64,000 nucleotides of DNA from Ruminococcus sp. Its GTDB lineage: Bacteria; Bacillota; Clostridia; Oscillospirales; Ruminococcaceae. Position 1 is the stretch's first letter, and every line of letters starts with the position of its first letter. Below the pieces are notes generated by a model. It was given only the letters and a program-made list of their open reading frames with translations. It did no database searches and was not told where the DNA came from. Of the stretch, positions 1 to 64,000 are shown in pieces. The translations under genes were made by a program, and so were the position numbers. The stretch is taken from the NCBI GenBank assembly GCA_017525915.1, contig JAFXSC010000020.1:1-64000 (forward strand), in the 5' to 3' direction.

Positions 1-2423
1 CCGTCCTTGAACTCGATAGTATTGCCTTCGCCGTCAACACCGGTGAGTGTGAGCTCAGCGCCTTCAACTTCACCGCCGAAGATATCCTGCTTGTCAATTT
101 TGATCTTGGCAGTAGCGGTGGTAGTTGTTGTTGTTGTTGTCGTGGTCGTTGTTGTAGTCGTGGTCGTTGTTGTAGTCGTAGTAGTTGTTGTTGTTGTCGT
201 AGTAGTGGTCGTAGTCGTCGTTGTAGTTGTAGTTGTCGTGGTAGTGGTCGTTGTTGTCGTGGTAGTGGTCGTAGTCGTCGTTGTAGTTGTAGTTGTTGTT
301 GTCGTGGTAGTGGTCGTTGTCGTGGTAGTGGTTGTTGTCGTGGTAGTGGTCGTTGTTGTCGTAGTTGTAGTGGTGGTTGTAGTTGTTGTAGTTGTCGTAG
401 TAGTTGTTGTTGTATTATCCTTGGAATTGGTAATATCAATAGTCGGGTCGATGCTCGTTGTACCGTTTCCGTCATAGGAAACGGTGTAGCCGGCCGGGGG
501 ATCATTTTCGTGTACATAATAATAGGTAACGAAATTGTCGTCATTGAAACGCTTCAGGTCTTCCCACTTGTAGGTCCAGCCGTTACCTTCATTGAGTATC
601 TGAGTGTCGATCTTTTCAATCTGACGGGCAGGAGCATGTGCGGGAACTGCTGAAATATCGTTTATCTGGACGACCTTGCCCTTCTGGACGGAAAGAGTGA
701 GAAGTTCTGTTTTATTAATGTTAGGCCAGAAGCCCGAATTCATTACAAGTCTGTAAAGACCGGTGGGGAGTGAAGATTCAAGAACGCCGTCATTCTTTGC
801 GATGAATGCGTCATTGTTGTCCATTGGGTTCCTGCGGAGTGTGTGACTTCCTGCGTCCGGGAAGGACATACCCTTTGAATTGTCTTCCTCGTCGATAAAT
901 TCAAAGAAAGTGCCCATTCCGATAGAATCCCACGGGATGAGAGAATCGTAGGCGTTGATAAGTAACTCGCTCTCGGACTTGAAACGTGCATTCTCAGCGA
1001 TAACGTCCGCATTGTACTTCGCGTCTGCTTCCTGAGCAAGCGTTTCGAGGTCTTCGGGGTCGATGTCACCCTTGATAGCACGGTAGAGAGTTACTGAGAC
1101 AGAATCGGCAGAGTGGTCTGCTCCTTCGTCGTCCCATATCTTGTTGACAGTAACATCAGTAACGTCCGTATCGCTCATAGGCTCCATGAAGTAAGCCATA
1201 TGTGTCTCTCTTACGGTAGTTACGTTGTCTGCGATAAATGTACCGTTTGCAGCGTTGAGCCACAGGTCGGTATTGGGAGCGATGACTGATGCGAGAACCT
1301 GTTCGCTGAGCCAGAGCTTGGTATTGCCTGAGTCGCTTCCGTTGTAGAAGTTGAGGAGTATGTTTGAACCGATGTAGAGCATACTCTCTCCGCCGATCTC
1401 TATTGCTTCGCCGTCCTTGGTAATGTAGTTGATGTGCGATGGAGCAAAAGCAGCGATGTCCTTGCCTTCAAGGTCGATGTTGAGTACAAGGTGCTGATCG
1501 TCGTTGTACCTGTAACCTGTTACTTCATGGTCCTGGTAATCCTTGAACGTTACCTTGTCGGCATTGATGTTTCTGATGGTAACACTTGTATCGCCGATAT
1601 GGGTGAGCTCACCGGTTTCCGGATTGATGACATCATGTTCGTTGTAGAGGTCGCTGATCTTGAGCTTGACAACGTTTTCGCCCTCTTTATTGAGCGTGAT
1701 ATCAAGAGTGGTATTGTACTCTGTCGGGTTGTAGTCCTTAGCCTTGTAGCTTTCATCGAGAGCTTTAAGCTCTGTGGACTTGTTCTCATATTCGGTCTTG
1801 ATCTTCCCGAAGTCAAGGAAGGTATCGGTGTAGTGACCGAAGTACGACTGGATACTGAGCGGATCCTTTCTGAGATCGGGGGTGACCTCCAGATCGAAGG
1901 CTTCTGCTCCGCCGTCTCTTGAACCGTAGTAGCCCTTCATGGTGGAAACGCTTGTGGGATAGTTCAGCTTGTTCCCAACACTTGAATAGAGCTCATAGTC
2001 GGGAGGAAGGACGATATCCGGACACTTTGCCATGTTGAACTTGGTGTTGCCGTTATCGAACTTATCGGCAACGACGTTAACAAGACGGCCGACGTACTGG
2101 TTGGGCGACGGACCTTCTGCGCCTGCATCAATAATCAGGTGCGGAGTTGCAACGTTACCGTTTACATGGTCCTTTGCTGTGAATGAGTCGAATGCGAATA
2201 CATGGAAATCTCCTGCTACGCCGAGGGGATTTCCGCGGTACCATATGGATTCTTCATATGGCATTTTCAGATTTGGCAGTCCATCCTTGCCGACATCATC
2301 GGCACCGGCATTGAAATTTACCGGCGAAAGCACACTCGTTGCTGCGATAGCAGCGGAGGCTGCGCTTCCAAGAAGGTGCTGTTTCCATGTCTTTCTGACA
2401 CGGAGACGCTTGTTCTTCTCCAT
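1..2423 (-). CDS. Secreted choice-of-anchor A / Cna-B surface adhesin with poly-Thr linker (C-terminus cut by window edge)
   Basis: The reading frame starts at ATG 2423 with a good ribosome site (AGGAAGGG) upstream and runs off the left edge, about 807 codons in. Residues 1-42 are a signal peptide (basic start, then GSAASAAIAATSVLSPV). Residues about 60-405 fit the choice-of-anchor A domain: AGDFHVFAFDSF near residue 69 and the closing NGTFIADNV near residue 395. A Cna-B strand (VTVNKIWDDEG) follows, then about 150 residues of insertion, then the rest of a Cna-B domain (PAGYTVSYDGNG, DITNSKD). Residues 671-769 are 99 consecutive threonines, followed by the start of a SpaA-like fold (KIDKQDIFGGEVEGAELTLTG). 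Such proteins are exported and usually anchored to the wall, and may bind host or plant surfaces; the ligand is unknown and the anchor is not visible here. Confidence 0.85.
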   Translation of the reverse strand, partial: MEKNKRLRVRKTWKQHLLGSAASAAIAATSVLSPVNFNAGADDVGKDGLPNLKMPYEESIWYRGNPLGVAGDFHVFAFDSFTAKDHVNGNVATPHLIIDAGAEGPSPNQYVGRLVNVVADKFDNGNTKFNMAKCPDIVLPPDYELYSSVGNKLNYPTSVSTMKGYYGSRDGGAEAFDLEVTPDLRKDPLSIQSYFGHYTDTFLDFGKIKTEYENKSTELKALDESYKAKDYNPTEYNTTLDITLNKEGENVVKLKISDLYNEHDVINPETGELTHIGDTSVTIRNINADKVTFKDYQDHEVTGYRYNDDQHLVLNIDLEGKDIAAFAPSHINYITKDGEAIEIGGESMLYIGSNILLNFYNGSDSGNTKLWLSEQVLASVIAPNTDLWLNAANGTFIADNVTTVRETHMAYFMEPMSDTDVTDVTVNKIWDDEGADHSADSVSVTLYRAIKGDIDPEDLETLAQEADAKYNADVIAENARFKSESELLINAYDSLIPWDSIGMGTFFEFIDEEDNSKGMSFPDAGSHTLRRNPMDNNDAFIAKNDGVLESSLPTGLYRLVMNSGFWPNINKTELLTLSVQKGKVVQINDISAVPAHAPARQIEKIDTQILNEGNGWTYKWEDLKRFNDDNFVTYYYVHENDPPAGYTVSYDGNGTTSIDPTIDITNSKDNTTTTTTTTTTTTTTTTTTTTTTTTTTTTTTTTTTTTTTTTTTTTTTTTTTTTTTTTTTTTTTTTTTTTTTTTTTTTTTTTTTTTTTTTTTTTTTTTTTTATAKIKIDKQDIFGGEVEGAELTLTGVDGEGNTIEFKD
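117..413 (-). repeat. Poly-threonine codon repeat (99 ACN codons)
   Basis: All 99 codons read on the minus strand are ACN, with all four third bases used. The third-base pattern is itself repeated: the plus-strand block GTCGTGGTAGTGGTCGTT or a near copy recurs about five times between 235 and 360. This suggests growth by slippage or unequal exchange of short blocks and selection on the amino acid. The run would be a stiff, possibly O-glycosylated spacer between the adhesive head and the wall-proximal domains. Confidence 0.9.
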
Positions 2424-2496
2424 AATTTTTAAATCCCTTCCTATAAGATGTCTAAGTTTCCCGGGTGTATGTACACAGCCGGTTATACTTATACAT

Positions 2497-2525
2497 ATTA
2501 TACCATAACAGCCGGTGGAAATAAA
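2497..2525 (-). promoter_or_regulatory. Candidate promoter of the surface adhesin
   Basis: On the minus strand a perfect TATAAT (plus 2497-2502) lies 17 bases from a weak -35, TTTATT (plus 2520-2525). Transcription would start about 65 bases ahead of the adhesin start codon. The -35 is poor, so this is a moderate call. Confidence 0.45.
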
Positions 2526-2660
2526 GACCAAAATCGAATTTGTTGGCGAAAAACCGTAATTTCATCGCTTTTAATAAAAATGCGCGGAATATATTGACGA
2601 TTTGAACAATTTGTGAATAAAATTTGTTCGCAGGTCAATAATTACAGTCGAGGTGATACT

Positions 2661-3278
2661 ATGAAAAAGATGTCAGGGATAATTTTACCTGCCGGAATGA
2701 TACTCGCAATACTTATATCCAATATCGGTACATTCATCAGCGACGGAAGGAGACTTGACAGCCTGCGCGGTAGTGTTCTCAGGCTGCATATCATAGCAAA
2801 TTCGGACGGCGACGAGGACCAGCGGCTGAAGCTCTGCGTGAGGGATGCACTGCTTGCGGAAGGTGACAGTATATTCGGAGATGCAGAGAGTCTTGCGGAG
2901 GCTGAGGCTGCCGCTGAGGAAAATCTTCCGGAGATAGTCAGAATAGCCGAGCGCACGCTGAGGGAGGAGGGCTGCCGTGACAGGGTACAAGCAGAGATAG
3001 CTGATGTTGATTTTGACGAGCGCACCTACGGCAGTATCACTATGCCGGCAGGGAAGTACCGTGCTCTGAGGGTGACTATCGGCGAAGCAAAAGGCCATAA
3101 CTGGTGGTGCGTGATGTATCCGCCGCTGTGCATACCGGCTGCTTGCGGGGTGACGGATGATGAGGAGAGAGAGGAAGAATATTTCAGCGACGAGGAGCTA
3201 GATATCCTCCGCAAGCCGAAAAAGTACCGTGTGAGATTCGCGATATGGGACAAAATGAAACGCTGGTTCAGATTTTGA
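2661..3278 (+). CDS. spoIIR: Stage II sporulation protein R
   Basis: The 205-residue protein has an N-terminal hydrophobic export segment (residues 5-22) and the two SpoIIR hallmarks: VLRLHIIANSD near residue 38 and GHNWWCVMYPPLC in the second half. In Bacillus, SpoIIR is made in the forespore under sigma-F, is exported to the intermembrane space and activates the SpoIIGA protease that processes pro-sigma-E in the mother cell. The ATG at 2661 has GAGGTGAT just ahead; a longer start at 2613 would add a stretch with no ribosome site. The gene stands alone ahead of the infC operon. I did not find a convincing sigma-F promoter by eye. Its presence indicates a sporulation-capable ancestry. Confidence 0.95.
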   Translation: MKKMSGIILPAGMILAILISNIGTFISDGRRLDSLRGSVLRLHIIANSDGDEDQRLKLCVRDALLAEGDSIFGDAESLAEAEAAAEENLPEIVRIAERTLREEGCRDRVQAEIADVDFDERTYGSITMPAGKYRALRVTIGEAKGHNWWCVMYPPLCIPAACGVTDDEEREEEYFSDEELDILRKPKKYRVRFAIWDKMKRWFRF

Positions 3279-3310
3279 GTTGTGCATAATGACAAAATCT
3301 GCATTTTTGC

Positions 3311-3339
3311 TTGACATTTGCAAAAATATGTTGTAATAT
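3311..3339 (+). promoter_or_regulatory. Promoter of the infC-rpmI-rplT operon
   Basis: A consensus -35, TTGACA (3311-3316), is followed after 17 bases by TAATAT (3334-3339). It lies about 170 bases ahead of infC, leaving room for a structured leader. Confidence 0.75.
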
Positions 3340-3345
3340 ATTTGA

Positions 3346-3484
3346 GTAAACAAAGCAGAACTATGCGTTCTCACCGTGAGGCAAAGCTTGAACGGTCAAT
3401 ATGTGAGTAAGTCCGGCGCGTCACAGCGGCGGCTTGTGAGTGTATTGTATGAGTGCGGATAATTTCTGCACTCATTTTTGTTTT
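3346..3484 (+). promoter_or_regulatory. Structured leader with attenuator terminator ahead of infC (probable L20 leader)
   Basis: The leader between promoter and infC is rich in complementary segments and ends in an intrinsic terminator: ATGAGTGC (3449-3456) pairs with GCACTCAT (3468-3475), followed by TTTTTGTTTT. In Firmicutes the infC-rpmI-rplT operon is controlled by L20 binding such a leader and causing premature termination. Position, operon and terminator fit that system. I matched it by architecture, not by a covariance model. Confidence 0.7.
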
Positions 3485-3485
3485 A
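3449..3485 (+). terminator. Leader attenuator hairpin before infC
   Basis: An eight-base-pair stem, ATGAGTGC with GCACTCAT, and an 11-base loop are followed by a T-rich run. It ends 26 bases before the infC start, so it can only serve as a conditional terminator of the operon. Confidence 0.8.
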
Positions 3486-3511
3486 TAAATCTATAATGGA
3501 GGTGCTTGACG

Positions 3512-4030
3512 ATTAGCAAACAGGAACTGCAGATAAACGAGGAGATAAGGGATAAGGAAATTCTCGTGATCGACGCTGAGGGAAAAAAGCTCGGCGTATT
3601 ATCAGCCAAGGAGGCTCAGCAGATCGCTTACGATCAGGAGCTCGACCTTGTTAAGATCGCACCGCAGGCAACACCGCCCGTATGCCGTATCATGGACTAC
3701 GGAAAGTATTGCTTCGAGCAGCAGAAGCGCGAAAAGGAAGCAAGAAAAAATCAGAAGGTCGTTGCTATCAAGGAGATAAGAATGTTCTCCATGATCGACA
3801 CCCACGATTTTGAAACAAAGGTCAATCAGGCTGTGAAATTCCTTCAGGGCGGAGACAAGCTCAAGGTCTCAGTCAGATTCCGCAAGAGAGCGATCGCTCA
3901 TCCGGAACTCGGAAATGAACTTCTCGACCGTTTCAAGGAAGCAGTTTCGGCTGTCGGCACTGTTGAAAAGCCAGCCAAAATGGAGGGACGCAGCTTAGTA
4001 ATGTTCGTCTCACCAAAGGCTGCCAAGTAA
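3512..4030 (+). CDS. infC: Translation initiation factor IF-3, AUU start
   Basis: The protein of 172 residues ([20 protein letters not shown]) aligns along its length with Bacillus IF-3, including [26 protein letters not shown] in the linker helix region and [14 protein letters not shown] at the end. IF-3 binds the 30S subunit and proofreads start-codon choice. A TTG at 3506 is in frame but sits only 1-3 bases from the GGAGGTG site (3498-3504). The ATT at 3512 is 9 bases from GGAGG and gives the family's usual N-terminus. AUU starts are well known for infC and allow IF-3 to repress itself. The gene opens the infC-rpmI-rplT operon. Confidence 0.95.
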
Positions 4031-4043
4031 GGAGGATCATAAA

Positions 4044-4247
4044 ATGGCAAAGGTAAAGGTAAAAACTCACTCTGGCGCTAAGAAGCGTTTTAAGATTACA
4101 GGAAGCGGTAAGGTAAAATACCAGCACACCAACAAGAGACACAGACTTACCCAGAAGGATACCAAGCGTAAGAGAATCGCCCGTAACGCAGGCGTTGCTG
4201 ACGTAACTAACGCTCCTACAATCAAGAAGCTCGTTCCTTATCTTTGA
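4044..4247 (+). CDS. rpmI: 50S ribosomal protein L35
   Basis: The 67-residue basic protein has the L35 pattern [17 protein letters not shown] near its start and the expected size. It follows infC by 13 bases with an AAGGAGG ribosome site and precedes rplT, the standard operon order. It is part of the large ribosomal subunit. Confidence 0.98.
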
Positions 4248-4307
4248 TCGGGTACGCTAAGCACAGAAACCGCTTTTTCGTAATTTTAATTCTGGAGGTA
4301 TAAGACT

Positions 4308-4661
4308 ATGGCACGCATCAAAGGTGCAATGATGACTCGCAAGAGAAGAAATAAGACTTTAAAGCTTGCAAAGGGATACTTCGGTTCAAAGAGCAAGCAC
4401 TTCAAGATGGCCAAGCAGGCTGTAATGAAGTCCGGCAACTACGCTTACATCGGAAGAAAGCAGAAGAAGAGACAGTTCAGACAGCTCTGGATCACAAGAA
4501 TTTCCGCTGCTGCAAAGCTCAACGGTCTCAACTATTCAACTTTCATGAACGGCTGCAAGAAGGCTGGCATCACTCTCAACAGAAAGATGCTCTCCGAGAT
4601 CGCTATCAACGACGCAGCTGGCTTCACAGCTATCGCTGAAAAGGCTAAGGCAGCTCTTTAA
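4308..4661 (+). CDS. rplT: 50S ribosomal protein L20
   Basis: This 117-residue protein carries the L20 pattern from [22 protein letters not shown] to the closing globular domain. L20 is an early assembly protein of the 50S subunit that binds 23S rRNA, and in Firmicutes it is also the repressor that acts on the leader upstream of infC. A GGAGGT site precedes its ATG. It is the last gene before a strong terminator. Confidence 0.98.
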
Positions 4662-4670
4662 TGCAGAATA

Positions 4671-4705
4671 AACACGCTTCTTAAAAAATAGGGGCGTGTT
4701 TTCTT
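4671..4705 (+). terminator. Terminator of the infC-rpmI-rplT operon
   Basis: AACACGC (4671-4677) pairs with GCGTGTT (4694-4700), followed by TTCTT. It begins 10 bases after the rplT stop. Confidence 0.85.
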
Positions 4706-4776
4706 GTAAAGGGCGGCACTCCCGCCCTAACACCTGCCTCTGGACGGAGGTGCAGATATTATTGGTATTGGAAAAT

Positions 4777-5562
4777 ATGATAACTTCAAAGGATAATCCC
4801 GTTATCAAGCTGTATCAGAAGCTTTCTTCCTCAAAAAAAGAAAGGTTCGAGTACGGCTTATTCGTGTTGGAAGGGCTGCGTATCGTAGAGGACGCTCTTC
4901 GCGAGGAAGCACCGATCACGCATCTCCTGCTGACACATCAGGCTTACGAAAAGTTCGGGGAAAAACTATTACAGGCTGATTTGAGGGATACAAGGACATT
5001 GGTAATTTCAAATGAGCTTGGAAACAGGATATCCTCGACCGAAAAGACACAGGGCGTATTCGCAGTCTGCCGCATACCTGCGGAGAAAAAGCCGGTGCTG
5101 TCTGCGGACGGCAGATACATCGTGCTCTATGGACTGCAGGACCCCGGCAATGTCGGCATGATAATCAGGACAGCCGATGCTCTCGGGATAGACAGCGTCT
5201 TCATGTGCGGGAGCTGCGAGCTTTACAGCCCGAAGGTCATACGCTCGACTATGGGCTCAGTCTTCCGCTCTGATATACACATCATCAGCGATACCGATGA
5301 GCTTTTCCGGATATTCTCTGAAGCCGGCACAGTCACATCCGCCGCAGTCATCGACAGTGACGCGCTTCCCGTAACGGAGTGCTCCTTCACTGGTGGTCAG
5401 GCGGTATTCATCGGCAATGAGGGCAACGGCCTTCCGCCTGAGGTCGCTGAAAGATGCACCAGAAAGATTATAATTCCCATGCAGGGCAATATCAACTCGC
5501 TGAATGCGGCTATGGCTGCCGGTATACTCATGTGGGAGCTCAGAAGACAGCCGCAGGACTGA
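4777..5562 (+). CDS. SpoU/TrmH-family RNA 2'-O-methyltransferase
   Basis: The protein of about 261 residues begins with a substrate-binding domain (TSKDNPVIKLYQKL, FVLEGLRIVEDAL) and ends with the SPOUT knot. The SpoU motifs are visible: LQDPGNVGMIIRTADALG, VFIGNEGNGLP and IPMQGNINSLNAAMAAGILMWE. These enzymes move a methyl group from S-adenosylmethionine to a ribose in rRNA or tRNA; the exact site cannot be read from sequence. ATG 4777 gives the usual N-terminus. A TTG at 4762 is better spaced from the GGAGG at 4746-4750 and may be the real start. That ribosome site can pair with CACCT at 4730-4734. Confidence 0.85.
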   Translation: MITSKDNPVIKLYQKLSSSKKERFEYGLFVLEGLRIVEDALREEAPITHLLLTHQAYEKFGEKLLQADLRDTRTLVISNELGNRISSTEKTQGVFAVCRIPAEKKPVLSADGRYIVLYGLQDPGNVGMIIRTADALGIDSVFMCGSCELYSPKVIRSTMGSVFRSDIHIISDTDELFRIFSEAGTVTSAAVIDSDALPVTECSFTGGQAVFIGNEGNGLPPEVAERCTRKIIIPMQGNINSLNAAMAAGILMWELRRQPQD

Positions 5563-5584
5563 TCCACTGAACAAGCGTTAAAGG

Positions 5585-6859
5585 ATGATCGGATTGAACG
5601 GAACTAAATACTGGCTCTGGCTCACGATGGTTTTCGGGGTCGGGAGCAAACGGGTATGGGAGGCGATGAGCCTTTTCAGCACACCGCAGGAGGCTTATAA
5701 CGCTCTCTCCGGAGGTGCGCCGGATCTCAGGCTCACCTCCGCTGAAATGAAAAATATCAGGAGCACTGACCTTGCTGCCGCAGAGCAGCTCCTTGAGAGC
5801 GCTGCGTCAAAAGGAATATATGCGGTAGGCTACGGTGAGCCGGGCTATCCGCCGCAGCTCAGGCATATCGCTGTGCCTCCGGCTCTGCTCTATTACAAGG
5901 GCAATATCTCCTGCCTTACCGGCAAGCGAACGGTAACTGCTGTCGGTACGAGAAACGCCTCGGAATACGGCATAAGGGTCGCGCGGGAAGTCTGCCGTGA
6001 GCTTGCAATGAGCGGTATAGTGATAATCAGCGGCTTTGCGCTTGGAACTGACATAACCGCACAGCTTGCTGCTGCTGATGCAGGCAGACCTTCTGCCTGT
6101 GTGCTCGGGTGCGGTATCGACACGGATTATCCGCGCGGAAATATCCGATACCGTGAGCATATACTTGAAACGGGCGGCGTTTTCGTTTCGGAATATCCTC
6201 CGGGAACTCCGCCGCATTCGCAGAATTTCCCATGCAGGAACAGGATACTTGCTGCTCTCGGAAGGGTAACGCTCGTCTTTGAAGCCTCCGCCAAAAGCGG
6301 CTCGCTCATAACAGCTAACCTCGCAGTGGATCAGGGAAGGGAGCTTTTCTGCCTTCCGCCGTATGATATAATGAGCAGCGCTTGTTCGGGCAATTCTCTG
6401 CTGATAAGACAGGGGGCTGCACCGCTTCTCGGAGTTCAGGACGTACTCGACTGTTTCCGGATAGGAAGCCCGAATGATCTCGAGATAAGACAAGAGACAG
6501 CCAAGGCTCCGGTCAGGATGATATCTGAGGCATTGCTGGAAAAACAGGCGGCAGTGCGTGAGAAGATGAGCGGTAAGCTTGAAGTGATGCGTGCTGCTGA
6601 TATAGTAACTGAACAGGAAGTGCCTGATGTTCAGCAGGCAGTTCAGACCGAGCCGCAGCCCAAGGCTGCTGACTTCAGCGGACTTGAAGAAAACCACCGC
6701 AGGATAGCGGAGCTTATGCTCGCAGGACCGGTTCACGCGGACTACATATCCCAGAGCCTCGGCATGGACGCCTCCGAGCTCATGACCGAGTTGACGGAAA
6801 TGGAGATAGCAGGCGTTATACGTTCGCTTCCGGGAAAAATGTTTGAAATATGCAGATAG
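5585..6859 (+). CDS. dprA: DNA-processing protein DprA
   Basis: The protein of 424 residues has an N-terminal helical region (NGTKYWLWLTMVFGVGSKR), then a Rossmann-like core with SGFALGTDITAQ, VLGCGIDTDYPRGN and a GSLITANLAVDQGRE stretch, and a C-terminal winged-helix domain typical of DprA. DprA loads RecA on incoming single-stranded DNA during transformation; in non-competent bacteria its role is less clear. A TTG at 5594, 9 bases from AAGGA, gives an N-terminus just as good as the ATG at 5585, which abuts that site. It sits directly ahead of topA, a common Firmicute order. Confidence 0.93.
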   Translation: MIGLNGTKYWLWLTMVFGVGSKRVWEAMSLFSTPQEAYNALSGGAPDLRLTSAEMKNIRSTDLAAAEQLLESAASKGIYAVGYGEPGYPPQLRHIAVPPALLYYKGNISCLTGKRTVTAVGTRNASEYGIRVAREVCRELAMSGIVIISGFALGTDITAQLAAADAGRPSACVLGCGIDTDYPRGNIRYREHILETGGVFVSEYPPGTPPHSQNFPCRNRILAALGRVTLVFEASAKSGSLITANLAVDQGRELFCLPPYDIMSSACSGNSLLIRQGAAPLLGVQDVLDCFRIGSPNDLEIRQETAKAPVRMISEALLEKQAAVREKMSGKLEVMRAADIVTEQEVPDVQQAVQTEPQPKAADFSGLEENHRRIAELMLAGPVHADYISQSLGMDASELMTELTEMEIAGVIRSLPGKMFEICR

Positions 6860-6871
6860 GGAGACAGATAA

Positions 6872-8953
6872 ATGTCGGATTTAGTAATGGTTGAGTCGCC
6901 TGCGAAGGCGAAAACGATACAGAAGTATCTCGGGCCCGGGTATGAGGTCATAGCCTCGATGGGACACATAAGGGATCTTCCGAAATCGAAGATGGGCGTC
7001 GATACTGAGCATGATTTCGAGCCGCAGTATACGGATATGAAGGGCAAGGAAGACGTAATAAAGGAACTGAAGAAACGCGCCAAGAAGTGCGGAAAAGTTT
7101 ATCTCGCGACCGACCCTGACCGCGAGGGAGAGGCAATTTCGTGGCATATCGCACAGATGCTGAAGCTTGATATGAACGACAACAACCGCGTTGCCTTCAA
7201 TGAGATAACCAAGTCCGGAGTAAAGAGCGGCATGAGCAATCCGCACAGGATAGACGTTGACCTTGTCAATGCACAGCAGGCAAGGCGTATCCTCGACAGG
7301 CTCGTCGGCTATGAGCTCAGCCCCTTCCTCTGGAAGAAGGTGAAGCGCGGACTGTCCGCCGGACGCGTACAGTCTGTTGCAGTAAGGCTCGTGGTGGACC
7401 GCGAGAACGAGATAAGGAGATTCGTACCGAAGGAATACTGGTCGATCGACGCCAAATTTATGGCACCTTCGTCAAGAAAGGTGTTCGAGGCATCACTCAT
7501 CGCTGTTGACGGCGAGAAGCTCGAGATACCGGATCAGGCAGCTTCAGACGGACTTCTCGAAAGGCTAAGGGACGCAGAATATACCGTCTCCTCCGTGAAG
7601 AAAAGGGTCACGAAAAAGCAGCCTGCACCGCCATTTATAACCTCCACGCTCCAGCAGGAGGCTTCTCGCAAGCTCGGATTCAGTGCAAAGCGCACCATGA
7701 AGGCTGCACAGGAACTTTACGAAGGTGTTGACGTAGCAGGCGTCGGCGCTGTCGGACTTATCACCTACATGAGAACGGACAGTCTCCGTATCTCAGACGA
7801 GGCAAAGTCTGCCGCAGCGCAGTACATCGAAACTGTCTACGGCAAGGAGTACCTGCCAGATTCTCCGAGAAATTTCAAATCCAAGAGCAATGCACAGGAC
7901 GCACATGAGGCGATACGTCCATCAACTCCCGACCTCACACCGGCAAGAGTAAAGGACAGCCTTACCTCAGACCAGTATAAGCTCTACAAGCTCATCTGGG
8001 AGAGGTTTATTGCAAGCCAGATGGCAAATGCTCTGCTCGATACAGTTTCCGCAGATATAGAAGCGAACGGCTGCACCTTCCGTGCTTCCGGCTATTCCGT
8101 TAAGTTTGACGGCTTCATGACGCTTTATGTGGAATCGACAGACTCTGCTGAAGATAACAAGAAAATGCTGCCGGAGCTCAAAAACGGCGACAGGCTGAAG
8201 CTGAAGTCGATAGACGGCAACCAGCACTTCACACAGCCGCCTCCGCGCTATACAGAGGCTTCACTCATCAAGGCGCTCGAGGAGAACGGCATCGGCAGAC
8301 CGAGTACCTATGCCCCGACCATCACCACTATAACCTCACGCCGCTATGTTGAGCATGACGGAAAGGCGCTCAAGCCCACCAACCTCGGCGAGGTCATAAC
8401 AGAGCTGATGAAAGATCACTTCAAGAAGATAGTTGACGCTAAATTCACTGCCGAAATGGAGAACAACCTCGATGAAGTTGAGCACGGAAGCAAGGATTGG
8501 GTCAGCACTCTTCACGAGTTCTACGACGACTTCACCAAGACGCTCAAAAAGGCTGAGGAGGCTATGGACGGCAAGCGCGTGAAGGTACCGGACGAGGAGA
8601 CAGATGTTGTATGTGAGAACTGCGGCAGGAATATGGTCATAAAGTACAGCAAATTCGGAAAATTCCTTGCGTGTCCCGGCTTCCCCGAGTGCAGGAACAC
8701 CAAGAAGATAGTCACTGAATCGGACGGAAGCTGTCCGCGCTGCGGAAGGAAAATGCTCCTGAAAAAGTCCAAGAAGGGCAGGAGTTTCTACGGCTGCGAG
8801 GGCTATCCGGACTGCAATTTCATGACATGGAACGTCCCGAGCGCAGAGATATGTCCGCAGTGCGGAAAATCCCTGTTCATAAAGGGCGGCAGATCAGGCA
8901 GGCTCATATGCGAGAATGAAGGCTGCGGCTACGAAAGAGAGCTGAAAAAATGA
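6872..8953 (+). CDS. topA: DNA topoisomerase I
   Basis: This 693-residue type IA topoisomerase starts with the Toprim domain (LVMVESPAKAKTIQKYLG, ATDPDREGEAISWH). The catalytic tyrosine is Tyr299 in GLITYMRTDS. The C-terminus has three four-cysteine zinc ribbons (CENCGRNM...CPGFPEC, CPRCGRKM...CEGYPDC, CPQCGKSL...CENEGC). It relaxes negative supercoils behind RNA polymerase and replication forks by passing one strand. It starts 12 bases after dprA and its stop overlaps the trmFO start by ATGA. Confidence 0.98.
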   Translation: MSDLVMVESPAKAKTIQKYLGPGYEVIASMGHIRDLPKSKMGVDTEHDFEPQYTDMKGKEDVIKELKKRAKKCGKVYLATDPDREGEAISWHIAQMLKLDMNDNNRVAFNEITKSGVKSGMSNPHRIDVDLVNAQQARRILDRLVGYELSPFLWKKVKRGLSAGRVQSVAVRLVVDRENEIRRFVPKEYWSIDAKFMAPSSRKVFEASLIAVDGEKLEIPDQAASDGLLERLRDAEYTVSSVKKRVTKKQPAPPFITSTLQQEASRKLGFSAKRTMKAAQELYEGVDVAGVGAVGLITYMRTDSLRISDEAKSAAAQYIETVYGKEYLPDSPRNFKSKSNAQDAHEAIRPSTPDLTPARVKDSLTSDQYKLYKLIWERFIASQMANALLDTVSADIEANGCTFRASGYSVKFDGFMTLYVESTDSAEDNKKMLPELKNGDRLKLKSIDGNQHFTQPPPRYTEASLIKALEENGIGRPSTYAPTITTITSRRYVEHDGKALKPTNLGEVITELMKDHFKKIVDAKFTAEMENNLDEVEHGSKDWVSTLHEFYDDFTKTLKKAEEAMDGKRVKVPDEETDVVCENCGRNMVIKYSKFGKFLACPGFPECRNTKKIVTESDGSCPRCGRKMLLKKSKKGRSFYGCEGYPDCNFMTWNVPSAEICPQCGKSLFIKGGRSGRLICENEGCGYERELKK

Positions 8954-10281
8954 GCGCTGTCGTAAACGTTATCGGAGCAGGACTTGCGGGCTGCGAGGCT
9001 GCGTGGATACTTGCACAGAACGGTATCGGCGTAAGGCTTTTCGAGATGAAGCCGGAAAGATTCACCCCGGCGCACAAGTATAAGGGATTCGCGGAGCTCG
9101 TATGCTCAAATTCGCTGAAAGCCGCAAGGCTCGAATCCGCGGCAGGTCTGCTGAAATACGAAATGGAGATGCTCGGCTCGCTGACCGTTCCGTGTGCAAA
9201 GGAAAACTCGGTTGAAGCCGGCGGTGCGCTTGCAGTTGACCGCGAGAGGTTCTCCGATGCGGTCACTGAAAAGATAACCTCCCACCCTCTTATTGAGGTA
9301 GTTCCCGGCGAGGTTACTGAGCTGCCGGAGGGCACGGTCATTATCGCAACAGGTCCGCTCACAGCCGGAAAAATGGCTGATATCATCAGGGAGCTGTGCG
9401 GCGACGGCCTTAGCTTCTACGATGCTGCCGCACCGATAGTCACAGCTGAAAGTCTCGACAGGGAGAAAGTGTTCTACGCTTCACGCTATGACAGGGGCGA
9501 CGCGGATTACATCAACTGTCCGATGAACAAGGAGGAGTATCTTGCCTTCCACAGCGAACTCATCGCTGCCGAAAGGGTACAGCTCAAGGACTTCGAGACC
9601 CACCCGTTCAGCGTATATGAGGGCTGTATGCCTATCGAGGAGCTTGCGCGGCGCGGAGTTGATACGATGCGCTTCGGTCCGATGAAGCCGGTCGGCATCG
9701 ACGACCCGAAGACGGGAAGACGTCCCTATGCGCTAGTACAGCTCAGACGCGAGAACCGAGAGGGTACGCTTTTCAACCTTGTGGGATTTCAGACAAATCT
9801 TAAATTTGGCGAGCAGAAGCGGGTATTCTCAATGATACCTGGGCTTGAAAATGCCGAATTCATGCGCTTTGGAGTAATGCACAGAAACACATTCATAAAC
9901 AGCCCGGAGCTTCTGAACTCCGACTTCTCGATGCGTCAGCACCCGGATATATTCTTTTCCGGACAGATGACCGGAGTTGAAGGCTACATGGAGTCCGCCG
10001 CAAGCGGTCTCCTCGCAGGAATCGCTGCCGCAAGAAGGATACGCGGACTTGAACCGCTCATGCTTCCGCGTGACACCATGACAGGTGCGCTCTCGGCTTA
10101 CGTCAGCGACCCGTTCAACAGTGGGAAATTCCAGCCTATGGGCGCAAACATGGGCATTCTTCCGGATATAGGTGTGCGTATAAAGGACAAAAAGGAACGC
10201 TATGGCGCATATGCGGAACGTGCTGTCAGTTCATTGAAGCGAGAGCTTGAAAGGATAGGATATGGCGAAGATAATTGTTGA
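8950..10281 (+). CDS. trmFO: Methylenetetrahydrofolate-tRNA-(uracil-5-)-methyltransferase TrmFO
   Basis: The 443-residue flavoprotein opens with the FAD-binding motif GAGLAGCE (residues 9-16) and has the family blocks FAELVCSNSLKA and YMESAASGLLAGIAAARR. TrmFO makes ribothymidine-54 in the tRNA T loop using methylenetetrahydrofolate and FADH2. The start overlaps the topA stop and the end overlaps plsX by 20 bases, so translation is probably coupled. topA-trmFO is a common Firmicute pair. Confidence 0.97.
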   Translation: MSAVVNVIGAGLAGCEAAWILAQNGIGVRLFEMKPERFTPAHKYKGFAELVCSNSLKAARLESAAGLLKYEMEMLGSLTVPCAKENSVEAGGALAVDRERFSDAVTEKITSHPLIEVVPGEVTELPEGTVIIATGPLTAGKMADIIRELCGDGLSFYDAAAPIVTAESLDREKVFYASRYDRGDADYINCPMNKEEYLAFHSELIAAERVQLKDFETHPFSVYEGCMPIEELARRGVDTMRFGPMKPVGIDDPKTGRRPYALVQLRRENREGTLFNLVGFQTNLKFGEQKRVFSMIPGLENAEFMRFGVMHRNTFINSPELLNSDFSMRQHPDIFFSGQMTGVEGYMESAASGLLAGIAAARRIRGLEPLMLPRDTMTGALSAYVSDPFNSGKFQPMGANMGILPDIGVRIKDKKERYGAYAERAVSSLKRELERIGYGEDNC

Positions 10282-11275
10282 TGCCTTCGGAGGGGACAAT
10301 GCCCCTCTTGAAGTGCTGAGAGGCTGCGAAAGAGCAGTAAGGGAGCTCGGCTCGGAGATAATCCTTACGGGCAGCTCCGCTAAGATAAAGAAATGCGCCG
10401 CTGATAACGGCATAAGGCTCAGCGGTATGAAAATAGCGCATACTGATGATGTTTTTGATATTCATGAGGAACCGCGCGAGATAACCAAATCGGGAAAGAA
10501 CACCTCAATGGCTCTTGGACTGCGCCTTCTTTCGGAGGGCAGGGCTGATGCCTTCGTTTCAGCCGGCAGCACCGGCGCTCTCGTTATGGGTACCTCGCTC
10601 ATCGTCAAGCGTATCAAAGGCATCAGGCGTATCGCGCCCTCACCGATACTTCCGGCGGACAAGGGCAGCTTCATGCTCGTTGACGCAGGTGCGAATATCG
10701 AATGCCGCCCGGAGATGCTCGTCCAGTTTGCGGCTATGGGAAGTGCCTACATGGAGAAGGTCATGGGCATAGACAGCCCGAAGGTCGCGCTTCTCAATAT
10801 CGGTGCGGAGGAGACAAAGGGCAGGGAGCTCGAGCTTGAAGCTTATAAACTCCTCAGCGAATCAGGTCTCAATTTCGTGGGTAATATCGAGGCAAGGGAT
10901 ATGCCGAAGGGCGAGGTGCAGGTAGTTGTAACTGACGGCTTTACCGGAAATGTCGCGCTCAAGCTCTATGAGGGCATGGGGGCCTTCTTCCGCGACAAGA
11001 TGAAGTGGATATTCTCCGGCATCGGCAAGGCAGGAGCACTGCTCTCCCTCGGAAAGATCAAGGAATTCAGAAAGCAGATGGACTATAAGGAGGTCGGAGG
11101 CTCTGCTCTGCTCGGAGCTTCAAGACCGGTAATAAAGGCTCACGGCAGCTCGGACGGTACAGCCTTCTTCAATGCTGTCCGTCAGGCTGAAAAGGTAGTT
11201 GAGGGCAACGTCTGCGGCGAGATAGAGAAGTACGTCGCGTCGCTCTCAGCCTCGAAAGGAAATAACAATGGATAA
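10262..11275 (+). CDS. plsX: Phosphate acyltransferase PlsX
   Basis: The 337-residue protein has the PlsX start AKIIVDAFGGDNAP and the conserved VDAGANIECRPE and TDGFTGNVALKLYEG blocks. It makes acyl-phosphate from acyl-ACP for phospholipid synthesis at the membrane. It overlaps trmFO upstream and rnc downstream. The acpP gene that often lies between plsX and rnc is absent here. A fapR-type regulator is not seen nearby. Confidence 0.97.
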   Translation: MAKIIVDAFGGDNAPLEVLRGCERAVRELGSEIILTGSSAKIKKCAADNGIRLSGMKIAHTDDVFDIHEEPREITKSGKNTSMALGLRLLSEGRADAFVSAGSTGALVMGTSLIVKRIKGIRRIAPSPILPADKGSFMLVDAGANIECRPEMLVQFAAMGSAYMEKVMGIDSPKVALLNIGAEETKGRELELEAYKLLSESGLNFVGNIEARDMPKGEVQVVVTDGFTGNVALKLYEGMGAFFRDKMKWIFSGIGKAGALLSLGKIKEFRKQMDYKEVGGSALLGASRPVIKAHGSSDGTAFFNAVRQAEKVVEGNVCGEIEKYVASLSASKGNNNG

Positions 11276-11957
11276 TATTGACAGATTGCAGGAGGTCATC
11301 GGCTATACCTTCAAAAAGCCGGAGCTGCTCAGACAGGCGCTTGCACATTCTTCCTATGCCAATGAGAAGAAGCTGTCCTCGGGCAGCAACGAAAGGCTCG
11401 AATTTCTGGGCGACAGCGTACTCTCGATAGTCGTCTCGGATTATCTTTACAAAAACCTCAACGTTGCGGAGGGCGAGCTCACAAAGCTCCGAGCGTCGCT
11501 GGTATGCGAGAAATCCCTCCATATATTCGCCCAGAAGATAAATCTCGGTGACTTCCTTCTCCTTGGCAAGGGTGAGGAAAACACCGGCGGGAGGGAACGC
11601 CCATCGATACTTGCGGACGCCTTTGAAGCCGTTATCGCAGCTATTTACCTCGACGGCGGCATGGAGCCTGCCGCAAAGCATATCCTCCGATTCATGCCTG
11701 ATGACCTTAGACACGCGGGAAAGCCTGCTTTCAGTGACCACAAGACAGTATTGCAGGAGATAGTCCAGAAAAATCCGGAGGAAAAGGTTGAATACGTCCT
11801 CATCGGCGAGGAGGGACCGGACCACAACAAGCGATTCGTGGTCGAGGTCTGTCTGAACGGTCAGGTCATCGGAAAGGGCAAGGGCAGGAGCAAGAAGGAA
11901 GCCGAACAGCTTGCCGCAAAGGAAGCGCTTGCGCTCATGGGCTATGAAGCACAGTAA
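11268..11957 (+). CDS. rnc: Ribonuclease III
   Basis: The protein of 229 residues has the RNase III signature NERLEFLGDS at residues 41-50, a second catalytic segment (ADAFEAVIAAIYLDGG) and a C-terminal double-stranded RNA binding domain with GKGRSKKEAEQLAAKEAL. It cuts double-stranded RNA during rRNA and mRNA processing. It overlaps plsX by 8 bases and the radical SAM gene by 14 bases. Confidence 0.97.
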   Translation: MDNIDRLQEVIGYTFKKPELLRQALAHSSYANEKKLSSGSNERLEFLGDSVLSIVVSDYLYKNLNVAEGELTKLRASLVCEKSLHIFAQKINLGDFLLLGKGEENTGGRERPSILADAFEAVIAAIYLDGGMEPAAKHILRFMPDDLRHAGKPAFSDHKTVLQEIVQKNPEEKVEYVLIGEEGPDHNKRFVVEVCLNGQVIGKGKGRSKKEAEQLAAKEALALMGYEAQ

Positions 11958-12942
11958 CATATCAATATTCATACCTCACGTCGGCTGTCCGCATATGTGT
12001 TCATTCTGCGACCAGAGGACTATCAGCGGCGCACAGCATCTTCCGGACGGCAATGAGGTCAGGGAGATATGCTCAAAGGCTCTCGGAGAGGTAAGGTCTC
12101 CGGGAAACACGGAGATAGCCTTTTTCGGTGGGAGTTTTACCGCTATACCGCGTGATTATATGCTGGAGCTGCTAACCGCTGCCAACGAATTCGTGGGCGT
12201 GGGAAAGTTCCGCGGAATACGCTGCTCCACGCGCCCGGACTGCATAGACAGTGAGGTGCTCGGACTGCTGAAAGAGTACGGCGTTACGGCGATAGAGCTC
12301 GGAGCGCAGTCTATGGACGATGATGTGCTCACGGCAAATGAACGCGGTCACACTGCGGAGGACGTAAGGCGTGCCGCAGGACTGATAAAGTCAGCCGGCA
12401 TCGAGCTCGGTTTACAGATGATGACAGGGCTCTACAAAAGCAGCGGCGCGGCGGATATGTTCACCGCAAATGAGCTTATATCACTGAGACCTGCAACTGT
12501 GAGGATATATCCGGTAGTGGTGCTGTACGGCACGCGCCTTGCGGAGCTTTATGCAGACGGAGAGTATGTGCTGACGCCGTTCGATGAAATGGTTGGGCAG
12601 TGCGCCGCGATAATGGGGATGTTCCTGAAAAACGGCATAAGGGTCATCAAGTGCGGACTTCATGCAAGTGAATTCGTGGAGCAGGACATGGTCGCAGGCT
12701 ACTACCACCCGGCATTCCGTGAGCTGTGCGAGATGTACATTTACCGTGCGGCGGCAGAGGAGCTTTTAGCTGCGGAGGACATACGGAGCGGTGACGTCAC
12801 ACTTGCTGTCAGCAGCAGATGCCTCAGCAAGGCAGTCGGGCAGAAAAAGGCAAATATCAGCTATTTCAGGGAACATGGGATAAATGTTTCCTTTGTCGGG
12901 GACGACGCGATCCCCATATACAAATGCGAACTGAGGAGGTGA
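11944..12942 (+). CDS. Radical SAM protein, Elp3-like
   Basis: This 332-residue protein begins with HVGCPHMCSFCDQR, whose CxxxCxxC holds the 4Fe-4S cluster that cleaves S-adenosylmethionine. FFGGSFTAIP and a TIM-barrel pattern follow, as in the Elp3-like radical SAM branch. It has no acetyltransferase domain, so it is not a full Elp3. The substrate is unknown. Its place between rnc and smc is conserved in many Clostridia. ATG 11944 lies inside the end of rnc, which suggests coupled translation. Confidence 0.88.
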   Translation: MKHSNISIFIPHVGCPHMCSFCDQRTISGAQHLPDGNEVREICSKALGEVRSPGNTEIAFFGGSFTAIPRDYMLELLTAANEFVGVGKFRGIRCSTRPDCIDSEVLGLLKEYGVTAIELGAQSMDDDVLTANERGHTAEDVRRAAGLIKSAGIELGLQMMTGLYKSSGAADMFTANELISLRPATVRIYPVVVLYGTRLAELYADGEYVLTPFDEMVGQCAAIMGMFLKNGIRVIKCGLHASEFVEQDMVAGYYHPAFRELCEMYIYRAAAEELLAAEDIRSGDVTLAVSSRCLSKAVGQKKANISYFREHGINVSFVGDDAIPIYKCELRR

Positions 12943-12946
12943 GCGA

Positions 12947-15900
12947 TTGTACCTTAAATCACTTGAAATACAGGGCTTCAAGTCCTTTCCGGACAAGATA
13001 AGCCTTACCTTTGACAAGGGACTCACGGCTGTCGTAGGTCCCAACGGCAGCGGAAAAAGTAATATCGGCGATTCGGTTCGCTGGGTCCTCGGCGAGCAGT
13101 CCACAAAGACTCTCAGAGGAAATAAGATGGAGGACGTTATTTTTTCCGGTACTGTTGCAAGGAAGCCTATGGGATTTGCCGCAGTAACGCTGAATATCGA
13201 CAATTCCGACCATACCCTCGCGGATATGGACACTGAGGTCGCCGTAACCAGAAAGCTCTACCGCAGCGGCGACAGCGAATACCTCATAAACGGCAGACCA
13301 TGCCGTCTGAAGGATATCAACGAGCTGTTCATGGACACAGGTCTCGGAAGGGACGGCTACTCCATAATCGGACAGGGACGCATTGCCGAGATAGTCGGCG
13401 CCAAGAGCAGTGAGCGAAGGGATATCTTCGAGGAGGCTGCCGGAATATCGAAATTCCGATACAAGAAGCTTGAAGCTGAGAGAAAGCTCACGGCTGCACA
13501 GGAAAACCTTGTCCGCCTTACGGATATACTCTCCGAGCTCGAAGGACGTGTTGAGCCGCTGAGGATACAGTCGGAAAAGGCGCAGAAGTTCATTAAGCTT
13601 GCCGCAGAGCAGAAGCAGCTCGAAATATCGGTATGGGTACACCGTCTTGATGAGCTCAAGGCAAAGCTTGAAGGCATTGAGGAAAAGATACTCGTTTGCA
13701 GCAATGAATACGAGAATATCGAGAATGACATACAGCGCGAGGATCAGAAGATACAGGACGGCTACCGCAGAATGCAGGAGAGCACGCTCCGTTCCGATGA
13801 GCTGAGAAGAAAGATGCTCGAGGAGGAGCAGGAGGCTTCAGAGACGAAGTCCGGCATCGCCGTTCTCGAAAACGATATTAAGCACTGCCGCGAAGCTATT
13901 GCCGCCGCGCAGAAGAATATCGACAGCTCCGGCGAGGCAAGGAATGAGTTTCTCGGTCAGCAGAAGGCTGCGGAGGAAAAACTTGCAGCTCTGGGCGAAG
14001 AGGTCAAAGCCGCAGAGGCAGAGATAGCTGCAACTGAGGAAGTATTCGCAAGGGCTGAGCGCGACAGTTCGGAGCTTGGCAACAGCGTTGACAAGGCTGG
14101 CAGCGAGATAAACAGTCTCTATATCAAGCAGAGCGGTTTCAGGTTCACGATAGATTCGGCAAGAGCTGCCATTGAGGAGGAAAAACGCCGCCTTGAAGAA
14201 CTCCGCGGAAGCGAGAGGGACTTTGCGGCAACTCTTGAAGACTACAAGAAAAAGCTCGAAGGCTCGGCGGCGGAGGCTGCTGAGAACGACAGCCGCTATG
14301 AAGGACTCAAAAATCGTCTTGCAGGTCTGGAAAAGCTTTACAGTTCAAGGCGCAGCAGCTTTGAGCAGTCGAAGGAGGACTTCGAGCGCGTGCTCTATGA
14401 GCTCAAAGATAAGGAGCAGCGTCGGAAGATACTCAACGACCTCGAAAACAACATGGAGGGCTTTGCAGGCAGCGTAAAGCAGGTGCTCAAAGCCTCGAAG
14501 CAGGGACGCATCGGCGGTATTTTCGGGACAGTTGCCCAGAATATCGGCGTTGAACAGGAGTACGCGGTCGCTGTGGAAACAGCTCTCGGCGGCGCTATGC
14601 AGAATATAATCGTCGAGAACGAGGACATCGCCAAGAGGTGCATACGCTTCCTGAAGGAGCAGAAGGGCGGCCGTGCGACCTTCCTGCCGATAACCTCGGT
14701 AAAGGGCAGGGAACTGACCGAGCAGGGGCTTGAAAACTGCGAGGGCTATATCGCAGTCGCCAGTTCGATAATAACCTATGACGCGAAATTCAGCGGCATA
14801 ATCGCTTCGCTCCTCGGACGCATAGTCATTGCGGAGGATATCGACTCCGCTACGAATATAGCCAAAAAGTATGGTTACAGGTTCAAGATAGTCACACTCG
14901 ACGGACAGGTCATCAATGCAGGCGGTTCATTCACCGGCGGTTCGGCTCAGAAGTCCGGTGGAATGATAACCCGCCGCAACGAGCTCGATACCCTCGACAG
15001 TGAGATATCAGAGCTCGGAAGCAGGCGCGATGTGCTCAGGGCAAATACCGAAAAGCTCCGCGCGGAGGCTGAAAAGCTCCGCTACGACAGTGAGGCTGCA
15101 AAGTCCGACCTCGCTGAATGCGAGGCGCAGAAGGTACGCATAGGTGCGGAGGCGGCAAGTCTCCGCTCACTCATAGAGCAGATGAATACGCAGTCCGATA
15201 ATTCGGTAAAGCTCATAGCTGCGGCTGAACAGAAGATAGCTGCGGAGAATGAGAATATCGTTTCGGCTGAAAAGTCCCTCGCAGAGATATCGGAGCAGAT
15301 AGCAAAGGCTGAACAGGAGCTCTCACAGGGGCAGGACGCAAAGGAACAGCTTCGCCGCGAGCGCGAACAACTCTCGGAGAAGCTCTCGAACCTCCGTATG
15401 CGCGGCATCGAACTCGCAAAGGACGTTCAGGCTCAGGAACTCGAAATAAAGCGCATCGGCGAGGCTGTTGCCGAGCTTGATGCAGGCGGAAAGCGCTTTA
15501 CGGAGGAGATAGCCAGTCAGGAGCGCACTATCGCGGAAAAGCAGCGCGGCATCAGTGAGCTCAAAGCGAAGCTCGAAGGCTTAAAGGACAATACGGAAGT
15601 ATATCTTGCCGATATAAGGCGTTATCAGGATATGTACAACGAGCAGAACCGCCTTGTCAACGAGCTCACGAAGGGCATGAAGCAGTTCAACGATGCAAAG
15701 GAGAAGCTCTCAGGCGAAATGACACGTCTCGAGGACAGGAAAGAGGCTGTCTGCCGCGATTCCGATCATATCATCAACCAGCTCCGCGAGGTCTACGAGC
15801 TCAACCGCTCGGAGGCCGTACAGCTTGCTGAAAAGCTTGACGATATCAACGAGGCTCAGCGTCAGCTCGGCGAGATAAAGAAGTCCATAAGAGCACTCGG

Positions 15901-16519
15901 CAGCGTGAACGTTGACGCTATCGAGGAATACAAGGAGGTCAGCGAGCGCTACAATTTCATGTCGGAGCAGATAACCGATGTCCAGCGTTCAAAGTCCGAG
16001 CTTGAAGGCATAATCAGCGAGCTCACCAATGAGATGTGCAGGATATTCTCCGAGAGCTTTGCGATGATAAACTCCAACTTCAAGGAGATATTCGTCGAGC
16101 TGTTCGGTGGAGGAAAGGCGGAGCTCATACTCACCGATCCCGAGAACGTTCTCGAATCGGGCATAGAGATAAGCGTAGCACCTCCCGGAAAGGTCATAAA
16201 GAACCTCATATCGCTCTCGGGAGGCGAGCAGTCTTTCGTTGCGATAGCGATATATTTTGCCATTCTGAGACTCAGACCGGCGCCGTTCTGTATACTTGAC
16301 GAGATAGACGCGGCGCTCGATGAGGTGAACGTAAGGAAGTACGCGCAGTACCTCAAGAACTTCACCGATACCACTCAGTTCGTGCTCGTCACCCACAGAC
16401 GCAGCGCTATGGAGGAAGCAAACGTCCTCTACGGTGTAACCATGCAGGAGGACGGCATATCCAAGCTGCTCAAAATGGAGCAGGTGGATTTCCAGGAGGA
16501 AGCAGAAGCGGCTCAGTGA
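12947..16519 (+). CDS. smc: Chromosome segregation protein SMC
   Basis: The 1190-residue ATPase has Walker A GPNGSGKS at residues 31-38, two long coiled coils around a hinge near residues 500-660 (GGSFTGGSAQKSGG closes it), the LSGGE signature near residue 1089 and Walker B FCILDEIDAALDE near residue 1113. SMC with ScpAB extrudes DNA loops and aligns chromosome arms. Start is TTG 12947 with GAGGTGA upstream and the canonical MYLKSLEIQGFKSF N-terminus. The signature reads LSGGEQSFVAIAI, where most bacterial SMCs have LSGGE-R/K-ALTA. It is followed by ftsY, the usual order. Confidence 0.98.
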   Translation: MYLKSLEIQGFKSFPDKISLTFDKGLTAVVGPNGSGKSNIGDSVRWVLGEQSTKTLRGNKMEDVIFSGTVARKPMGFAAVTLNIDNSDHTLADMDTEVAVTRKLYRSGDSEYLINGRPCRLKDINELFMDTGLGRDGYSIIGQGRIAEIVGAKSSERRDIFEEAAGISKFRYKKLEAERKLTAAQENLVRLTDILSELEGRVEPLRIQSEKAQKFIKLAAEQKQLEISVWVHRLDELKAKLEGIEEKILVCSNEYENIENDIQREDQKIQDGYRRMQESTLRSDELRRKMLEEEQEASETKSGIAVLENDIKHCREAIAAAQKNIDSSGEARNEFLGQQKAAEEKLAALGEEVKAAEAEIAATEEVFARAERDSSELGNSVDKAGSEINSLYIKQSGFRFTIDSARAAIEEEKRRLEELRGSERDFAATLEDYKKKLEGSAAEAAENDSRYEGLKNRLAGLEKLYSSRRSSFEQSKEDFERVLYELKDKEQRRKILNDLENNMEGFAGSVKQVLKASKQGRIGGIFGTVAQNIGVEQEYAVAVETALGGAMQNIIVENEDIAKRCIRFLKEQKGGRATFLPITSVKGRELTEQGLENCEGYIAVASSIITYDAKFSGIIASLLGRIVIAEDIDSATNIAKKYGYRFKIVTLDGQVINAGGSFTGGSAQKSGGMITRRNELDTLDSEISELGSRRDVLRANTEKLRAEAEKLRYDSEAAKSDLAECEAQKVRIGAEAASLRSLIEQMNTQSDNSVKLIAAAEQKIAAENENIVSAEKSLAEISEQIAKAEQELSQGQDAKEQLRREREQLSEKLSNLRMRGIELAKDVQAQELEIKRIGEAVAELDAGGKRFTEEIASQERTIAEKQRGISELKAKLEGLKDNTEVYLADIRRYQDMYNEQNRLVNELTKGMKQFNDAKEKLSGEMTRLEDRKEAVCRDSDHIINQLREVYELNRSEAVQLAEKLDDINEAQRQLGEIKKSIRALGSVNVDAIEEYKEVSERYNFMSEQITDVQRSKSELEGIISELTNEMCRIFSESFAMINSNFKEIFVELFGGGKAELILTDPENVLESGIEISVAPPGKVIKNLISLSGGEQSFVAIAIYFAILRLRPAPFCILDEIDAALDEVNVRKYAQYLKNFTDTTQFVLVTHRRSAMEEANVLYGVTMQEDGISKLLKMEQVDFQEEAEAAQ

Positions 16520-16602
16520 TATATGTCACAGAAGCCGGTGTTCATACGAATATATAATAATGGAGCCGTGTGGGTATGTCCCGGCGGCAGACAGGAGCAA
16601 TT

Positions 16603-18090
16603 ATGGGTATTTTTGCAAAGATCGCAGCCGGACTGCGTAAGACGAAGGACTCCTTCATCAACCGCCTCAGGAGGATAACCAATTCCTTCACCAAGATCGA
16701 CGAGGAACTTTTCGAGGAGATCGAGGAGGCAATGATAATGAGCGATATCGGAGTTGAAACCTCCGAGGAGATATGCGACCGTCTCCGCAAAAAGATCAAG
16801 GAGCGCGGCATAACCGATCCCGGTGAGATAATGGAGCTTATCCATGAAGTCATCGGCGAGATAATGGGCGACGATACAGGTCTCGACCTCTCGCTCTCTC
16901 CGGCAGTTATCATGGTAATCGGAGTAAACGGCGCGGGCAAGACCACTACTATCGGCAAGCTCAGCTACCAGTTCAAAAACGAGGGCAAGAAGGTCCTTGT
17001 TGCGGCAGCTGATACCTTCCGTGCGGCAGCTATCGACCAGCTTGAGGTATGGACTGAGCGTGCCGGTGTTGAGATCGTGAAGCACGCCGAGGGCTCCGAC
17101 CCCGGTGCGGTGGTTTATGACGCCCTTGACGCTGCAAAGGCACGCGGCTGTGATGTCGTTATTATCGACACGGCAGGACGTCTCCACAACAAGAAGAACC
17201 TCATGGACGAGCTCGCCAAGATAAACCGTATCATCGACTCAAAGGCGGACGACTGCTCGCGCGAGGTACTGCTCGTGCTTGACGCTACGACCGGTCAGAA
17301 CGCTGTCAATCAGGCGAAGCTTTTCAGCGAGACTGCGCCGATTACGGGTATAGTCCTCACGAAGCTCGACGGTACTGCAAAGGGCGGTATCGTAATATCG
17401 ATAAAGAACGAGCTCGGAATACCGGTAAAGCTCATAGGCGTGGGCGAGAAGATAGACGACCTCCAGCCGTTCGACAGCCGTACCTTTGTTGATGCTCTGT
17501 TCAGCGATGTTGAGACCGATGAGGATACTGAGGAGAACGAGGGCTACGATGAGGAAGACCTCGATGAAGAGGAAGGCTATGACGAGGACGCTGAGTACGA
17601 GGACGAAGATGCTGAGTATGAAGCTGACGAAGACGCCGATGATGAAGAAGATGAGGACGTGGAAGCAGCTCCGATATATGCCGCTGTTTCCGGCGACCTT
17701 GACTATGCTGGTGCGGTTGAGTACGATAAAGCAGAGAATGCCGAGGACGCAGCCGAGCCTTCCGATGATGGTGAAAGCCTGACATCCGAGACCGGATATG
17801 TATACAACGAGAACTATATGGATAACTGGAGCGGTGAAGATGCCTCTGAGGACGTTGACGGGGATACTGACGGCGAAGCTGAGACTGATGAGGAAGAAGA
17901 GCCTGAGCAGCAGCCCGAGCCCGAAAAGAAGAAAAAGCGCGGCTTCTTCAGCAGACTTTTCGGCAGAAAGAAGTATGACGAAGAGGAAGAGCAGGAGTCC
18001 GGAGAAGACGAAGACGAGTCTTCCGATGAGGACGGAGAGCCCGATGAAGACGAGAGTGACGGCGACGGGGAGAGCGAGTATGATGAATAA
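16603..18090 (+). CDS. ftsY: Signal recognition particle receptor FtsY with long acidic C-terminal tail
   Basis: Residues 1-302 are the NG GTPase: a basic amphipathic N-terminus ([20 protein letters not shown]), P-loop [10 protein letters not shown] near residue 107, [24 protein letters not shown] and [10 protein letters not shown]. The protein receives ribosome-SRP complexes at the membrane. Residues about 303-495 are an added tail, mostly Glu and Asp, with one basic-hydrophobic patch ([16 protein letters not shown]) near residue 447. Known FtsY proteins carry their acidic A domain at the N-terminus, so this order is unusual. ATG 16603 has AGGAGC upstream and gives the expected start. Confidence 0.95.
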
Positions 18091-18661
18091 GCTCGTTATG
18101 GCGACAAATAACGCAAACAAGCTCCGCGAGGCGAAGGAGATACTCTCGCCGCTTGGTATTGAGGTGCTTTCCCAGCAGGAGGCAGGCGTGAACTGCGACC
18201 CCGACGAGAACGGCAGCACCTTTGCGGAAAATGCAATGATAAAGGCAAAGGCAGTCTACGAAGCCTGCGGACTTCCGGTCATCGCGGACGACAGCGGTCT
18301 CTGCGTTGATGCCCTCGGCGGCAGACCCGGAGTACATTCCGCGCGTTATGCCCCGAAGGGACAGGAGTGCGCGAAGCTCCTCGGCGAGATGAAGGACGTT
18401 CCCGATGAAAAGAGGACTGCACGCTTCATGTGCAATATCGCCCTTATCACCGGCACTGAGAGCAGGATATTCGAGGGAAGGTGCGAGGGAAGCATCGGCT
18501 ATGAGATGCGCGGCTCGAACGGTTTCGGCTACGACCCGGTGTTCATGGTCGGCGAACGCACTATGGCGGAGCTTTCCGCAGACGAGAAGAACAGTATAAG
18601 CCACAGGGGAGCGGCTCTCAGGGAGCTCTGCTCGTACCTGAATGAAGGAAACGGTGAATGA
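18080..18661 (+). CDS. rdgB: Non-canonical purine NTP pyrophosphatase, RdgB/HAM1 family
   Basis: The protein of 193 residues has the family marks MATNNANKLREAKEIL, TFAENAMIKAKA, ADDSGLCVDALGG and SHRGAALREL. It hydrolyses dITP, ITP and XTP to monophosphates and so keeps deaminated purines out of DNA and RNA. Its start (ATG 18080, or 18083) lies inside the last codons of ftsY. yhbY follows after one base. Confidence 0.95.
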   Translation: MMNKLVMATNNANKLREAKEILSPLGIEVLSQQEAGVNCDPDENGSTFAENAMIKAKAVYEACGLPVIADDSGLCVDALGGRPGVHSARYAPKGQECAKLLGEMKDVPDEKRTARFMCNIALITGTESRIFEGRCEGSIGYEMRGSNGFGYDPVFMVGERTMAELSADEKNSISHRGAALRELCSYLNEGNGE

Positions 18662-18662
18662 T

Positions 18663-18965
18663 ATGCTTACAAGCAAACAGAGAGCTTACCTGCGTGGTAT
18701 AGCTTCAACATACGAGACAATTTTCCAGATAGGCAAGGGCGGCGTGACCGAGGCTATGTGCAAAGACATCGACGCCGCTATTACAAAGAGGGAACTCATC
18801 AAGCTCAGAGTGCTTGAAAATTCGGGCTATACGGCGCGCGAAGCGGCAGAGCAGATAGCTGAGTTCATCGGAGCCGATGTGGTTCAGGTGATCGGCAGCA
18901 AGTTCGTGCTTTTCAGGCGCAACGAGAAGGAGCCCGTTATCGAGAATATCCCGAAGGCTAAGTGA
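18663..18965 (+). CDS. yhbY: YhbY-family RNA-binding (CRM domain) protein
   Basis: The 100-residue protein is a single CRM domain: LTSKQRAYLRGIA, QIGKGGVTEAM, the ELIKLRVL strand and GADVVQVIGSKFVLFRR at the end. Members bind 50S assembly intermediates. The gene is packed between the rdgB-like gene and a flavoprotein gene, and nadD and rsfS are nearby, a typical Firmicute cluster of ribosome maturation and nucleotide genes. ATG 18663 follows AAGGAAACGG. Confidence 0.93.
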   Translation: MLTSKQRAYLRGIASTYETIFQIGKGGVTEAMCKDIDAAITKRELIKLRVLENSGYTAREAAEQIAEFIGADVVQVIGSKFVLFRRNEKEPVIENIPKAK

Positions 18966-18966
18966 T

Positions 18967-19662
18967 ATGAAGGTACTGATAATAAGCGGCACCGCATACA
19001 AGGGCTCGACGTACACCGTAGGGCGGATGCTCGCGGAAAAGATAACTTCGGCTAAGAATATCAGTGAGGTATTCCTTCCCCGCGACTTCGGTGAATTCTG
19101 CTGCGGCTGTACGAACTGCTTCGGAAAGGGCAGTGAGACCTGTCCGCATTACGAAAAGCTCCGCCCGATAACTGAGCTCATTGATGGTGCGGACGTCATT
19201 GTATTCACAAGTCCGACCTATGTATACCATGCGACCGGACAGATGAAGGCATTTCTTGACCATTACGGCTGGCGCTGGATGGTACACCGTCCCGATGAGA
19301 AGATGTTCCGCAAGCAGGCGGCAGTTATATCTACCGCAGCAGGTGCAGGCATGAAGTCAGCAATCAAGGACATCGCCGACAGCTGCTTCTTCTGGGGAAT
19401 ACCAAAGACCTATAAGCTCGGCATGGCGCTCAGGGCTGTCAAATGGGATAGCGTTTCCCCGAAGCGCAAGGCAGAGCTTGAAAAAAAGACTGACCGCATC
19501 GCAAAAAAGATAGCCAGAAGGCAGGGGAAAGTCCCCGTGCCGCTCAAAACAAGGGCGTTCTTCAAATTAATGAGCCTTATCCAGCGGAACGGCTGGAACA
19601 AGGCTGATGTGGACTATTGGAAGGATAAGGGTTGGACGGGCAGCAAGCGCCCGTGGAGGTGA
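18967..19662 (+). CDS. NADPH-dependent FMN reductase-like flavodoxin-fold protein
   Basis: The protein of 231 residues has a flavodoxin-like fold (KVLIISGTAYKGSTYTVG; FTSPTYVYHATGQMKAFLDHYG) and a cysteine-rich segment, FCCGCTNCFGKG, with a further Cys in ETCPH. It resembles NADPH-dependent FMN reductases and iron-sulfur flavoproteins. Substrate and partner are unknown. It is an unusual insert between yhbY and nadD, but it is on the same strand and closely spaced, so it is probably co-transcribed. Confidence 0.75.
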   Translation: MKVLIISGTAYKGSTYTVGRMLAEKITSAKNISEVFLPRDFGEFCCGCTNCFGKGSETCPHYEKLRPITELIDGADVIVFTSPTYVYHATGQMKAFLDHYGWRWMVHRPDEKMFRKQAAVISTAAGAGMKSAIKDIADSCFFWGIPKTYKLGMALRAVKWDSVSPKRKAELEKKTDRIAKKIARRQGKVPVPLKTRAFFKLMSLIQRNGWNKADVDYWKDKGWTGSKRPWR

Positions 19663-19664
19663 CT

Positions 19665-20285
19665 ATGCGTATAGGTATTTACGGCGGAAGCTTCAATCCC
19701 GTTCACAACGGACATATTCATCTTGCAAGGGCGGCGGCAGACGAATTCTCGCTCGACAGGGTATATCTCGTTCCCTCGAGGATATCGCCGCACCGTTCGA
19801 TGAGCGAATACGTTTCCGGTGAGGAAAGGCTCGCTATGCTTCGGCTTGCGTGCAGATGCGACGAAAGGCTGAGCGTGAGCGATTTCGAGCTCAGCACCGA
19901 CCGTGTGAGCTACACGGTATATACGGTGGAGCATTTCCGGGAAAAATACCCCGATGCCGAGCTTTTTCTGCTCGTAGGGAGCGATATGCTCATGTGCTTC
20001 GAGAGCTGGTACAATTACAGGGATATCCTTGCAGAGACTAATCTCTGCGTTGTGTCGAGATATGACGGCGACCGCGGCGAGCTTGAGAAAATGGCTGAAA
20101 AGCTCAGTGAATACGGCAGAGTTTTCATCAGCAGGAGCGAGCCGCTTGAGCTATCTTCGACCGAGATCAGAAAAAAAATTGCAAAAAATGAGAATTATGC
20201 TTGCTATCTTGACGAAAATGTAGTACAATATATAAGATCGAAAGGTTTGTATCATGCCGCCTCTGTGATCCCTTCCGAGCAATGA
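19665..20285 (+). CDS. nadD: Nicotinate-nucleotide adenylyltransferase
   Basis: The 206-residue nucleotidyltransferase has GGSFNPVHNGH near residue 7 and the C-terminal SSTEIRKKI motif. It joins nicotinate mononucleotide and ATP to give deamido-NAD; nadE, about 12 kb downstream, makes NAD from it. ATG 19665 is 5 bases from GGAGGTGA. It leads into yqeK, a conserved pairing. Confidence 0.96.
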   Translation: MRIGIYGGSFNPVHNGHIHLARAAADEFSLDRVYLVPSRISPHRSMSEYVSGEERLAMLRLACRCDERLSVSDFELSTDRVSYTVYTVEHFREKYPDAELFLLVGSDMLMCFESWYNYRDILAETNLCVVSRYDGDRGELEKMAEKLSEYGRVFISRSEPLELSSTEIRKKIAKNENYACYLDENVVQYIRSKGLYHAASVIPSEQ

Positions 20286-20322
20286 CATAATCTAGAGGCG
20301 ATATTCTTTGAGAGGTGAAAAG

Positions 20323-20934
20323 ATGCTTTACGACCCGGAAAATAAAAAGAAGTTCCTCAAAGAACAGCTGTCTGCAAAGCGCTACGGCCATTCGCTGAAT
20401 GTTGCCGCGGAATGCAGAAAGCTTGCCGAGAAGTACGGAGAGGATACTGAAAAGGCTTATTTCGCCGGATTGCTGCACGATATATGCAAGGAGCTGCCCG
20501 ATGATGTCCAGAGGGAGCTCGTTATCCACAGCGGCTTCACTTACAGCCGCGAGGAGCTTGAAACACGCTCGCTCTGGCACGCTATTGCCGGTGCAGGGCT
20601 TGTAAGGGATAAATTCGGCATCGAGGACATTGATATCCTCAATGCGATAAGGTTTCATACCGTCGGAAGAGCAGGTATGTCAAGGCTTGAAGAGATCGTC
20701 TATCTCGGCGACCTCATATCGGCGGACAGGGACTATAAGGATGTGGAAAGAATGCGGAAGCTCGCGTATACGAGCCTGAATGAGGCTATGCTGGAGGCTT
20801 TTTCGTTTTCAATAAAGTCAGTAGTCAAGAAGGGCGGACTGATACCACTCTGCTCAGTCGAGGGCTACAATTTCTATACACGGCTGCAAAGAGATGAAAA
20901 GACTGCCGGAACAGGGAAAAGAGGAATAAAATGA
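20323..20934 (+). CDS. yqeK: HD-domain hydrolase YqeK (Ap4A hydrolase family)
   Basis: The protein of 203 residues has an HD metal-binding pattern: RYGHSLNVA with the first His, then GLLHDICKE. YqeK of Firmicutes cleaves diadenosine tetraphosphate symmetrically to two ADP. The ATG at 20323 follows GAGAGGTG. It sits between nadD and an LCP gene and shares ATGA with the latter. Confidence 0.92.
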   Translation: MLYDPENKKKFLKEQLSAKRYGHSLNVAAECRKLAEKYGEDTEKAYFAGLLHDICKELPDDVQRELVIHSGFTYSREELETRSLWHAIAGAGLVRDKFGIEDIDILNAIRFHTVGRAGMSRLEEIVYLGDLISADRDYKDVERMRKLAYTSLNEAMLEAFSFSIKSVVKKGGLIPLCSVEGYNFYTRLQRDEKTAGTGKRGIK

Positions 20935-22394
20935 ACGATGAAGAGATAAAGGACGGGTTCGGCGGGGACACCGGGAATGATATCCCGATCGACATCGAGA
21001 TACCGTCCGCGCAGAAACCTCTGCGAAAGCTCAAAAGACTGACCCCCTCTGCTCCTGCGAAGCGACAGGAGGAGCAGGTCTACCACGGTCTGCATGAAGC
21101 ACCGCAGTCGGACGAGCCTGTTGATAAAGCCGAGCAGGAAAAACTCCGCAATTATCACGGCAAGCATGAGGCTGAGCCGGAAGATGCCGGAACCAAGGAA
21201 ACTAATGGCTTTTCGTGGAAGGACTTCACAGTCAAGTTCGTCGCGATAGCCCTGAGCCTTGCCGTGATAGTAGTGCTCATACTCACAATGCCGATAATAT
21301 GGTTCAATGACAAGCGCACGGGTACGAAGAAAAACGTATCTCTGCTGTATTACCTCAAGAACGAGCAGTTCCTCGGATACATCGAGGGAAACATCGACAA
21401 GACCAAGAACGATCCGCAGATAAATACGGATGTCGTCGAGCCGGATTACAACGACGGTCTTGATCTGCCACAGAAGGTCGAGGGTCAGTTCACACTGCTT
21501 TTCCTCGGATTTGACGAGGACGTTTCAAATACCGATGTTATGTGGGTGCTCGAATTCGATATCCGCGCCGGAAAGCTCAATATCCTCCAGATACCGCGTG
21601 ATACCTTCATGCCTGACTACACCGGTTCGGCAAGCGGCAGAGCGAACAGCGTCTACCGCTGCGGCAGAGAGGAAGTCAATCCACCGATACAGCGTGTAGT
21701 TGATGCAGTAGAACAGAACTTCGGCATACCGATAGATGCCTATGTCACTACGGTTTGTACCGATATCGTGCATACGGTCGATCTTATCGGAGGAATACCG
21801 ATGCACCTCGACGAGGAGATAGTCTATGAGGGCGGAAAGGTCATTCCTGCCGGAGATATTGTCCTCAACGGACAGCAGTCCGAGTGGTTCATACGCTTCC
21901 GCCACGACTGGCTCGAGGGCGATATCGGACGTGTCAAGAACCAGCGCCGCTTCATGGCTGCCGCTATGAGAAAGCTGATAGATATCGCGGACGGCGGCAA
22001 GGGTCACACCCAGCTTTACAAGTACCTCATGGAGATATACAAGCATGAGTGGATAGCTACGGATATGAGCGTCGGCGACCTCACGAAGCTTGCTGATTTT
22101 GCCGGTACTCTTGAAATGGAGAACGTTCTTGTGAACATGGTGCCGGGTGAGGGCACTCCGAATGAACACCTCTATGTTGGCGTTGACGGAAATCAGTATT
22201 CCGTTTATTCGATACACAAGCAGGCAGCGATAGATATGCTGAACAAGTATTTCCGTCCCTACCAGAAGCGCATGACGAACTCTACGACAACAATAGTTGA
22301 GCTTATCAAGGACCACGCATACGATTTCTATGACGATACGTCATCAAGTCTTGCAGAGCTCGAAAACTCGACCGAGCCGCAGAGAAACCCATGA
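20931..22394 (+). CDS. LytR-CpsA-Psr family wall-polymer transferase
   Basis: The 487-residue protein has a charged cytoplasmic N-terminus of about 95 residues, one membrane helix (FVAIALSLAVIVVLILTMPIIW) and an extracellular LCP domain: LLFLGFDEDVSNTDVMWVL, LQIPRDTFMPDY, and IRFRHDWLEGDIGRVKNQRRF with its arginines. LCP enzymes attach teichoic acids or capsule to peptidoglycan. The yqeK-LCP-rsfS order is common in Clostridia. The cytoplasmic extension is longer than in most LCP proteins. Confidence 0.92.
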   Translation: MNDEEIKDGFGGDTGNDIPIDIEIPSAQKPLRKLKRLTPSAPAKRQEEQVYHGLHEAPQSDEPVDKAEQEKLRNYHGKHEAEPEDAGTKETNGFSWKDFTVKFVAIALSLAVIVVLILTMPIIWFNDKRTGTKKNVSLLYYLKNEQFLGYIEGNIDKTKNDPQINTDVVEPDYNDGLDLPQKVEGQFTLLFLGFDEDVSNTDVMWVLEFDIRAGKLNILQIPRDTFMPDYTGSASGRANSVYRCGREEVNPPIQRVVDAVEQNFGIPIDAYVTTVCTDIVHTVDLIGGIPMHLDEEIVYEGGKVIPAGDIVLNGQQSEWFIRFRHDWLEGDIGRVKNQRRFMAAAMRKLIDIADGGKGHTQLYKYLMEIYKHEWIATDMSVGDLTKLADFAGTLEMENVLVNMVPGEGTPNEHLYVGVDGNQYSVYSIHKQAAIDMLNKYFRPYQKRMTNSTTTIVELIKDHAYDFYDDTSSSLAELENSTEPQRNP

Positions 22395-22411
22395 CCAGTA
22401 AAGGAGAATGT

Positions 22412-22771
22412 ATGAACGAGCAGGAAAAACTTGAACTGATAGTAAAGACACTCGACAGCAAGAGGGGAGAGGATATCCAGGCACTGAAGATATCCGACCT
22501 CACGATACTTGCGGATTATTTCATAATCGCCAACGGTACGAGCAATACCCACGCCCGTACACTTGCGGACGAGGTCGAGTTCCAGCTCTCGCAGAAGGGC
22601 ATCGAGCCCCTGCGCCGCGAGGCTGATACCGGAAACACATGGATAATCCTCGATTACGGCGATATCATCGTCCATGTCTTCTACAAGGAGACACGCAGCT
22701 TTTATAAGCTCGAGGGCGTCTGGGCAGACGGAGAACAGGTAGATATCAGCGAATTTCTTATAAAGGAGTAA
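22412..22771 (+). CDS. rsfS: Ribosome silencing factor RsfS
   Basis: The protein of 119 residues has the family core DIQALKISDLTILADYFIIANG, then NTWIILDYGDIIVHVF and YKLEGVWADG. RsfS binds L14 of the large subunit and blocks subunit joining when nutrients are scarce. ATG 22412 has AAAGGAG upstream. It is the last recognisable member of the nadD-yqeK-LCP-rsfS cluster. Confidence 0.96.
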   Translation: MNEQEKLELIVKTLDSKRGEDIQALKISDLTILADYFIIANGTSNTHARTLADEVEFQLSQKGIEPLRREADTGNTWIILDYGDIIVHVFYKETRSFYKLEGVWADGEQVDISEFLIKE

Positions 22772-22776
22772 TAAAT

Positions 22777-23160
22777 ATGAATTTAATGAACATGAAAACA
22801 AACAATGAGACAGGAAGATTATTCTGCATAGCCATCGGCATCTATTCAATTGTCAAGGCTATCCTCAATATGATACTCGGCGGCGGCTTCGGCGGCATAA
22901 TCGTGGGAATATTCATACTCGCAGTCCTTTTCACAGGCCTCCAGTATATGAATTACCTCACCGCAGGCTTTATGGCTTCAACAGTGCTCCTGAACCTTCC
23001 GCACAACATCTCTCATATAGATGACTGCTGGATCTACCTCATTGAGGCAGCTATTGACATCGGCTGTGTAGTTCTGCTCATTTTCCGCGCTGAGATAAAG
23101 GAGCACTTCACAAACAAGTGGGATGAGCTCCCCGAGCTTTTTAATTCGATGAAGGGTTAA
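22777..23160 (+). CDS. Small integral membrane protein of unknown function
   Basis: I do not recognise this 127-residue protein. It shows three or four hydrophobic segments (LFCIAIGIYSIVKAILNMIL; GIIVGIFILAVLFTGL; LTAGFMASTVLL; AAIDIGCVVLLIF) with a short charged C-terminus. An AAGGAG site sits ahead of its ATG, and it is 5 bases from rsfS and 24 bases from leuS, so it is part of the same transcription unit. Confidence 0.7.
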   Translation: MNLMNMKTNNETGRLFCIAIGIYSIVKAILNMILGGGFGGIIVGIFILAVLFTGLQYMNYLTAGFMASTVLLNLPHNISHIDDCWIYLIEAAIDIGCVVLLIFRAEIKEHFTNKWDELPELFNSMKG

Positions 23161-23184
23161 AACTATACAGAAGGAATGATAACG

Positions 23185-25617
23185 ATGGCAAGATACGATC
23201 ACAAGGAAATAGAGGCAAAATGGCAGAAATACTGGGAGGAGAACGAGACCTTCAAGACTGATGTATGGGACTTCAGCAAGCCCAAGTTCTACGCTCTCGA
23301 TATGTTCCCCTATCCTTCGGGAGTAGGTCTCCACGCAGGTCACCCCGAGGGTTATACCGCTACTGATATCGTTTCAAGAATGAAGCGTATGCAGGGCTAC
23401 AACGTCCTTCACCCGATGGGCTACGACTCGTTCGGACTTCCGGCTGAGCAGTACGCTGTCAATACCGGAAACCACCCCAACGGCTTCACACAGGACAACA
23501 TAAAGACCTTTTCAAAGCAGCTCAAGGAGCTCGGATTTGACTATGACTGGTCAAAGATGGTCGCTACCTCTGATCCTGAGTTCTACAAGTGGACACAGTG
23601 GATATTCAAGCAGCTCTACCTCGACGGCTACGCAAAGTATATTGATATGCCAGTGAACTGGTGCGAGGAGCTGGGAACAGTTCTCTCGAACGATGAGGTC
23701 ATCGACGGCAAGTCCGAGCGCGGCGGCTTCCCTGTAATCAGGAAGAACATGAAGCAGTGGGTCATCGACCAGCCTGCCTTTGCCGAGAAGCTCCTCGAGG
23801 GACTTGACGAGATCGACTGGCCGGAGTCCACAAAGGCTATACAGCGCAACTGGATAGGCAAGTCCACCGGTGTTGAGGTCGAATTTGACATCGTTGGCGG
23901 CGGAAAGTTCTCTATATTCACCACCTGCATCGAGACTATCTACGGCATCACTTTCATGGTCCTCGCTCCCGACGGAGCTATCACGGAGAGCCTTCTCGAC
24001 CGCGTTCAGAACCGTGAGGAGGTTGAGGCTTACATTGCTGAGACCAAGAAGAAGAACGATATGGACCGCACCGAGCTCAACAAGACCAAGTCCGGCTGCG
24101 AGCTCAAGGGCATTACCTGCATAAATCCCGTAAACGGCAAGGAAGTCCGTATGTTCATAGGAGACTTCGTTCTTGCAAGCTACGGTACGGGCGCAGTTAT
24201 GGCTGTTCCGAGCCACGACCAGCGTGACTTTGAGTATGCAATAGCTCATAACATAGATATGATACAGGTAATCGACGGCAAGGACGGTCACATCGACGTT
24301 TCCGAAGCCGCAATGGAGAAGACCGAATATCTCGGAAAGGGCTACAAGCTCATAAATTCCGAGGAGTTCACAGGTCTTACCGTTGAGGAAGCCAAGGAGG
24401 CTATAACTCAGAAGCTCGAAGCTATGGGCAGGGCAAAGCGCACTGTAAACTATCACTTCCGCGAGTGGATATTTGCCCGTCAGCGCTACTGGGGCGAGCC
24501 TGTACCGGTCGTTCACGGCGAGGACGGCGAGATACACGCTCTCGACGATTCAGAGCTTCCGCTGATACTTCCCGAGCTCGATGACTACAAGGGCAGAAAC
24601 GGAAAGGCTCCGCTCGAAAATGCAACTGAGTGGAAGAAGTACGACAAGAACGGTATCAAGGGCACACGCGAAACATCTACAATGCCCGGAAGTGCCGGTT
24701 CGAGTTGGTACTATTTCAGATACATCGATCCCCACAACGACAAGGAATTCGCAAATCAGGAGCTCCTGAAGCACTGGATGCCGGTAGACCTCTACATCGG
24801 CGGTCCGGAGCACGCTGTCGGACACCTCATATACTCGCGCATCTGGAACAGATACCTCTACGACAAGGGCCTTGCACCCACAAAGGAGCCCTTCAAGAAG
24901 CTCGTTCATCAGGGCATGATACTCGGTGAGAACGGCATAAAAATGGGCAAGCGCTTCCCCGAATTCGTGGTAAATCCCTCCGATATCGTAAGGGATTACG
25001 GCGCTGATACCCTCCGTCTCTACGAGATGTTCATGGGACCGCTCGAGGTAAGCAAGCCCTGGAGCAAGAACGGCGTTGAAGGCGCAAAGAGATTTATCCA
25101 GAGAGTATGGAACTTCTTCACAGTACCGGAGAATCTTACCGCTGACAATGACGGCACTCTCAATAAGGTATACCACCAGACTGTCAAGAAGGTAACTGAC
25201 GACTTCGAGAAGCTTGCTTTCAATACTGCTATCAGCCAGATGATGATATTTGTAAACGAGGTCTACAAGGTCGGCAAATGCCCGAAGGAGTTTGCAGAGG
25301 GACTTATCAAGATGCTGTCCTGCATCACTCCCCATGTCGGCGAGGAGATATGGAGCGCTCTCGGTCACAGTGACACTATCGCATACGAGAGCTGGCCTTC
25401 ATACGACGAGGCTCACCTTGTTGAGGAGAGCGTCGAGATCGTTGTACAGGTCAACGGCAAGATAAAGGCAAAGCTCAATGTTGCGGTCGGAGCAGCACAG
25501 GACGATGTTATCGCCCAGGCTCTTGCTGACGCAAAGGTAAGCGAGTCCGTTGAGGGCAAGAATATCATCAAGAAGATATATGTACCAAATAAACTTGTTA
25601 ATATTGTTGCAAAATAA
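23185..25617 (+). CDS. leuS: Leucine--tRNA ligase with unusual signature motifs
   Basis: The 810-residue enzyme has the HIGH region as PSGVGLHAGHPEG near residue 48, an editing (CP1) domain, and the C-terminal anticodon and tRNA-binding domains (VQVNGKIKAKLNV). Two signatures differ from the Bacillus and E. coli forms. The KMSKS loop reads KMGKR (residues about 586-590), and the threonine-rich editing motif TTRPDT reads TTCIET near residue 246. The editing aspartate segment SHDQRDFEYA is kept. It charges tRNA-Leu in the cytosol. ATG 23185 follows GAAGGA; ATG 23176 is too close to that site. Confidence 0.96.
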   Translation: MARYDHKEIEAKWQKYWEENETFKTDVWDFSKPKFYALDMFPYPSGVGLHAGHPEGYTATDIVSRMKRMQGYNVLHPMGYDSFGLPAEQYAVNTGNHPNGFTQDNIKTFSKQLKELGFDYDWSKMVATSDPEFYKWTQWIFKQLYLDGYAKYIDMPVNWCEELGTVLSNDEVIDGKSERGGFPVIRKNMKQWVIDQPAFAEKLLEGLDEIDWPESTKAIQRNWIGKSTGVEVEFDIVGGGKFSIFTTCIETIYGITFMVLAPDGAITESLLDRVQNREEVEAYIAETKKKNDMDRTELNKTKSGCELKGITCINPVNGKEVRMFIGDFVLASYGTGAVMAVPSHDQRDFEYAIAHNIDMIQVIDGKDGHIDVSEAAMEKTEYLGKGYKLINSEEFTGLTVEEAKEAITQKLEAMGRAKRTVNYHFREWIFARQRYWGEPVPVVHGEDGEIHALDDSELPLILPELDDYKGRNGKAPLENATEWKKYDKNGIKGTRETSTMPGSAGSSWYYFRYIDPHNDKEFANQELLKHWMPVDLYIGGPEHAVGHLIYSRIWNRYLYDKGLAPTKEPFKKLVHQGMILGENGIKMGKRFPEFVVNPSDIVRDYGADTLRLYEMFMGPLEVSKPWSKNGVEGAKRFIQRVWNFFTVPENLTADNDGTLNKVYHQTVKKVTDDFEKLAFNTAISQMMIFVNEVYKVGKCPKEFAEGLIKMLSCITPHVGEEIWSALGHSDTIAYESWPSYDEAHLVEESVEIVVQVNGKIKAKLNVAVGAAQDDVIAQALADAKVSESVEGKNIIKKIYVPNKLVNIVAK

Positions 25618-25644
25618 CGAAATTATAAACCTTTATAAAAAAGC

Positions 25645-25673
25645 TTGACAAGCAGATCGGTTTGTGATAGAAT
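25645..25673 (+). promoter_or_regulatory. Promoter of rpsU
   Basis: TTGACA (25645-25650) and TAGAAT (25668-25673) are separated by 17 bases. About 138 bases separate the -10 box from the rpsU start codon, so the mRNA has a long leader. Confidence 0.85.
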
Positions 25674-25679
25674 ATTATT

Positions 25680-25811
25680 ATGTTCTTACTATAAATTACT
25701 TACAGTATATCTGCTTTTAAGATCAGAGCGAAGCTGACTGACGCTCGAAAGAGCGGTTAGTATAGATGTCCGGAGCATTCCGGGCAACCTCTGAATAAGG
25801 GAGGGAAAGAA
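25680..25811 (+). promoter_or_regulatory. Structured leader of rpsU
   Basis: The leader can form at least two hairpins: a GCTC-GAAA-GAGC stem with a GNRA tetraloop (about 25743-25756) and TGTCCGGA-GCAT-TCCGGGCA just downstream. It ends in the ribosome site GGGAGGG. Autoregulatory leaders are common for ribosomal protein genes, but I cannot assign this one to a named family. Confidence 0.5.
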
Positions 25812-25985
25812 GTGGCAGAAGTTCGTGTTGGCAAAAACGAATCTTTGGATACAGCTCTTAAGAGATTTAAGAGATCTTGTGCAAAGGATGGCGTCATTGC
25901 TGAGGTCCGTAAGAGAGAACACTACGAGAAGCCTTCGGTAAAGCGTAAGAAGAAGTCTGAGGCAGCTCGCAAGCGTAAGTATTGA
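25812..25985 (+). CDS. rpsU: 30S ribosomal protein S21
   Basis: This 57-residue protein starts at GTG 25812, with GGGAGGG ahead of it. It reads [20 protein letters not shown] and ends in the basic run [13 protein letters not shown], the S21 pattern. S21 binds the 30S platform near the anti-Shine-Dalgarno site. It has its own promoter and terminator. Confidence 0.97.
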
Positions 25986-26013
25986 TCTTGCGGTAACAAT
26001 TAATGTAGGTAAA

Positions 26014-26039
26014 AGCGGGCTCATACGAGTTCGCTTTTT
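26014..26039 (+). terminator. Terminator after rpsU
   Basis: AGCGGGCTC and GAGTTCGCT pair around ATAC (two G-T pairs), followed by TTTTT. It makes rpsU a single-gene unit. Confidence 0.85.
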
Positions 26040-26067
26040 CATTTGTACAACGGAGTTGACCATATCT

Positions 26068-26595
26068 ATGAAAATACGGCATAAGCTGACAGGAACAGGG
26101 GTGGATTTCGCTTTCAGGAGAACGGCGGAGATAACTCCCGGATTTCTTCACAGTCACGGCATCAGGGGACTGATACTCGATGTTGACAATACCCTTACCA
26201 CCCACGACCATCCCGCACCGGCGGAAGGTATCATGGAGTGGATAGATAATATGAAGCGCTGCGGTGTAAGGATGATGATACTCTCGAACAACGTTAAGGA
26301 GAGAGTGAAGCCCTTCGCGGAGCTTCTCGGTCTGCCGTTTGTCAGCAAGGGGGCAAAGCCGCTCAGGAAAGGCTATATCAGGGCGATGAAGCGTATGCAG
26401 CTCCAGCCCTGCGAGACTGCGGCTGTTGGCGACCAGCTCTTTACAGATATATGGGGGGCGAATTTCGCAGGTATAACCTCGATATACGTCTCACCAATCG
26501 AGCCGGAAGGAAAGAAGGAACGCTTCATACGCTTCAAGAGAGTGCTCGAAAAGCCCTTCCTTCCGGATAAATTTCAGGATGACGAGGTAATATGA
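26068..26595 (+). CDS. yqeG: YqeG family HAD-type phosphatase
   Basis: The protein of 175 residues has HAD motif I as LDVDNTLTTHD, motif II at ILSNN, a lysine in SKGAKPLRKGY and motif III VGDQLFTDIWGAN. It belongs to the YqeG subgroup of HAD III-A phosphatases; the substrate is not established. ATG 26068 is preferred to the in-frame TTG at 26056, which directly abuts CGGAG. aroQ follows after one base. Confidence 0.9.
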   Translation: MKIRHKLTGTGVDFAFRRTAEITPGFLHSHGIRGLILDVDNTLTTHDHPAPAEGIMEWIDNMKRCGVRMMILSNNVKERVKPFAELLGLPFVSKGAKPLRKGYIRAMKRMQLQPCETAAVGDQLFTDIWGANFAGITSIYVSPIEPEGKKERFIRFKRVLEKPFLPDKFQDDEVI

Positions 26596-26596
26596 T

Positions 26597-27028
26597 ATGA
26601 TAAAGAGGATACTTGTGATACACGGTCCGAACCTCAACCTTCTCGGTGAGCGTGAGCCGGGTATCTACGGAAATTCAAATATAGATACTCTCAACAGCAA
26701 TATAATTGACCGTGCTAAGGAACAGGGCCTGCAGTGCGAGATATTCCAGTCCAACCACGAGGGTGCTATCATTGACAAGCTCCATGCGGCAAGAACTCAG
26801 TTCGACGGCGTTATCATCAATGCCGGTGCGTATACCCATTACAGCTACGCTATCCGTGATGCTATCGCCGCGATAAAGATACCCTGCATCGAGGTACATA
26901 TCAGCAATGTCTTCGCAAGGGACGAATTCCGCTCTAAATCGGTCATTGCACCTGTTTGCAGGGGAAGTATATGCGGCTTCGGCTTCGGCAGCTACTACCT
27001 CGCTGTTCAGGCAATGGCTGAGCTCTGA
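26597..27028 (+). CDS. aroQ: 3-dehydroquinate dehydratase, type II
   Basis: The 143-residue protein has the type II marks ILVIHGPNLNLLGEREPGIYG, SNHEGAIIDKLH, INAGAYTHYS and EVHISNVFARDEFR, including the catalytic Tyr and His. It dehydrates 3-dehydroquinate in the shikimate pathway. Its neighbours, yqeG before and an Xaa-Pro peptidase and efp after, form a conserved Firmicute string. Confidence 0.97.
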   Translation: MIKRILVIHGPNLNLLGEREPGIYGNSNIDTLNSNIIDRAKEQGLQCEIFQSNHEGAIIDKLHAARTQFDGVIINAGAYTHYSYAIRDAIAAIKIPCIEVHISNVFARDEFRSKSVIAPVCRGSICGFGFGSYYLAVQAMAEL

Positions 27029-27036
27029 GGTGTACT

Positions 27037-28101
27037 ATGAGCAGGCTTGAAGAATTATTCAGTAGCTTTTCCGGAGCGGACTGCGCTATTATCACATCGG
27101 ACATCAACCGGAGATATTTCACGGGATTGAAGTCGTCGGCAGGTGTGATAGCGGCATTTCCGGACAAGGCTTACCTTCTTGTGGATTTCCGCTACATAGA
27201 GAAGGCGAGAGCGACCGTGAAGGACGCTGAGGTGATAATGCTCACGAAGCTCATTCCGCAGCTGAAGGAGATATTCGACCGCCACGGTACCAAGTCCATT
27301 GCGATAGAGGCAGATTCCATGACCGTCAGCGAGCTCGATTCGTACAGCCATGCCTTTCTCGGCATGAATATCAACAGCTCGCGCGAGCTGAGCAATGCGA
27401 TAGCTGCAATGCGTTCGGTCAAGGACGAGAGCGAGCTTGAATGTATAAAGAAGGCTCAGTCCATTGCGGAGGAGGCTCTTGCGGAGCTCCTTCCGTCCGT
27501 AAAGCCCGGTGTTACTGAGCGTAGCATTGCCATTGAACTCAACCGCCTGATGTTTGAGAAGGGTGCGGAGGACCTTTCCTTCGAGACTATCGTCCTCTCC
27601 GGCGCAAATACTTCCATGCCGCACGGTGTGCCTTCGGATAAGAAGATAGAGGAGGGCGAATTCGTCCTCTTTGACTTCGGTGCTGTCTGGAACGGCTACC
27701 ACAGCGATATGACGAGGACGTTCTGCGTCGGTCAGCCAAGTGAGAAGATGCGGAAGGTCTACGATATCGTGCTCGAAGCGCAGAAGGCAGGTATTGCCGC
27801 TGCAAAGGCAGGTATCACCGGTCAGGAGCTCGATAAGGTCAGCCGTGACATCATCGAAGCGGCAGGCTACGGCGAATGCTTCGGACATTCACTCGGTCAC
27901 GGAGTCGGTCTGGAGATACATGAGCGCCCGAACGCTTCACCCAATAATAAGCTTGCATTGCAGGCTGGAGCAGTCGTTACAGTCGAACCGGGGATATATA
28001 TTGCCGGAGAATTCGGTGTACGCATTGAAGATTTCGTTATTCTTACCAATGATGGCTGCGAGAATTTGACGAAATTTGACAAAAATCTCATAACTTTATA
28101 A
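27037..28101 (+). CDS. Xaa-Pro aminopeptidase (M24 family)
   Basis: The 354-residue protein has a creatinase-like N-terminal half (DINRRYFTGLKSSAGV) and a pita-bread catalytic half with the metal ligands in DFGAVWNGYHSDMTRTF, GHSLGHGVGLEIHERP, VTVEPGIYI and GVRIEDFV. It removes N-terminal residues before proline. It lies directly before efp; both deal with proline-containing proteins, a frequent pairing in Firmicutes. Confidence 0.94.
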   Translation: MSRLEELFSSFSGADCAIITSDINRRYFTGLKSSAGVIAAFPDKAYLLVDFRYIEKARATVKDAEVIMLTKLIPQLKEIFDRHGTKSIAIEADSMTVSELDSYSHAFLGMNINSSRELSNAIAAMRSVKDESELECIKKAQSIAEEALAELLPSVKPGVTERSIAIELNRLMFEKGAEDLSFETIVLSGANTSMPHGVPSDKKIEEGEFVLFDFGAVWNGYHSDMTRTFCVGQPSEKMRKVYDIVLEAQKAGIAAAKAGITGQELDKVSRDIIEAAGYGECFGHSLGHGVGLEIHERPNASPNNKLALQAGAVVTVEPGIYIAGEFGVRIEDFVILTNDGCENLTKFDKNLITL

Positions 28102-28117
28102 TTTATCACTTTAGGTA

Positions 28118-28146
28118 TTGCAAATTCTCTTAAAATGTGGTAAAAT
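28118..28146 (+). promoter_or_regulatory. Promoter of efp
   Basis: TTGCAA (28118-28123) is 17 bases from TAAAAT (28141-28146), about 40 bases ahead of the efp start codon. Confidence 0.65.
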
Positions 28147-28184
28147 AAAGTATCTACTATGAATTAAATTACGGAGGTATTTAT

Positions 28185-28742
28185 ATGATTTCAGCAGGAG
28201 ATTTCAGAAACGGCGTAACTTTTGAGCTTGACGGACAGGTTGTTCAGGTCGTAGAGTTCCAGCACGTTAAGCCCGGTAAGGGAGCTGCTTTTGTAAGAAC
28301 AAAATATAAGAACGTTATCACTGGTTCAGTGGTTGAAACTTCATTCAACCCCACTGCTAAGTTCCCCACAGCTTTCGTTGAGAGGAAGGATATGCAGTAC
28401 AGCTACAATGACGGCGATCTTTACTACTTCATGGACCTAGAGTCTTACGAGCAGGTACCGATCAGCGCTGACAAGCTCGGCGACAGCTTCAAGTTCGTCA
28501 AGGAAGAGATGATCTGTAAGGTCCTCTCCTATAAGGGCAGCGTTTTCGGTGTTGAGCCCCCCAACTTCGTTGAGCTCGTAGTTACTCAGACAGACCCCGG
28601 CTTCAAGGGCGATACAGCTACAAATGCTACAAAGCCTGCTACTCTTGAGACAGGTGCAGAGATCAAGGTTCCTCTCTTCATCAACGAGGGCGAGAAGATC
28701 CAGGTCGATACAAGAACAGGCGAGTATATGTCCAGAGCATAA
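28185..28742 (+). CDS. efp: Elongation factor P
   Basis: The 185-residue protein has three beta-barrel domains with the loop [14 protein letters not shown], where the lysine is the usual modification site, and the C-terminal signature [25 protein letters not shown] binds between the P and E sites and rescues ribosomes stalled on polyproline. ATG 28185 follows GGAGG. The next gene starts 31 bases later. Confidence 0.97.
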
Positions 28743-28773
28743 GCCGCTCTGAGTTCTGAAAGGAGGAGCTATT

Positions 28774-29283
28774 ATGAAGCTTACTGAGAAAATGTCTTAC
28801 CTTCAGGGACTTCTTGACGGTATGGAGATCGACAATTCCACAAAGGAGGGCAAGGCACTGCTTCAGATGTCTGAAGTTATGCACGAGCTCGTAATGTACG
28901 TTGAAGACCTCCAGTCACAGGTTGACGAGCTCACAGAGCTCTGCGATATCCTTGATGAGGACCTCGGTTCAGTTGAGGACGACCTCTATGAGGATGACGA
29001 GTGCGGCGAATGTGACGGCGACTGCGATAATTGTGACGATGACGATGACTGGGACGACGAAGATGACGACGATTTCGATGACGATGACGATGAGCTTTAC
29101 GAAGTAACCTGCCCGACTTGCGGAGATACAATTCTTCTTGACGACGGCATGATCGAGGAAGGCTCTATACATTGCCCCAACTGCAACGAGCTCCTTGAAT
29201 TCGACTATGACGACCTCACTATAGAGGACTTCGAGGATGAGGACGAGGACGAAGACGAGGCAGAGGACAAGGAAGACAAGTGA
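28774..29283 (+). CDS. CD1247-N-domain protein with acidic linker and zinc ribbon
   Basis: Residues 1-65 are helical (KLTEKMSYLQGLLDGMEID, QSQVDELTELCDILDEDL) and match the CD1247 N-terminal domain of Clostridia. Two clusters rich in Asp, Cys and Glu follow, then a zinc ribbon with CPTCGDTI and CPNCNELL, and a very acidic tail. The function is unknown. The linker has the cysteine set CGECDGDCDNC, which could bind a second metal. It sits right after efp and ends at a strong terminator. Confidence 0.8.
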   Translation: MKLTEKMSYLQGLLDGMEIDNSTKEGKALLQMSEVMHELVMYVEDLQSQVDELTELCDILDEDLGSVEDDLYEDDECGECDGDCDNCDDDDDWDDEDDDDFDDDDDELYEVTCPTCGDTILLDDGMIEEGSIHCPNCNELLEFDYDDLTIEDFEDEDEDEDEAEDKEDK

Positions 29284-29287
29284 TGCA

Positions 29288-29320
29288 AGGGACGGCTTCT
29301 AAGCCGTCCTTTCTGTTATT
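29288..29320 (+). terminator. Terminator after the efp unit
   Basis: GGACGGCT pairs with AGCCGTCC around TCTA, followed by TTTCTGTTATTT. Confidence 0.85.
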
Positions 29321-29342
29321 TCATGGAATTTTCCTTTGCCTA

Positions 29343-29371
29343 TTTACTTTCGGCGCGGTTTGGTGTATAAT
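29343..29371 (+). promoter_or_regulatory. Promoter of the glutamine synthetase-like gene
   Basis: TTTACT (29343-29348) is 17 bases from a perfect TATAAT (29366-29371). The leader is only about 25 bases, so no riboswitch fits. Confidence 0.7.
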
Positions 29372-29403
29372 ATATTTGTATATTTTCCCAAGAGGTGAAC
29401 GCA

Positions 29404-30696
29404 ATGAGCTTTTCCCCAAAAGAGATACTTAAATTCGTTGAAGAAAACGATGTAAAATTTATAAGACTTACCTTCTCGGACGCCGCCGGAAACCTCAAGA
29501 ATGTTGCGATAATGCCGGACGAGCTTCCGAGAGCCTGCGAATACGGCATACCTTTCGACGCTTCTAGCATCAGCGGATGCAGTGAGGATATGCTTCTCGT
29601 TCCGGATATATCCACACTTTCCGTGCTGCCGTGGAGACCGCAGTCCGGCAGGGTAGTGCGCTTCTTCTGCTCCCTCAGAAATGCTGACGGTTCTGATTAC
29701 CGCGGCGATATGAGAACTGAGCTTATCAACTACATCAACTCCCTCAGACTGGACGGCTTTTCCTGCGAAATGGGTACGAAGTGCGAATTCTACCTGTTTG
29801 ACATTGACGGCAGGGGACAGCCTACTCATACTCCTCATGACAACGGCGGCTACCTTGACGTTGCACCGCTCGACAAGTGCGAGAATGCACGCCGCGAGAT
29901 ATGTCTGACCCTTGAGGAAATGGGTATGCACCCGAAGAGCTCCTGCCACAAGCACGGTCCCGCACAGAATGAGATAGATTTCCGTGAGAGCGAGCCGGTA
30001 ACGGCGGCTGACAATATGCTCCACTACAAGACCGTCGTAAAGTCCATTGCCGCGCAGAACGGTCTGTTCGCGTCCTTCATGCCAAAGCCGCTCCCGGACG
30101 AGCACGGCAGCGCTCTGAGTATACTCATGAGCGTGAGAAAGAACGGCGAGCATATCTTCGGCGGATTCCCGGGTGAAATGTCACACGAGGGAAAATGCTT
30201 CATTTCCGGCATACTTTCAAGGATACGCGAGATAACTGCATTTCTTGACCCTACAACCAATTCCTACAAGCGCTTTGGCATAGGATATGCCCCGAAATAC
30301 GTTGACTGGAGCTTTGAGAACCACTCGCAGCTCATAAGGATACCCCACACGGCTGGGCTTTCTCCGCGCATCGAACTGCGTTCGGCTGATGCCTGCTGCA
30401 ACCCATACATCACATTCAGACTGATACTTGCCGCCGGTATCGAGGGTATTCGTTCCGGAAACTGCGATATTCTTGATTCGACACACAGTCTCGGCTCAGC
30501 CGGCAGATGTGAACAGCTTCCGACTTCGCTTGAGGAAGCCCTTGCTATCGCCCGGACGAGCGATTTTGTCAAGCGAAATCTGCCAGACGAGATACGCAGC
30601 GACGTGTTCGCCCAGCTTGACAAGCAGGTGCAGGAGTACAGCCTTGCGAGGAGCAAGGACGAGTTCGAGCAGAATTACTACTTTAAGTACGTCTGA
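29404..30696 (+). CDS. Glutamine synthetase type I homologue lacking key metal ligands (probable pseudoenzyme)
   Basis: The 430-residue protein aligns end to end with Bacillus GlnA (FMPKPL, TNSYKRF, IRIP, IELRSADACCNPY). Several catalytic positions are changed. By alignment, the first Glu of EPEFFLF is Lys126, the Glu of HHEVAPGQ is Lys183, and the His of NGSGMH is Ser239; these match Salmonella E129, E212 and H269, three of six metal ligands. Glu128, the QNE Glu and Glu324 remain. It probably cannot make glutamine and may be a sensor or act on another substrate. It is 11 bases ahead of an ANTAR regulator, which suggests nitrogen control. The start is ATG 29404 after GAGGTGA. Confidence 0.85.
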   Translation: MSFSPKEILKFVEENDVKFIRLTFSDAAGNLKNVAIMPDELPRACEYGIPFDASSISGCSEDMLLVPDISTLSVLPWRPQSGRVVRFFCSLRNADGSDYRGDMRTELINYINSLRLDGFSCEMGTKCEFYLFDIDGRGQPTHTPHDNGGYLDVAPLDKCENARREICLTLEEMGMHPKSSCHKHGPAQNEIDFRESEPVTAADNMLHYKTVVKSIAAQNGLFASFMPKPLPDEHGSALSILMSVRKNGEHIFGGFPGEMSHEGKCFISGILSRIREITAFLDPTTNSYKRFGIGYAPKYVDWSFENHSQLIRIPHTAGLSPRIELRSADACCNPYITFRLILAAGIEGIRSGNCDILDSTHSLGSAGRCEQLPTSLEEALAIARTSDFVKRNLPDEIRSDVFAQLDKQVQEYSLARSKDEFEQNYYFKYV

Positions 30697-30707
30697 GGTA
30701 GGCTGAT

Positions 30708-31280
30708 ATGAACAGAGCATTGATAGTCGAGCCCTTTCCGGAAACAGCCGATACACTGCGCCAGCAGCTTGCCGCTGAGGGCTATGGCATTATAGCGACA
30801 GCGGTCTCCGGAAGCGAGGCGCGCAGGCTCATCGCCGGCGAAGCCGAGCCCGAGCTTGTCGTTATTGATACCCCGCTGCCGGACGAATTCGGTCAGGAGC
30901 TTTCCGTGATGATAGCGGAAAATACCTCCGCCGGTATAATTTTGATATGCAGCGGCGACATTGCCGATGACGTAGGGGACAAGGTCTCCGGAAGCGGCGT
31001 GTGCGTTATATCGAAGCCGCTGAATGTGCACCAGCTCAGCCGTTCGGTAAAGCTTGTCAGCGCGACACGTTCGAGAATGATGGGACTGAAAAAGGAAAAC
31101 GCCGATCTTCTCACGAGGATCGACGAGATGAGGCTGATAAACCGTGCAAAGTGTACGCTTATGCAGTACCTGAAATTCACTGAACCGCAGGCGCACAAGT
31201 ACATCGAAAAGCAGGCAATGAACACGCGCCAGACGCGCAGAGAGGTTGCAATGCGTATCCTTGCGACGTATGAAAGATAA
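30708..31280 (+). CDS. Response regulator with ANTAR RNA-binding domain
   Basis: Residues 1-120 are a receiver domain: RALIVEPFPETADTLRQQL, the phosphate-accepting Asp in VVIDTPLPDEFG, and a KPL motif near residue 105. Residues 125-190 are an ANTAR domain (LINRAKCTLMQYLKFTEPQAHKYI, TRREVA). ANTAR proteins act as antiterminators by binding paired hexaloop hairpins in mRNA leaders. In Ruminococcus and other Clostridia they sit beside glutamine synthetase genes, as here. I saw no clear dual-hexaloop target nearby. Confidence 0.92.
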   Translation: MNRALIVEPFPETADTLRQQLAAEGYGIIATAVSGSEARRLIAGEAEPELVVIDTPLPDEFGQELSVMIAENTSAGIILICSGDIADDVGDKVSGSGVCVISKPLNVHQLSRSVKLVSATRSRMMGLKKENADLLTRIDEMRLINRAKCTLMQYLKFTEPQAHKYIEKQAMNTRQTRREVAMRILATYER

Positions 31281-31344
31281 TGGCAGGTTAAAACAATTTT
31301 CGCAATATTTGGTCAGCGATAAAAGATTGTTCACAGTTTGTTCA

Positions 31345-31373
31345 TTGCATTTTTGCAAATAATATGATAATAT
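31345..31373 (+). promoter_or_regulatory. Promoter of a candidate small RNA
   Basis: TTGCAT (31345-31350) is 17 bases from TAATAT (31368-31373). It follows the ANTAR gene and no plus-strand open frame lies downstream before a terminator. Confidence 0.6.
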
Positions 31374-31379
31374 ATATAC

Positions 31380-31492
31380 AGTACCCGAGGGAGCTAACTT
31401 TACAGCATTTTTGCCTGTATGATCTGTTCCACGGGTACGGCCAGTTTATAAGGAACGCCGGAGTGCTCACTGAGCCTCCGGCGTTGTATTTT
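31380..31492 (+). ncRNA. Candidate non-coding RNA between the ANTAR gene and nadE
   Basis: A unit of about 113 bases has its own promoter and terminator. GTACCCG (31381-31387) pairs with CGGGTAC (31432-31438) to close a domain, with GGGA/TTCC inside and an apical hairpin TACAG/CTGTA (31401-31405 and 31415-31419). The closing terminator has a perfect 10-base-pair stem. I do not recognise the family: tmRNA, 6S, SRP RNA and the common riboswitches do not fit by sequence or size. Confidence 0.5.
31454..31492 (+). terminator. Terminator between the candidate sRNA and nadE
   Basis: AACGCCGGAG (31454-31463) pairs perfectly with CTCCGGCGTT (31476-31485), followed by GTATTTTT. It abuts the nadE stop codon and may also slow transcription arriving from the other strand. 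Confidence 0.9.
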
Positions 31493-32241
31493 TAAAGTGC
31501 AAGTTCGTATTTGGGCATGAGTCTGAGCTTGTGGAGATTTGCAGCGTGGAGACGGTCGATCTTCGCCTTTATATCCGGGTGATCGCTGAGGTCGTCAAGA
31601 CCGCGGATGTACTTGTCGAGCATTGCATAGGTGAAGCCGAGATTGTCCTCGTCAGTCTTGCCGCAGAGACCGTCAGTAGGCACCTTGTGGACGAGCTCCT
31701 TCGGGAGACCGAGCTCATCGCCGACCTGCAATACCTCGGTTACAGTGAGGGAGGAAAGAGGGGAGAAATCACCGGCAGCGTCGCCGTATTTGGTCGAGTA
31801 GCCTACCCAGTCCTCGGAGAGGTTGCAGGTATTGACAACACGTCCGCCGCATGAAGCAGCAACGGCATAGAGAGTGGTCATGCGTATCCTTGCGGGGGTA
31901 TTGATAACTGCCTGCTGAGAAGGCTCGATATGTGTGCTGAGTTCTGACATGAACGTCTTGACGGTATCGCCGATATTGATGGTGTAATTAGTGATGCCGA
32001 GGGTATCAACGAGGAGCCTGCTGTATGATATATCCGACTGCTCTCCCTGAGGCATGAGAACGCCGATAACTCTGTCCTTGCCGAGAGCTCTTACGCAGAC
32101 AGCGGCAGCGATCGAGCTGTCCTTTCCGCCGGAGATGCCGACAACGGCTTTGGTCGTGGGGGAAGCAGTTTCAGCGAACAGCTCGCGCACCCACTCGATA
32201 ACTTCACGGGTAACTTTTTTAGCGTCGAATACATAAGACAT
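31492..32241 (-). CDS. nadE: NAD synthase, ammonia-dependent
   Basis: The 249-residue protein has the ATP pyrophosphatase P-loop SGGKDSS at residues 37-43 and the family blocks NTPARIRMTTLYA, NLSEDWVGYSTKYGDAAGDFSPLSSLT and KVPTDGLCGKTDEDNLG. It has no glutaminase domain, so it should use ammonia to amidate deamido-NAD. The start at 32241 has AAGGAGG upstream. It is transcribed toward the ANTAR gene and pairs functionally with nadD at 19665. Confidence 0.96.
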   Translation of the reverse strand: MSYVFDAKKVTREVIEWVRELFAETASPTTKAVVGISGGKDSSIAAAVCVRALGKDRVIGVLMPQGEQSDISYSRLLVDTLGITNYTINIGDTVKTFMSELSTHIEPSQQAVINTPARIRMTTLYAVAASCGGRVVNTCNLSEDWVGYSTKYGDAAGDFSPLSSLTVTEVLQVGDELGLPKELVHKVPTDGLCGKTDEDNLGFTYAMLDKYIRGLDDLSDHPDIKAKIDRLHAANLHKLRLMPKYELAL

Positions 32242-32313
32242 GATAATACCTCCTTGAGATGTGAGAAATTCACATAATAAGAATATCACATTTCTGCACA
32301 TTTGTCAAGTACC

Positions 32314-32342
32314 AAATGAAAAAGCGGACATTTCTGTCCGCT
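32314..32342 (-). terminator. Terminator after the hexapeptide transferase gene
   Basis: AGCGGACA (32323-32330) pairs with TGTCCGCT (32335-32342); read on the minus strand, it is followed by TTTTTCATTT. It separates the hexapeptide gene from nadE. Confidence 0.85.
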
Positions 32343-32348
32343 TAGGTT

Positions 32349-33014
32349 TCAGTTCTTCTTCACGATAACTCCGCCGGTCTTCCATATGCTGTCCGGAGGC
32401 ATAACGCCCCTTACACAGCTTGTGGGATAGATATTGCAGTTCCTTCCGATGACAGTACCTGGATTGAGTACGCTGTTGCAGCCGACCTCTACATGATCAC
32501 CGAGCATGGCGCCTATCTTCTTTATGCCTGTCTCAAGGGTTTCGCTTCCGGATTTTATTACAACATTGGTTTTGTCGGACTTGACGTTGGAGGTTATAGA
32601 GCCTGCACCCATATGTGATTTATAACCAAGAATGCTGTCACCGACGTAGTTGTAATGGGGAGTCTGAACATTGTCGAAGATAATGACGTTCTTCAGCTCG
32701 ACCGAGTTGCCGATGACGCAGCCTGCACCTACAAGAGCATTGCCGCGGATAAAGGCACAGTGGCGGACTTCCGTCTCAGGTCCGATGATGCAGGGGGCGC
32801 CGAGATAAGCACTCGGGAAGACTTTTGCGGTCTTATGTACCCAGACATTCTCGGCAGGGGAGTCGTACTCATCCGGACTGAGTCTGCTTCCGAGTTCGAT
32901 GATAAGGCTACCGATGCCCTTAAGAGCCTCCCATGGGTATTCAAAGCCGCTGAGATAGTCTGCGGCTATTGTATGACTAAGGTCATAAAGGTCTTTTATT
33001 CTGACGTTTTCCAT
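32349..33014 (-). CDS. Left-handed beta-helix (hexapeptide) transferase
   Basis: The 221-residue protein has an N-terminal helical region, then hexapeptide repeats (AFIRGNALVGAGCVIGNSVELKN, MGAGSITSNVKSD, GCNSVLNPGTVIGRNCNIYP). This resembles the C-terminal half of GlmU and UDP-N-acetylglucosamine acyltransferase-like proteins. It lacks the pyrophosphorylase domain of GlmU. It may transfer an acyl group to a sugar nucleotide, but the substrate is not visible. The start at 33014 follows AAAGGAG. Confidence 0.82.
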   Translation of the reverse strand: MENVRIKDLYDLSHTIAADYLSGFEYPWEALKGIGSLIIELGSRLSPDEYDSPAENVWVHKTAKVFPSAYLGAPCIIGPETEVRHCAFIRGNALVGAGCVIGNSVELKNVIIFDNVQTPHYNYVGDSILGYKSHMGAGSITSNVKSDKTNVVIKSGSETLETGIKKIGAMLGDHVEVGCNSVLNPGTVIGRNCNIYPTSCVRGVMPPDSIWKTGGVIVKKN

Positions 33015-33115
33015 TATTTCCGCTCCTTTAGCGTGTGATTTACATATCAATTATACTATCTTCGGGCTGATATGTCAATAAAATTGTGAATTTAAGATTA
33101 TTTTTGCGATTTCTC

Positions 33116-33144
33116 TTTACATTTTGAGAAAATAGTGATAGAAT
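33116..33144 (+). promoter_or_regulatory. Promoter of the SGNH lipoprotein gene
   Basis: TTTACA (33116-33121) is 17 bases from TAGAAT (33139-33144), about 77 bases ahead of the start codon. Confidence 0.7.
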
Positions 33145-33221
33145 GTTATGAGTGGACAGATATCGTTCTGTTTCCCGAAGGTAAGGCTTTGCTTTACAAA
33201 TATTTTCCGGAGTTGACCTTA

Positions 33222-34115
33222 ATGATTATAAGATCTTCAAGTATATCAAAGTTTGTAGCAGCAGCTCTGTCTCTTACGATGCTTGCCTCCTGCGGCACTA
33301 CCGTAAAGGAAGGTTCGGGCACAGACACTGCTGCCGAGGTGACAACGACTGTCACCGAGACCACTACTACTACCGCTCCGCCGGCTACTGCCCCGAGCGA
33401 AATAACGACTGCGCCGAAGCAGCCTGCCGTTGTTGTCACCGACGCTTCCGGCAACGCTATCGACCAGACACTTCCGAAGGCTACCACTTCTCCGAATGCC
33501 GCCTTCTATCAGGACAGGCTCTATGTGACAGGCGACTCTATCTGTCACGGCTTCAACGTATTCGGATTCGTACAGGAAAACCACTGCATAACACAGGGTT
33601 CTGTTTCAATGTGGAACCGTGATTACTTCTACTTTGACACCCCTTATGGCTCATACCAGATGGTCGATGCGGTCGCGGCGCTCCAGCCGAAGCTGCTGTA
33701 TATGTCCCTCGGCATGAACGATGTGAATATGGGCGACCCGCAGGCTTTCGCGGACAAGTACGCCGAAACGGTCAATGATATCATGCAGCGCGTTCCGGAT
33801 ATAAACATCGTTGTCGCAAGCATTACTCCTATCGACGCGAATGTTACAGATTTCACCTCCAATGAAGTTATCCGCAGCTTCAATGCGGCGCTTAAAACCA
33901 AGATAGAGGGGCTCAGAAGCAACAGGGTACACTACTTCGATGCGTATTCTGTCATCGCAGACCCGAATACTCTATCCATGAGGGCAGGCGGCACTTCCGG
34001 TGACGGCATACACCTTTCCACCGAATGCTATACCGATTTTCTCAATGCACTGTTCCTGGAACTCGACAAGACTGACTTCATGGCTCAGATACAGGCATCT
34101 GAAGGCACAGCCTGA
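33222..34115 (+). CDS. SGNH/GDSL-type esterase lipoprotein
   Basis: The 297-residue protein has a lipoprotein signal (basic RSSSISK, then FVAAALSLTMLASC with the lipobox Cys at residue 23) and a Thr/Pro-rich linker. The SGNH domain follows: TGDSICHG with the catalytic Ser, SLGMNDVN as the GxND block and GDGIHLS holding the Asp and His. Such enzymes deacetylate cell-wall or plant polysaccharides at the surface; the substrate is unknown. ATG 33222 follows CGGAG and is preferred to the longer frame starting at 33135. Confidence 0.88.
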   Translation: MIIRSSSISKFVAAALSLTMLASCGTTVKEGSGTDTAAEVTTTVTETTTTTAPPATAPSEITTAPKQPAVVVTDASGNAIDQTLPKATTSPNAAFYQDRLYVTGDSICHGFNVFGFVQENHCITQGSVSMWNRDYFYFDTPYGSYQMVDAVAALQPKLLYMSLGMNDVNMGDPQAFADKYAETVNDIMQRVPDINIVVASITPIDANVTDFTSNEVIRSFNAALKTKIEGLRSNRVHYFDAYSVIADPNTLSMRAGGTSGDGIHLSTECYTDFLNALFLELDKTDFMAQIQASEGTA

Positions 34116-34167
34116 GCAATAGTACAAAGCACGGAGATTCTGTGCGGTTCTGATACAGAAGTTTCAA

Positions 34168-34213
34168 GCCATAGTATTTTTGATGTGCGGTCAGAAATGC
34201 TATGGCGTTTTTA
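34168..34213 (+). terminator. Terminator after the SGNH gene
   Basis: GCCATAG (34168-34174) pairs with CTATGGC (34200-34206), with a 25-base loop, followed by GTTTTTATT. Confidence 0.65.
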
Positions 34214-34281
34214 TTGTCTTCACTTCCATGCTGTGCTGTGACCGTCATCGACATAAATCAATGCTTGAAGGGGGATTATCT

Positions 34282-34737
34282 ATGAATATCGGATTCAGAA
34301 AAGCTGATCTGGCAGACGCAGAGCTGCTGATAGAAATTTACAATTCTTCGTTCTATGATGACTATATAAAATACGGCGAATGTCCCGCATATGGTAAGAC
34401 TAAGGAAATGATGAGACGGTCAATAGCTGATTATCCGAAATTCCTGATCCTTTACCATGAAAAACCGGTCGGGAGCATTTCGTGCAAAGAATTGCGGCAA
34501 GGAATATATGAGATCGGATGCTTATGTGTTGTCCCGGAGTTTCAGGGAAAAGGCATCGGTACATCTGCAATGGAATTCGTTAAGTCGTATTATACCGGCT
34601 GGAACAGGTTTACATTGGTCACTCCGGCAGATAAAAGCGAAAATGTCTTGTTCTATACAGAAAAATGCGGATTTTATATTCAGTCATTAGAAATGGACGG
34701 GAATGTTCAGGTTGCCCGATTTGTTCTGGAAAGGTAA
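34282..34737 (+). CDS. GNAT family N-acetyltransferase
   Basis: The 151-residue protein has the GNAT core: a VGSISCKEL strand, LCVVPEFQGKGIGTSAMEF as the acetyl-CoA-binding motif A, and ENVLFYTEKCGFY as motif B. The acceptor is unknown. It starts at ATG 34282 after GAAGGGGG. It is more AT-rich than the housekeeping genes and borders the recombinase region, so it may be acquired. Confidence 0.85.
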   Translation: MNIGFRKADLADAELLIEIYNSSFYDDYIKYGECPAYGKTKEMMRRSIADYPKFLILYHEKPVGSISCKELRQGIYEIGCLCVVPEFQGKGIGTSAMEFVKSYYTGWNRFTLVTPADKSENVLFYTEKCGFYIQSLEMDGNVQVARFVLER

Positions 34738-34807
34738 ATTCTGAACTATCTCAGCAGTTAAACAAACATAATGCCACTGAGTTCATTGCGGCACTCAGGG
34801 GAAGAAC

Positions 34808-35032
34808 TTATGTATCGCTCTGTCTTACCGTTTCCTGGCATTTATATCTTGCCGCAAGTGCTTCTGCTTCGTCTGGATGAGCTGAATAGTAAATGCTCAG
34901 TGCCTTGCTTATACTGTCGCGCATCCCGTCGGCAAGTTTTTCCCGTGTGGAGGTTCCGAGTGCGGAAAAATTCCGGATTTCTCCGCATATATCTGTATAG
35001 CCGGCAGCTCTGTAAGTGTTCTTCCTTCCCAT
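34808..35032 (-). CDS. Small hypothetical protein divergent from a serine recombinase
   Basis: I do not recognise this 74-residue protein. It is mostly helical, with REKLADGMRDSISKALSIYY and DEAEALAARYK. The start at 35032 has GGGAG eight bases upstream on the minus strand, which supports a real gene. It is divergent from the recombinase at 35106 and may belong to the same element. The 70 bases between it and the GNAT gene show nothing clear. Confidence 0.5.
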   Translation of the reverse strand: MGRKNTYRAAGYTDICGEIRNFSALGTSTREKLADGMRDSISKALSIYYSAHPDEAEALAARYKCQETVRQSDT

Positions 35033-35105
35033 GATATCATCTCCCGGAAATATTCTATGCGCCGGAGGTTGTACGTTATTTTCCCGGCGCGGTCAGGAGG
35101 AAGAT

Positions 35106-36533
35106 ATGAGTACAGCGGCGGCGTACATCAGGGTATCGACCGAGGACCAGACCGAGTTCTCACCGGATTCCCAGCTTAAGGCGGTGCGTGCATACGCGGT
35201 GAGTCACGGATTTGAACTCCCGGAGGAATTCATTTTCGTTGACGAGGGTATATCCGGAAGACGTGCGGAAAAGCGTCCGGCTTTCCAGAAAATGATAGGG
35301 ACTGCAAAGCTCAGACCCAAGCCTTTTGATGTGATACTCCTCTGGAAATTCAGCCGTTTTGCGCGTAACCGTGAGGACAGCATAGTCTATAAGTCCATGC
35401 TTCGAAAGCAGTGCGGAATTGACGTGATATCGGTGTCCGAACAACTCAGCGAGGATAAGACTTCCGTGCTCATTGAAGCGCTTATCGAGGCTATGGACGA
35501 GTATTACAGCCTGAATCTTGCGGAGGAGGTACGCAGGGGTATGCAGGAGAAATTCTCGCGCGGAGGAGTTGTCTCGCAGCCGCCGTTCGGCTATGTGATG
35601 AGCGGAGGGAAATTCGTTCCGGACAGCGTGAACGCGGATATCGTCCGCAGCATTTTCAGCGGATTTATTTCCGGAAAGGGAGCGCGTCAGATAGCCGCAG
35701 AGCTCAATGATATGGGGATAACTACGGTCAGGGGCAACCCATTTGAGAACCGGGCGGTTGAGTATATCCTGACTAATCCGGTCTATACCGGAAAGCTGAG
35801 AAGGAGCCTGCATAGCCGCAATGCTCACGACCGCTTCCATGAAGACAGTGAAAACGTTCAGTTTGTTGATGGCAGTCATGAGCCGCTGATAACTCAGGAG
35901 ATGTTCGACAGGGCACAGGAGATACGCTCCGCGAACAAGCGCATATTCGGAAGAAATACGCACTTTGTGCCGTCTGATACCATGCTTCGCGGACTTGTGC
36001 GGTGCTCTGCCTGCGGTTCGGCGCTCACGCGGCAGTCCGCGGCAGAAAGTCTCCAATGCTGCGGTTATGCAAAGGGGCTGTGCAGCGTTTCACATTCGGT
36101 CCGTATCAATAAACTTGAATCTCTCGTTGCTGAGCGGCTGATAAGTGATCTTGGCGGCAGCATTATCATTGATGTCGAGCCTGCCGGAATACCTGCGGAA
36201 ACTGTTCCGCCTGCCGAAGCATTGCTCGTAAAGGAACGCAGAAAGCTTGACAGGGTGCGCGAGGCATACGAATCCGGGGTCGATGACCTTGATGAGTACC
36301 GCCGGAAAAAGGAGCGGATAACAGCGCGTATCGCTGAGCTTGAGGAGATGGTGCACCGTGAGAAAAATGAACGCAGTGCCGGGAACAGCTTTTCCGGACG
36401 GCTGACAGTTCCGGTCAGCATACTTGCAGACCCGGAGGTGAGTGCCGCTGCAAGGAACACAGCTCTCCGCTCAGTCATAGACCGGATAGTTCTTGTCAGA
36501 CCGGGAAATACCGTTGAGGTATACTACAAATAG
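35106..36533 (+). CDS. Large serine recombinase 1
   Basis: The 475-residue protein has the resolvase domain with catalytic Ser11 in AAYIRVSTEDQ, the arginines of LLWKFSRFARNREDS, the recombinase domain (PPFGYVMSGGKFVPD, ILTNPVYTGKLRRS), a zinc ribbon (VRCSACGSAL, CCGYAKGLC) and a C-terminal coiled coil. Large serine recombinases catalyse site-specific integration and excision. ATG 35106 follows CAGGAGGAAG. It ends 24 bases before a cotJC fragment. No other genes of its own element are evident, so it may be a remnant of a second, decayed element. Confidence 0.93.
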   Translation: MSTAAAYIRVSTEDQTEFSPDSQLKAVRAYAVSHGFELPEEFIFVDEGISGRRAEKRPAFQKMIGTAKLRPKPFDVILLWKFSRFARNREDSIVYKSMLRKQCGIDVISVSEQLSEDKTSVLIEALIEAMDEYYSLNLAEEVRRGMQEKFSRGGVVSQPPFGYVMSGGKFVPDSVNADIVRSIFSGFISGKGARQIAAELNDMGITTVRGNPFENRAVEYILTNPVYTGKLRRSLHSRNAHDRFHEDSENVQFVDGSHEPLITQEMFDRAQEIRSANKRIFGRNTHFVPSDTMLRGLVRCSACGSALTRQSAAESLQCCGYAKGLCSVSHSVRINKLESLVAERLISDLGGSIIIDVEPAGIPAETVPPAEALLVKERRKLDRVREAYESGVDDLDEYRRKKERITARIAELEEMVHREKNERSAGNSFSGRLTVPVSILADPEVSAAARNTALRSVIDRIVLVRPGNTVEVYYK

Positions 36534-36557
36534 CCTTCGCCTTAAAAGTATAACCAT

Positions 36558-36686
36558 ATGCCGTCAGGCGGTCCGGACGGAGAACTTGCGGCAGCTCTGC
36601 GCTATCTCAGTCAGCGCTACGCGATGCCGTATGCAGAGGTCAAGGGACTGCTGACGGATATCGGTACGGAGGAATATGAACATTAA
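36558..36686 (+). pseudogene. cotJC: Internal fragment of spore-coat manganese catalase gene cotJC
   Basis: Translated from 36558, this piece reads GGPDGELAAALRYLSQRYAM and, after a short stretch, KGLLTDIGTEE, which matches the conserved early part of CotJC. The match begins at GG (about 36567) and stops after GTEE (36674); the next residues are YEH and a stop. Both the N-terminal part and the large C-terminal part are missing. An in-frame TAA lies just upstream. The left break is 24-33 bases from recombinase 1 and the right break 27 bases from the end of recombinase 2. CotJC is a spore-coat protein of the ferritin-like catalase group. Confidence 0.85.
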
Positions 36687-36701
36687 TGATATATATGATA
36701 A
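36660..36701. other. Probable left attachment site (attL) of the prophage
   Basis: The cotJC homology ends at about 36674, 27 bases before the stop of the inward-facing integrase at 36702. Serine integrases usually lie next to one attachment site. The crossover should be near GGTACGGAGGAA (36663-36674). The matching attR, with the rest of cotJC, would be beyond the right edge and cannot be checked here. Confidence 0.55.
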
Positions 36702-38207
36702 TTATAAAAGCGCTATATCGAGCGTGAACGGGATATTATGCCATTTATCACGAATGTCTGTTTCGCGGTGATATGTGATAGTTTTTACAGCAGCCCGGAG
36801 CAGGCGGTTCTTTTCTTCAGCTGAAACGTCCGGCGATTCAAGAGCCTTAACAGCTTCCTGCAAAGCAATATACCTTTGATGATAGTCTATCTTGCTATCT
36901 TCCATAGACTTAGCCTCTTTGATAGCTTCATTCAATTCCTTGCGTCTCTGAGCGAGGGCAGCGTTACGCTTCACGAAGACTTCGCTTGTATATATGCCCT
37001 GTTCGAGGAATTCGTATAAACGGTCCTGCTGAGTTTCAAGTGCGTTGAGTTCCTTCTGCAATTTGGCAGCTATCGCTTTATGAGCGGCAGGGATTTCCTC
37101 AGCATTGCCGGTCAGCAGCTCGTGGAGGTCTGCTGCAAGTTTACGGAGTGCTTTAACGATCTCTTCCTCGACCTCGGTATAAGTTGCGGAGCGATTGCCG
37201 CAGTGCATCTGATAAGCGCAGTGCAGCCTCGCAGCACATCTGCGATGTGGCTGATATATCATAGTTCTGCCGCAGGAGCAGCGAAGAATGCCTGCGAACG
37301 GATTTGAAAGACCGGATGCAGCCTTGACCTTCGGCATAGACCCGAACTTAGCAAGCGAAGCATTGAACACATCTTCCGAAATGATCGGCTCGTGCTTGCC
37401 GTCAACAAGGAGCCATTCCTCTTTCTTGGACTTCGGACGGGAGGAGACGAGCTCGCCCTCATCATACTTTTTGACAGTCTTTCGCCAGTTCCAGCGTATC
37501 TTTCCGATGTATACCGGATTGCGGAGCATATCCCTGATGCTCGCACTGCTCCAGATATCGGACTTGCGCGGCTTAATGTGCAGAGCATTCAGCCTGTTCG
37601 CAATAGTTGTAGTGCCGAGCCCCTCCTTAGTCCATAGTTCATAGATCAGCCGCACGGTATCCGCTTCGGCATTCGGTGTGAGTGTATATACCTTGCCGAC
37701 CTTTGCCTTATCGTATCCGTATGGCGGCACTGAGCCGATGAAGTTGCCCTCGTTCACGGAGGCCAGGCGTCCGCGCATCATTATTTCCTTGACGTATTCA
37801 AGATAGTCATTGCCGCGCATGAGCTCCATTTCAAAAAACTTCCGGTCGTACTTTTCAGCAAGGTCGTATGTCTTTGTCGGAGTGACTATGAGCGTCTCGG
37901 TATACCGGAACGCTCTGATGATCGTACCGCAGTCTGAAAGATCGCCTCGGCTGAGACGCTGCGGCTCGACCACCAGCACGCCGGTGATCTTCTCGTTCTG
38001 GATACGGTCGAGGATCCTTTTCATCTCCGGACGGTCCTGAATGGTCTCACCGGAAACCACCTCCCGATAGATACGCTCTTCCGGGATAGCTCCGCCGAGC
38101 TTCGCGGCAGCGTAGTCCTGCAATATACGGTAATGCTTTGCGAGCACCTGTTCGACAGACTCGTGCTCACCGTCAGCTCTGGACTTACGGAGATAAACCA
38201 AGTACAT
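36702..38207 (-). CDS. Large serine recombinase 2, probable prophage integrase
   Basis: The 501-residue protein has catalytic Ser9 in YLVYLRKSRAD, the resolvase core (VVEPQRLSRGD), the recombinase domain (GSVPPYGYDKAKVGK, LRNPVYIGKIRWN), a zinc ribbon (LRCSCGRTM, LHCAYQMHCGNRS) and a long coiled coil. It starts at 38207 after AGAGAGATG. It is the leftmost phage gene, points at the cotJC junction and stands divergent from the phage early region, the normal place for an integrase. It should recombine attP with attB in cotJC; excision would need a directionality factor. Confidence 0.94.
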   Translation of the reverse strand: MYLVYLRKSRADGEHESVEQVLAKHYRILQDYAAAKLGGAIPEERIYREVVSGETIQDRPEMKRILDRIQNEKITGVLVVEPQRLSRGDLSDCGTIIRAFRYTETLIVTPTKTYDLAEKYDRKFFEMELMRGNDYLEYVKEIMMRGRLASVNEGNFIGSVPPYGYDKAKVGKVYTLTPNAEADTVRLIYELWTKEGLGTTTIANRLNALHIKPRKSDIWSSASIRDMLRNPVYIGKIRWNWRKTVKKYDEGELVSSRPKSKKEEWLLVDGKHEPIISEDVFNASLAKFGSMPKVKAASGLSNPFAGILRCSCGRTMIYQPHRRCAARLHCAYQMHCGNRSATYTEVEEEIVKALRKLAADLHELLTGNAEEIPAAHKAIAAKLQKELNALETQQDRLYEFLEQGIYTSEVFVKRNAALAQRRKELNEAIKEAKSMEDSKIDYHQRYIALQEAVKALESPDVSAEEKNRLLRAAVKTITYHRETDIRDKWHNIPFTLDIALL

Positions 38208-38254
38208 ACTATCATCTCTCTTCACGGTAATATCAGTAAATAACAACAAATAAC

Positions 38255-38282
38255 ATTATACAGTATACAAATAACTAAGCAA
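38255..38282 (-). promoter_or_regulatory. Promoter of the integrase
   Basis: On the minus strand TTGCTT (plus 38277-38282) is 16 bases from a perfect TATAAT (plus 38255-38260), about 48 bases ahead of the integrase start. The same TTGCTT -35 recurs in two other minus-strand phage promoters. Confidence 0.65.
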
Positions 38283-38362
38283 GTTGAAAAATGCATTGTA
38301 TAGTCGCAATTGTGAGTTTTTAACTGTTGATAAAAAATAAGGCACAATGCACAACTTCAATA

Positions 38363-38395
38363 AATCCCCTGCACGGAGCAGGGGATTGTTTTTAT
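38363..38395 (+). terminator. Hairpin between the integrase and a minus-strand small gene
   Basis: AATCCCCTGC (38363-38372) pairs perfectly with GCAGGGGATT (38378-38387) around ACGGA; GTTTTTAT follows on the plus strand. It overlaps the end of the minus-strand gene at 38392, so it may act mainly as an insulator. Confidence 0.7.
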
Positions 38396-38757
38396 AAGTC
38401 ATGGATTGAAACAAAACTTTCAGCTATTAAATCGGAATTTGTTTCAAAATCTCCTACATTATCAAGCCGAACCTTCCAATGAACTAAATTCTTTTTAGTA
38501 TCATTGAATCGCTCGTCATTTTGTATCTGTTTAGGCAGATTTAACCCGTGAATCGTAAACCATGTTACACGTTCAGTTGTTTTTATTCTGCAAAAATCAA
38601 AATCATTTGGAGCTAATAAGGTTAAGTAATCTTTGCTGCGTCTTCTAAAACGGATACAATCAAAGTTGATATTGCGTTTGATAAACTCATCCTTAATTAA
38701 TGCGACGGCGAACTCTTCGAGTATAGATAATTCTGCATCGGCATTGTAATTATCCAT
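38392..38757 (-). CDS. Hypothetical prophage protein
   Basis: I do not recognise this 121-residue protein. It has a mixed alpha/beta pattern (ELSILEEFAVALIKDEFIKR, FRRRSKDYLTLLAPNDFDF, TTERVTWFTIHGL) and no clear catalytic motif. The start at 38757 has a strong AAGGAGG upstream. It sits between the integrase and the immunity region on the lysogeny strand and may be expressed in lysogens. Confidence 0.65.
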   Translation of the reverse strand: MDNYNADAELSILEEFAVALIKDEFIKRNINFDCIRFRRRSKDYLTLLAPNDFDFCRIKTTERVTWFTIHGLNLPKQIQNDERFNDTKKNLVHWKVRLDNVGDFETNSDLIAESFVSIHDL

Positions 38758-38792
38758 TTTATAGAACCTCCTTAAAAAACATAAAGCCCATA

Positions 38793-38821
38793 TTGACAAT
38801 CCAACAATTGTTGGATATAAT
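38793..38821 (+). promoter_or_regulatory. Consensus phage promoter with operator in its spacer (O1)
   Basis: TTGACA (38793-38798) and TATAAT (38816-38821) are exactly 17 bases apart. The spacer is the perfect palindrome ATCCAACAATTGTTGGAT (38799-38816), so repressor binding would block RNA polymerase. It drives the small gene at 38855. Confidence 0.88.
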
Positions 38822-38854
38822 ATAACTAAGATATCACGGAAGGGGGGGAAGATA

Positions 38855-39082
38855 ATGAAAAACGATACTCTTAGAAACATAGAGGCGGAATTGAAAGCCA
38901 CTAATAGAAAGCTTGACACAACCAACAGACTCCTTAATATACTTATCAAGAAGGTTTCTAACGCAAGCACACCACGGCAGCCGTGGCTGCCGCAAGATCG
39001 TTTAAAAGAAGCAAACGAACTAAGTAGCGAAAATCCGGAAGTTTATGATTATATCTGCGAAGTTCTAAAGCTTTTCTTTTGA
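38855..39082 (+). CDS. Small repressor-controlled coiled-coil protein (antirepressor or recombination directionality factor candidate)
   Basis: I do not recognise this 75-residue protein. Residues 1-35 are a helical heptad pattern (RNIEAELKATNRKLDTTNRL); the rest is charged, ending in YICEVLKLFF. A strong GGAAGGGGGGAAG site precedes ATG 38855. Its only promoter is the operator-controlled O1 promoter, and it is convergent with the repressor operon. A gene switched on at induction beside the integrase could be an antirepressor or an excision factor. Both are inferences from position. Confidence 0.6.
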   Translation: MKNDTLRNIEAELKATNRKLDTTNRLLNILIKKVSNASTPRQPWLPQDRLKEANELSSENPEVYDYICEVLKLFF

Positions 39083-39083
39083 T

Positions 39084-39398
39084 TTAAGACATGAAAAAAG
39101 CAATTATTGAAACGGCTAAAGAGATAAGTGATATCACAATTGGAAAATAGAATCTGAATTGATCTTTTTTCATAAAAGCTAAAAAGGCTTTTCCTTTTTC
39201 AGAAATCTCAATCATATCTTTTATAGGGATCTGATTCCCGATTTCATCACTTTCATACTTACAATAATATATAAAATTGCTTTTTAACAGTTCGTCATAT
39301 TTGTTATCATACTTTAACTGCTTTTTGTGATTGGCTTTTTTAAGAAGTGTAATGTTTTTCTTTGATAAATATGTATTTGAAAAATCATAATTACCCAT
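39084..39398 (-). CDS. Membrane-anchored protein in the repressor operon
   Basis: The 104-residue protein has a lysine-rich soluble part (NTYLSKKNITLLKKANHKKQ) and one C-terminal membrane helix (FYFPIVISLISLAVSIIAFF). It follows the repressor by 12 bases and is likely co-expressed in the lysogen. Many Firmicute phages have an ImmA-type protease here, but this lacks the HExxH motif. A tail-anchored lysogenic protein could act in superinfection exclusion; this is inferred from place and topology alone. Confidence 0.65.
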   Translation of the reverse strand: MGNYDFSNTYLSKKNITLLKKANHKKQLKYDNKYDELLKSNFIYYCKYESDEIGNQIPIKDMIEISEKGKAFLAFMKKDQFRFYFPIVISLISLAVSIIAFFMS

Positions 39399-39410
39399 CT
39401 GACGTTGTCC

Positions 39411-39776
39411 TCACGATACTCTGTCTTTCTTAACAGCTTCTGTTTCGTTCTGCTCTGCCAAAGCTTCAGCTCTGCCGATAAGCTTCAGTTGTTGTTCTAT
39501 GGTAAGCTTTGAAAAACAGTATAATATTTCCCGCTCATTCTCCGTTAATTCGGAGGATGAGCTTTTTTCTGTTCTGCCGAGAAGGTAGTCAACAGAGACA
39601 TCAAGATAATCGGCGATTCTTGCAAGGCTGTCTGATTTAATCCATGAACCTCTGTTGCTCATTGTAGAAAGCGTGTTTTTATTAAGTTCAAGGTGTTCAA
39701 GCATTTCAACCGTTGAGATACCATTTAATTTAGCTGTTTTTTTAATAAGAGTTACAGTTTTGTTAACATCATACAT
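39411..39776 (-). CDS. Prophage repressor (XRE-type HTH)
   Basis: The protein of 121 residues has an N-terminal helix-turn-helix (STVEMLEHLELNKNTLSTMS, DSLARIADYLDVSVDYLLGR) and a helical C-terminus (NEREILYCFSKLTIEQQLKL), typical of short CI-like repressors without a peptidase domain. It should bind the palindromes at 38799, 39811 and 39841, all on the flank of its own gene and of the lytic promoters. The start at 39776 has GGCGGTG upstream. It is divergent from the Cro-like gene at 40007. Confidence 0.85.
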   Translation of the reverse strand: MYDVNKTVTLIKKTAKLNGISTVEMLEHLELNKNTLSTMSNRGSWIKSDSLARIADYLDVSVDYLLGRTEKSSSSELTENEREILYCFSKLTIEQQLKLIGRAEALAEQNETEAVKKDRVS

Positions 39777-39799
39777 AAAAACACCGCCTTTCTTGTATG

Positions 39800-39828
39800 A
39801 TTATACAAATTCAAATAATTGTTGGATT
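39800..39828 (-). promoter_or_regulatory. Candidate promoter of the repressor operon
   Basis: A perfect TATAAT lies on the minus strand (plus 39800-39805), 24 bases ahead of the repressor start. The -35 region would overlap operator O3 and has no good consensus, as expected for a promoter under self-control. Confidence 0.5.
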
Positions 39829-39862
39829 TATCCTTGACATTCCAACAATTGTAGGATATAAT
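39811..39862 (+). promoter_or_regulatory. Lytic early promoter with two operators (O2, O3)
   Basis: TTGACA (39834-39839) is 17 bases from TATAAT (39857-39862), and the spacer holds TCCAACAATTGTAGGA (39841-39856), one base off the O1 palindrome. A third, weaker copy, TCAAATAATTGTTGGA, is at 39811-39826 on the repressor side. The arrangement resembles a lambda-type switch: the repressor shuts the rightward promoter and may regulate its own leftward one. Confidence 0.85.
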
Positions 39863-40006
39863 ATACCTAAGCTATAAAGCGAGGCACAAAAAGCCCGCAG
39901 GGCAAAAGGCATGATATCATATATACTTACTGTGACAATTTAAGTATATATTATTTTATGTAAAATGTCAATAGCCAAGTTATGAACGAATGAAAGAGGT
40001 GAGGAT

Positions 40007-40198
40007 ATGTCATTACCTGAAAATATTGCTAAGCTTCGTCAGGAAAAAGGTTTTACACAGGTAGAACTTGCTAAAATACTCGATATTGCTCAGCCTAATA
40101 TCGCACAGTATGAAAAGGGTATAAAAGTGCCAAATATCGTAGTTGGTGTCGAGCTTGCAAAAGCTCTCGGTACAACTTGTGAGGAACTGGTGAAGTAA
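40007..40198 (+). CDS. Cro-like XRE transcription regulator
   Basis: The 63-residue protein is a single HTH domain: ENIAKLRQEKGFTQVELAKIL then IAQPNIAQYEKGIKVPN. Its size and place, divergent from the repressor and first in the rightward early unit, fit Cro. It probably binds the same operators. ATG 40007 follows AAAGAGGTGAGG. The 140 bases between the promoter and it have no gene. Confidence 0.85.
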   Translation: MSLPENIAKLRQEKGFTQVELAKILDIAQPNIAQYEKGIKVPNIVVGVELAKALGTTCEELVK

Positions 40199-40246
40199 GC
40201 AACTGTACAACCGCCCACAAACCACAACGAAGGAAGGAGGAAGAGA

Positions 40247-40393
40247 ATGGAGAAAGAGCAGAAAATCACCGTGAAGATAGGAGCGGACAATACAGAGCTC
40301 ATGGCAGCGCTGGACGAAATCGAGAAAAAAGTTGACCTGATAACAGCCAAGCTGGAGAAGCTCGGGCAGATAACAGGTCAGATGAAAGATTAA
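40247..40393 (+). CDS. Very small early phage protein
   Basis: The 48-residue protein starts at ATG 40247 after a strong GGAAGGAGG site. It is acidic then helical (AALDEIEKKVDLITAKLEKL), like small phage coiled-coil proteins. Function unknown. Its stop overlaps the end of the convergent zinc-ribbon gene. Confidence 0.6.
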   Translation: MEKEQKITVKIGADNTELMAALDEIEKKVDLITAKLEKLGQITGQMKD

Positions 40394-40581
40394 AGAAGAT
40401 TGCTGAGTGTGTTCAAAATATCGTTTTCAGCATCTTCAACAGCAGATTTAATTCCGTCGTCTTCGGTCATAAACTCCTTTTTGCAGAAAGGACAAGATAC
40501 AGAGCTACCGACGGAATCAACAGATATTGAGAATTCCTTGTTGCAGTAAGGACAGTCAATATCTATTTTATCAATTATCAT
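40390..40581 (-). CDS. Small zinc-ribbon protein
   Basis: The 63-residue protein has two knuckles, CPYCNKEF and CPFCKKEF, 16 residues apart, then an acidic helix. It probably binds one zinc ion. The start at 40581 follows AGGAGGTGATG. It is on the opposite strand from the early operon and has its own promoter. Confidence 0.7.
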   Translation of the reverse strand: MIIDKIDIDCPYCNKEFSISVDSVGSSVSCPFCKKEFMTEDDGIKSAVEDAENDILNTLSNLL

Positions 40582-40603
40582 TTCATCACCTCCTCTTGTT
40601 CTT

Positions 40604-40632
40604 ATTATATCAGACGGAGCAGGTGAAAGCAA
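40604..40632 (-). promoter_or_regulatory. Promoter of the zinc-ribbon gene
   Basis: On the minus strand TTGCTT (plus 40627-40632) is 17 bases from TATAAT (plus 40604-40609). It resembles the promoters at 40868 and 38255. Confidence 0.65.
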
Positions 40633-40676
40633 GGCGGAGAGCTGCCGGCACAAGCAGCCCTCGGGTGATGGGCAAA

Positions 40677-40802
40677 TCAGTTATCGCCGTTTGCGGCAGC
40701 GATAACCAATTCTTTTAACTCTTCGCGAGTTGGAATATGGCTGGAGACCTTCTCCAACTCGGCTTCGAGCTCCCATAAAGGACCAAAGAAGAAAAAGAAC
40801 AT
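40677..40802 (-). CDS. Small hypothetical protein
   Basis: A frame of 41 codons starts at 40802 with GAGGGGGTGATT ahead and its own promoter. It opens with five phenylalanines (MFFFFFGPLWELEAELEKV), then a charged helical end. Too short to assign; the strong ribosome site and promoter argue that it is real. Confidence 0.5.
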   Translation of the reverse strand: MFFFFFGPLWELEAELEKVSSHIPTREELKELVIAAANGDN

Positions 40803-40867
40803 AATCACCCCCTCTCTGAGTGGGGTAGGAAACAAACAGCAATGTGCCTTACTGAAGTTCCGCTCCT

Positions 40868-40897
40868 ATTATATCATACAGCGGAACAGGAAAGCAA
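40868..40897 (-). promoter_or_regulatory. Promoter of the 41-codon gene, with inverted repeat
   Basis: On the minus strand TTGCTT (plus 40892-40897) is 18 bases from TATAAT (plus 40868-40873). The -10 box is flanked by the inverted repeat GTTCCGCT (from 40855) and AGCGGAAC (to 40887), which could be an operator. Confidence 0.6.
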
Positions 40898-40940
40898 ACG
40901 GTACAACCCATAGTGCATAAGCATATAGAGAGGTGATAGT

Positions 40941-41180
40941 ATGAAAAACGATATAAGGAACTGGCAGGAAACCGAGACAGAGACCGAGCGCATTGTGAAC
41001 TATGATACCGACAAGGCGCATATCACAGTACATATCCCGAAGCGCACTCCCGAGGAGCAGGCGGAATATGAAAAGAGGATCCGCGCCGCTCTGAGACGGT
41101 TTTATCATCATGTCACCGTAGTGCAAGGCTTAGATTGGGATGAAATTCAAGAAAAATACAAAGACGACTTGTGCAGTTGA
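40941..41180 (+). CDS. Small early phage protein
   Basis: I do not recognise this 79-residue protein. It is highly charged (NDIRNWQETETETERI, RTPEEQAEYEKRIRAALRRF). ATG 40941 has GAGAGGTGAT upstream. Its last codons and stop lie inside the recurrent palindrome at 41170-41187. Confidence 0.65.
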   Translation: MKNDIRNWQETETETERIVNYDTDKAHITVHIPKRTPEEQAEYEKRIRAALRRFYHHVTVVQGLDWDEIQEKYKDDLCS

Positions 41181-41187
41181 CTGCACA
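41170..41187. repeat. 18-bp palindromic repeat, copy 1
   Basis: TGTGCAGTTGACTGCACA has seven-base arms and the centre TTGA. It overlaps a stop codon and ends 3 bases before the next ribosome site. Identical copies, in either orientation, are at 42444, 51639 and 56074. Confidence 0.9.
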
Positions 41188-41202
41188 GAAAGGAGCCATA
41201 CC

Positions 41203-41412
41203 ATGCAGATACTTAACGACACCCTATTCCTCGCGGACGTTATCGCGATCGCGGTGATGATGCACATAATCGCACGCTGTATCGCGGATGACAGTGAGAA
41301 GCGCAGGCAGAAGCGCCGTGACGAGGGCTACCAGAGACACAAGGCAAGGCTGAAAAAGGAGAGGATTATGGGCGAGAACCGCATCGAACTCTGGAGGAGG
41401 TATGCAAGATGA
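41203..41412 (+). CDS. Small membrane protein
   Basis: The 69-residue protein has one N-terminal membrane helix (FLADVIAIAVMMHIIARCI) and a strongly basic tail (KRRQKRRDEGYQRHKARLKK). ATG 41203 follows AAAGGAGCC. Function unknown. It ends on ATGA with the next gene. Confidence 0.65.
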   Translation: MQILNDTLFLADVIAIAVMMHIIARCIADDSEKRRQKRRDEGYQRHKARLKKERIMGENRIELWRRYAR

Positions 41413-41651
41413 AAGAACTCTTAATTACAGTACATATCAAGCAGGGACGCTATGATGAAATGCTCGAAGCGGCAAAGCAGATAGCTGAGAACTATGCAGA
41501 AGCTGGGATAGGAATGCTTGATACTCCTGAAAAAGTCATTGAATTTGCTGTTGAGGAGTGCGCTTTTGGCAGCAACGGCAGAATTGGTGCTGCTATCGAG
41601 TCTTTACTCAGAATATCTGAGAGAATGCGTGAGAAGGCGGTGAACAAGTAA
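41409..41651 (+). CDS. Hypothetical phage protein
   Basis: The 80-residue acidic helical protein (GRYDEMLEAAKQIAENYAEA; GRIGAAIESLLRISERM) is translationally linked to the gene before it (ATGA overlap). I do not recognise a family. Confidence 0.6.
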   Translation: MKELLITVHIKQGRYDEMLEAAKQIAENYAEAGIGMLDTPEKVIEFAVEECAFGSNGRIGAAIESLLRISERMREKAVNK

Positions 41652-41688
41652 TGGGAATACTGGATGAAATCGGGGAGGTGGAATAGAT

Positions 41689-41919
41689 ATGACAGAAGAA
41701 CAGGAGAAAAAGTATTGGTTTGTCCGCAGCAGCCTTCTTCCTTTGCTCCAAGCGATAGACAAGGACATTCTCAGCGCTGAGTATCAGCTTGACGGCAATG
41801 ACGAGTATGTCGAGGTCAGGTGGCTGTTCCAGAGTGGGACAAGCTACCGGCGCAAGGTCAATGTTACCGGCGACAGCCTGCTTGCAATTGCCAAAGATGT
41901 CCTAAAATGCATCGACTAA
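41689..41919 (+). CDS. Hypothetical phage protein
   Basis: The 76-residue protein (KYWFVRSSLLPLLQAIDKDI; VEVRWLFQSG) starts at ATG 41689 after GGGGAGGTGG. It looks like a small single-domain alpha/beta protein of unknown function. A short hairpin, GCTCCC-CGAA-GGGAGC, at 41928-41943 follows but has no T run. Confidence 0.6.
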   Translation: MTEEQEKKYWFVRSSLLPLLQAIDKDILSAEYQLDGNDEYVEVRWLFQSGTSYRRKVNVTGDSLLAIAKDVLKCID

Positions 41920-41993
41920 AGAAAAAAGCTCCCCGAAGGGAGCGAGATAAAATATAACCACCACTAATATACCACATACGAAAGGAAATGTCA

Positions 41994-42206
41994 ATGATCA
42001 GATACAAAATCAAGGACGTCGCCTTCGAGTGCAACGAGACGACAGGTGAAGCGAGAATTATCACGCCGGAGCAGGAAACCAAGTTCATAAATCCGATTGA
42101 GGCGTGGAATAGTTTCACAATGGCAGCGCTGAAACCTCTTGAGGATGAACTCCGGAACAAGCTCGAAGCAAACGGCTTTAATCGCTGGACAGGCATCAGA
42201 GTATAG
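41994..42206 (+). CDS. Hypothetical phage protein
   Basis: The 70-residue protein reads IRYKIKDVAFECNETTGEAR and is likely beta-rich, then helical. ATG 41994 is 7 bases from AAAGGA; the ATG at 41988 is too close to it. Function unknown. Confidence 0.6.
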   Translation: MIRYKIKDVAFECNETTGEARIITPEQETKFINPIEAWNSFTMAALKPLEDELRNKLEANGFNRWTGIRV

Positions 42207-42207
42207 T

Positions 42208-42441
42208 ATGGGAAAAAAGATACCCTACGATCAGGCATTACAGCTCGGAAGAACCGAGCATAACGATTCGATATATGCAAAAGAAAATCCTTATGGATTT
42301 CAGATCAATGTCAATCATCCGAAAATCAGGCCGCTGTATGAACGATACAAAGAAAAGATCGGGGAGCGGATCCTTTCTGACATCCAGCGGCGCGAGTTTG
42401 AAAACCACATATTCAGTATTCTGAAAAGAGGCAAAAAGTAA
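42208..42441 (+). CDS. Hypothetical phage protein
   Basis: The 77-residue basic protein (KKIPYDQALQLGRTEH, HPKIRPLYERYKEKIG) starts one base after the stop of the gene before it, so translation is probably coupled. No family recognised. Confidence 0.6.
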   Translation: MGKKIPYDQALQLGRTEHNDSIYAKENPYGFQINVNHPKIRPLYERYKEKIGERILSDIQRREFENHIFSILKRGKK

Positions 42442-42443
42442 CT

Positions 42444-42461
42444 TGTGCAGTCAACTGCACA
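42444..42461. repeat. 18-bp palindromic repeat, copy 2
   Basis: TGTGCAGTCAACTGCACA is the exact reverse complement of copy 1. It lies between a stop codon and the GAGGAGG ribosome site of the PcfK-like gene. Confidence 0.9.
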
Positions 42462-42474
42462 GAGGAGGATTTCG

Positions 42475-42843
42475 ATGGAAAAGATAGGTTATTTTTATTG
42501 CGGAAAAATCAAAGGTCAGGTACAGAAGGCTATTGCTTCTGCGACCGCAGCAGCGTTATCGAGTTTCTGTGAGCAGGAGCCTGAGTTCGAACAGGCAATA
42601 GAACAGAGCGGCAAGACCTTTCAGGATTGCCTTGACGAGGTAGCGAAAAGTGCAGGGAGCTGTATTTCTGATATAGAAGTATATCGCAAGGCTGTCAAGT
42701 TCTATTTTTCGACGGCAACAGTCAGCTTCGTTATGAATATCAACCTCAGCGGTGACATATCAGCGCCGCCCATTACCATGACAAAGAACGAGCCTAAGAA
42801 GGATGTCCTCAGCGTATCCCTCGACGATCTTCTTGACTTCTGA
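42475..42843 (+). CDS. PcfK-like protein
   Basis: The 122-residue protein ends in the PcfK-type tail KKDVLSVSLDDLLDF and stands directly before a PcfJ-like gene, the usual pair. The names come from the conjugative plasmid pCF10; their function is not established. ATG 42475 follows GAGGAGG, and the recurrent palindrome lies just before that site. Confidence 0.75.
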   Translation: MEKIGYFYCGKIKGQVQKAIASATAAALSSFCEQEPEFEQAIEQSGKTFQDCLDEVAKSAGSCISDIEVYRKAVKFYFSTATVSFVMNINLSGDISAPPITMTKNEPKKDVLSVSLDDLLDF

Positions 42844-42851
42844 GGTGCGAT

Positions 42852-44462
42852 ATGGGAAACTTCGTAAATGTCGAGGCATATATGGACGGAATCAAGGAAT
42901 ATATGCCTCAGTTTGTATTTTACCGGCGAGGAAAAGCTTCTCCGACAATTCAGCTGCTTGATATAGAATTCGGTGAGCAGAACCGGAAAGCAACTGACTG
43001 TTACTGCACCAACTGTCACGAGAGATATACCGACTATGACAGGGTCCCAGATACATACAAGCACAAGACAAAAGGAACGTGTCACAACTGCGGCGCACCA
43101 GTCGAGTACCGTGAGATGTTCCGCGGCCGCAAGAATTACTATTACAAATGGAATTTTTGTGTATTCGAGGGCGCAGGAGATATGATGCGTATATCCTGCA
43201 TTGTAGTATCACAGCGGTTCAACGAGGAAGAACTCGAACCCGACTATGATTGGTACGAAGTCACGAGATATGAGCTCGGACCGCACAGAGCAGTACAATA
43301 CCTTCAATACTGGAGAGACATAAAAGGTGAAGGTCACGGCGGATATGTATGGGACAAGCGAAAAAGTCGTCCTTCAATGCCTAATTTCAACCCGGCTGGT
43401 TTTTATAGCCGTCCTTATGGATATACCTTGATAAACTACGACTCAGTCGATAACAGCTTCCTCAGGTACATTGATAAGGAACTGAGGGAAAATACTCTTC
43501 CTTCAAATTATATTGAATGGCTCTGCCGGTGTGCAGAGCATCCGCAGATTGAGTATTTCATCAAGGCAGGTCTGCACTGTCTGGCTGAGAACTATGTATA
43601 TGGCAGGCTTGGACACACATATATCAACTGGCGAAGCAATGACCTGAAAAAGGTCCTCAGATTATCCAAGACCGAGCTCAAATACTTTGCCGAAACAGAT
43701 GCAGGAGAGAAGTATTCAGCGTATATCCGCTTCAGACGTGACTATTTCAAAGGGAAGTCTCCTGAGGAAACTATAAAGTATTTTGATTCTTTCTCGCACT
43801 GTATGTTACTAATGGATATTCTGAGGAAACTGTCCGGTCTAAGCAATAAGCAGATCATGGATTATTCACTAAAGAAGATGAACCGTGAAGGCGGAGTATT
43901 CTTCATGACGTGCTGGCGTGATTATCTCAACGAGTGCCAGACATTGAACTATGACATGAAAGATGATGCGGTTCTCCGCCCGAAAGACCTTTTCGCAGCA
44001 CACGAACGTACTTCCGGAATCATAAAGGCAGAACACGACAGACTTGTTCAGGAACAGCTTGCAGCACTTACATTGGAACGGGTTGATATGGAGTGTACAG
44101 ATTTGGAGCTGGGGCTTCTTATCCGCCAGCCGCACGCAGTCGAGGAAATAGCAGCCGAAGGGGCAGCTCTGAGCCATTGTGTCGGCGGATATGCTCAAAG
44201 GCACGCGGAGGGCAAGTTGACTATCCTATTTCTCCGCAAAATAAGCGAGCCGGACAAGCCGTACTACACAATTGAAGTGAGCAATGACCTTAAAATAGTG
44301 CAGTGCAGAGGATATAAGAACAATCTGGCTAAAAATCCAAAGCCGGAAGAAATCAGTGTTTTTGAGTCAAGGTACCAGAAGTACCTTGACTGTATCAAGG
44401 CTAAGCGCAAGAAAGAGGCTCAGAGAGCCAAGAGAAAACAGCGTAAAATGATAGCTGCATAA
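42852..44462 (+). CDS. PcfJ-like protein
   Basis: The protein of 536 residues has a four-cysteine zinc site (CYCTNCHERY, CHNCGAPVEY) near residue 55 and the conserved PcfJ block in its last quarter: EGAALSHCVGGYAQRHAEGK then LFLRKISEPDKPYYTIEV. The C-terminus is a lysine-rich helix. It is widespread in Firmicute phages and integrative elements, always near PcfK, and is probably linked to DNA transfer or replication. This is known only by association. Confidence 0.85.
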   Translation: MGNFVNVEAYMDGIKEYMPQFVFYRRGKASPTIQLLDIEFGEQNRKATDCYCTNCHERYTDYDRVPDTYKHKTKGTCHNCGAPVEYREMFRGRKNYYYKWNFCVFEGAGDMMRISCIVVSQRFNEEELEPDYDWYEVTRYELGPHRAVQYLQYWRDIKGEGHGGYVWDKRKSRPSMPNFNPAGFYSRPYGYTLINYDSVDNSFLRYIDKELRENTLPSNYIEWLCRCAEHPQIEYFIKAGLHCLAENYVYGRLGHTYINWRSNDLKKVLRLSKTELKYFAETDAGEKYSAYIRFRRDYFKGKSPEETIKYFDSFSHCMLLMDILRKLSGLSNKQIMDYSLKKMNREGGVFFMTCWRDYLNECQTLNYDMKDDAVLRPKDLFAAHERTSGIIKAEHDRLVQEQLAALTLERVDMECTDLELGLLIRQPHAVEEIAAEGAALSHCVGGYAQRHAEGKLTILFLRKISEPDKPYYTIEVSNDLKIVQCRGYKNNLAKNPKPEEISVFESRYQKYLDCIKAKRKKEAQRAKRKQRKMIAA

Positions 44463-44471
44463 GGAGGAACT

Positions 44472-45410
44472 ATGAATAATAACGAAGTAATGCTCCGTCC
44501 GGAGCAGGAGGCATTCTTAATCACGGAGCGCATCAAGGATTACGGCAAGATCGCAGTTAACGCGGTCTGCAATATTGGCAAGGATCTGCGCCGTATGAAG
44601 ATCGAGAATCTGTATGTGCATCTCGGATATGAGAACTTTGAGGACTACGCCGAGAAGGAATTCCAGCTGAAGCGCCGTCAGGCTTATCAGTACATTTCCG
44701 TATTTGAAAAGCTCGGAGAGGAGTTTGTGCAGTCAAATGCACAGCTCGGTATAACAAAGCTTGCCCTTCTGGCATCGGCAAATCCGGAAGACCGTGCAGA
44801 ACTTATGGAGACAGAAGACGTTCCGAATATGACTGCCAAAGAACTTGAAGATCTTCTTGCGAAGTACAAGGAGCAGGGGGAGCAGCTTTCCTTCTTACAG
44901 GATCAGAATGCCGGACTTGTAAAGGAGAATGAGGAACTCGCTGCAAAGGTTGATGATGCTCCTATCGTTGAAAAAGAAGTGATAAAGGAAGTCGTAAAAG
45001 AAATTCCAGATAAAAAGGCTGAAAAAGAGCTCGCAAAAGTGAAAAAGGCTCAGGCGGCTGCTGAAAAAGAGCTTGAAAAAGCAAAAAGCGAGATAGAAAG
45101 CATCAAGTACATCAAGGAACAGATGCACGAAGAAGCTCAGAGAAAAATCGACGAGCTTAACGGCAAGATCGCAGAACTCACAAAGGCAGCCGAAAAACCT
45201 GCTGAGACCACTGATAAGAGCAATTTTAAAGCAATGCTGACAAGCGCCTATAAAGAGATAACTGGACTTGTCGAGTTTATAAAATCCTCTGAGCCTGCTG
45301 ATAAGAAAGTGTACATACGGAAAGCACTTGAAGTCCTTAATGCAGGGAAAGAGTCACTCAAATCAATTGAAATTGAAGTGGATATCCCTGCGGAAACGGA
45401 GGATGATTAA
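44472..45410 (+). CDS. Phage DNA-binding-like protein with long coiled coil
   Basis: The 312-residue protein has an N-terminal part resembling DUF3102/ParB-like phage proteins (ICNIGKDLRRMK-type helix, then FEDYAEKEFQLKRRQAYQYI as an HTH-like segment). A glutamate- and lysine-rich coiled coil (residues 130-245) and a small helical end (FKAMLTSAYKEITGLVEFI) follow. A role in replication or partition is likely but not shown. A one-mismatch copy of the recurrent palindrome lies in its coding sequence at 44726-44743. Confidence 0.7.
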   Translation: MNNNEVMLRPEQEAFLITERIKDYGKIAVNAVCNIGKDLRRMKIENLYVHLGYENFEDYAEKEFQLKRRQAYQYISVFEKLGEEFVQSNAQLGITKLALLASANPEDRAELMETEDVPNMTAKELEDLLAKYKEQGEQLSFLQDQNAGLVKENEELAAKVDDAPIVEKEVIKEVVKEIPDKKAEKELAKVKKAQAAAEKELEKAKSEIESIKYIKEQMHEEAQRKIDELNGKIAELTKAAEKPAETTDKSNFKAMLTSAYKEITGLVEFIKSSEPADKKVYIRKALEVLNAGKESLKSIEIEVDIPAETEDD

Positions 45411-45412
45411 CC

Positions 45413-45706
45413 ATGAACGATAAGATAGATCAGATCGCGGCAAATTACACCTTCAAGCAGCAGAGAGCTGTTTTTGTGGAGGAATGTTCTGAGGCTATAC
45501 AGGCAGTATGCAAATTGGAGAGAGCCACCGAGGAAACTCTGTACGACTATGCTGAAGCAATAACAGCGTTAACTTCTGAGGTAGCCGATGTGCTTATAAT
45601 GGCTCAGCAGATGAGACTATTCCTCGGAGCGGATAAGGTTGACAAAGAAATCAATAGGAAGCTGGAACGTCAGCTTCAGAGGATAAAAGACAAGTATAAC
45701 GAGTAA
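45413..45706 (+). CDS. MazG-like nucleotide pyrophosphohydrolase
   Basis: The 97-residue all-helical protein has the MazG-type metal motif EECSEAIQAVCKL and, about 30 residues on, EVADVLIMAQQM. Such phage enzymes hydrolyse nucleoside triphosphates or alarmones. It lies 2 bases after the coiled-coil gene. Confidence 0.8.
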   Translation: MNDKIDQIAANYTFKQQRAVFVEECSEAIQAVCKLERATEETLYDYAEAITALTSEVADVLIMAQQMRLFLGADKVDKEINRKLERQLQRIKDKYNE

Positions 45707-45715
45707 GGAGTGAAT

Positions 45716-46177
45716 ATGGGCTTATACGATATAGCTGCTGAGTATGCAGCAGCACAGGCAAGGAATGAAGCGGAGGCGTTTGAGTACGCTATGAACAGGG
45801 CGTTCAAGCCCGGAAAGGATGATATTGTGAGCGATACAGATATGCTTTATATGGCAAGTCTCCAGAAGCACAATGAGGAGCTTGAAGCCCATGTGGCTGA
45901 GTTGGAAGAAAAGCACCACAATGAGTGCGGACAGATAGCTCACTACTCGGACGAGCTGCGGAGGGCGAAGGAACTGTTGAAAGAGGCGGTTAAACTAATT
46001 CCGCACATGAAATTTTATGGTCGGCACTACTGTAAGCCCTGTGTTCATTGGAACTTGGAAGACCGTTGCAAAGGAATTGAAAACCCTTTGTGCAAAGAAT
46101 GTTGGAATAATTTCAAGTGGGTGCACGAAGCCGAAGCCCTCGCTCTTATCGTAGAGGACGGTGAGCTGAATGGCTAA
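45716..46177 (+). CDS. Phage protein with cysteine-rich C-terminus (paralogue of 46591)
   Basis: The protein of 153 residues has a coiled coil (LQKHNEELEAHVAELEEKHH), the block ECGQIAHYSDELRRAKELLK, a cysteine cluster (YCKPCVHW, CKGIENPLCKEC) and the ending LIVEDGELNG. The gene at 46591 repeats both the middle block and the ending. Function unknown. ATG 45716 follows AAGGAGTG. Confidence 0.65.
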   Translation: MGLYDIAAEYAAAQARNEAEAFEYAMNRAFKPGKDDIVSDTDMLYMASLQKHNEELEAHVAELEEKHHNECGQIAHYSDELRRAKELLKEAVKLIPHMKFYGRHYCKPCVHWNLEDRCKGIENPLCKECWNNFKWVHEAEALALIVEDGELNG

Positions 46178-46598
46178 AAGAATATGCCTGATGACATCGT
46201 ATCCTACTGAGTGCAAAGACGACTGCTTTAACTGCGACTGCGGAGGTAAAGAAGCCACAAAGGATATGTATGTATCAATCAACAATGTACAGCGTGTATG
46301 CAGTATAACAGGCGGTGCGGCTGATACTGACGAGGGTGAGTATCTTGCCAAGATTATCAGAAACAACTTGGAACAAATGGTAGACGCAGACGTTCAGCCT
46401 GTGAAGCACGGACGTTGGATAGAGCAAAGGCATACTCCGACTAACGGCTACAATTACAACATACCTTACAGCACTTATGTATGTTCAAGCTGTGGGTTAG
46501 AAATTCATAACGATGAATATTCTAAATACGTTAGAGGGGTATATACTAATTGCCCTGTATGTACTGCAAAAATGGACAGAGGTGCTGAAAATGGCTGA
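46170..46598 (+). CDS. Small zinc-ribbon phage protein
   Basis: The 142-residue protein has a Cys-rich start (TECKDDCFNCDCGG) and the Firmicute-phage ending ADVQPVKHGRWIE, then a zinc ribbon with CSSCGLEI and CPVCTAKMD. It overlaps its neighbours at both ends by 8 bases. Function unknown. Confidence 0.7.
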   Translation: MAKRICLMTSYPTECKDDCFNCDCGGKEATKDMYVSINNVQRVCSITGGAADTDEGEYLAKIIRNNLEQMVDADVQPVKHGRWIEQRHTPTNGYNYNIPYSTYVCSSCGLEIHNDEYSKYVRGVYTNCPVCTAKMDRGAENG

Positions 46599-47031
46599 GT
46601 ATGTTCTAAAGGAAGATATTTTAAAATATCTGGAAAAGAAAAGTAGTATAGAAATCAGTACTAACTCGGTGATAGGTAAAGACATTTCAAGAGCTATTGA
46701 TGTGCTTTATTGTGATATTGAGAATATGCCTGCCGCAGACGTACAGCCTGTATCAGTAATCAAGGAGCTTGAAGCAAAGCATTTCAGCGAATGCGCTCAG
46801 ATTGCGCACTATGATGATGAGCTGAGAAAGGCAAAGGAACTGCTGAAAGTAATGTATGAAGATATAAAGCGATATGCAGGCGGAATGTGCCGTGTTTGCA
46901 CAGAATGTAACGCAGACTTTGAATGTAAGTGTGAGGATTTTTGCGCCACAAATAAAAGGTCAAAGTGGAAATATAAATATGAGCCTGAAATCCTCGCTCT
47001 TATCGGAGAGGACGGTGAGCTGAATGGGTAA
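46591..47031 (+). CDS. Phage protein with cysteine-rich C-terminus (paralogue of 45716)
   Basis: The 146-residue protein begins AEYVLKEDILKYLEKK, has an ADVQPVSVI segment, then ECAQIAHYDDELRKAKELLK, a cysteine cluster (CRVCTECNADFECKCEDFC) and LIGEDGELNG. It shares its last two thirds with the gene at 45716 and its ADVQPV segment with the gene at 46170, so the three look built from shuffled modules. ATG 46591 lies inside the previous gene. Confidence 0.65.
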   Translation: MAEYVLKEDILKYLEKKSSIEISTNSVIGKDISRAIDVLYCDIENMPAADVQPVSVIKELEAKHFSECAQIAHYDDELRKAKELLKVMYEDIKRYAGGMCRVCTECNADFECKCEDFCATNKRSKWKYKYEPEILALIGEDGELNG

Positions 47032-47125
47032 CTTCTTCACGGGAGCATTTGCAGGCGGACTGGTAGTCTTCATTATCATGTGTACAGCGTTCTATGCCGG
47101 AGGTGATGACGGCAATGATGAATAG
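47024..47125 (+). CDS. Tiny membrane protein, DUF3789-like
   Basis: A frame of 33 codons (GNFFTGAFAGGLVVFIIMCT) is one membrane helix with glycine-rich start, like the small DUF3789 phage proteins. It overlaps the previous gene by 8 bases and the next by 11. Confidence 0.6.
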   Translation: MGNFFTGAFAGGLVVFIIMCTAFYAGGDDGNDE

Positions 47126-47351
47126 CATATCTCTCAATATCGTTTCTCCGTGCAAGGACTGTCAGAACCGCGAGCTCCATTGCCACAGCACTTGTGAAGA
47201 GTATAAACACTATAAAGCAGCTATAGAAGAAAGCCGCGAAGAGAAACGGACTGAACGAGAAGCAAACAGCTTCATCTATGAAACAAAAAATGAGATACGA
47301 AAGCGATACAATCGGCGCCGTTCATGCGATAAGAAGGTGAGATTCAAGTGA
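47115..47351 (+). CDS. Small cysteine-rich phage protein
   Basis: The 78-residue protein has CKDCQNRELHCHSTCEEY, which could bind zinc, then a basic helix (REEKRTEREANSFIYETK, RKRYNRRRS). This pattern is frequent in Firmicute prophages, with unknown function. ATG 47115 is 11 bases from GGAGG. Confidence 0.65.
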   Translation: MMNSISLNIVSPCKDCQNRELHCHSTCEEYKHYKAAIEESREEKRTEREANSFIYETKNEIRKRYNRRRSCDKKVRFK

Positions 47352-47536
47352 AATCATGCTATTACTGTGGCGGTAGGAAAACAAGCCTTGTATTCATCAA
47401 TGATAAGTTGACAGTTAAATGTAACAAATGCGGCATCGAGATAAGTACACCCTATCTCACAACGGATTCAGCGAGAGGGTACTGGAATATGAAGATGTCA
47501 GAACTCGAAGCAAGAAAAAAAGCGGCTGCCGTATAA
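47348..47536 (+). CDS. Lar-family restriction alleviation-like protein
   Basis: The 62-residue protein starts at GTG 47348 and has the Lar pattern: CYYCGG near the start, VKCNKCGIEIS about 20 residues on, then a helix ending in GYWN. The Rac Lar protein of E. coli relieves type I restriction, but many family members are untested. It shares its start with the previous stop. Confidence 0.7.
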   Translation: MKSCYYCGGRKTSLVFINDKLTVKCNKCGIEISTPYLTTDSARGYWNMKMSELEARKKAAAV

Positions 47537-47603
47537 GCAGCCGCAAAGCTATACTATTATAATAGTAAAAAAGCAAGCGCCTGATGCTGGCGTTTGAAAG
47601 CTT

Positions 47604-47623
47604 GTAATGAAGTCTAACATTAC
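47604..47623. other. Hairpin ahead of the HUH replication gene (origin candidate)
   Basis: GTAATG (47604-47609) and CATTAC (47618-47623) pair around the eight-base loop AAGTCTAA. The loop-stem junction reads TAACATTAC, one base from the TAATATTAC nick site of circular single-stranded DNA viruses. A second small palindrome, TACTATTATAATAGTA, lies about 45 bases upstream. This is suggestive only. Confidence 0.35.
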
Positions 47624-47652
47624 GACCAATTGTGAACGGAAGTGAAAAGAGC

Positions 47653-48462
47653 ATGAGAAGCAAGTACAGAGAGACGTACTACAAGTGCGGTGATTATCTC
47701 GATGTCAATATCTACCCGGTCTATAAGCAGGGCAGGGGCGGCAGACGAAGAAAAGCAAAGCCTACGCCCGAGACAAAACAGAAGCTGAATGAGATCGCTT
47801 CTCAGAATAAGCTTATCAGAATAGCAAACGCCAACTTCTGCTATTACGATCTGAAAGTTGAACTCACTTACAAACCTGAAAGAAATCCGTTGACTGATGA
47901 AGATGCAGCCCGTGAGCTGAGGAACTTCCTGAGAAGGGTCAAGAGGTATCGTGAAAGGAACGGAATGAGTGAACTGAAGTACATAGCGGTGACAGAACGC
48001 GGTTCACTCAAAGGCAGATATCATCACCACCTGATAATGAATGACATCCCGATAAAGGATCTCGTTGCTCTGTGGGGAAACGGAATCGTAGGAACTGATG
48101 TACTCCAGTTCGATGAAAACGGGATTGCTTCACTCGCCCGATACATGATGAAACAGGCCCGTGATTTTCTCGGGAAAAAGAAGTACACACGTTCTAACAA
48201 TCTGGTGGATCCTCAGCCGGTGTCGAGGGACAGCGTATCGAAGCGCAAGGTTATGGAGCTGGCTGAGAATGTTGAGTGCCGGACCGAGTATGAAAAGCTG
48301 CATGAAGGCTACTTTCTCTCAGCAGCGGAAGTTGTGTTCAACGATGCGAACGGCGGTATCTACATACACGCCAGATATTACAGCAAGGAGGCGGAATGGT
48401 GCAGGCGACAACAGAAGAGAACGAACAGATCACGCTCTTCCGGTGGGCAGAGTTCGCAGTAA
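47653..48462 (+). CDS. HUH-type replication initiation protein
   Basis: The 269-residue protein has the HUH metal motif in GRYHHHLIMND (residue about 120) and a candidate nicking tyrosine in SLARYMMKQARDF, about 45 residues on, with the YxxK spacing of single-tyrosine Rep proteins. The N-terminus has a strong basic run (QGRGGRRRKAK). Such proteins nick one strand to start rolling-circle replication. ATG 47653 follows GGAAGTGAA. It overlaps the VRR-NUC gene. Confidence 0.8.
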   Translation: MRSKYRETYYKCGDYLDVNIYPVYKQGRGGRRRKAKPTPETKQKLNEIASQNKLIRIANANFCYYDLKVELTYKPERNPLTDEDAARELRNFLRRVKRYRERNGMSELKYIAVTERGSLKGRYHHHLIMNDIPIKDLVALWGNGIVGTDVLQFDENGIASLARYMMKQARDFLGKKKYTRSNNLVDPQPVSRDSVSKRKVMELAENVECRTEYEKLHEGYFLSAAEVVFNDANGGIYIHARYYSKEAEWCRRQQKRTNRSRSSGGQSSQ

Positions 48463-48779
48463 ATCAATATCCGGAGCTGGTACTGATGTATCATATTCCG
48501 AATGAGGGGAAGCGGAGCAGGATAACAGGAGTGCGGCTAAAAGAAGCCGGCTTGAAATCCGGAGTGCCTGACGTGTGCCTGCCGGCGGCTCACGGAGGAT
48601 ACATAGGCTTGTATATCGAGATGAAGGTGAAACCCAATAAGCCGACTGAAAATCAGAAACGGTGGCTGAGAGCTTTACGAAGCGCCGGTCACTGCACGGC
48701 GGTCTGTTATAGCTGGGACGAGGCCCGAGAGCTTATTGAAAAGTATTTAAAATTACCGAAAGGAGAAAGAAAGCAATGA
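48396..48779 (+). CDS. VRR-NUC domain nuclease
   Basis: The 127-residue protein is a single VRR-NUC domain of the PD-(D/E)xK fold: HIPNEGKRS, LKSGVPDVCLPAAHGGYIGLY and IEMKVKPNKPTENQKRWL. Stand-alone phage VRR-NUC proteins are thought to process branched DNA. ATG 48396 follows AGGAGGCGG and lies inside the rep gene. Confidence 0.88.
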   Translation: MVQATTEENEQITLFRWAEFAVNQYPELVLMYHIPNEGKRSRITGVRLKEAGLKSGVPDVCLPAAHGGYIGLYIEMKVKPNKPTENQKRWLRALRSAGHCTAVCYSWDEARELIEKYLKLPKGERKQ

Positions 48780-49306
48780 AAGTAAGCAAAATATGGTCGC
48801 TACTTAAAAAACGGCGATTAATAGTTGTAATGGAAGGGAAAGACTGCAAATGGATCGGAGACGGAATAGCTGCATATTCAATAACGAACTTGCCTATTCT
48901 TGACAGTGGAATCATGCAAGCTCTTCTCGATGTCAGCGATAAAGCATGGGACAACTTTGAGTATGAAGAAAGGAAAGTTGCTTTTGATGAAAGTGATTTC
49001 GTAGGTAATGAAATCGGACTGGAAGAAATGCCTATTAGCATCTGGTATAAAGATATGGAACTTATTCTTCTTGAGGGCGATAACAAGATATTCTTTATCC
49101 AGTCTAAATATACTGAGCCTATTAGGGATACAGAATATCTCTCGTTCAGCTATCGACCAAGTGATAAAATTATTGTAGCGAGGAACGGTATGTTTATCAC
49201 AGGAGTGATAAGTCCGGTTAATCTTGCAGATACAGAGTTTATCCAAGTAATCTACAAAATCTATAAACTCATGAATCCTATGCTGGAAGGAGATGATGAT
49301 ATTTGA
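48776..49306 (+). CDS. Hypothetical phage protein
   Basis: I do not recognise this 176-residue protein (WIGDGIAAYSITNLPILDSG; SIWYKDMELILLEGDNKIFF). It looks beta-rich and acidic. Its base composition is clearly more AT-rich than its neighbours, which suggests a separate origin. It starts on ATGA with the VRR-NUC gene. Confidence 0.6.
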   Translation: MKVSKIWSLLKKRRLIVVMEGKDCKWIGDGIAAYSITNLPILDSGIMQALLDVSDKAWDNFEYEERKVAFDESDFVGNEIGLEEMPISIWYKDMELILLEGDNKIFFIQSKYTEPIRDTEYLSFSYRPSDKIIVARNGMFITGVISPVNLADTEFIQVIYKIYKLMNPMLEGDDDI

Positions 49307-49668
49307 GTAATCTGACAACAGTTGAATACCTTTCCCAGATCAAAGACATAGACTTGCGGATAAGATCACTGGAAGGCGAACTGCACGATACTGAGTGCGA
49401 AGCCGACAAAGAGTATCAGGAAGAACTTATCAGCAGGATCAGAGCTGACATTGAAAAGTATAAGCGAATAAAGCTGACTATCAGACAGCAGATTCAGGAA
49501 CTTGGAGATAACCGCTCCAGCGTGCTGCTGACCGAGTATTATGTCCGCGGAAAAAGCTGGGAACAAGTCGCTGATGCGCTCGGAATGAAGAGCATCAAGC
49601 ACGTCCGTGAAGGAATGCACAAGCGTGCGATTGAGTTGTTTTCAAAAAAATACGAAAAAATTATATAA
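49303..49668 (+). CDS. ArpU/RinA-type late regulator or sigma-like protein
   Basis: The 121-residue protein starts at TTG 49303, 11 bases after AAGGAG, overlapping the previous stop. It has a helical N-terminus (IKDIDLRIRSLEGEL) and a sigma region 4-like HTH (VLLTEYYVRGKSWEQVADAL, SIKHVREGMHKRAIELF). DUF1492 and ArpU-type phage proteins with this layout control late genes. Confidence 0.75.
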   Translation: MSNLTTVEYLSQIKDIDLRIRSLEGELHDTECEADKEYQEELISRIRADIEKYKRIKLTIRQQIQELGDNRSSVLLTEYYVRGKSWEQVADALGMKSIKHVREGMHKRAIELFSKKYEKII

Positions 49669-49731
49669 TCACTACCTCAAAACACCCGAAATAATCTTGT
49701 ATAACTTTGCAGGAGGGTGTATAGTAAAACT

Positions 49732-49817
49732 AAGAAGGCAGGCGGAACACATCAGGGCGACCTTATCGCACGCTGCTCAGACCGGGAGTAACGTGCGAGA
49801 GCCTCCGCCTTCTTTCT
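49732..49817 (+). ncRNA. Candidate structured RNA between the late regulator and tRNA-Met
   Basis: AAGAAGG-CA-GGCGGA (49732-49746) pairs with TCCGCC-TTCTT (49804-49814), enclosing TCGCACG (49766-49772) paired with CGTGCGA (49792-49798). The outer stem is followed only by TCTGAC, so it is a poor terminator. It could be a phage small RNA, or an element that folds near the tRNA. Confidence 0.4.
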
Positions 49818-49840
49818 GACATCTATTCGGAATCCCCCGA

Positions 49841-49860
49841 AGCGGACGTTCGCGTCCGCT
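49841..49860 (+). other. Perfect UUCG-capped hairpin 4 bases before the tRNA
   Basis: AGCGGACG pairs with CGTCCGCT around a TTCG tetraloop. There is no T run, so it is more likely a processing or protective element for the tRNA precursor than a terminator. Confidence 0.7.
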
Positions 49861-49864
49861 GAAT

Positions 49865-49940
49865 GGCAGAGTAGAACAGCGGCGAGTTCGCAAGGCCCAT
49901 AACCTTGATGTCGTGGGTTCGAGTCCCACCTCTGCAACCA
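49865..49940 (+). tRNA. tRNA-Met (anticodon CAT)
   Basis: The 76 bases fold as a full cloverleaf: acceptor GGCAGAG/CTCTGCA, D stem GAAC/GTTC, anticodon stem CAAGG/CCTTG with loop CCCATAA, T stem GTGGG/CCCAC with loop TTCGAGT, discriminator A and an encoded CCA. The first acceptor pair is a G-A mismatch. The anticodon stem lacks the three G-C pairs of normal initiator tRNA. A tRNA-Ile with modified CAT cannot be ruled out. It is between phage genes, so it is phage-encoded. Confidence 0.9.
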
Positions 49941-49961
49941 GAATGGAGGCGAGAATGCACT

Positions 49962-50411
49962 GTGACAACGGATGAACTGAAACTCTGGCTGAACCGTGCG
50001 TTCTGCGCCGACAAAAAAATAAAAGCTCTGAATATGCTTATTGAACAGCTGAGAGAACGGGCGCAGGGCCTCTCAGGTGTCTCCGGTTTCAATGATAAAG
50101 GCAGGTGCGATACCGTTCTGAATCGCACTGAGGGCGCACTCATCAAGCTTGCTGAAGTGATAGAGCAGGCTGAGCACCAGAGGGAAAAAGCAGCTTGTAT
50201 TATACAGGAAATACAGCAGGCGATAATCCTGCTTGAAGATAACGACCTCGAAACTGTACTTACACACAGATATCTGCTTTCAAATTCAGTGGAGCATACA
50301 GCAGAGATAATGAACTATGCACCTCGCACCGTAAGAAAGAAGCAGAGGGAAGCAATTGAAAAACTGTGCCGTCTTATGCCTTGTAATGCCGCTCCTGATG
50401 TGGTAGACTGA
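49962..50411 (+). CDS. DUF1492/ArpU-type phage transcription regulator
   Basis: The 149-residue protein starts at GTG 49962, 11 bases after GGAGG. It is helical (IKALNMLIEQLRERAQGL; RTEGALIKLAEVIEQAEH), ending in a sigma region 4-like HTH (DLETVLTHRYLLSNS; TVRKKQREAIEKL). It resembles the protein at 49303 in layout but not closely in sequence. It stands just before the packaging genes, the usual place for a late activator. Confidence 0.78.
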   Translation: MTTDELKLWLNRAFCADKKIKALNMLIEQLRERAQGLSGVSGFNDKGRCDTVLNRTEGALIKLAEVIEQAEHQREKAACIIQEIQQAIILLEDNDLETVLTHRYLLSNSVEHTAEIMNYAPRTVRKKQREAIEKLCRLMPCNAAPDVVD

Positions 50412-50427
50412 TATCATAGAAAAATGA

Positions 50428-50814
50428 ATGAAAAAGGCTTGTCCCTATTGTGGAAAGATACATGATAGTAAATATCAGTGCAGTCAAAAACCGGATATTA
50501 ACATCAGCAGAGGTGCCCGCGAAGACCGTTTCAGGTGGTCGTATGAATGGAAACTTAAAAGGGAATACATACTGCGCCGTGATAGATACTTGTGCAAAGC
50601 TTGTCTGAACGGCTTGCCGGGAACGGTGCGGAAGTTCAATAATGAAAGCCTTTCTGTTCATCATATAATTCCCCTGAAAAGCGCGTGGGAATTGAGACTG
50701 GCAGATGAAAACCTGATTACTTTATGCAGAAATCATCATGAAATGGCAGAATCCGGAACGATTTCGGCGGATACTCTTGCAAAAATTTTATCAAAAATCC
50801 CCCCCGGAGGGTAA
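50428..50814 (+). CDS. HNH endonuclease
   Basis: The 128-residue protein has a zinc knuckle (CPYCGKIH), a second Cys pair (CKACLNG) and the HNH core: SVHHIIPLKSAWELRLADEN then LCRNHHEM. HNH proteins next to the terminase are needed for cos cleavage in HK97-like phages. It starts at ATG 50428 with a weak ribosome site. Confidence 0.9.
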   Translation: MKKACPYCGKIHDSKYQCSQKPDINISRGAREDRFRWSYEWKLKREYILRRDRYLCKACLNGLPGTVRKFNNESLSVHHIIPLKSAWELRLADENLITLCRNHHEMAESGTISADTLAKILSKIPPGG

Positions 50815-50896
50815 TATTTTACAATAGGAAAGCATCTCTCCAACGACGGGGGCCTCTGAACATAAAATTTTCCCTAAATGAAAGAGGTGAAACGTT

Positions 50897-51349
50897 GTGG
50901 CAAGACCTGCGATATCTGCGAAGACGACTGCCAAGCACCTTACGAAGTCGGAAACAGACGCAAAACTCGGCACTGAGGAAAAGCTCAAGGGCAGAGGCGA
51001 CAAGCTTCGTCCGCCGAAGTACCTAACGGCTGCTCAGAAGAAGATATTCAAGTTCATTGTCAGGGAACTGGAGGGGGCTGAGATACTCGGCAACCTCGAT
51101 GTCTATGTTCTGACTGAGTGCAGCATAGCACTTGACCGTATGCAGGAGATAGAGAGCCGCATCAACGAAGAACCGCATAACATACTCAACGACAAGCTCC
51201 TCCAGTCAAAAGACAGATATTTGAAGTCCTTCTTCCGCTGCTGTAATGAGCTGTGTCTCAGCCCTCAGAGCAGGGCAAAGATGGGTAATCTTAACTTGCA
51301 GGCTAAGGAGGAAAATCCGCTGATAAAGGCACTTCTGGAAGATGAATGA
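50897..51349 (+). CDS. Terminase small subunit, P27 family
   Basis: The 150-residue protein begins at GTG 50897 (AGAGGTGAAA upstream) and follows the P27 pattern: basic start, PPKYLTAAQKKIFKFIVREL, LGNLDVYVLTECSIALDRM and LSPQSRAKMGNL. It recognises the packaging site and loads the large subunit. A strong hairpin terminator follows it. Confidence 0.88.
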   Translation: MARPAISAKTTAKHLTKSETDAKLGTEEKLKGRGDKLRPPKYLTAAQKKIFKFIVRELEGAEILGNLDVYVLTECSIALDRMQEIESRINEEPHNILNDKLLQSKDRYLKSFFRCCNELCLSPQSRAKMGNLNLQAKEENPLIKALLEDE

Positions 51350-51357
51350 TGCTTGAA

Positions 51358-51402
51358 AGCATTTGCTGAGGACACTGATGTCCTTAGCAAATGCTGTTTT
51401 TA
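51358..51402 (+). terminator. Terminator-like hairpin after the small terminase gene
   Basis: AGCATTTGCTGAGGAC (51358-51373) pairs with GTCCTTAGCAAATGCT (51380-51395), followed by GTTTTTAT. It lies inside the packaging-head operon. Confidence 0.9.
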
Positions 51403-51429
51403 TATCCAAGCGGAAGGAGACAAGTGCAG

Positions 51430-51591
51430 ATGAGCAAAGAATGGTTCATGGACTATGCCGCCCACCGGCTCAGGCTGATAATTCTTGAACAGGAACGGCT
51501 TGAAATGCGGTACTGTCACCTGTCTGATGGTGCAAGGGGCGACATGGCTGTTTCTATAATTGATGATCTTTATGATATTATTCACGCATAA
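51430..51591 (+). CDS. Small hypothetical protein between terminase subunits
   Basis: The 53-residue helical protein (SKEWFMDYAAHRLRLIILEQ) starts at ATG 51430 after GGAAGGAGA. It is enclosed by two terminator-like hairpins. Function unknown. Confidence 0.6.
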   Translation: MSKEWFMDYAAHRLRLIILEQERLEMRYCHLSDGARGDMAVSIIDDLYDIIHA

Positions 51592-51601
51592 ATAACATAT
51601 T

Positions 51602-51633
51602 GCCGTCTGAGTGATCAGGCGGTTTTCTTATAC
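51602..51633 (+). terminator. Terminator-like hairpin before the large terminase gene
   Basis: GCCGTCTGA pairs with TCAGGCGGT around GTGA (one G-T pair), followed by TTTCTTAT. Confidence 0.75.
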
Positions 51634-51638
51634 CCGTT

Positions 51639-51656
51639 TGTGCAGTCAACTGCACA
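51639..51656. repeat. 18-bp palindromic repeat, copy 3
   Basis: TGTGCAGTCAACTGCACA, same orientation as copy 2, ends 5 bases before the AAGGAGG site of the large terminase. Confidence 0.9.
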
Positions 51657-51676
51657 GAGAAAGGAGGTGACCGCGA

Positions 51677-53380
51677 ATTGACATAGTAAAAAACAGCCGG
51701 GCGTACAAGTATGCGCTGTGGTGTGCAGAAGTCGATAATCATTATGTCGGCCGGTATGTCAAGCGGCAGGCGGAGCAGTGGCTTGCTGTCGCTGACGGTA
51801 AAAGCGCTGCGGCATATGTCTGTGAGAAACGCTGGAAGAAGATAACAAAGCTCCTGAAGCTTATCATGCACCCGGATCTCGGTCACTCCATGTATGAGGG
51901 GCTTGAAGATTACGCGGTGCTTTTCATTTATGCCCTGTTCTGTACCAAGCGCAAGAGCGATGACCTGCGCTATTATGAGACCGGGCTTTTAGAGATCGCG
52001 AGGAAGAACTTCAAAACGTTCACCTCGGCGGTCATTTTTATTATCGGACTTCTGACGGAGCCGCAGTTCAGCCGTTTTTTCAGCGTTGCTCCTGACCTTA
52101 AACTGTCAAGCGAGCTGCATAATGCTGTAAAGAAGATAATAAAATCCAGTCCGTACATAGCTGATGAGAAGATATTCAAGCTGATGCGGAAGGAAGTTCG
52201 CTGCAAGCTTACTGAATCCGAGTACACGCCGCTTGCATACTCTCAGGACAGGCTCGATGGTAAGCAGGCGAATATGTTCCTTGCTGACGAGTGCGGAGAT
52301 ATGGACAATTATCCCATTGAGGCAATGCGCTCATCGCAGATAGCACTCAGAGAGAAACTTGGTATCATCATATCAACGCAGTATCCAAATGATAATAATG
52401 CTATGATAGACGAGATCGACAAGTCAAAGAAGGCACTTGACGGTCTGAACGACTTCGAGAAGCGTTTCTCGCTGCTGTACGAGCCTGACGATGAGTACAA
52501 GACAGGTGATATCTGGCAGACCTCGGACATTGCACTATATCAGGCAAATCCTGCGGCATATGCACATGACTATATATTCGACGAGCTGCGGAAAAAACGG
52601 CAGGAAGCTATCATCTATGAGAACAGCCGTGCGAACTTCCTTTGTAAGCACATGAATATCCTTTACAAAGGACTCGGCGTTGAGGGCTTTGTAGACATAG
52701 CGAAGGTAAAGCTCTGTGCTGCTCCTGCCGATGTGGATTTCTGGAGTGGCAGACAAGTCTATGTAGGGCTTGATCTGTCGCAGACAGATGATAATACATC
52801 AGTCGCTATGGTGACATATGACGATATCGAGGATATGATATATGCCAAAGTATGGGGATTTATCCCGGCTGACAGCATAGAAAAGAAATCGCAGAAGGAA
52901 AAGGTGGATTATAACAGGCTTATCGAGAGCGGAGAATGCTTCGCGTGCGGTGATGAAGTAATAGATTACGGCTATGTCGAGCGATTTGTTCAGGAAATAT
53001 CTGAAAAATACGGCGTAGAGGCAGTGCAACTCGGTTATGACCGCTACAACGCTATATCAACGGTCCAGAAGCTTGAAAGTTCCGAAGAACCTATCGAGTG
53101 CGTCGAGATCAAGCAGCATTCAAGCCTGCTTCATCGTCCTACTAAGCTCCTGAGGGAGAGGATCCTGAGCCAGAGGTTCAGATATGAAGTCAATAGGATG
53201 CTTGAGATCAACTTTGAGAATGCAAGATGCACAAAAGATACTAACCTCAATCAGTATGTCAACAAAAAGAAGTCTGCGGGCAAGGTGGATATGGTCGTAT
53301 CGCTGATAAATGCGCTGTACCTCTTGCAGGTGAATGTTCTCGATAACATGGAGCAGGGCTTCGGATGTCAGATAATATGA
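51677..53380 (+). CDS. Terminase large subunit, apparent AUU start
   Basis: The 567-residue packaging motor has a Walker A-like ARKNFKT at about residues 108-114, Walker B FLADE near residue 202 and a nuclease half with VYVGLDLSQTDDNTSVAM and VDMVVSLINALYLL. The first ATG is at 51866, but homology-like terminase sequence (KNSRAYKYALWCAE, YVKRQAEQWLAVADGK) runs back to 51677 with no ATG, GTG or TTG. The only CTG (51722) has no ribosome site. ATT 51677 is 9 bases from GGAGG of a strong AAGGAGGTGA, so I take it as the start. Confidence 0.88.
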   Translation: MDIVKNSRAYKYALWCAEVDNHYVGRYVKRQAEQWLAVADGKSAAAYVCEKRWKKITKLLKLIMHPDLGHSMYEGLEDYAVLFIYALFCTKRKSDDLRYYETGLLEIARKNFKTFTSAVIFIIGLLTEPQFSRFFSVAPDLKLSSELHNAVKKIIKSSPYIADEKIFKLMRKEVRCKLTESEYTPLAYSQDRLDGKQANMFLADECGDMDNYPIEAMRSSQIALREKLGIIISTQYPNDNNAMIDEIDKSKKALDGLNDFEKRFSLLYEPDDEYKTGDIWQTSDIALYQANPAAYAHDYIFDELRKKRQEAIIYENSRANFLCKHMNILYKGLGVEGFVDIAKVKLCAAPADVDFWSGRQVYVGLDLSQTDDNTSVAMVTYDDIEDMIYAKVWGFIPADSIEKKSQKEKVDYNRLIESGECFACGDEVIDYGYVERFVQEISEKYGVEAVQLGYDRYNAISTVQKLESSEEPIECVEIKQHSSLLHRPTKLLRERILSQRFRYEVNRMLEINFENARCTKDTNLNQYVNKKKSAGKVDMVVSLINALYLLQVNVLDNMEQGFGCQII

Positions 53381-53386
53381 AAGGAT

Positions 53387-54898
53387 GTGGTAAAAATAGG
53401 ACTTTTCAGAAGAAAAAAGAAGCAGGAAATAAGGGCGGATACCCCTCAGAATGCTGAGACATCTATACTTACATTTTTCGGCATCACTGGCGAGCTGACC
53501 CGTGAGGCTGCACTCAGTATCCCGACCGTTTCAGCCTGTATAAACAAGATCGGCGATACTATTTCACGCCTTCCTGTTAAGCTGTACCGCAAAGACGGCG
53601 AGGAGGTCAATGAAATATCTGACGACCCGAGAATAAAGCTGCTCAACGGCAGCACCGGCGATACTCTCAGCACTGTTGATATGTGGAAGGCGGCTGTTGA
53701 GGATTATTATCTCGGACGCGGTGCTTGGATATACGTCAACAGCAGCGGTCTGGGCGCCCGAAGTCTGCACTATGTTGACAGCACGAATGTGAGCTTTCTG
53801 TGCAATCAGGACCCTATCTTCAAAGCCTTCCGAGTACAGATAAATGCTCAGACCTACTATGATTTTCAGTTCATTAAGCTACTGCGAAAGACCAGGGACG
53901 GCTATACGAATATACCGCTGCAAACGGAAGCCTCCGCTATACTTTCGGCGGCGTGGAATTCTTTGAAGCTGGAAAATATGATGAACTCCAACGGCGGATG
54001 CAAGCCGGGCTTCCTGAAATCTAAGAACCGCCTTTCGGACGCTGCAATTGCTTCTATCAAGAAAGGATACGCCAGAGTATATGACAATGAAGACAACCGT
54101 GAAAAGGTACTCGTTCTCAACGACGGTATCGACTTCGAGGCTATCTCATCAACGGCGGCAGAGCTCCAGATGAACGAGAACAAGAAGACCAACAGCATTG
54201 AGATATGCAAGCTTTTCGGCTTTCCGCACACGGTCATTGACGGCGGAGCTTCCGAAGACGATAACAAAAAGTTTATCTCGTCGGTCATATCCGTTCTCAA
54301 TCAGATTGAGACTGAACTCGACAACGTTCTTTTGCTGGAATCCGAGAAGGAGCAGGGTTACTACTGGGCGTTCGACACGAAGGAACTCACGCGCGGCAGT
54401 CTGAAGGAGCGTTACGATGCTTACGAGATAGCCGTCCGGAACAATATCCTTCAGGTGGACGAGATACGCCGTGAGGAGGACTACGAGCCGCTCGGCTTCA
54501 ACTTCGTGAAGCTTGGCTTGCAGGACGTTCTCCTCAATCCCGAGACAATGGACGTTTTCACGCCTAATACAGGTCAGACAAAGAATCTGCTTACCGGGGA
54601 GGAGAGAGCTGACGATATTGAACTGCGTTTCAATCCAAATCACGATGACAGGGGCAGATTTGCTTCCGGTGGCGGCGGAGGCTCTGCTAAAAAGAACTTG
54701 ACAAAAAAATCATCAGGTGCTAAAATAGGAAAAAAGGAACTCAGAGACATTACTTCCCAGATCAATACATATTTCAGCAAACGATATGAAGGCAAGACAG
54801 CGGGTATATACTATTCAGGTGAATACTCCAAAGTATATGAGTTCGATATTTTTGGCTATGATGATTATCATTTCAATAAAGCTAAAAAAATCAAGTAG
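53387..54898 (+). CDS. Phage portal protein with foreign C-terminal extension
   Basis: Residues 1-410 of 503 are an HK97-type portal: SIPTVSACINKIGDTISRLP, LYRKDG, AAVEDYYLGRGAWIYV, and FGFPHTVIDGG. Residues about 415-436 are FNPNHDDRGRFASGGGGGSA, a linker seen in Firmicute phage proteins that carry variable C-terminal domains. Residues 437-503 (KKELRDITSQINTYFSKRYE to the end) are AT-rich in DNA and unlike portal. They may be an effector. The start is GTG 53387 with AAAGG only two to three bases away, so the start is less certain. Confidence 0.88.
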   Translation: MVKIGLFRRKKKQEIRADTPQNAETSILTFFGITGELTREAALSIPTVSACINKIGDTISRLPVKLYRKDGEEVNEISDDPRIKLLNGSTGDTLSTVDMWKAAVEDYYLGRGAWIYVNSSGLGARSLHYVDSTNVSFLCNQDPIFKAFRVQINAQTYYDFQFIKLLRKTRDGYTNIPLQTEASAILSAAWNSLKLENMMNSNGGCKPGFLKSKNRLSDAAIASIKKGYARVYDNEDNREKVLVLNDGIDFEAISSTAAELQMNENKKTNSIEICKLFGFPHTVIDGGASEDDNKKFISSVISVLNQIETELDNVLLLESEKEQGYYWAFDTKELTRGSLKERYDAYEIAVRNNILQVDEIRREEDYEPLGFNFVKLGLQDVLLNPETMDVFTPNTGQTKNLLTGEERADDIELRFNPNHDDRGRFASGGGGGSAKKNLTKKSSGAKIGKKELRDITSQINTYFSKRYEGKTAGIYYSGEYSKVYEFDIFGYDDYHFNKAKKIK

Positions 54899-54906
54899 GT
54901 GGTTTT

Positions 54907-55122
54907 ATGAGCAAATTAGAAAAGCTGTTAAAGAATGTTCCCGATTCGTATCCTGACTTTGTGATTGGAATGAAGGCGTTTCTTGAAGGTGAAGAAGAAA
55001 TCACTGAAAAAATCATCAAGTATATGCAGAATCACCCTGATGCCACTACAAGCGAAATACTGAAATATCATACAAGTATTGATAATTCACCCGAGATTGA
55101 GATTATTGATGACGAAAAATAA
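54907..55122 (+). CDS. Small acidic protein after the portal extension (possible immunity protein)
   Basis: The 71-residue protein (KLEKLLKNVPDSYPDFVIGM; EEEITEKIIKYMQNHPDATT) is acidic and helical, as AT-rich as the portal extension and 8 bases from it. I do not recognise it. The pairing of a variable C-terminal domain with a small acidic neighbour resembles toxin-immunity pairs, which is inference only. A terminator-like hairpin follows. Confidence 0.6.
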   Translation: MSKLEKLLKNVPDSYPDFVIGMKAFLEGEEEITEKIIKYMQNHPDATTSEILKYHTSIDNSPEIEIIDDEK

Positions 55123-55127
55123 TAGAT

Positions 55128-55160
55128 AAACTGTTCTCAGCCGAGGACGGTTTTCTTATG
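55128..55160 (+). terminator. Terminator-like hairpin
   Basis: CTGTTCTC pairs with GAGGACGG around AGCC (two G-T pairs), followed by TTTTCTTA. Confidence 0.7.
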
Positions 55161-55182
55161 CCCATTTGAAGGAGGTGAGGAA

Positions 55183-55416
55183 ATGGACGACTGGAAGGAC
55201 AGGCTGAAAACTGAGTACGCTCAGACAAAGGAGCGCTACGAAAAGCTGAAAGCATACAACAACAAGAAAGAAGTCGAATCAAATCTTATGGGTGACGTTG
55301 TGAAGAAGCAGGAAGATTACTACAACGGTCGCCTTATGAAAGAGCAGCAGAGAGCCATGGGCGAATATCTTCACATACTGGAGCTTCGTGCTGAACTGGC
55401 TCACATTGATCTTTAA
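55183..55416 (+). CDS. Small helical phage protein before the protease
   Basis: The 77-residue charged protein (DDWKDRLKTEYAQTKERYEK; GRLMKEQQRAMGEYLHIL) starts at ATG 55183 after GGAGGTGAGG. Proteins of this look are common near head genes of Clostridial phages; function unknown. Confidence 0.65.
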   Translation: MDDWKDRLKTEYAQTKERYEKLKAYNNKKEVESNLMGDVVKKQEDYYNGRLMKEQQRAMGEYLHILELRAELAHIDL

Positions 55417-55427
55417 TACCGCTTACA

Positions 55428-55472
55428 AGCATTTGCAACAAGTTTGAAACTAAGTTGCAAGTGCTATTTTTA
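55428..55472 (+). terminator. Terminator-like hairpin before the protease
   Basis: AGCATTTGCAAC (55428-55439) pairs with GTTGCAAGTGCT (55454-55465), followed by ATTTTTAT. Confidence 0.85.
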
Positions 55473-55493
55473 TACCCGAAAGGAAGTGAAAGA

Positions 55494-56066
55494 ATGAAAA
55501 TAGAGATAAGAGCCGATGGAGCGCATATCAGCGGCTACGTCAATGTCACCGGCAAGCTCAGCCGTCCTGTTATAACTCCGCGAGGAAAGGTACTTGAAAC
55601 TATCGAGGAGCGCGCTTTCGGCGAAGCGATAAAAAAGAGCGGCGATATCAGCGTTACCCTCGACCACGACACGGGTCACGCCTACGCGAACACAAATGAC
55701 GGCACTCTGACGCTGAAGGAGGACGCTATCGGACTTCATGCCGATGTGCTCATCACCGATGAGACCGTTATCGAGATGGCTCGCAGGGGCAAGCTCCGGG
55801 GCTGGTCGTTCGGTATGTACAACGTGCAGGACGAAATGGAGAGCCGCGGCACAGATGAGCTTCCGATACGTCACGTCAAGGGGCTGATGCTCGACCATGT
55901 ATCGCTTATCAAGGACAAGGTCCCGTGTTACGCTGCGACATCTGTCGAGTGCAGAGCCGGTGAGGATATCGACCTTGAAGTGCGCGGACTTGACATCGAG
56001 CCGGAACTGATAATTCAAAACAAGCCTGATTACTCTGAGTATGAGGCACGAATAAAGGCACTATAA
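55494..56066 (+). CDS. HK97 family prohead protease
   Basis: The 190-residue protein has the family pattern: HISGYVNVTGKLSRPV, IEERAFGEAI, VTLDHDTGHAYANTNDGTL with the catalytic His, LRGWSFGMYNV with the catalytic Ser, and LDHVSLIKDKVPCYAATSVE. It cleaves the scaffold part of the capsid protein during head maturation. ATG 55494 follows AAAGGAAGTG. Confidence 0.95.
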   Translation: MKIEIRADGAHISGYVNVTGKLSRPVITPRGKVLETIEERAFGEAIKKSGDISVTLDHDTGHAYANTNDGTLTLKEDAIGLHADVLITDETVIEMARRGKLRGWSFGMYNVQDEMESRGTDELPIRHVKGLMLDHVSLIKDKVPCYAATSVECRAGEDIDLEVRGLDIEPELIIQNKPDYSEYEARIKAL

Positions 56067-56073
56067 AAGCCTT

Positions 56074-56091
56074 TGTGCAGTTGACTGCACA
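56074..56091. repeat. 18-bp palindromic repeat, copy 4
   Basis: TGTGCAGTTGACTGCACA, same orientation as copy 1, lies 7 bases after the protease stop and before another hairpin. Confidence 0.9.
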
Positions 56092-56106
56092 GCTAATACG
56101 TTAAAA

Positions 56107-56152
56107 AGCGTTTGCAACCGACAAGAATGTCGGTCGCAGGCGCTATTTTTAT
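56107..56152 (+). terminator. Terminator-like hairpin before the capsid gene
   Basis: AGCG-TTTGC-ACCGACA pairs with TGTCGGT-GCA-GGCGCT around AGAA, with one bulge, followed by ATTTTTAT. Confidence 0.8.
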
Positions 56153-56175
56153 ATCTAAAACAAGGAGGAAAAATA

Positions 56176-57330
56176 ATGAAAAAGCTTATCGAAAGAAGAG
56201 CCGGACTTCTGGCTCTCCTCAATTCCATGCTGGAAGCGGTCAAGACCGAGAACAGAGCCTTTACCGAAGAGGAAGCAAAAAAGTTCAACGACACAGAGGC
56301 AGAGATCAAGTCGCTTGACGCTACGATTAAGGCTGAGGAAAGAGCAAAGGGCATCACTGAGATCAAGGTACCTGAGTCGGCTCCTGCAACTCCGCAGGCT
56401 ACAAAAGAAGAGCTTGAGGAGAGAGCATTCGCGGACTTCATTACCGGCAAGATAACCGAGATGAGAAGCGGCGAACAGAATATCGACTGGACGAACGGTG
56501 CTTCAACAGTTCCTACATCAATTGCAAAGCGTATTATCGACGCAGTAGTTGATATCTGTCCAATCCTCGCCGGAGCTGAAGTATACCACGAGAAGGGCAC
56601 GCTGAAAATGCCCAAGTGGACAAAGGCGAACAGCACTCACGATGTAACAGTAGCTTATGCAACAGAATTCACACCGCTCACTGCTGACAGCGGCAAGTTC
56701 GCTTCGATTGATCTCGGAGGCTATCTTGCAGGCGCACTTGTACTTATCGGAAAAAGTGTTATCAACAGCTCTGCTGTCAATGTAACACAGTTCGTTATCA
56801 ATAAGATCGCCGAGAAGGTGGCTCAGTTCATTGAAGGAGAGCTGCTCAAGGGTACAGGTTCGAGTGCTGCCGAAGGTGCGACCAAGACGACAAATGTTAT
56901 TACTACGGGTACCGCGCTCACTATCGGTCTTGATGATCTCATCGCTGTGCAGGCTGCTGTAAAGAGAGCATACCAGAAGAACGCCTGCTGGACTATGAAT
57001 TCAGCAACATGGACATTCATCAAGCAGCTCAAGGATACGAACAACAGACCGCTCATAGAGCCGGATGTTTCAGCAGAGTTCCCTTACAGACTGCTTGGAA
57101 AACCTGTAAATCTCTCTGATAACATGGACGGCATCGCAGGCAACAAGCTTGCTGTGCTCTATGGCGATTACAGCGGACTTTCAGTAAACTTCCGTGAGGA
57201 TATCGGAATCGAGATACTCCGCGAAGCATACCACACTCAGCACGCTATCGGCATAGATGCATGGTTTGAGTTTGATTCCAAGGTCACAGACGAACAGAAG
57301 CTTGCCGTGCTCAAGATCAAGGCTTCGTAA
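56176..57330 (+). CDS. Major capsid protein, HK97 fold
   Basis: The 384-residue protein has an N-terminal coiled scaffold (residues 1-75: KTENRAFTEEEAKKFNDTEA), the cleavage region near residues 85-105, then the HK97 fold: PTSIAKRIIDAVVDICPILA, AGALVLIGKSVINSSAV, CWTMNSATWTFIKQLKDTN and VLYGDYSGLSVNFREDIGI. It follows the protease as usual. Confidence 0.96.
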   Translation: MKKLIERRAGLLALLNSMLEAVKTENRAFTEEEAKKFNDTEAEIKSLDATIKAEERAKGITEIKVPESAPATPQATKEELEERAFADFITGKITEMRSGEQNIDWTNGASTVPTSIAKRIIDAVVDICPILAGAEVYHEKGTLKMPKWTKANSTHDVTVAYATEFTPLTADSGKFASIDLGGYLAGALVLIGKSVINSSAVNVTQFVINKIAEKVAQFIEGELLKGTGSSAAEGATKTTNVITTGTALTIGLDDLIAVQAAVKRAYQKNACWTMNSATWTFIKQLKDTNNRPLIEPDVSAEFPYRLLGKPVNLSDNMDGIAGNKLAVLYGDYSGLSVNFREDIGIEILREAYHTQHAIGIDAWFEFDSKVTDEQKLAVLKIKAS

Positions 57331-57339
57331 ATCGAATAG

Positions 57340-57368
57340 GCGGACAGGCAAGAGCTTGTCCGCTTTAT
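57340..57368 (+). terminator. Terminator-like hairpin after the capsid gene
   Basis: GCGGACAGGCAA pairs with TTGTCCGC around AGAGC (imperfect), followed by TTTATTCT. Confidence 0.65.
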
Positions 57369-57385
57369 TCTGAATGAAAGGCGGC

Positions 57386-57685
57386 ATGAGTATGAAGATA
57401 AGTGAACTTACTGCGGCAATGGTAAAGGACTTTACCGGCATATCAGACGAGGACAGCGACGATATTGTCGGAACTCTTCTCATGCCTGCTGCAAAGGCAT
57501 ATATAGTTGGATATACCGGGCTTACCGAAGAACAGCTCGACGACCACGACGACCTCGCGGCAGCTTTCTGTGTGCTTGTGAACGATATGTTCACGAATAG
57601 GGACTATACTATCAGTTCCCACAGGCAGCTATCACCGACGGTGAAGAATATCCTTAGTATGTACGCTGTTAATCATCTGGGGTGA
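57386..57685 (+). CDS. Head-tail connector protein (gp6-like)
   Basis: The 99-residue acidic helical protein has MKISELTAAMVKDFTGISDE, VGTLLMPAAKAYIVGYTGL and AAAFCVLVNDMFTNRDY, the common pattern of DNA-packaging connector proteins. ATG 57386 fits the AAAGG site; ATG 57392 is an alternative. Confidence 0.85.
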   Translation: MSMKISELTAAMVKDFTGISDEDSDDIVGTLLMPAAKAYIVGYTGLTEEQLDDHDDLAAAFCVLVNDMFTNRDYTISSHRQLSPTVKNILSMYAVNHLG

Positions 57686-57689
57686 TGCT

Positions 57690-58022
57690 ATGGCTTATAC
57701 GAAAAAAATAACGGTGCAGGAATACTCCGAAACCGATGACAGCATTGGAAATATGGTCAGAACATGGCAGACTCTTTTCAGTCCGTGGGCTGAGATAAGC
57801 ACTGCGACCGGTAAGGAGTATTATGAAGCGGCACAGATCAATTCTGAAAACGATGTCGTATTCAAGATAAGATATTCACGCTGCATGGCTGAAAAGCTTT
57901 CGTCTGAGCTGCGGATAATCTATAACGGAAAGTATTACGATATCAGGCGCATCGACGATGTGAACGAACAGCACAGGCAGTTTGTTATCCGGGCACAGAT
58001 AATTAACGGAGGCGGACGCTGA
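57690..58022 (+). CDS. Phage head closure protein
   Basis: The 110-residue beta-rich protein (TVQEYSETDDSIGNMVRTWQ, LFSPWAEISTATGKEYYEA, VVFKIRYS, YDIRRIDDVNEQHR) fits the head-tail stopper family of SPP1 gp16 type. It shares its stop with the start of the next gene. Confidence 0.88.
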   Translation: MAYTKKITVQEYSETDDSIGNMVRTWQTLFSPWAEISTATGKEYYEAAQINSENDVVFKIRYSRCMAEKLSSELRIIYNGKYYDIRRIDDVNEQHRQFVIRAQIINGGGR

Positions 58023-58480
58023 TGGGAAAAGGTCACAACGAGATTATAGGCTCACCGGAGGCGCTTGCAGCCGCTCTTGTAAGTGCCTGCGGAGAGTTTA
58101 CAGATGATGTAAAGCAGGAATTGGAGCAGGGAATTATAAAGATCGGTGAAGAAGCAGTTGATGAAGTCAAGAAACTCGCACCGGTATACAAGGGAAAGAA
58201 GCAAAATCGGCGAGTCACTCGGAAGGGAGAAAGCAAAAACAGAACCAAAGGAACTTATAAACGTAACTGGACTTATCGAGTTGACAGAGAGCGTGGGACT
58301 ATTCGAGTTACTGTTCATGTGAAGGGTGCAGACTATCGATTGACACATCTGCTTGAAAACGGTCATTTGACTCGTGACGGTACGACACGTTCAAAGGCAT
58401 TGCCGCATATCGGAATCGCTAACCAACACGCTGAAAAGAAAAAGGATAAGCTTCTGGAGGAGGTCACAAATGGAACTTGA
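58022..58480 (+). CDS. HK97 gp10 family tail protein
   Basis: The 152-residue protein has VKQELEQGIIKIGEEAVDEV, APVYKGKKQNRRVTR, GTYKRNWTYRV and YRLTHLLENGH, the family signature. It helps join tail tube to head. It starts on TGATG with the previous stop. Confidence 0.9.
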   Translation: MGKGHNEIIGSPEALAAALVSACGEFTDDVKQELEQGIIKIGEEAVDEVKKLAPVYKGKKQNRRVTRKGESKNRTKGTYKRNWTYRVDRERGTIRVTVHVKGADYRLTHLLENGHLTRDGTTRSKALPHIGIANQHAEKKKDKLLEEVTNGT

Positions 58481-58799
58481 TGAGATATATGCAAGGCTGA
58501 ATACTCTCGGAATTCCGGTGGCTTATCTGAAATTCAACAAGCCTCAGAGCCTTCCGTTTGCAGTCTATTATGAAGCAGGCACGGATATAAAGGGCGCTGA
58601 CGGATACAATCTTTTCCGCGATGTTACAGTGACGGTAGAGCTTTACTGCGAAAAGAAGCAACCGCAACTCGAGCGGCAGATAGAGCGTCTTTTCCGAGAA
58701 TATGAAATAGTCAAGTCAAGCGATATATACATTGAGGACGAGGATATGTTCATGACCTCGTTCACGTTCGATACCATACAATACACAGAGGAGGAATAA
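58470..58799 (+). CDS. Tail completion / minor tail protein
   Basis: The 109-residue protein (ELDEIYARLNTLGIPVAYLK, LFRDVTVTVELYCEKKQPQL, DMFMTSFTFDTIQYTEEE) matches the small tail-terminator type proteins that precede the tube protein. ATG 58470 follows GGAGGAGG and overlaps the previous gene. Confidence 0.78.
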   Translation: MELDEIYARLNTLGIPVAYLKFNKPQSLPFAVYYEAGTDIKGADGYNLFRDVTVTVELYCEKKQPQLERQIERLFREYEIVKSSDIYIEDEDMFMTSFTFDTIQYTEEE

Positions 58800-58801
58800 C
58801 A

Positions 58802-59593
58802 ATGAGAAAAGAAATTGACAGGATAGCAATTGGCTCAGTCGATATCTATATGCAGGAATTCACAGGCACTAAGGTCTCGGATATCCCTGCCGACAATGCT
58901 ATCGAAACAGAAGCTAACCATATCGGAAGGACCAAGGACGGCGGTGAGATAACTTATACCACGACCTATTACAACGTCAAATCCGATGACGGTAAGGCCG
59001 CAAGGAACGAGCTTACCGATGACGGTGCGACCGTTTCCTTCGGACTTATCACATGGAACGGCGATACCATTACCAAGCTCGTCCCGACAGCATCGACAAC
59101 TCTTTCCGACGGTAAGCGCCGCACTCTTATCGGTGGTGTTGCAAATAAGAACGACAAGGTATACCTCATACGCGCAGTCCATAAGGACGGTGTTAAGGGC
59201 GATGTCCGCTATACATTCATCGGAAAGAATGTCAACGGCTTTGCGGCTGCATACAAACCCGGTCAGGAGACCACTATAACACCTAACATCACGGCAGAGC
59301 CTTTTGATGACGGAAGGCTCATCGTTCTCGATGAGGAAAATGCAGTCGGTATATCTCTCAGTGCTCACAGCATTACAGTAGCGGCAGGCTCAACAGCTTC
59401 GCTCTCGGCGGTAACAGCTCCCACAGGTCAGACGGTCACATGGGCTTCCGCTGATACCTCAAATGCTACCGTTAGCAGCGGTACCGTAACAGGCGTAGCA
59501 GCCGGCACAGCTACGATAACAGCCTCGATAACTGTCAGCGGTACGACCTATACCGATTCGTGTACGGTAACAGTAACAGGAGCCGGTGCCTGA
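58802..59593 (+). CDS. Major tail protein with C-terminal Ig-like (Big_2) domain
   Basis: The 263-residue tube protein has IAIGSVDIYMQEF near its start, VYLIRAVHKDGVKGDVRYTF and a core ending near residue 180. Residues about 183-260 are a bacterial Ig-like domain (GSTASLSAVTAPTGQTVTWA, NATVSSGTVTGVAAGTATIT). Ig-like decorations on the tube may bind surface sugars. ATGA links it to the next gene. Confidence 0.88.
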   Translation: MRKEIDRIAIGSVDIYMQEFTGTKVSDIPADNAIETEANHIGRTKDGGEITYTTTYYNVKSDDGKAARNELTDDGATVSFGLITWNGDTITKLVPTASTTLSDGKRRTLIGGVANKNDKVYLIRAVHKDGVKGDVRYTFIGKNVNGFAAAYKPGQETTITPNITAEPFDDGRLIVLDEENAVGISLSAHSITVAAGSTASLSAVTAPTGQTVTWASADTSNATVSSGTVTGVAAGTATITASITVSGTTYTDSCTVTVTGAGA

Positions 59594-59763
59594 TGTACAG
59601 GGTAATAGTTTACTTCGAGGACTTGCAGGACAAGAGCCGTCCGTACAATGCCGGAGACGTCTATCCGCGCAAAGGACTGAGACCGTCTGCCGAACGCATT
59701 GAGGAGCTTGCTACGGACAAGAATATCCGCGGCATACCTCTGATAAGAAAAGAAGATGAATGA
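59593..59763 (+). CDS. Small tail-region protein
   Basis: The 56-residue protein (YRVIVYFEDLQDKSRPYNAG; PSAERIEELATDKNIRGIPL) is a common small gene after the tail tube protein in Firmicute phages; function unknown. It starts inside the last codon of the tube gene. Confidence 0.7.
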   Translation: MYRVIVYFEDLQDKSRPYNAGDVYPRKGLRPSAERIEELATDKNIRGIPLIRKEDE

Positions 59764-59791
59764 TAAAGGCGGGCTTCGGTCCGCCTTTTTT
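59764..59791 (+). terminator. Terminator after the tail tube genes
   Basis: AAAGGCGG pairs with CCGCCTTT around a GCTTCGGT loop, followed by TTTT. A strong intrinsic terminator. Confidence 0.88.
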
Positions 59792-59809
59792 CACAACAGG
59801 AGAATGATT

Positions 59810-60076
59810 ATGAGAAGATTTGTTTTTAAGCTCGATAACGGCACGGTGCTCAATATAAAGCCGCCTACGCTCCGGATGTACTACAAGGAGCTCCGCTGTG
59901 CTTCAACAGACCCGCAGCTGTTCAATGCTGTTGCTGATATTTGCGGCAGGAACGATGAAGGTATAGCAGTCAATGAGGAATATGTCATCGACAATTTCAC
60001 TGTTGACGACCTCAGGCGCTTCGTGAAGGAACTCACATCGTGGATCGAAGGTGAAAGAGCTTCTGACCCAAACTGA
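59810..60076 (+). CDS. Tail assembly chaperone gpG
   Basis: The 88-residue protein (RRFVFKLDNGTVLNIKPPTL; FNAVADICGRNDEGIAVNEE; FTVDDLRRFVKELTSWIEGE) is the G part of a G/GT pair. It stops at 60074-60076, right after a slippery heptamer. Position between tube and tape measure genes supports this. Confidence 0.85.
   Translation: MRRFVFKLDNGTVLNIKPPTLRMYYKELRCASTDPQLFNAVADICGRNDEGIAVNEEYVIDNFTVDDLRRFVKELTSWIEGERASDPN
60067..60073 (+). other. Programmed -1 frameshift site CCCAAAC
   Basis: The heptamer reads C-CCA-AAC in the gpG frame, directly followed by the gpG stop TGA. Slipping back one base gives CCC-AAA-CTG and continues into an open frame through to 60360. A hairpin (GCCTTAT 60081-60087 with ATAAGGC 60107-60113, plus TCCG/CGGA inside) starts 7 bases downstream, the normal stimulator spacing. 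Confidence 0.92.
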
Positions 60077-60360
60077 GAACGCCTTATTATCCGAAGGCTT
60101 CGGACGATAAGGCTTATTATGAGAACTGCACAGGCGATATGAAGATAGTCGGAGATTATACCCGGCTTGATTTTATTCAGATATGGCTGCTTGAAGTATT
60201 TGACTACTGGGGATATCTCCATGATGCGGTCGTCTGGAACTGCGGAAGAACGCCCGAAGGCAGAGAATACCTTGAAACGGCTTACAACCACAGTCAGACC
60301 GAGCCTGACAGAGCAAGACTGAGAATAAAGTGCGGAGGCGGTGAACATGGCAAGCAATAA
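60067..60360 (+). CDS. Tail assembly chaperone T domain (gpGT frameshift product)
   Basis: This frame has no start codon of its own near its beginning; an internal ATG is at 60139 but has no good ribosome site. Read after the slip it gives PKLRTPYYPKASDDKAYYEN and continues to LRIKCGGGEHGKQ, so the fusion covers 59810-60360, about 183 residues. gpG and gpGT in a set ratio wrap the tape measure before tube assembly. It overlaps the tape measure start. Confidence 0.82.
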   Translation, partial: PKLRTPYYPKASDDKAYYENCTGDMKIVGDYTRLDFIQIWLLEVFDYWGYLHDAVVWNCGRTPEGREYLETAYNHSQTEPDRARLRIKCGGGEHGKQ

Positions 60361-63300
60361 GATCAAGGGACTTACGATAAAATTAGGTGCCGATTATCAG
60401 GGACTTGATACTGCACTGAAAAGCGTCGAGAGCGGCAGCAGAAAAGCGGCTTCCGAGATAAAGGAGATAGACCGTGCGCTTAAAACTGCCGGTGACTCCT
60501 CTGAGCTATGGACGCAGAAACAGAAGCTCCTCACAACTGCTCTCGAAGAAAGTCAAAAGAAGCTGAAGCTTCTTGAAGATGCTCAGGAAGATGTCAACAA
60601 GCAGTTCAGTGAAAAACGCATCGACGAAGAACAGTACCGTGCTTTTAAGCGTGAAGTTGAATATGCTAAGGCAGCCGTGGATAAATATGCCTCCGAGCTG
60701 AGCAAGGCTGACGAAAAAGTCAGGGAGTTCGGCGGAGACTCCAAGGATACAGCCAAAGATGTTGATGATCTTGGTGACAAGACCGAGGACGCCGGCAAGC
60801 AGGCAGACAGCGCAGCCAAAGGCGGCTTTACTGTTCTGAAAGGAGCTCTTGCCGATCTTGCTGCCGATGGAATAAGGAAGGCGGCAGGCGAGCTGAAGGA
60901 TTTCACAGGAGATATTATCCGTACCGGAATGGACTATGAAGCTTCAATGTCCAGTGTTGCGGCTATTTCCGGTGCGACATCCGCTGAAATGGACAAGCTC
61001 TCGGCAAAGGCTGAGGAAATGGGTGCGACGACCAAGTTCACAGCGACAGAGTCGGCGGATGCTTTCGGATATATGGCTCTTGCAGGCTGGAAAGTCGAAG
61101 ATATGCTCAGCGGTATCGACGGCGTTCTGAACCTCGCAGCGGCTTCAAATATGGACCTTGCAAATGCGTCGGATATCGTTACAGACTACCTCACGGCATT
61201 CGGGCTGTCAGCGAAGGATTCAGGGCATTTTGTCGATATAATGACGTATGCTATGGCGAATTCCAACACTACCGCAGAGCTTCTCGGCGAGGCGTACAAG
61301 AGCTGTGCTGCGACGGCGGCTTCTATGGGCTATTCCGTTGAGGAGACTACTGCCGTACTCATGACTATGGCAAATGCCGGAATCAAGGGCGGCGAAGCGG
61401 GGACGGCTCTCAATGCTGTAATGACGCGCCTTGCTACCGACACCAAGGGCTGTGCAAGTGAGCTTAGCAAATACGGAGTACAGGTATACGATTCTAAGGG
61501 CGAGATGCAGTCCCTCACAAGCATACTCGAAGGGACTTCTGCCGTCTGGGAACAGCTCACCGATCAGGAGCAGGCTAACCTTGCGAAAACCCTTGCAGGC
61601 ACGAGCCATTATTCAGCTTTGCAGACCATAATGAACGGTCTTTCCGATTCGGCAAAAGCGAGCGGTATGTCCTTCGGCGACTACTCGAAAGCCCTTGAGG
61701 ACTGTGACGGTGCAGCAAGTGATATGTCTCATACGATGATGGACAATCTGCAAGGCGATATGACGCTCCTCAGCTCTGCTGTTGACGGAATGAAGCTTTC
61801 ACTCTCGAAGGAACTCAATCCGGAGATCAGGAAGGGTGTTCAGTACCTAACAAAGAATATCCCGGCTATCGAGAGAATACTTTCAAAGTTCTTCAACGGC
61901 GTTATATCAGCGGTAAAGACCGTTGCGAAGTGGATACCGGACATCATCAGCGCTGTGCAGAGGTTCAAGCCCGTGATAATCGGAACTTTATCTGCAATAG
62001 CAGCGTATAAGGTGCTCGATAAGATATCCAAGGGTATTGAGCTTGTCGGCAAGCTCAACACTACCATGAGCCTTAGTCCGTTGGGTGCCGTGGCAATTGG
62101 TGTCGGAGCTCTTGCAACGGCTTTCACGCTGCTTAACAGCAGTCAGAAGGATTCGGTGACAATTGCCGATCAGGTTGCAGAAAAGTATAAAAAGGAGCAG
62201 GCGGCGGTTAATGACCTCCGTTCTTCAATGGGAAATCTGAGCGATTCGTTCTATTCCTCCGCAGCACAGGCAGACGCTGAGACAAAGCGTGTTGAGGACT
62301 TATGGAAGGAGCTTGACAAACTGACAGATTCGACCGGAAGGGTCAGCGATGCCGACAAGAAGCGTGCTGAATATATCCTCGGTGAGCTCAATGAAGCCCT
62401 CGGAACTGAGTACACCATGACCGGCAATCAGATAGACCAGTATAAGGAAATGGAGAGCGAGATTGACACTCTTATCGCTAAGAAGCGTGCGGCGGCGTAC
62501 CTCGACGCCTATTCGGCTCAGTCCGCTGAATATGCAAAAAATCAGGCAGAAGCGCTTGCAAGCTATCAGACAGCTTATGCGAACTATAACAGAGCAGATG
62601 CACAAATGGTGACTTCTGCTGAGAAAATAACTAAAAATCTTGCTTCTAACGGTATTTATATTGACCCAAGCGAGATGCGTAATGGTATACCGGCTGAGTA
62701 CAGAAAGCTTATTGAGGAAAATAAAAAGTATGACGGAATACTTACTAAAAATCTGCTGGAATATGATGCAGCTTGGGAAGAGCGCCAGAAGAACAACACT
62801 CTTATGCGTCAGAGCAAAGAAGTATATGATAAGTCGCTTGATTACCGTACAAGGCTTGACAATGCTGAAAAAGCATATTCTGCCGGAGATTACAAGAGCG
62901 TTGAAAGCATACTCTATGACCCTGTCGATGCAGACAAATATACGCTGAAATATGAATCGGACATTGAGAAGCGTGAGGAGGCATTCAATAACCTTCTCGA
63001 TAAATCACAGGGCAGCTTCAAGCTTGCTATCGACAGCAATTCTCAGTATGCCGTTGACGAAGCTCTGGAAGCACTTGCTGAGACATTTGACGCCGGATCT
63101 CTTACCGGTCAGGAGCTCGGTGAGGTGTTCGCACAGAAGTTCGGCTCTCAGGTGCAGGAAATGGTCGATAAGGGCTTTGATATCTCAAAGCTCTCCGCAT
63201 GGGCTAAAAGCAGCGGAATAAAGGTCGGAGATGTATTCAAGGGCGATTTTGGCAAAGTAATTCAGTCACAGATAGACAAAGGCTATGATACGACTGCACT

Positions 63301-63994
63301 CATGGAATGGGCAAGAAATTCGGGCATGAAGATGACAGATGTCTTCGGCGAGACCGTGGATTTCAAAAAGGTCATAACCGACCAGATCGAGGGCGGATAC
63401 GATATCAGGGGACTGCTTGTATGGGCTGAGGAGTCAGGCTTCAAGGTCGGAAATGAATACGATAAGGAGTTCATGAAGCAGGTGCAGGCAGCACTCGATA
63501 ATTTCGATCCCAAGACCGCAAAACTCGTCGAATGGGCTGAAAAGCAGGGCATTTCTCTTGGTGAGATATTCGGCGAAAATTTTAAGAATTCTTCTGCTTA
63601 TAACCGTTTCCTTTATGATACGAATAATCTTGTTATCATGGGCATCAACAGTGCCGGCGACTATCAAAGATGGAAAAACGGAGAGATAAGTTTTGACAGC
63701 ATTGGCAAGCCTGTCGCCAAGAACGCCGCAGGCGGCTATATCGGAGCAGGTAAAAAAGCTGTTGTGGCTGAGGCGGGCCCGGAGCTCCTCGAAGTCATGA
63801 ACGGCGGTATCAAGGTCACACCGCTCAGCCGGGATGCTTCCAACAGATACGCCGGAGATACAGGCAGTGTAACGAATTATTACCAGACCTTCAATGTCAC
63901 CGCAAATATCAGCAATGATTATGACGTAAGGAAACTCTCCGAGAAGCTCAGTGTGCTTTCAAGGAGCAACAGTTTCGGAAAGGGGCTTGCATGA
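60347..63994 (+). CDS. Tail tape measure protein
   Basis: The protein of about 1215 residues has a helical start (KIKGLTIKLGADYQGLDTAL), a phage-tail TP901 core (FTGDIIRTGMDYEASMSSVA; MGATTKFTATESADAFGYMA), hydrophobic stretches around residues 535-600, and the usual ending AAGGYIGAGKKAVVAEAGPE. It sets tail length and may form the DNA channel. ATG 60347 is 6 bases from GGAGGCGG. Residues about 870-1090 contain short repeats of the form WA-x-x-SG-x-K-x-(G/T)DVF. Confidence 0.93.
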   Translation: MASNKIKGLTIKLGADYQGLDTALKSVESGSRKAASEIKEIDRALKTAGDSSELWTQKQKLLTTALEESQKKLKLLEDAQEDVNKQFSEKRIDEEQYRAFKREVEYAKAAVDKYASELSKADEKVREFGGDSKDTAKDVDDLGDKTEDAGKQADSAAKGGFTVLKGALADLAADGIRKAAGELKDFTGDIIRTGMDYEASMSSVAAISGATSAEMDKLSAKAEEMGATTKFTATESADAFGYMALAGWKVEDMLSGIDGVLNLAAASNMDLANASDIVTDYLTAFGLSAKDSGHFVDIMTYAMANSNTTAELLGEAYKSCAATAASMGYSVEETTAVLMTMANAGIKGGEAGTALNAVMTRLATDTKGCASELSKYGVQVYDSKGEMQSLTSILEGTSAVWEQLTDQEQANLAKTLAGTSHYSALQTIMNGLSDSAKASGMSFGDYSKALEDCDGAASDMSHTMMDNLQGDMTLLSSAVDGMKLSLSKELNPEIRKGVQYLTKNIPAIERILSKFFNGVISAVKTVAKWIPDIISAVQRFKPVIIGTLSAIAAYKVLDKISKGIELVGKLNTTMSLSPLGAVAIGVGALATAFTLLNSSQKDSVTIADQVAEKYKKEQAAVNDLRSSMGNLSDSFYSSAAQADAETKRVEDLWKELDKLTDSTGRVSDADKKRAEYILGELNEALGTEYTMTGNQIDQYKEMESEIDTLIAKKRAAAYLDAYSAQSAEYAKNQAEALASYQTAYANYNRADAQMVTSAEKITKNLASNGIYIDPSEMRNGIPAEYRKLIEENKKYDGILTKNLLEYDAAWEERQKNNTLMRQSKEVYDKSLDYRTRLDNAEKAYSAGDYKSVESILYDPVDADKYTLKYESDIEKREEAFNNLLDKSQGSFKLAIDSNSQYAVDEALEALAETFDAGSLTGQELGEVFAQKFGSQVQEMVDKGFDISKLSAWAKSSGIKVGDVFKGDFGKVIQSQIDKGYDTTALMEWARNSGMKMTDVFGETVDFKKVITDQIEGGYDIRGLLVWAEESGFKVGNEYDKEFMKQVQAALDNFDPKTAKLVEWAEKQGISLGEIFGENFKNSSAYNRFLYDTNNLVIMGINSAGDYQRWKNGEISFDSIGKPVAKNAAGGYIGAGKKAVVAEAGPELLEVMNGGIKVTPLSRDASNRYAGDTGSVTNYYQTFNVTANISNDYDVRKLSEKLSVLSRSNSFGKGLA

Positions 63995-64000
63995 GTTATT
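63991..64000 (+). CDS. Start of the next tail gene (cut by window edge)
   Basis: ATG 63991 overlaps the tape measure stop as ATGA and has GGAAAGGGG upstream. Only three codons (Met-Ser-Tyr) are visible. By position it should be the distal tail protein. Confidence 0.5.

Follow-up and report, generated by a model that had tools for sequence, protein, structure and literature searches.

Two serine-integrase sites divide the spore-coat gene cotJC of a Ruminococcus genome into three pieces

Within a 64,000-nucleotide stretch of Ruminococcus sp. DNA (hereafter the window), a short piece of coding sequence lies enclosed by two large serine integrases, and the question arises where the rest of the gene is located and whether it could be put together again. 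The frame at 36567-36674 translates as GGPDGELAAALRYLSQRYAMPYAEVKGLLTDIGTEE and had been taken for cotJC in an earlier note on this DNA, an assignment borne out by a match to the profile PF05067 (Mn catalase/CotJC; E 4.1e-10). A profile search of the genome (G000; 3.09 Mb, 67 contigs, 99.9% complete; the window lies on contig C39) yielded three PF05067 matches, all partial. No full-length or intact cotJC, which the earlier note had named as speaking against an interruption, was found by this search. The spore-coat gene is present in G000 as three separate pieces, parted by two cuts:

36567..36674, forward strand: cotJC middle piece, codons 30-65 (PF05067 profile 30-78)
G000:C50:92425-92529: cotJC N-terminal piece (PF05067 profile 1-35)
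G000:C67:15942-16313, reverse strand: cotJC C-terminal piece, codons 65-203 (PF05067 profile 62-198)

On C50, the N-terminal piece is directly preceded by cotJA and cotJB. Joining of the three pieces at the cores of the attachment sites gives a 203-codon cotJC frame, and attL and attR join in frame and without stops at both cuts, referred to as site 1 (codon 30) and site 2 (codon 64). The joined CotJC (203 aa) is 92% identical to the intact CotJC of a relative (G062). The absence of the N-terminal part to the left of the window piece, already noticed before, is real and is explained by the second cut, the N-terminal codons being located on C50; a simple loss of this part was ruled out, since it is present there with an att half-site. 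What the earlier note overlooked is the second cut, each of two serine integrases having its own site in cotJC.

The following features belong to site 2:

36669..36674, forward strand: site-2 att core region GAGGAA, of which only GAA is common with C67:16299-16301 (reverse strand)
36675..64000: prophage B, left ~27 kb (terminase, portal, major head, tape measure)
36681..36693: prophage B attP arm CATTAATGATATA, position counted by hand; partner arm TATATCATTAATG on C67
36702..38249, reverse strand: IntB, the large serine integrase encoded by prophage B (coordinates of the listed ORF; its first ATG lies at about 38207)
51866-53380: prophage B terminase
53387-54898: prophage B portal
56176-57330: prophage B major head
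60341-63994: prophage B tape measure

In agreement with the earlier note, the cotJC frame stops at 36674, and the 3′ end of the inward-facing IntB follows after 27 bp. The proposal of a prophage in cotJC with its attL at the window piece is supported by the C-terminal remainder at C67:16313-15942: where a continuation from about HLEMIA had been anticipated at the right prophage end, C67 reads GAA followed by CTCGCTCACGTTGAAATG, i.e. E followed by LAHVEM. The suggested comparison with uninterrupted relatives agrees, as, besides the intact gene of G062, the gene of G101 is continuous across the position of site 2. At this site, the gene halves thus flank an integrase-bearing element. IntB contains Resolvase and Recombinase domains, with the zinc ribbon below the cut-off (21.7 of 25.3 bits), and shares ~24% identity with IntA of site 1; elsewhere in the genus, relatives of IntB likewise adjoin pieces of cotJC. 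The att arms of prophage B form a 13-nt inverted repeat, a length reached in 0 of 2000 shuffles; the core GAA is not significant alone, since it is equalled in 14 of 42 shifted registers. Prophage B continues to C39:69165 and then probably over C67:18921-16302, with ~35 kb in all and cotJC on both sides. Its part on C67 comprises RT, Avd and endolysin genes, followed by the att half-site and cotJC codons 65-203.

Prophage B also carries a diversity-generating retroelement (C39:69137-69165 and C67:16541-18921) with RT, Avd, and template and variable repeats, the variable repeat being split over two contig ends where the assembly breaks. Close to the end of C67 lies the template repeat, to which the terminal 29 bp of C39 (to 69165) are identical; its other end agrees in 24 of 25 positions with the initial 25 bases of C67 when these are read backwards. 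Because this repeat is common to both contig ends, C39 and C67 probably adjoin. A tRNA-Met (CAT) is located within prophage B at 49865-49940.

At site 1, the situation is different with regard to the DNA adjoining the att sites:

1..34737: host chromosome left of IntA, not mobile element, by gene content
34808..35032, reverse strand: ORF of 74 aa, oriented divergently to IntA and a candidate for the recombination directionality factor (RDF)
35106..36533, forward strand: IntA, large serine integrase of the site-1 family (Resolvase, Recombinase and zinc-ribbon domains, all over cut-off)
36544..36555: site-1 attP arm AAAAGTATAACC, position counted by hand; partner arm on C50
36567..36580, forward strand: site-1 att core region GGCGGTCCGGACGG, with CCGGACGG in register with C50:92509-92525

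IntA ends 33 bp left of the cotJC middle piece, and 8 further genomes of the genus have a relative with 52-70% identity next to a piece of cotJC. The att arms form a 12-nt inverted repeat with the arm on C50 (0 of 2000 shuffles as long), and the shared core CCGGACGG was equalled in length in 0 of 42 shifted registers. Halves and att sites therefore exist in G000, but the adjoining DNA is host chromosome and not an element flanked by the halves. From their translations, we take genes in window 1-34737 to be spoIIR, infC, topA, smc, ftsY, leuS, efp, and NAD synthase; a GDSL lipase and a GNAT were assigned by Pfam. An ordinary prophage reaching leftwards into this region was ruled out, since the genes there are host genes. 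On C50, a potassium-channel gene follows the att half-site within about 100 bp, and 2 kb further the contig ends in an rRNA leader (recognised by eye). In G101, one junction consists of the cotJC N-terminal part, the att half and then host genes including the channel gene, the other of lipase, small gene, IntA, att half, and cotJC from ~codon 30 to 203. In G098, IntA and the cotJC C-terminal part adjoin NAD synthase, with cotJB on another contig together with the channel gene. Because both junctions are common to G000 and G101, and in view of the layout of G098, the split at site 1 seems older than the divergence of G000 and G101, and a chromosome rearrangement seems to have parted the halves. 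Attempts to derive the parting inversions from the gene order in G003, G009, G010, G022, G023, G098, and G101 gave no solution.

The cotJ genes are expressed in the mother cell. G000 possesses SpoIVA, Spo0A and sigma-E/K-like genes, the best match to the sigma-K model lying below the cut-off (279.4 of 298.65 bits), which no control genome passes, B. subtilis included. Cuts at a few fixed points in many relatives suggest recombinational rejoining when spores form. With a probability of roughly 70%, we consider cotJC to be the attachment gene of two distinct large-serine-integrase systems that is rejoined in the sporulating mother cell. Evidence comes from the pieces, the att arms and cores, the in-frame joins, the integrases, both of them intact, purifying selection, the repeated use of the same sites in other genomes, and phage relatives with an intact attP; sporulation as the time of rejoining is suggested by the likeness to skin and SPbeta. 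With prophage B at codon 64 and the IntA site at codon 30, the vegetative chromosome would be without an intact cotJC. During sporulation, each integrase together with a directionality factor would recombine its own attL with its own attR in the mother cell, and both joins being in frame, the 203-aa CotJC would result. Since the mother cell dies, the forespore would inherit the split gene.

Alternatively, cotJC might be a safe-harbour site whose loss costs little, with excision by ordinary phage induction and survival of the gene via frequent prophage loss; we regard this as unlikely. Loss of CotJC-type proteins has been reported with weak effects in the accessible portions of two studies (PMC11222575, PMC12122855), full-length PF05067 paralogues with 35-38% identity occur in the split genomes G004, G005, G006, G029, G046, and G119, and the cultured Ruminiclostridium papyrosolvens C7 has a full-length PF05067 match in addition to three cotJC pieces. 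Also, prophage B looks like a complete phage by gene content. Against this stand the persistence of small integrase-bearing elements (about 4 kb in G024 and G209, 3.7-3.9 kb at L161 and L189) and the conservation of IntA and the cotJC pieces between G000 and G101, to which the split is common.

Improbable is a second alternative, according to which cotJC is broken and decaying in lineages with insertions. Halves can indeed be far apart (G000, G101, G254, G255), and 22 of the 125 genomes of the genus are without a PF05067 match among the matches listed, many of these genomes being incomplete. The dN/dS values between G000 and G101 argue against decay, with 0.062/0.73 for the N-terminal piece (about 0.08; 32 codons), 0.053/1.21 for the middle piece (about 0.04; 31 codons), and 0.022/2.7 for the C-terminal piece (about 0.01; 138 codons; dS saturated). 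For IntA, 0.23/1.61 was obtained and for the 74-aa small gene 0.61/1.67, which is weaker. The cotJC pieces and IntA are thus under purifying selection between two species with a common site-1 layout. Decay is also opposed by the joins, of which 41 of 44 are without stop codon, the exceptions being G024 (stops beyond a second cut) and G006 and G417_s3 (core not found). These 44 junction pairs are those with both sides in hand; since their register was fixed by homology and the per-site windows were set after a wide-window pass, which helps joins come out open, openness is a weak test and the dN/dS result the stronger one. In the wide-window pass, the core was misplaced or stops occurred in G000_s2, G004, G006, G072, G081_s2, G262, G349, and G417_s3, and G050 and G223 were not evaluable. 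The in-register core of the 44 pairs had a mean length of 6.0 nt compared to 2.1 nt in shifted registers; in 31 pairs the core was matched by no more than 1 of 42 shifts, and 13 pairs, G000 site 2 among them, are without a distinctive core.

To describe the recurrence in the genus, all following counts refer to the matches listed. PF05067 was matched in 103 of 125 genomes, with a full-length cotJC in 31, a cotJC beginning at profile position 4-7 in 15, and only paralogues or unclear pieces in 8. By our reading, 49 genomes look cut inside cotJC: 32 with C-terminal parts starting at 42-66, 10 starting at 17-30 (including six without a listed N-terminal piece), 5 with only the N-terminal part, and 2 others. 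Sequence was fetched for 36 of these 49 and used for integrase comparison in 35; a serine integrase belonging to these families was present on the retrieved sequence in 26 of the 35 and absent from it in 9 (short stretches). Three genomes starting at profile 4-7 were examined: in G003 and G010, an element between cotJC codons 6 and 7 was seen from both sides, and in G009 the right side was read. A single cotJC of G022, on one 336-kb contig, contains both insertions, which measure 33 and 35 kb and have ORFs that look phage-like by eye.

Cut cotJC was found in 23 of the best 80 of at least 594 named GTDB loci, one of them (L201) at a contig end; R. papyrosolvens C7 is among these 23. Among 28 entries examined outside the genus, which were chosen mostly because they seemed split and are not a sample, G130, G209, G262, G312, G349, G350, and G415 showed splits on one contig. 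G161 and G270 have an apparent further cut at about codon 150. Many genomes are drafts or MAGs and the G000 pieces lie on three contigs, but an assembly or binning artefact is highly improbable, as the same sites recur across many genomes, pieces share one contig in G022, G041, G059, G105, G312 and others, the one-contig genome G255 is split, and the SpoIVA ATPase domain used as control, matched in 120 of 124 genomes, is full-length in 118 of these 120 (in pieces in G096 and G103).

Judged by sequence relationship, distinct integrase families mostly appear to keep to their own sites in cotJC. Codon ~30 is the position of IntA relatives and codon ~64 that of IntB relatives, while integrases of a third group are located at codon ~60; as an exception, the integrase of L184 (codon ~61) is nearest to the site-0 integrase of G003. 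In IMG/VR, 14 relatives of IntB and 31 of IntA were obtained. By eye, a palindromic attP immediately following the integrase gene, a sign of DNA that is not integrated, was recognised in 9 of the 14 and 15 of the 31, a run straight into cotJC in 1 and 6, and loci ending there or unclear in 4 and 10, respectively. A copy of the predicted attP of prophage B was not found in IMG/VR, only relatives.

Rejoining at site 1, where the att halves adjoin host chromosome, would take another form than at site 2. Since the flanks are host genes (G000, G101) and an rRNA leader (G000), simple excision cannot restore cotJC, and long-range recombination would be needed. Tentatively, and with considerable doubt, we propose that the two parts of cotJC in G000 and its sister G101 occupy chromosomal positions far from each other, and that a large inversion or resolution, carried out by IntA with a small partner, would restore the gene in the terminal mother cell, which can afford such a rearrangement because it never divides again. 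According to GC skew, both halves seem to be co-oriented with the leading strand in each of the two species, but this is compatible with inverted as well as with direct orientation of the halves. In the one-contig genome G255, the cotJC halves are about 674 kb apart on one strand with a complete integrase at one of them, and in G254 they are likewise far apart. At L228 (G223:C83, 4803-15267), the halves lie in opposite orientation ~10 kb apart on one contig with an integrase beside the N-terminal half, and an inversion would rejoin them. At L223 (G267:C1, 1313660-1325622), the halves are in reversed order ~11.5 kb apart; no recombinase was seen near them among the listed ORFs. With halves so separated, the idea that a dying cell rearranges its DNA on the scale of the chromosome becomes testable.

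The ORF of 74 aa beside IntA is a candidate for the directionality factor and provides a lead. Homologues were found at 13 of the 31 IntA loci from IMG/VR; G101 and G024 also have one adjacent to IntA, and none was found in the short IntA stretches of G033, G066, G096, and G107. The ORF and the G022 phage copy both match phrog_26314 (unknown function); a Pfam match was not obtained for the ORF. For comparison, the RDF of the C. difficile skin element has 72 aa and is needed for excision according to the text available from that report (PMC5025042).

Several known systems resemble the one described here, as far as can be taken from the accessible parts of the respective reports. The skin element in sigK of B. 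subtilis and C. difficile is likewise a serine-recombinase element interrupting a sporulation gene, from which it is excised with precision (PMC5025042); here, by contrast, the target is cotJC, several integrase families use fixed sites within one gene, and the case is known from sequence. SPbeta in spsM is, like prophage B, a complete prophage in a spore-envelope gene, and spsM is rejoined during sporulation (PMC4191935), whereas here two cuts occur in one gene and this gene is cotJC. The elements in cotJC at L161 and L189 (one serine recombinase, a 54-68 aa ORF upstream, one cargo gene) resemble gin in gerE, a serine-recombinase element without phage genes in a small sporulation gene (PMC5595907); gin has 28.6 kb and three recombinases (PMC5595907), compared to 3.7-3.9 kb and one. 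Further sporulation genes split by intervening elements are spoVFB (vfbin), spoVR (vrin), kamA (phi3T), and yabG (yin), described in the available text as one element per gene, with no mention of cotJC there. In C. difficile, the right end of prophage phi027 lies beside a cotJC homologue, placed downstream of attR and not called split in the accessible description.

Split targets named in the available literature text are sigK, spsM, spoVFB, spoVR, gerE, kamA, and yabG, i.e. single elements in single genes, and no report of a split cotJC was found in the open-access literature. In a gut genus and also outside it, cotJC apparently serves as a common hotspot for attachment, with several fixed sites, distinct integrases and sometimes two cuts. 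The range from full phages to ~4 kb elements offers a natural series for studying how phages are taken into a developmental programme. The finding is likewise relevant to the question whether Ruminococcus of the rumen and gut forms spores, sporulation genes being kept (SpoIVA in 120 of 124 genomes).

Two further loci were noted. L226 (G312:C19, 126047-127576) contains an additional recombinase-like ORF, which is directed towards the 3′ end of the C-terminal cotJC part and perhaps marks another attachment site. At L211 (5416-10408; Lachnospiraceae MAG SUG1763), an element cuts cotJC at codon ~61 and carries a cotJA-like ORF (by eye) and its own full-length cotJC, as if providing a replacement copy.
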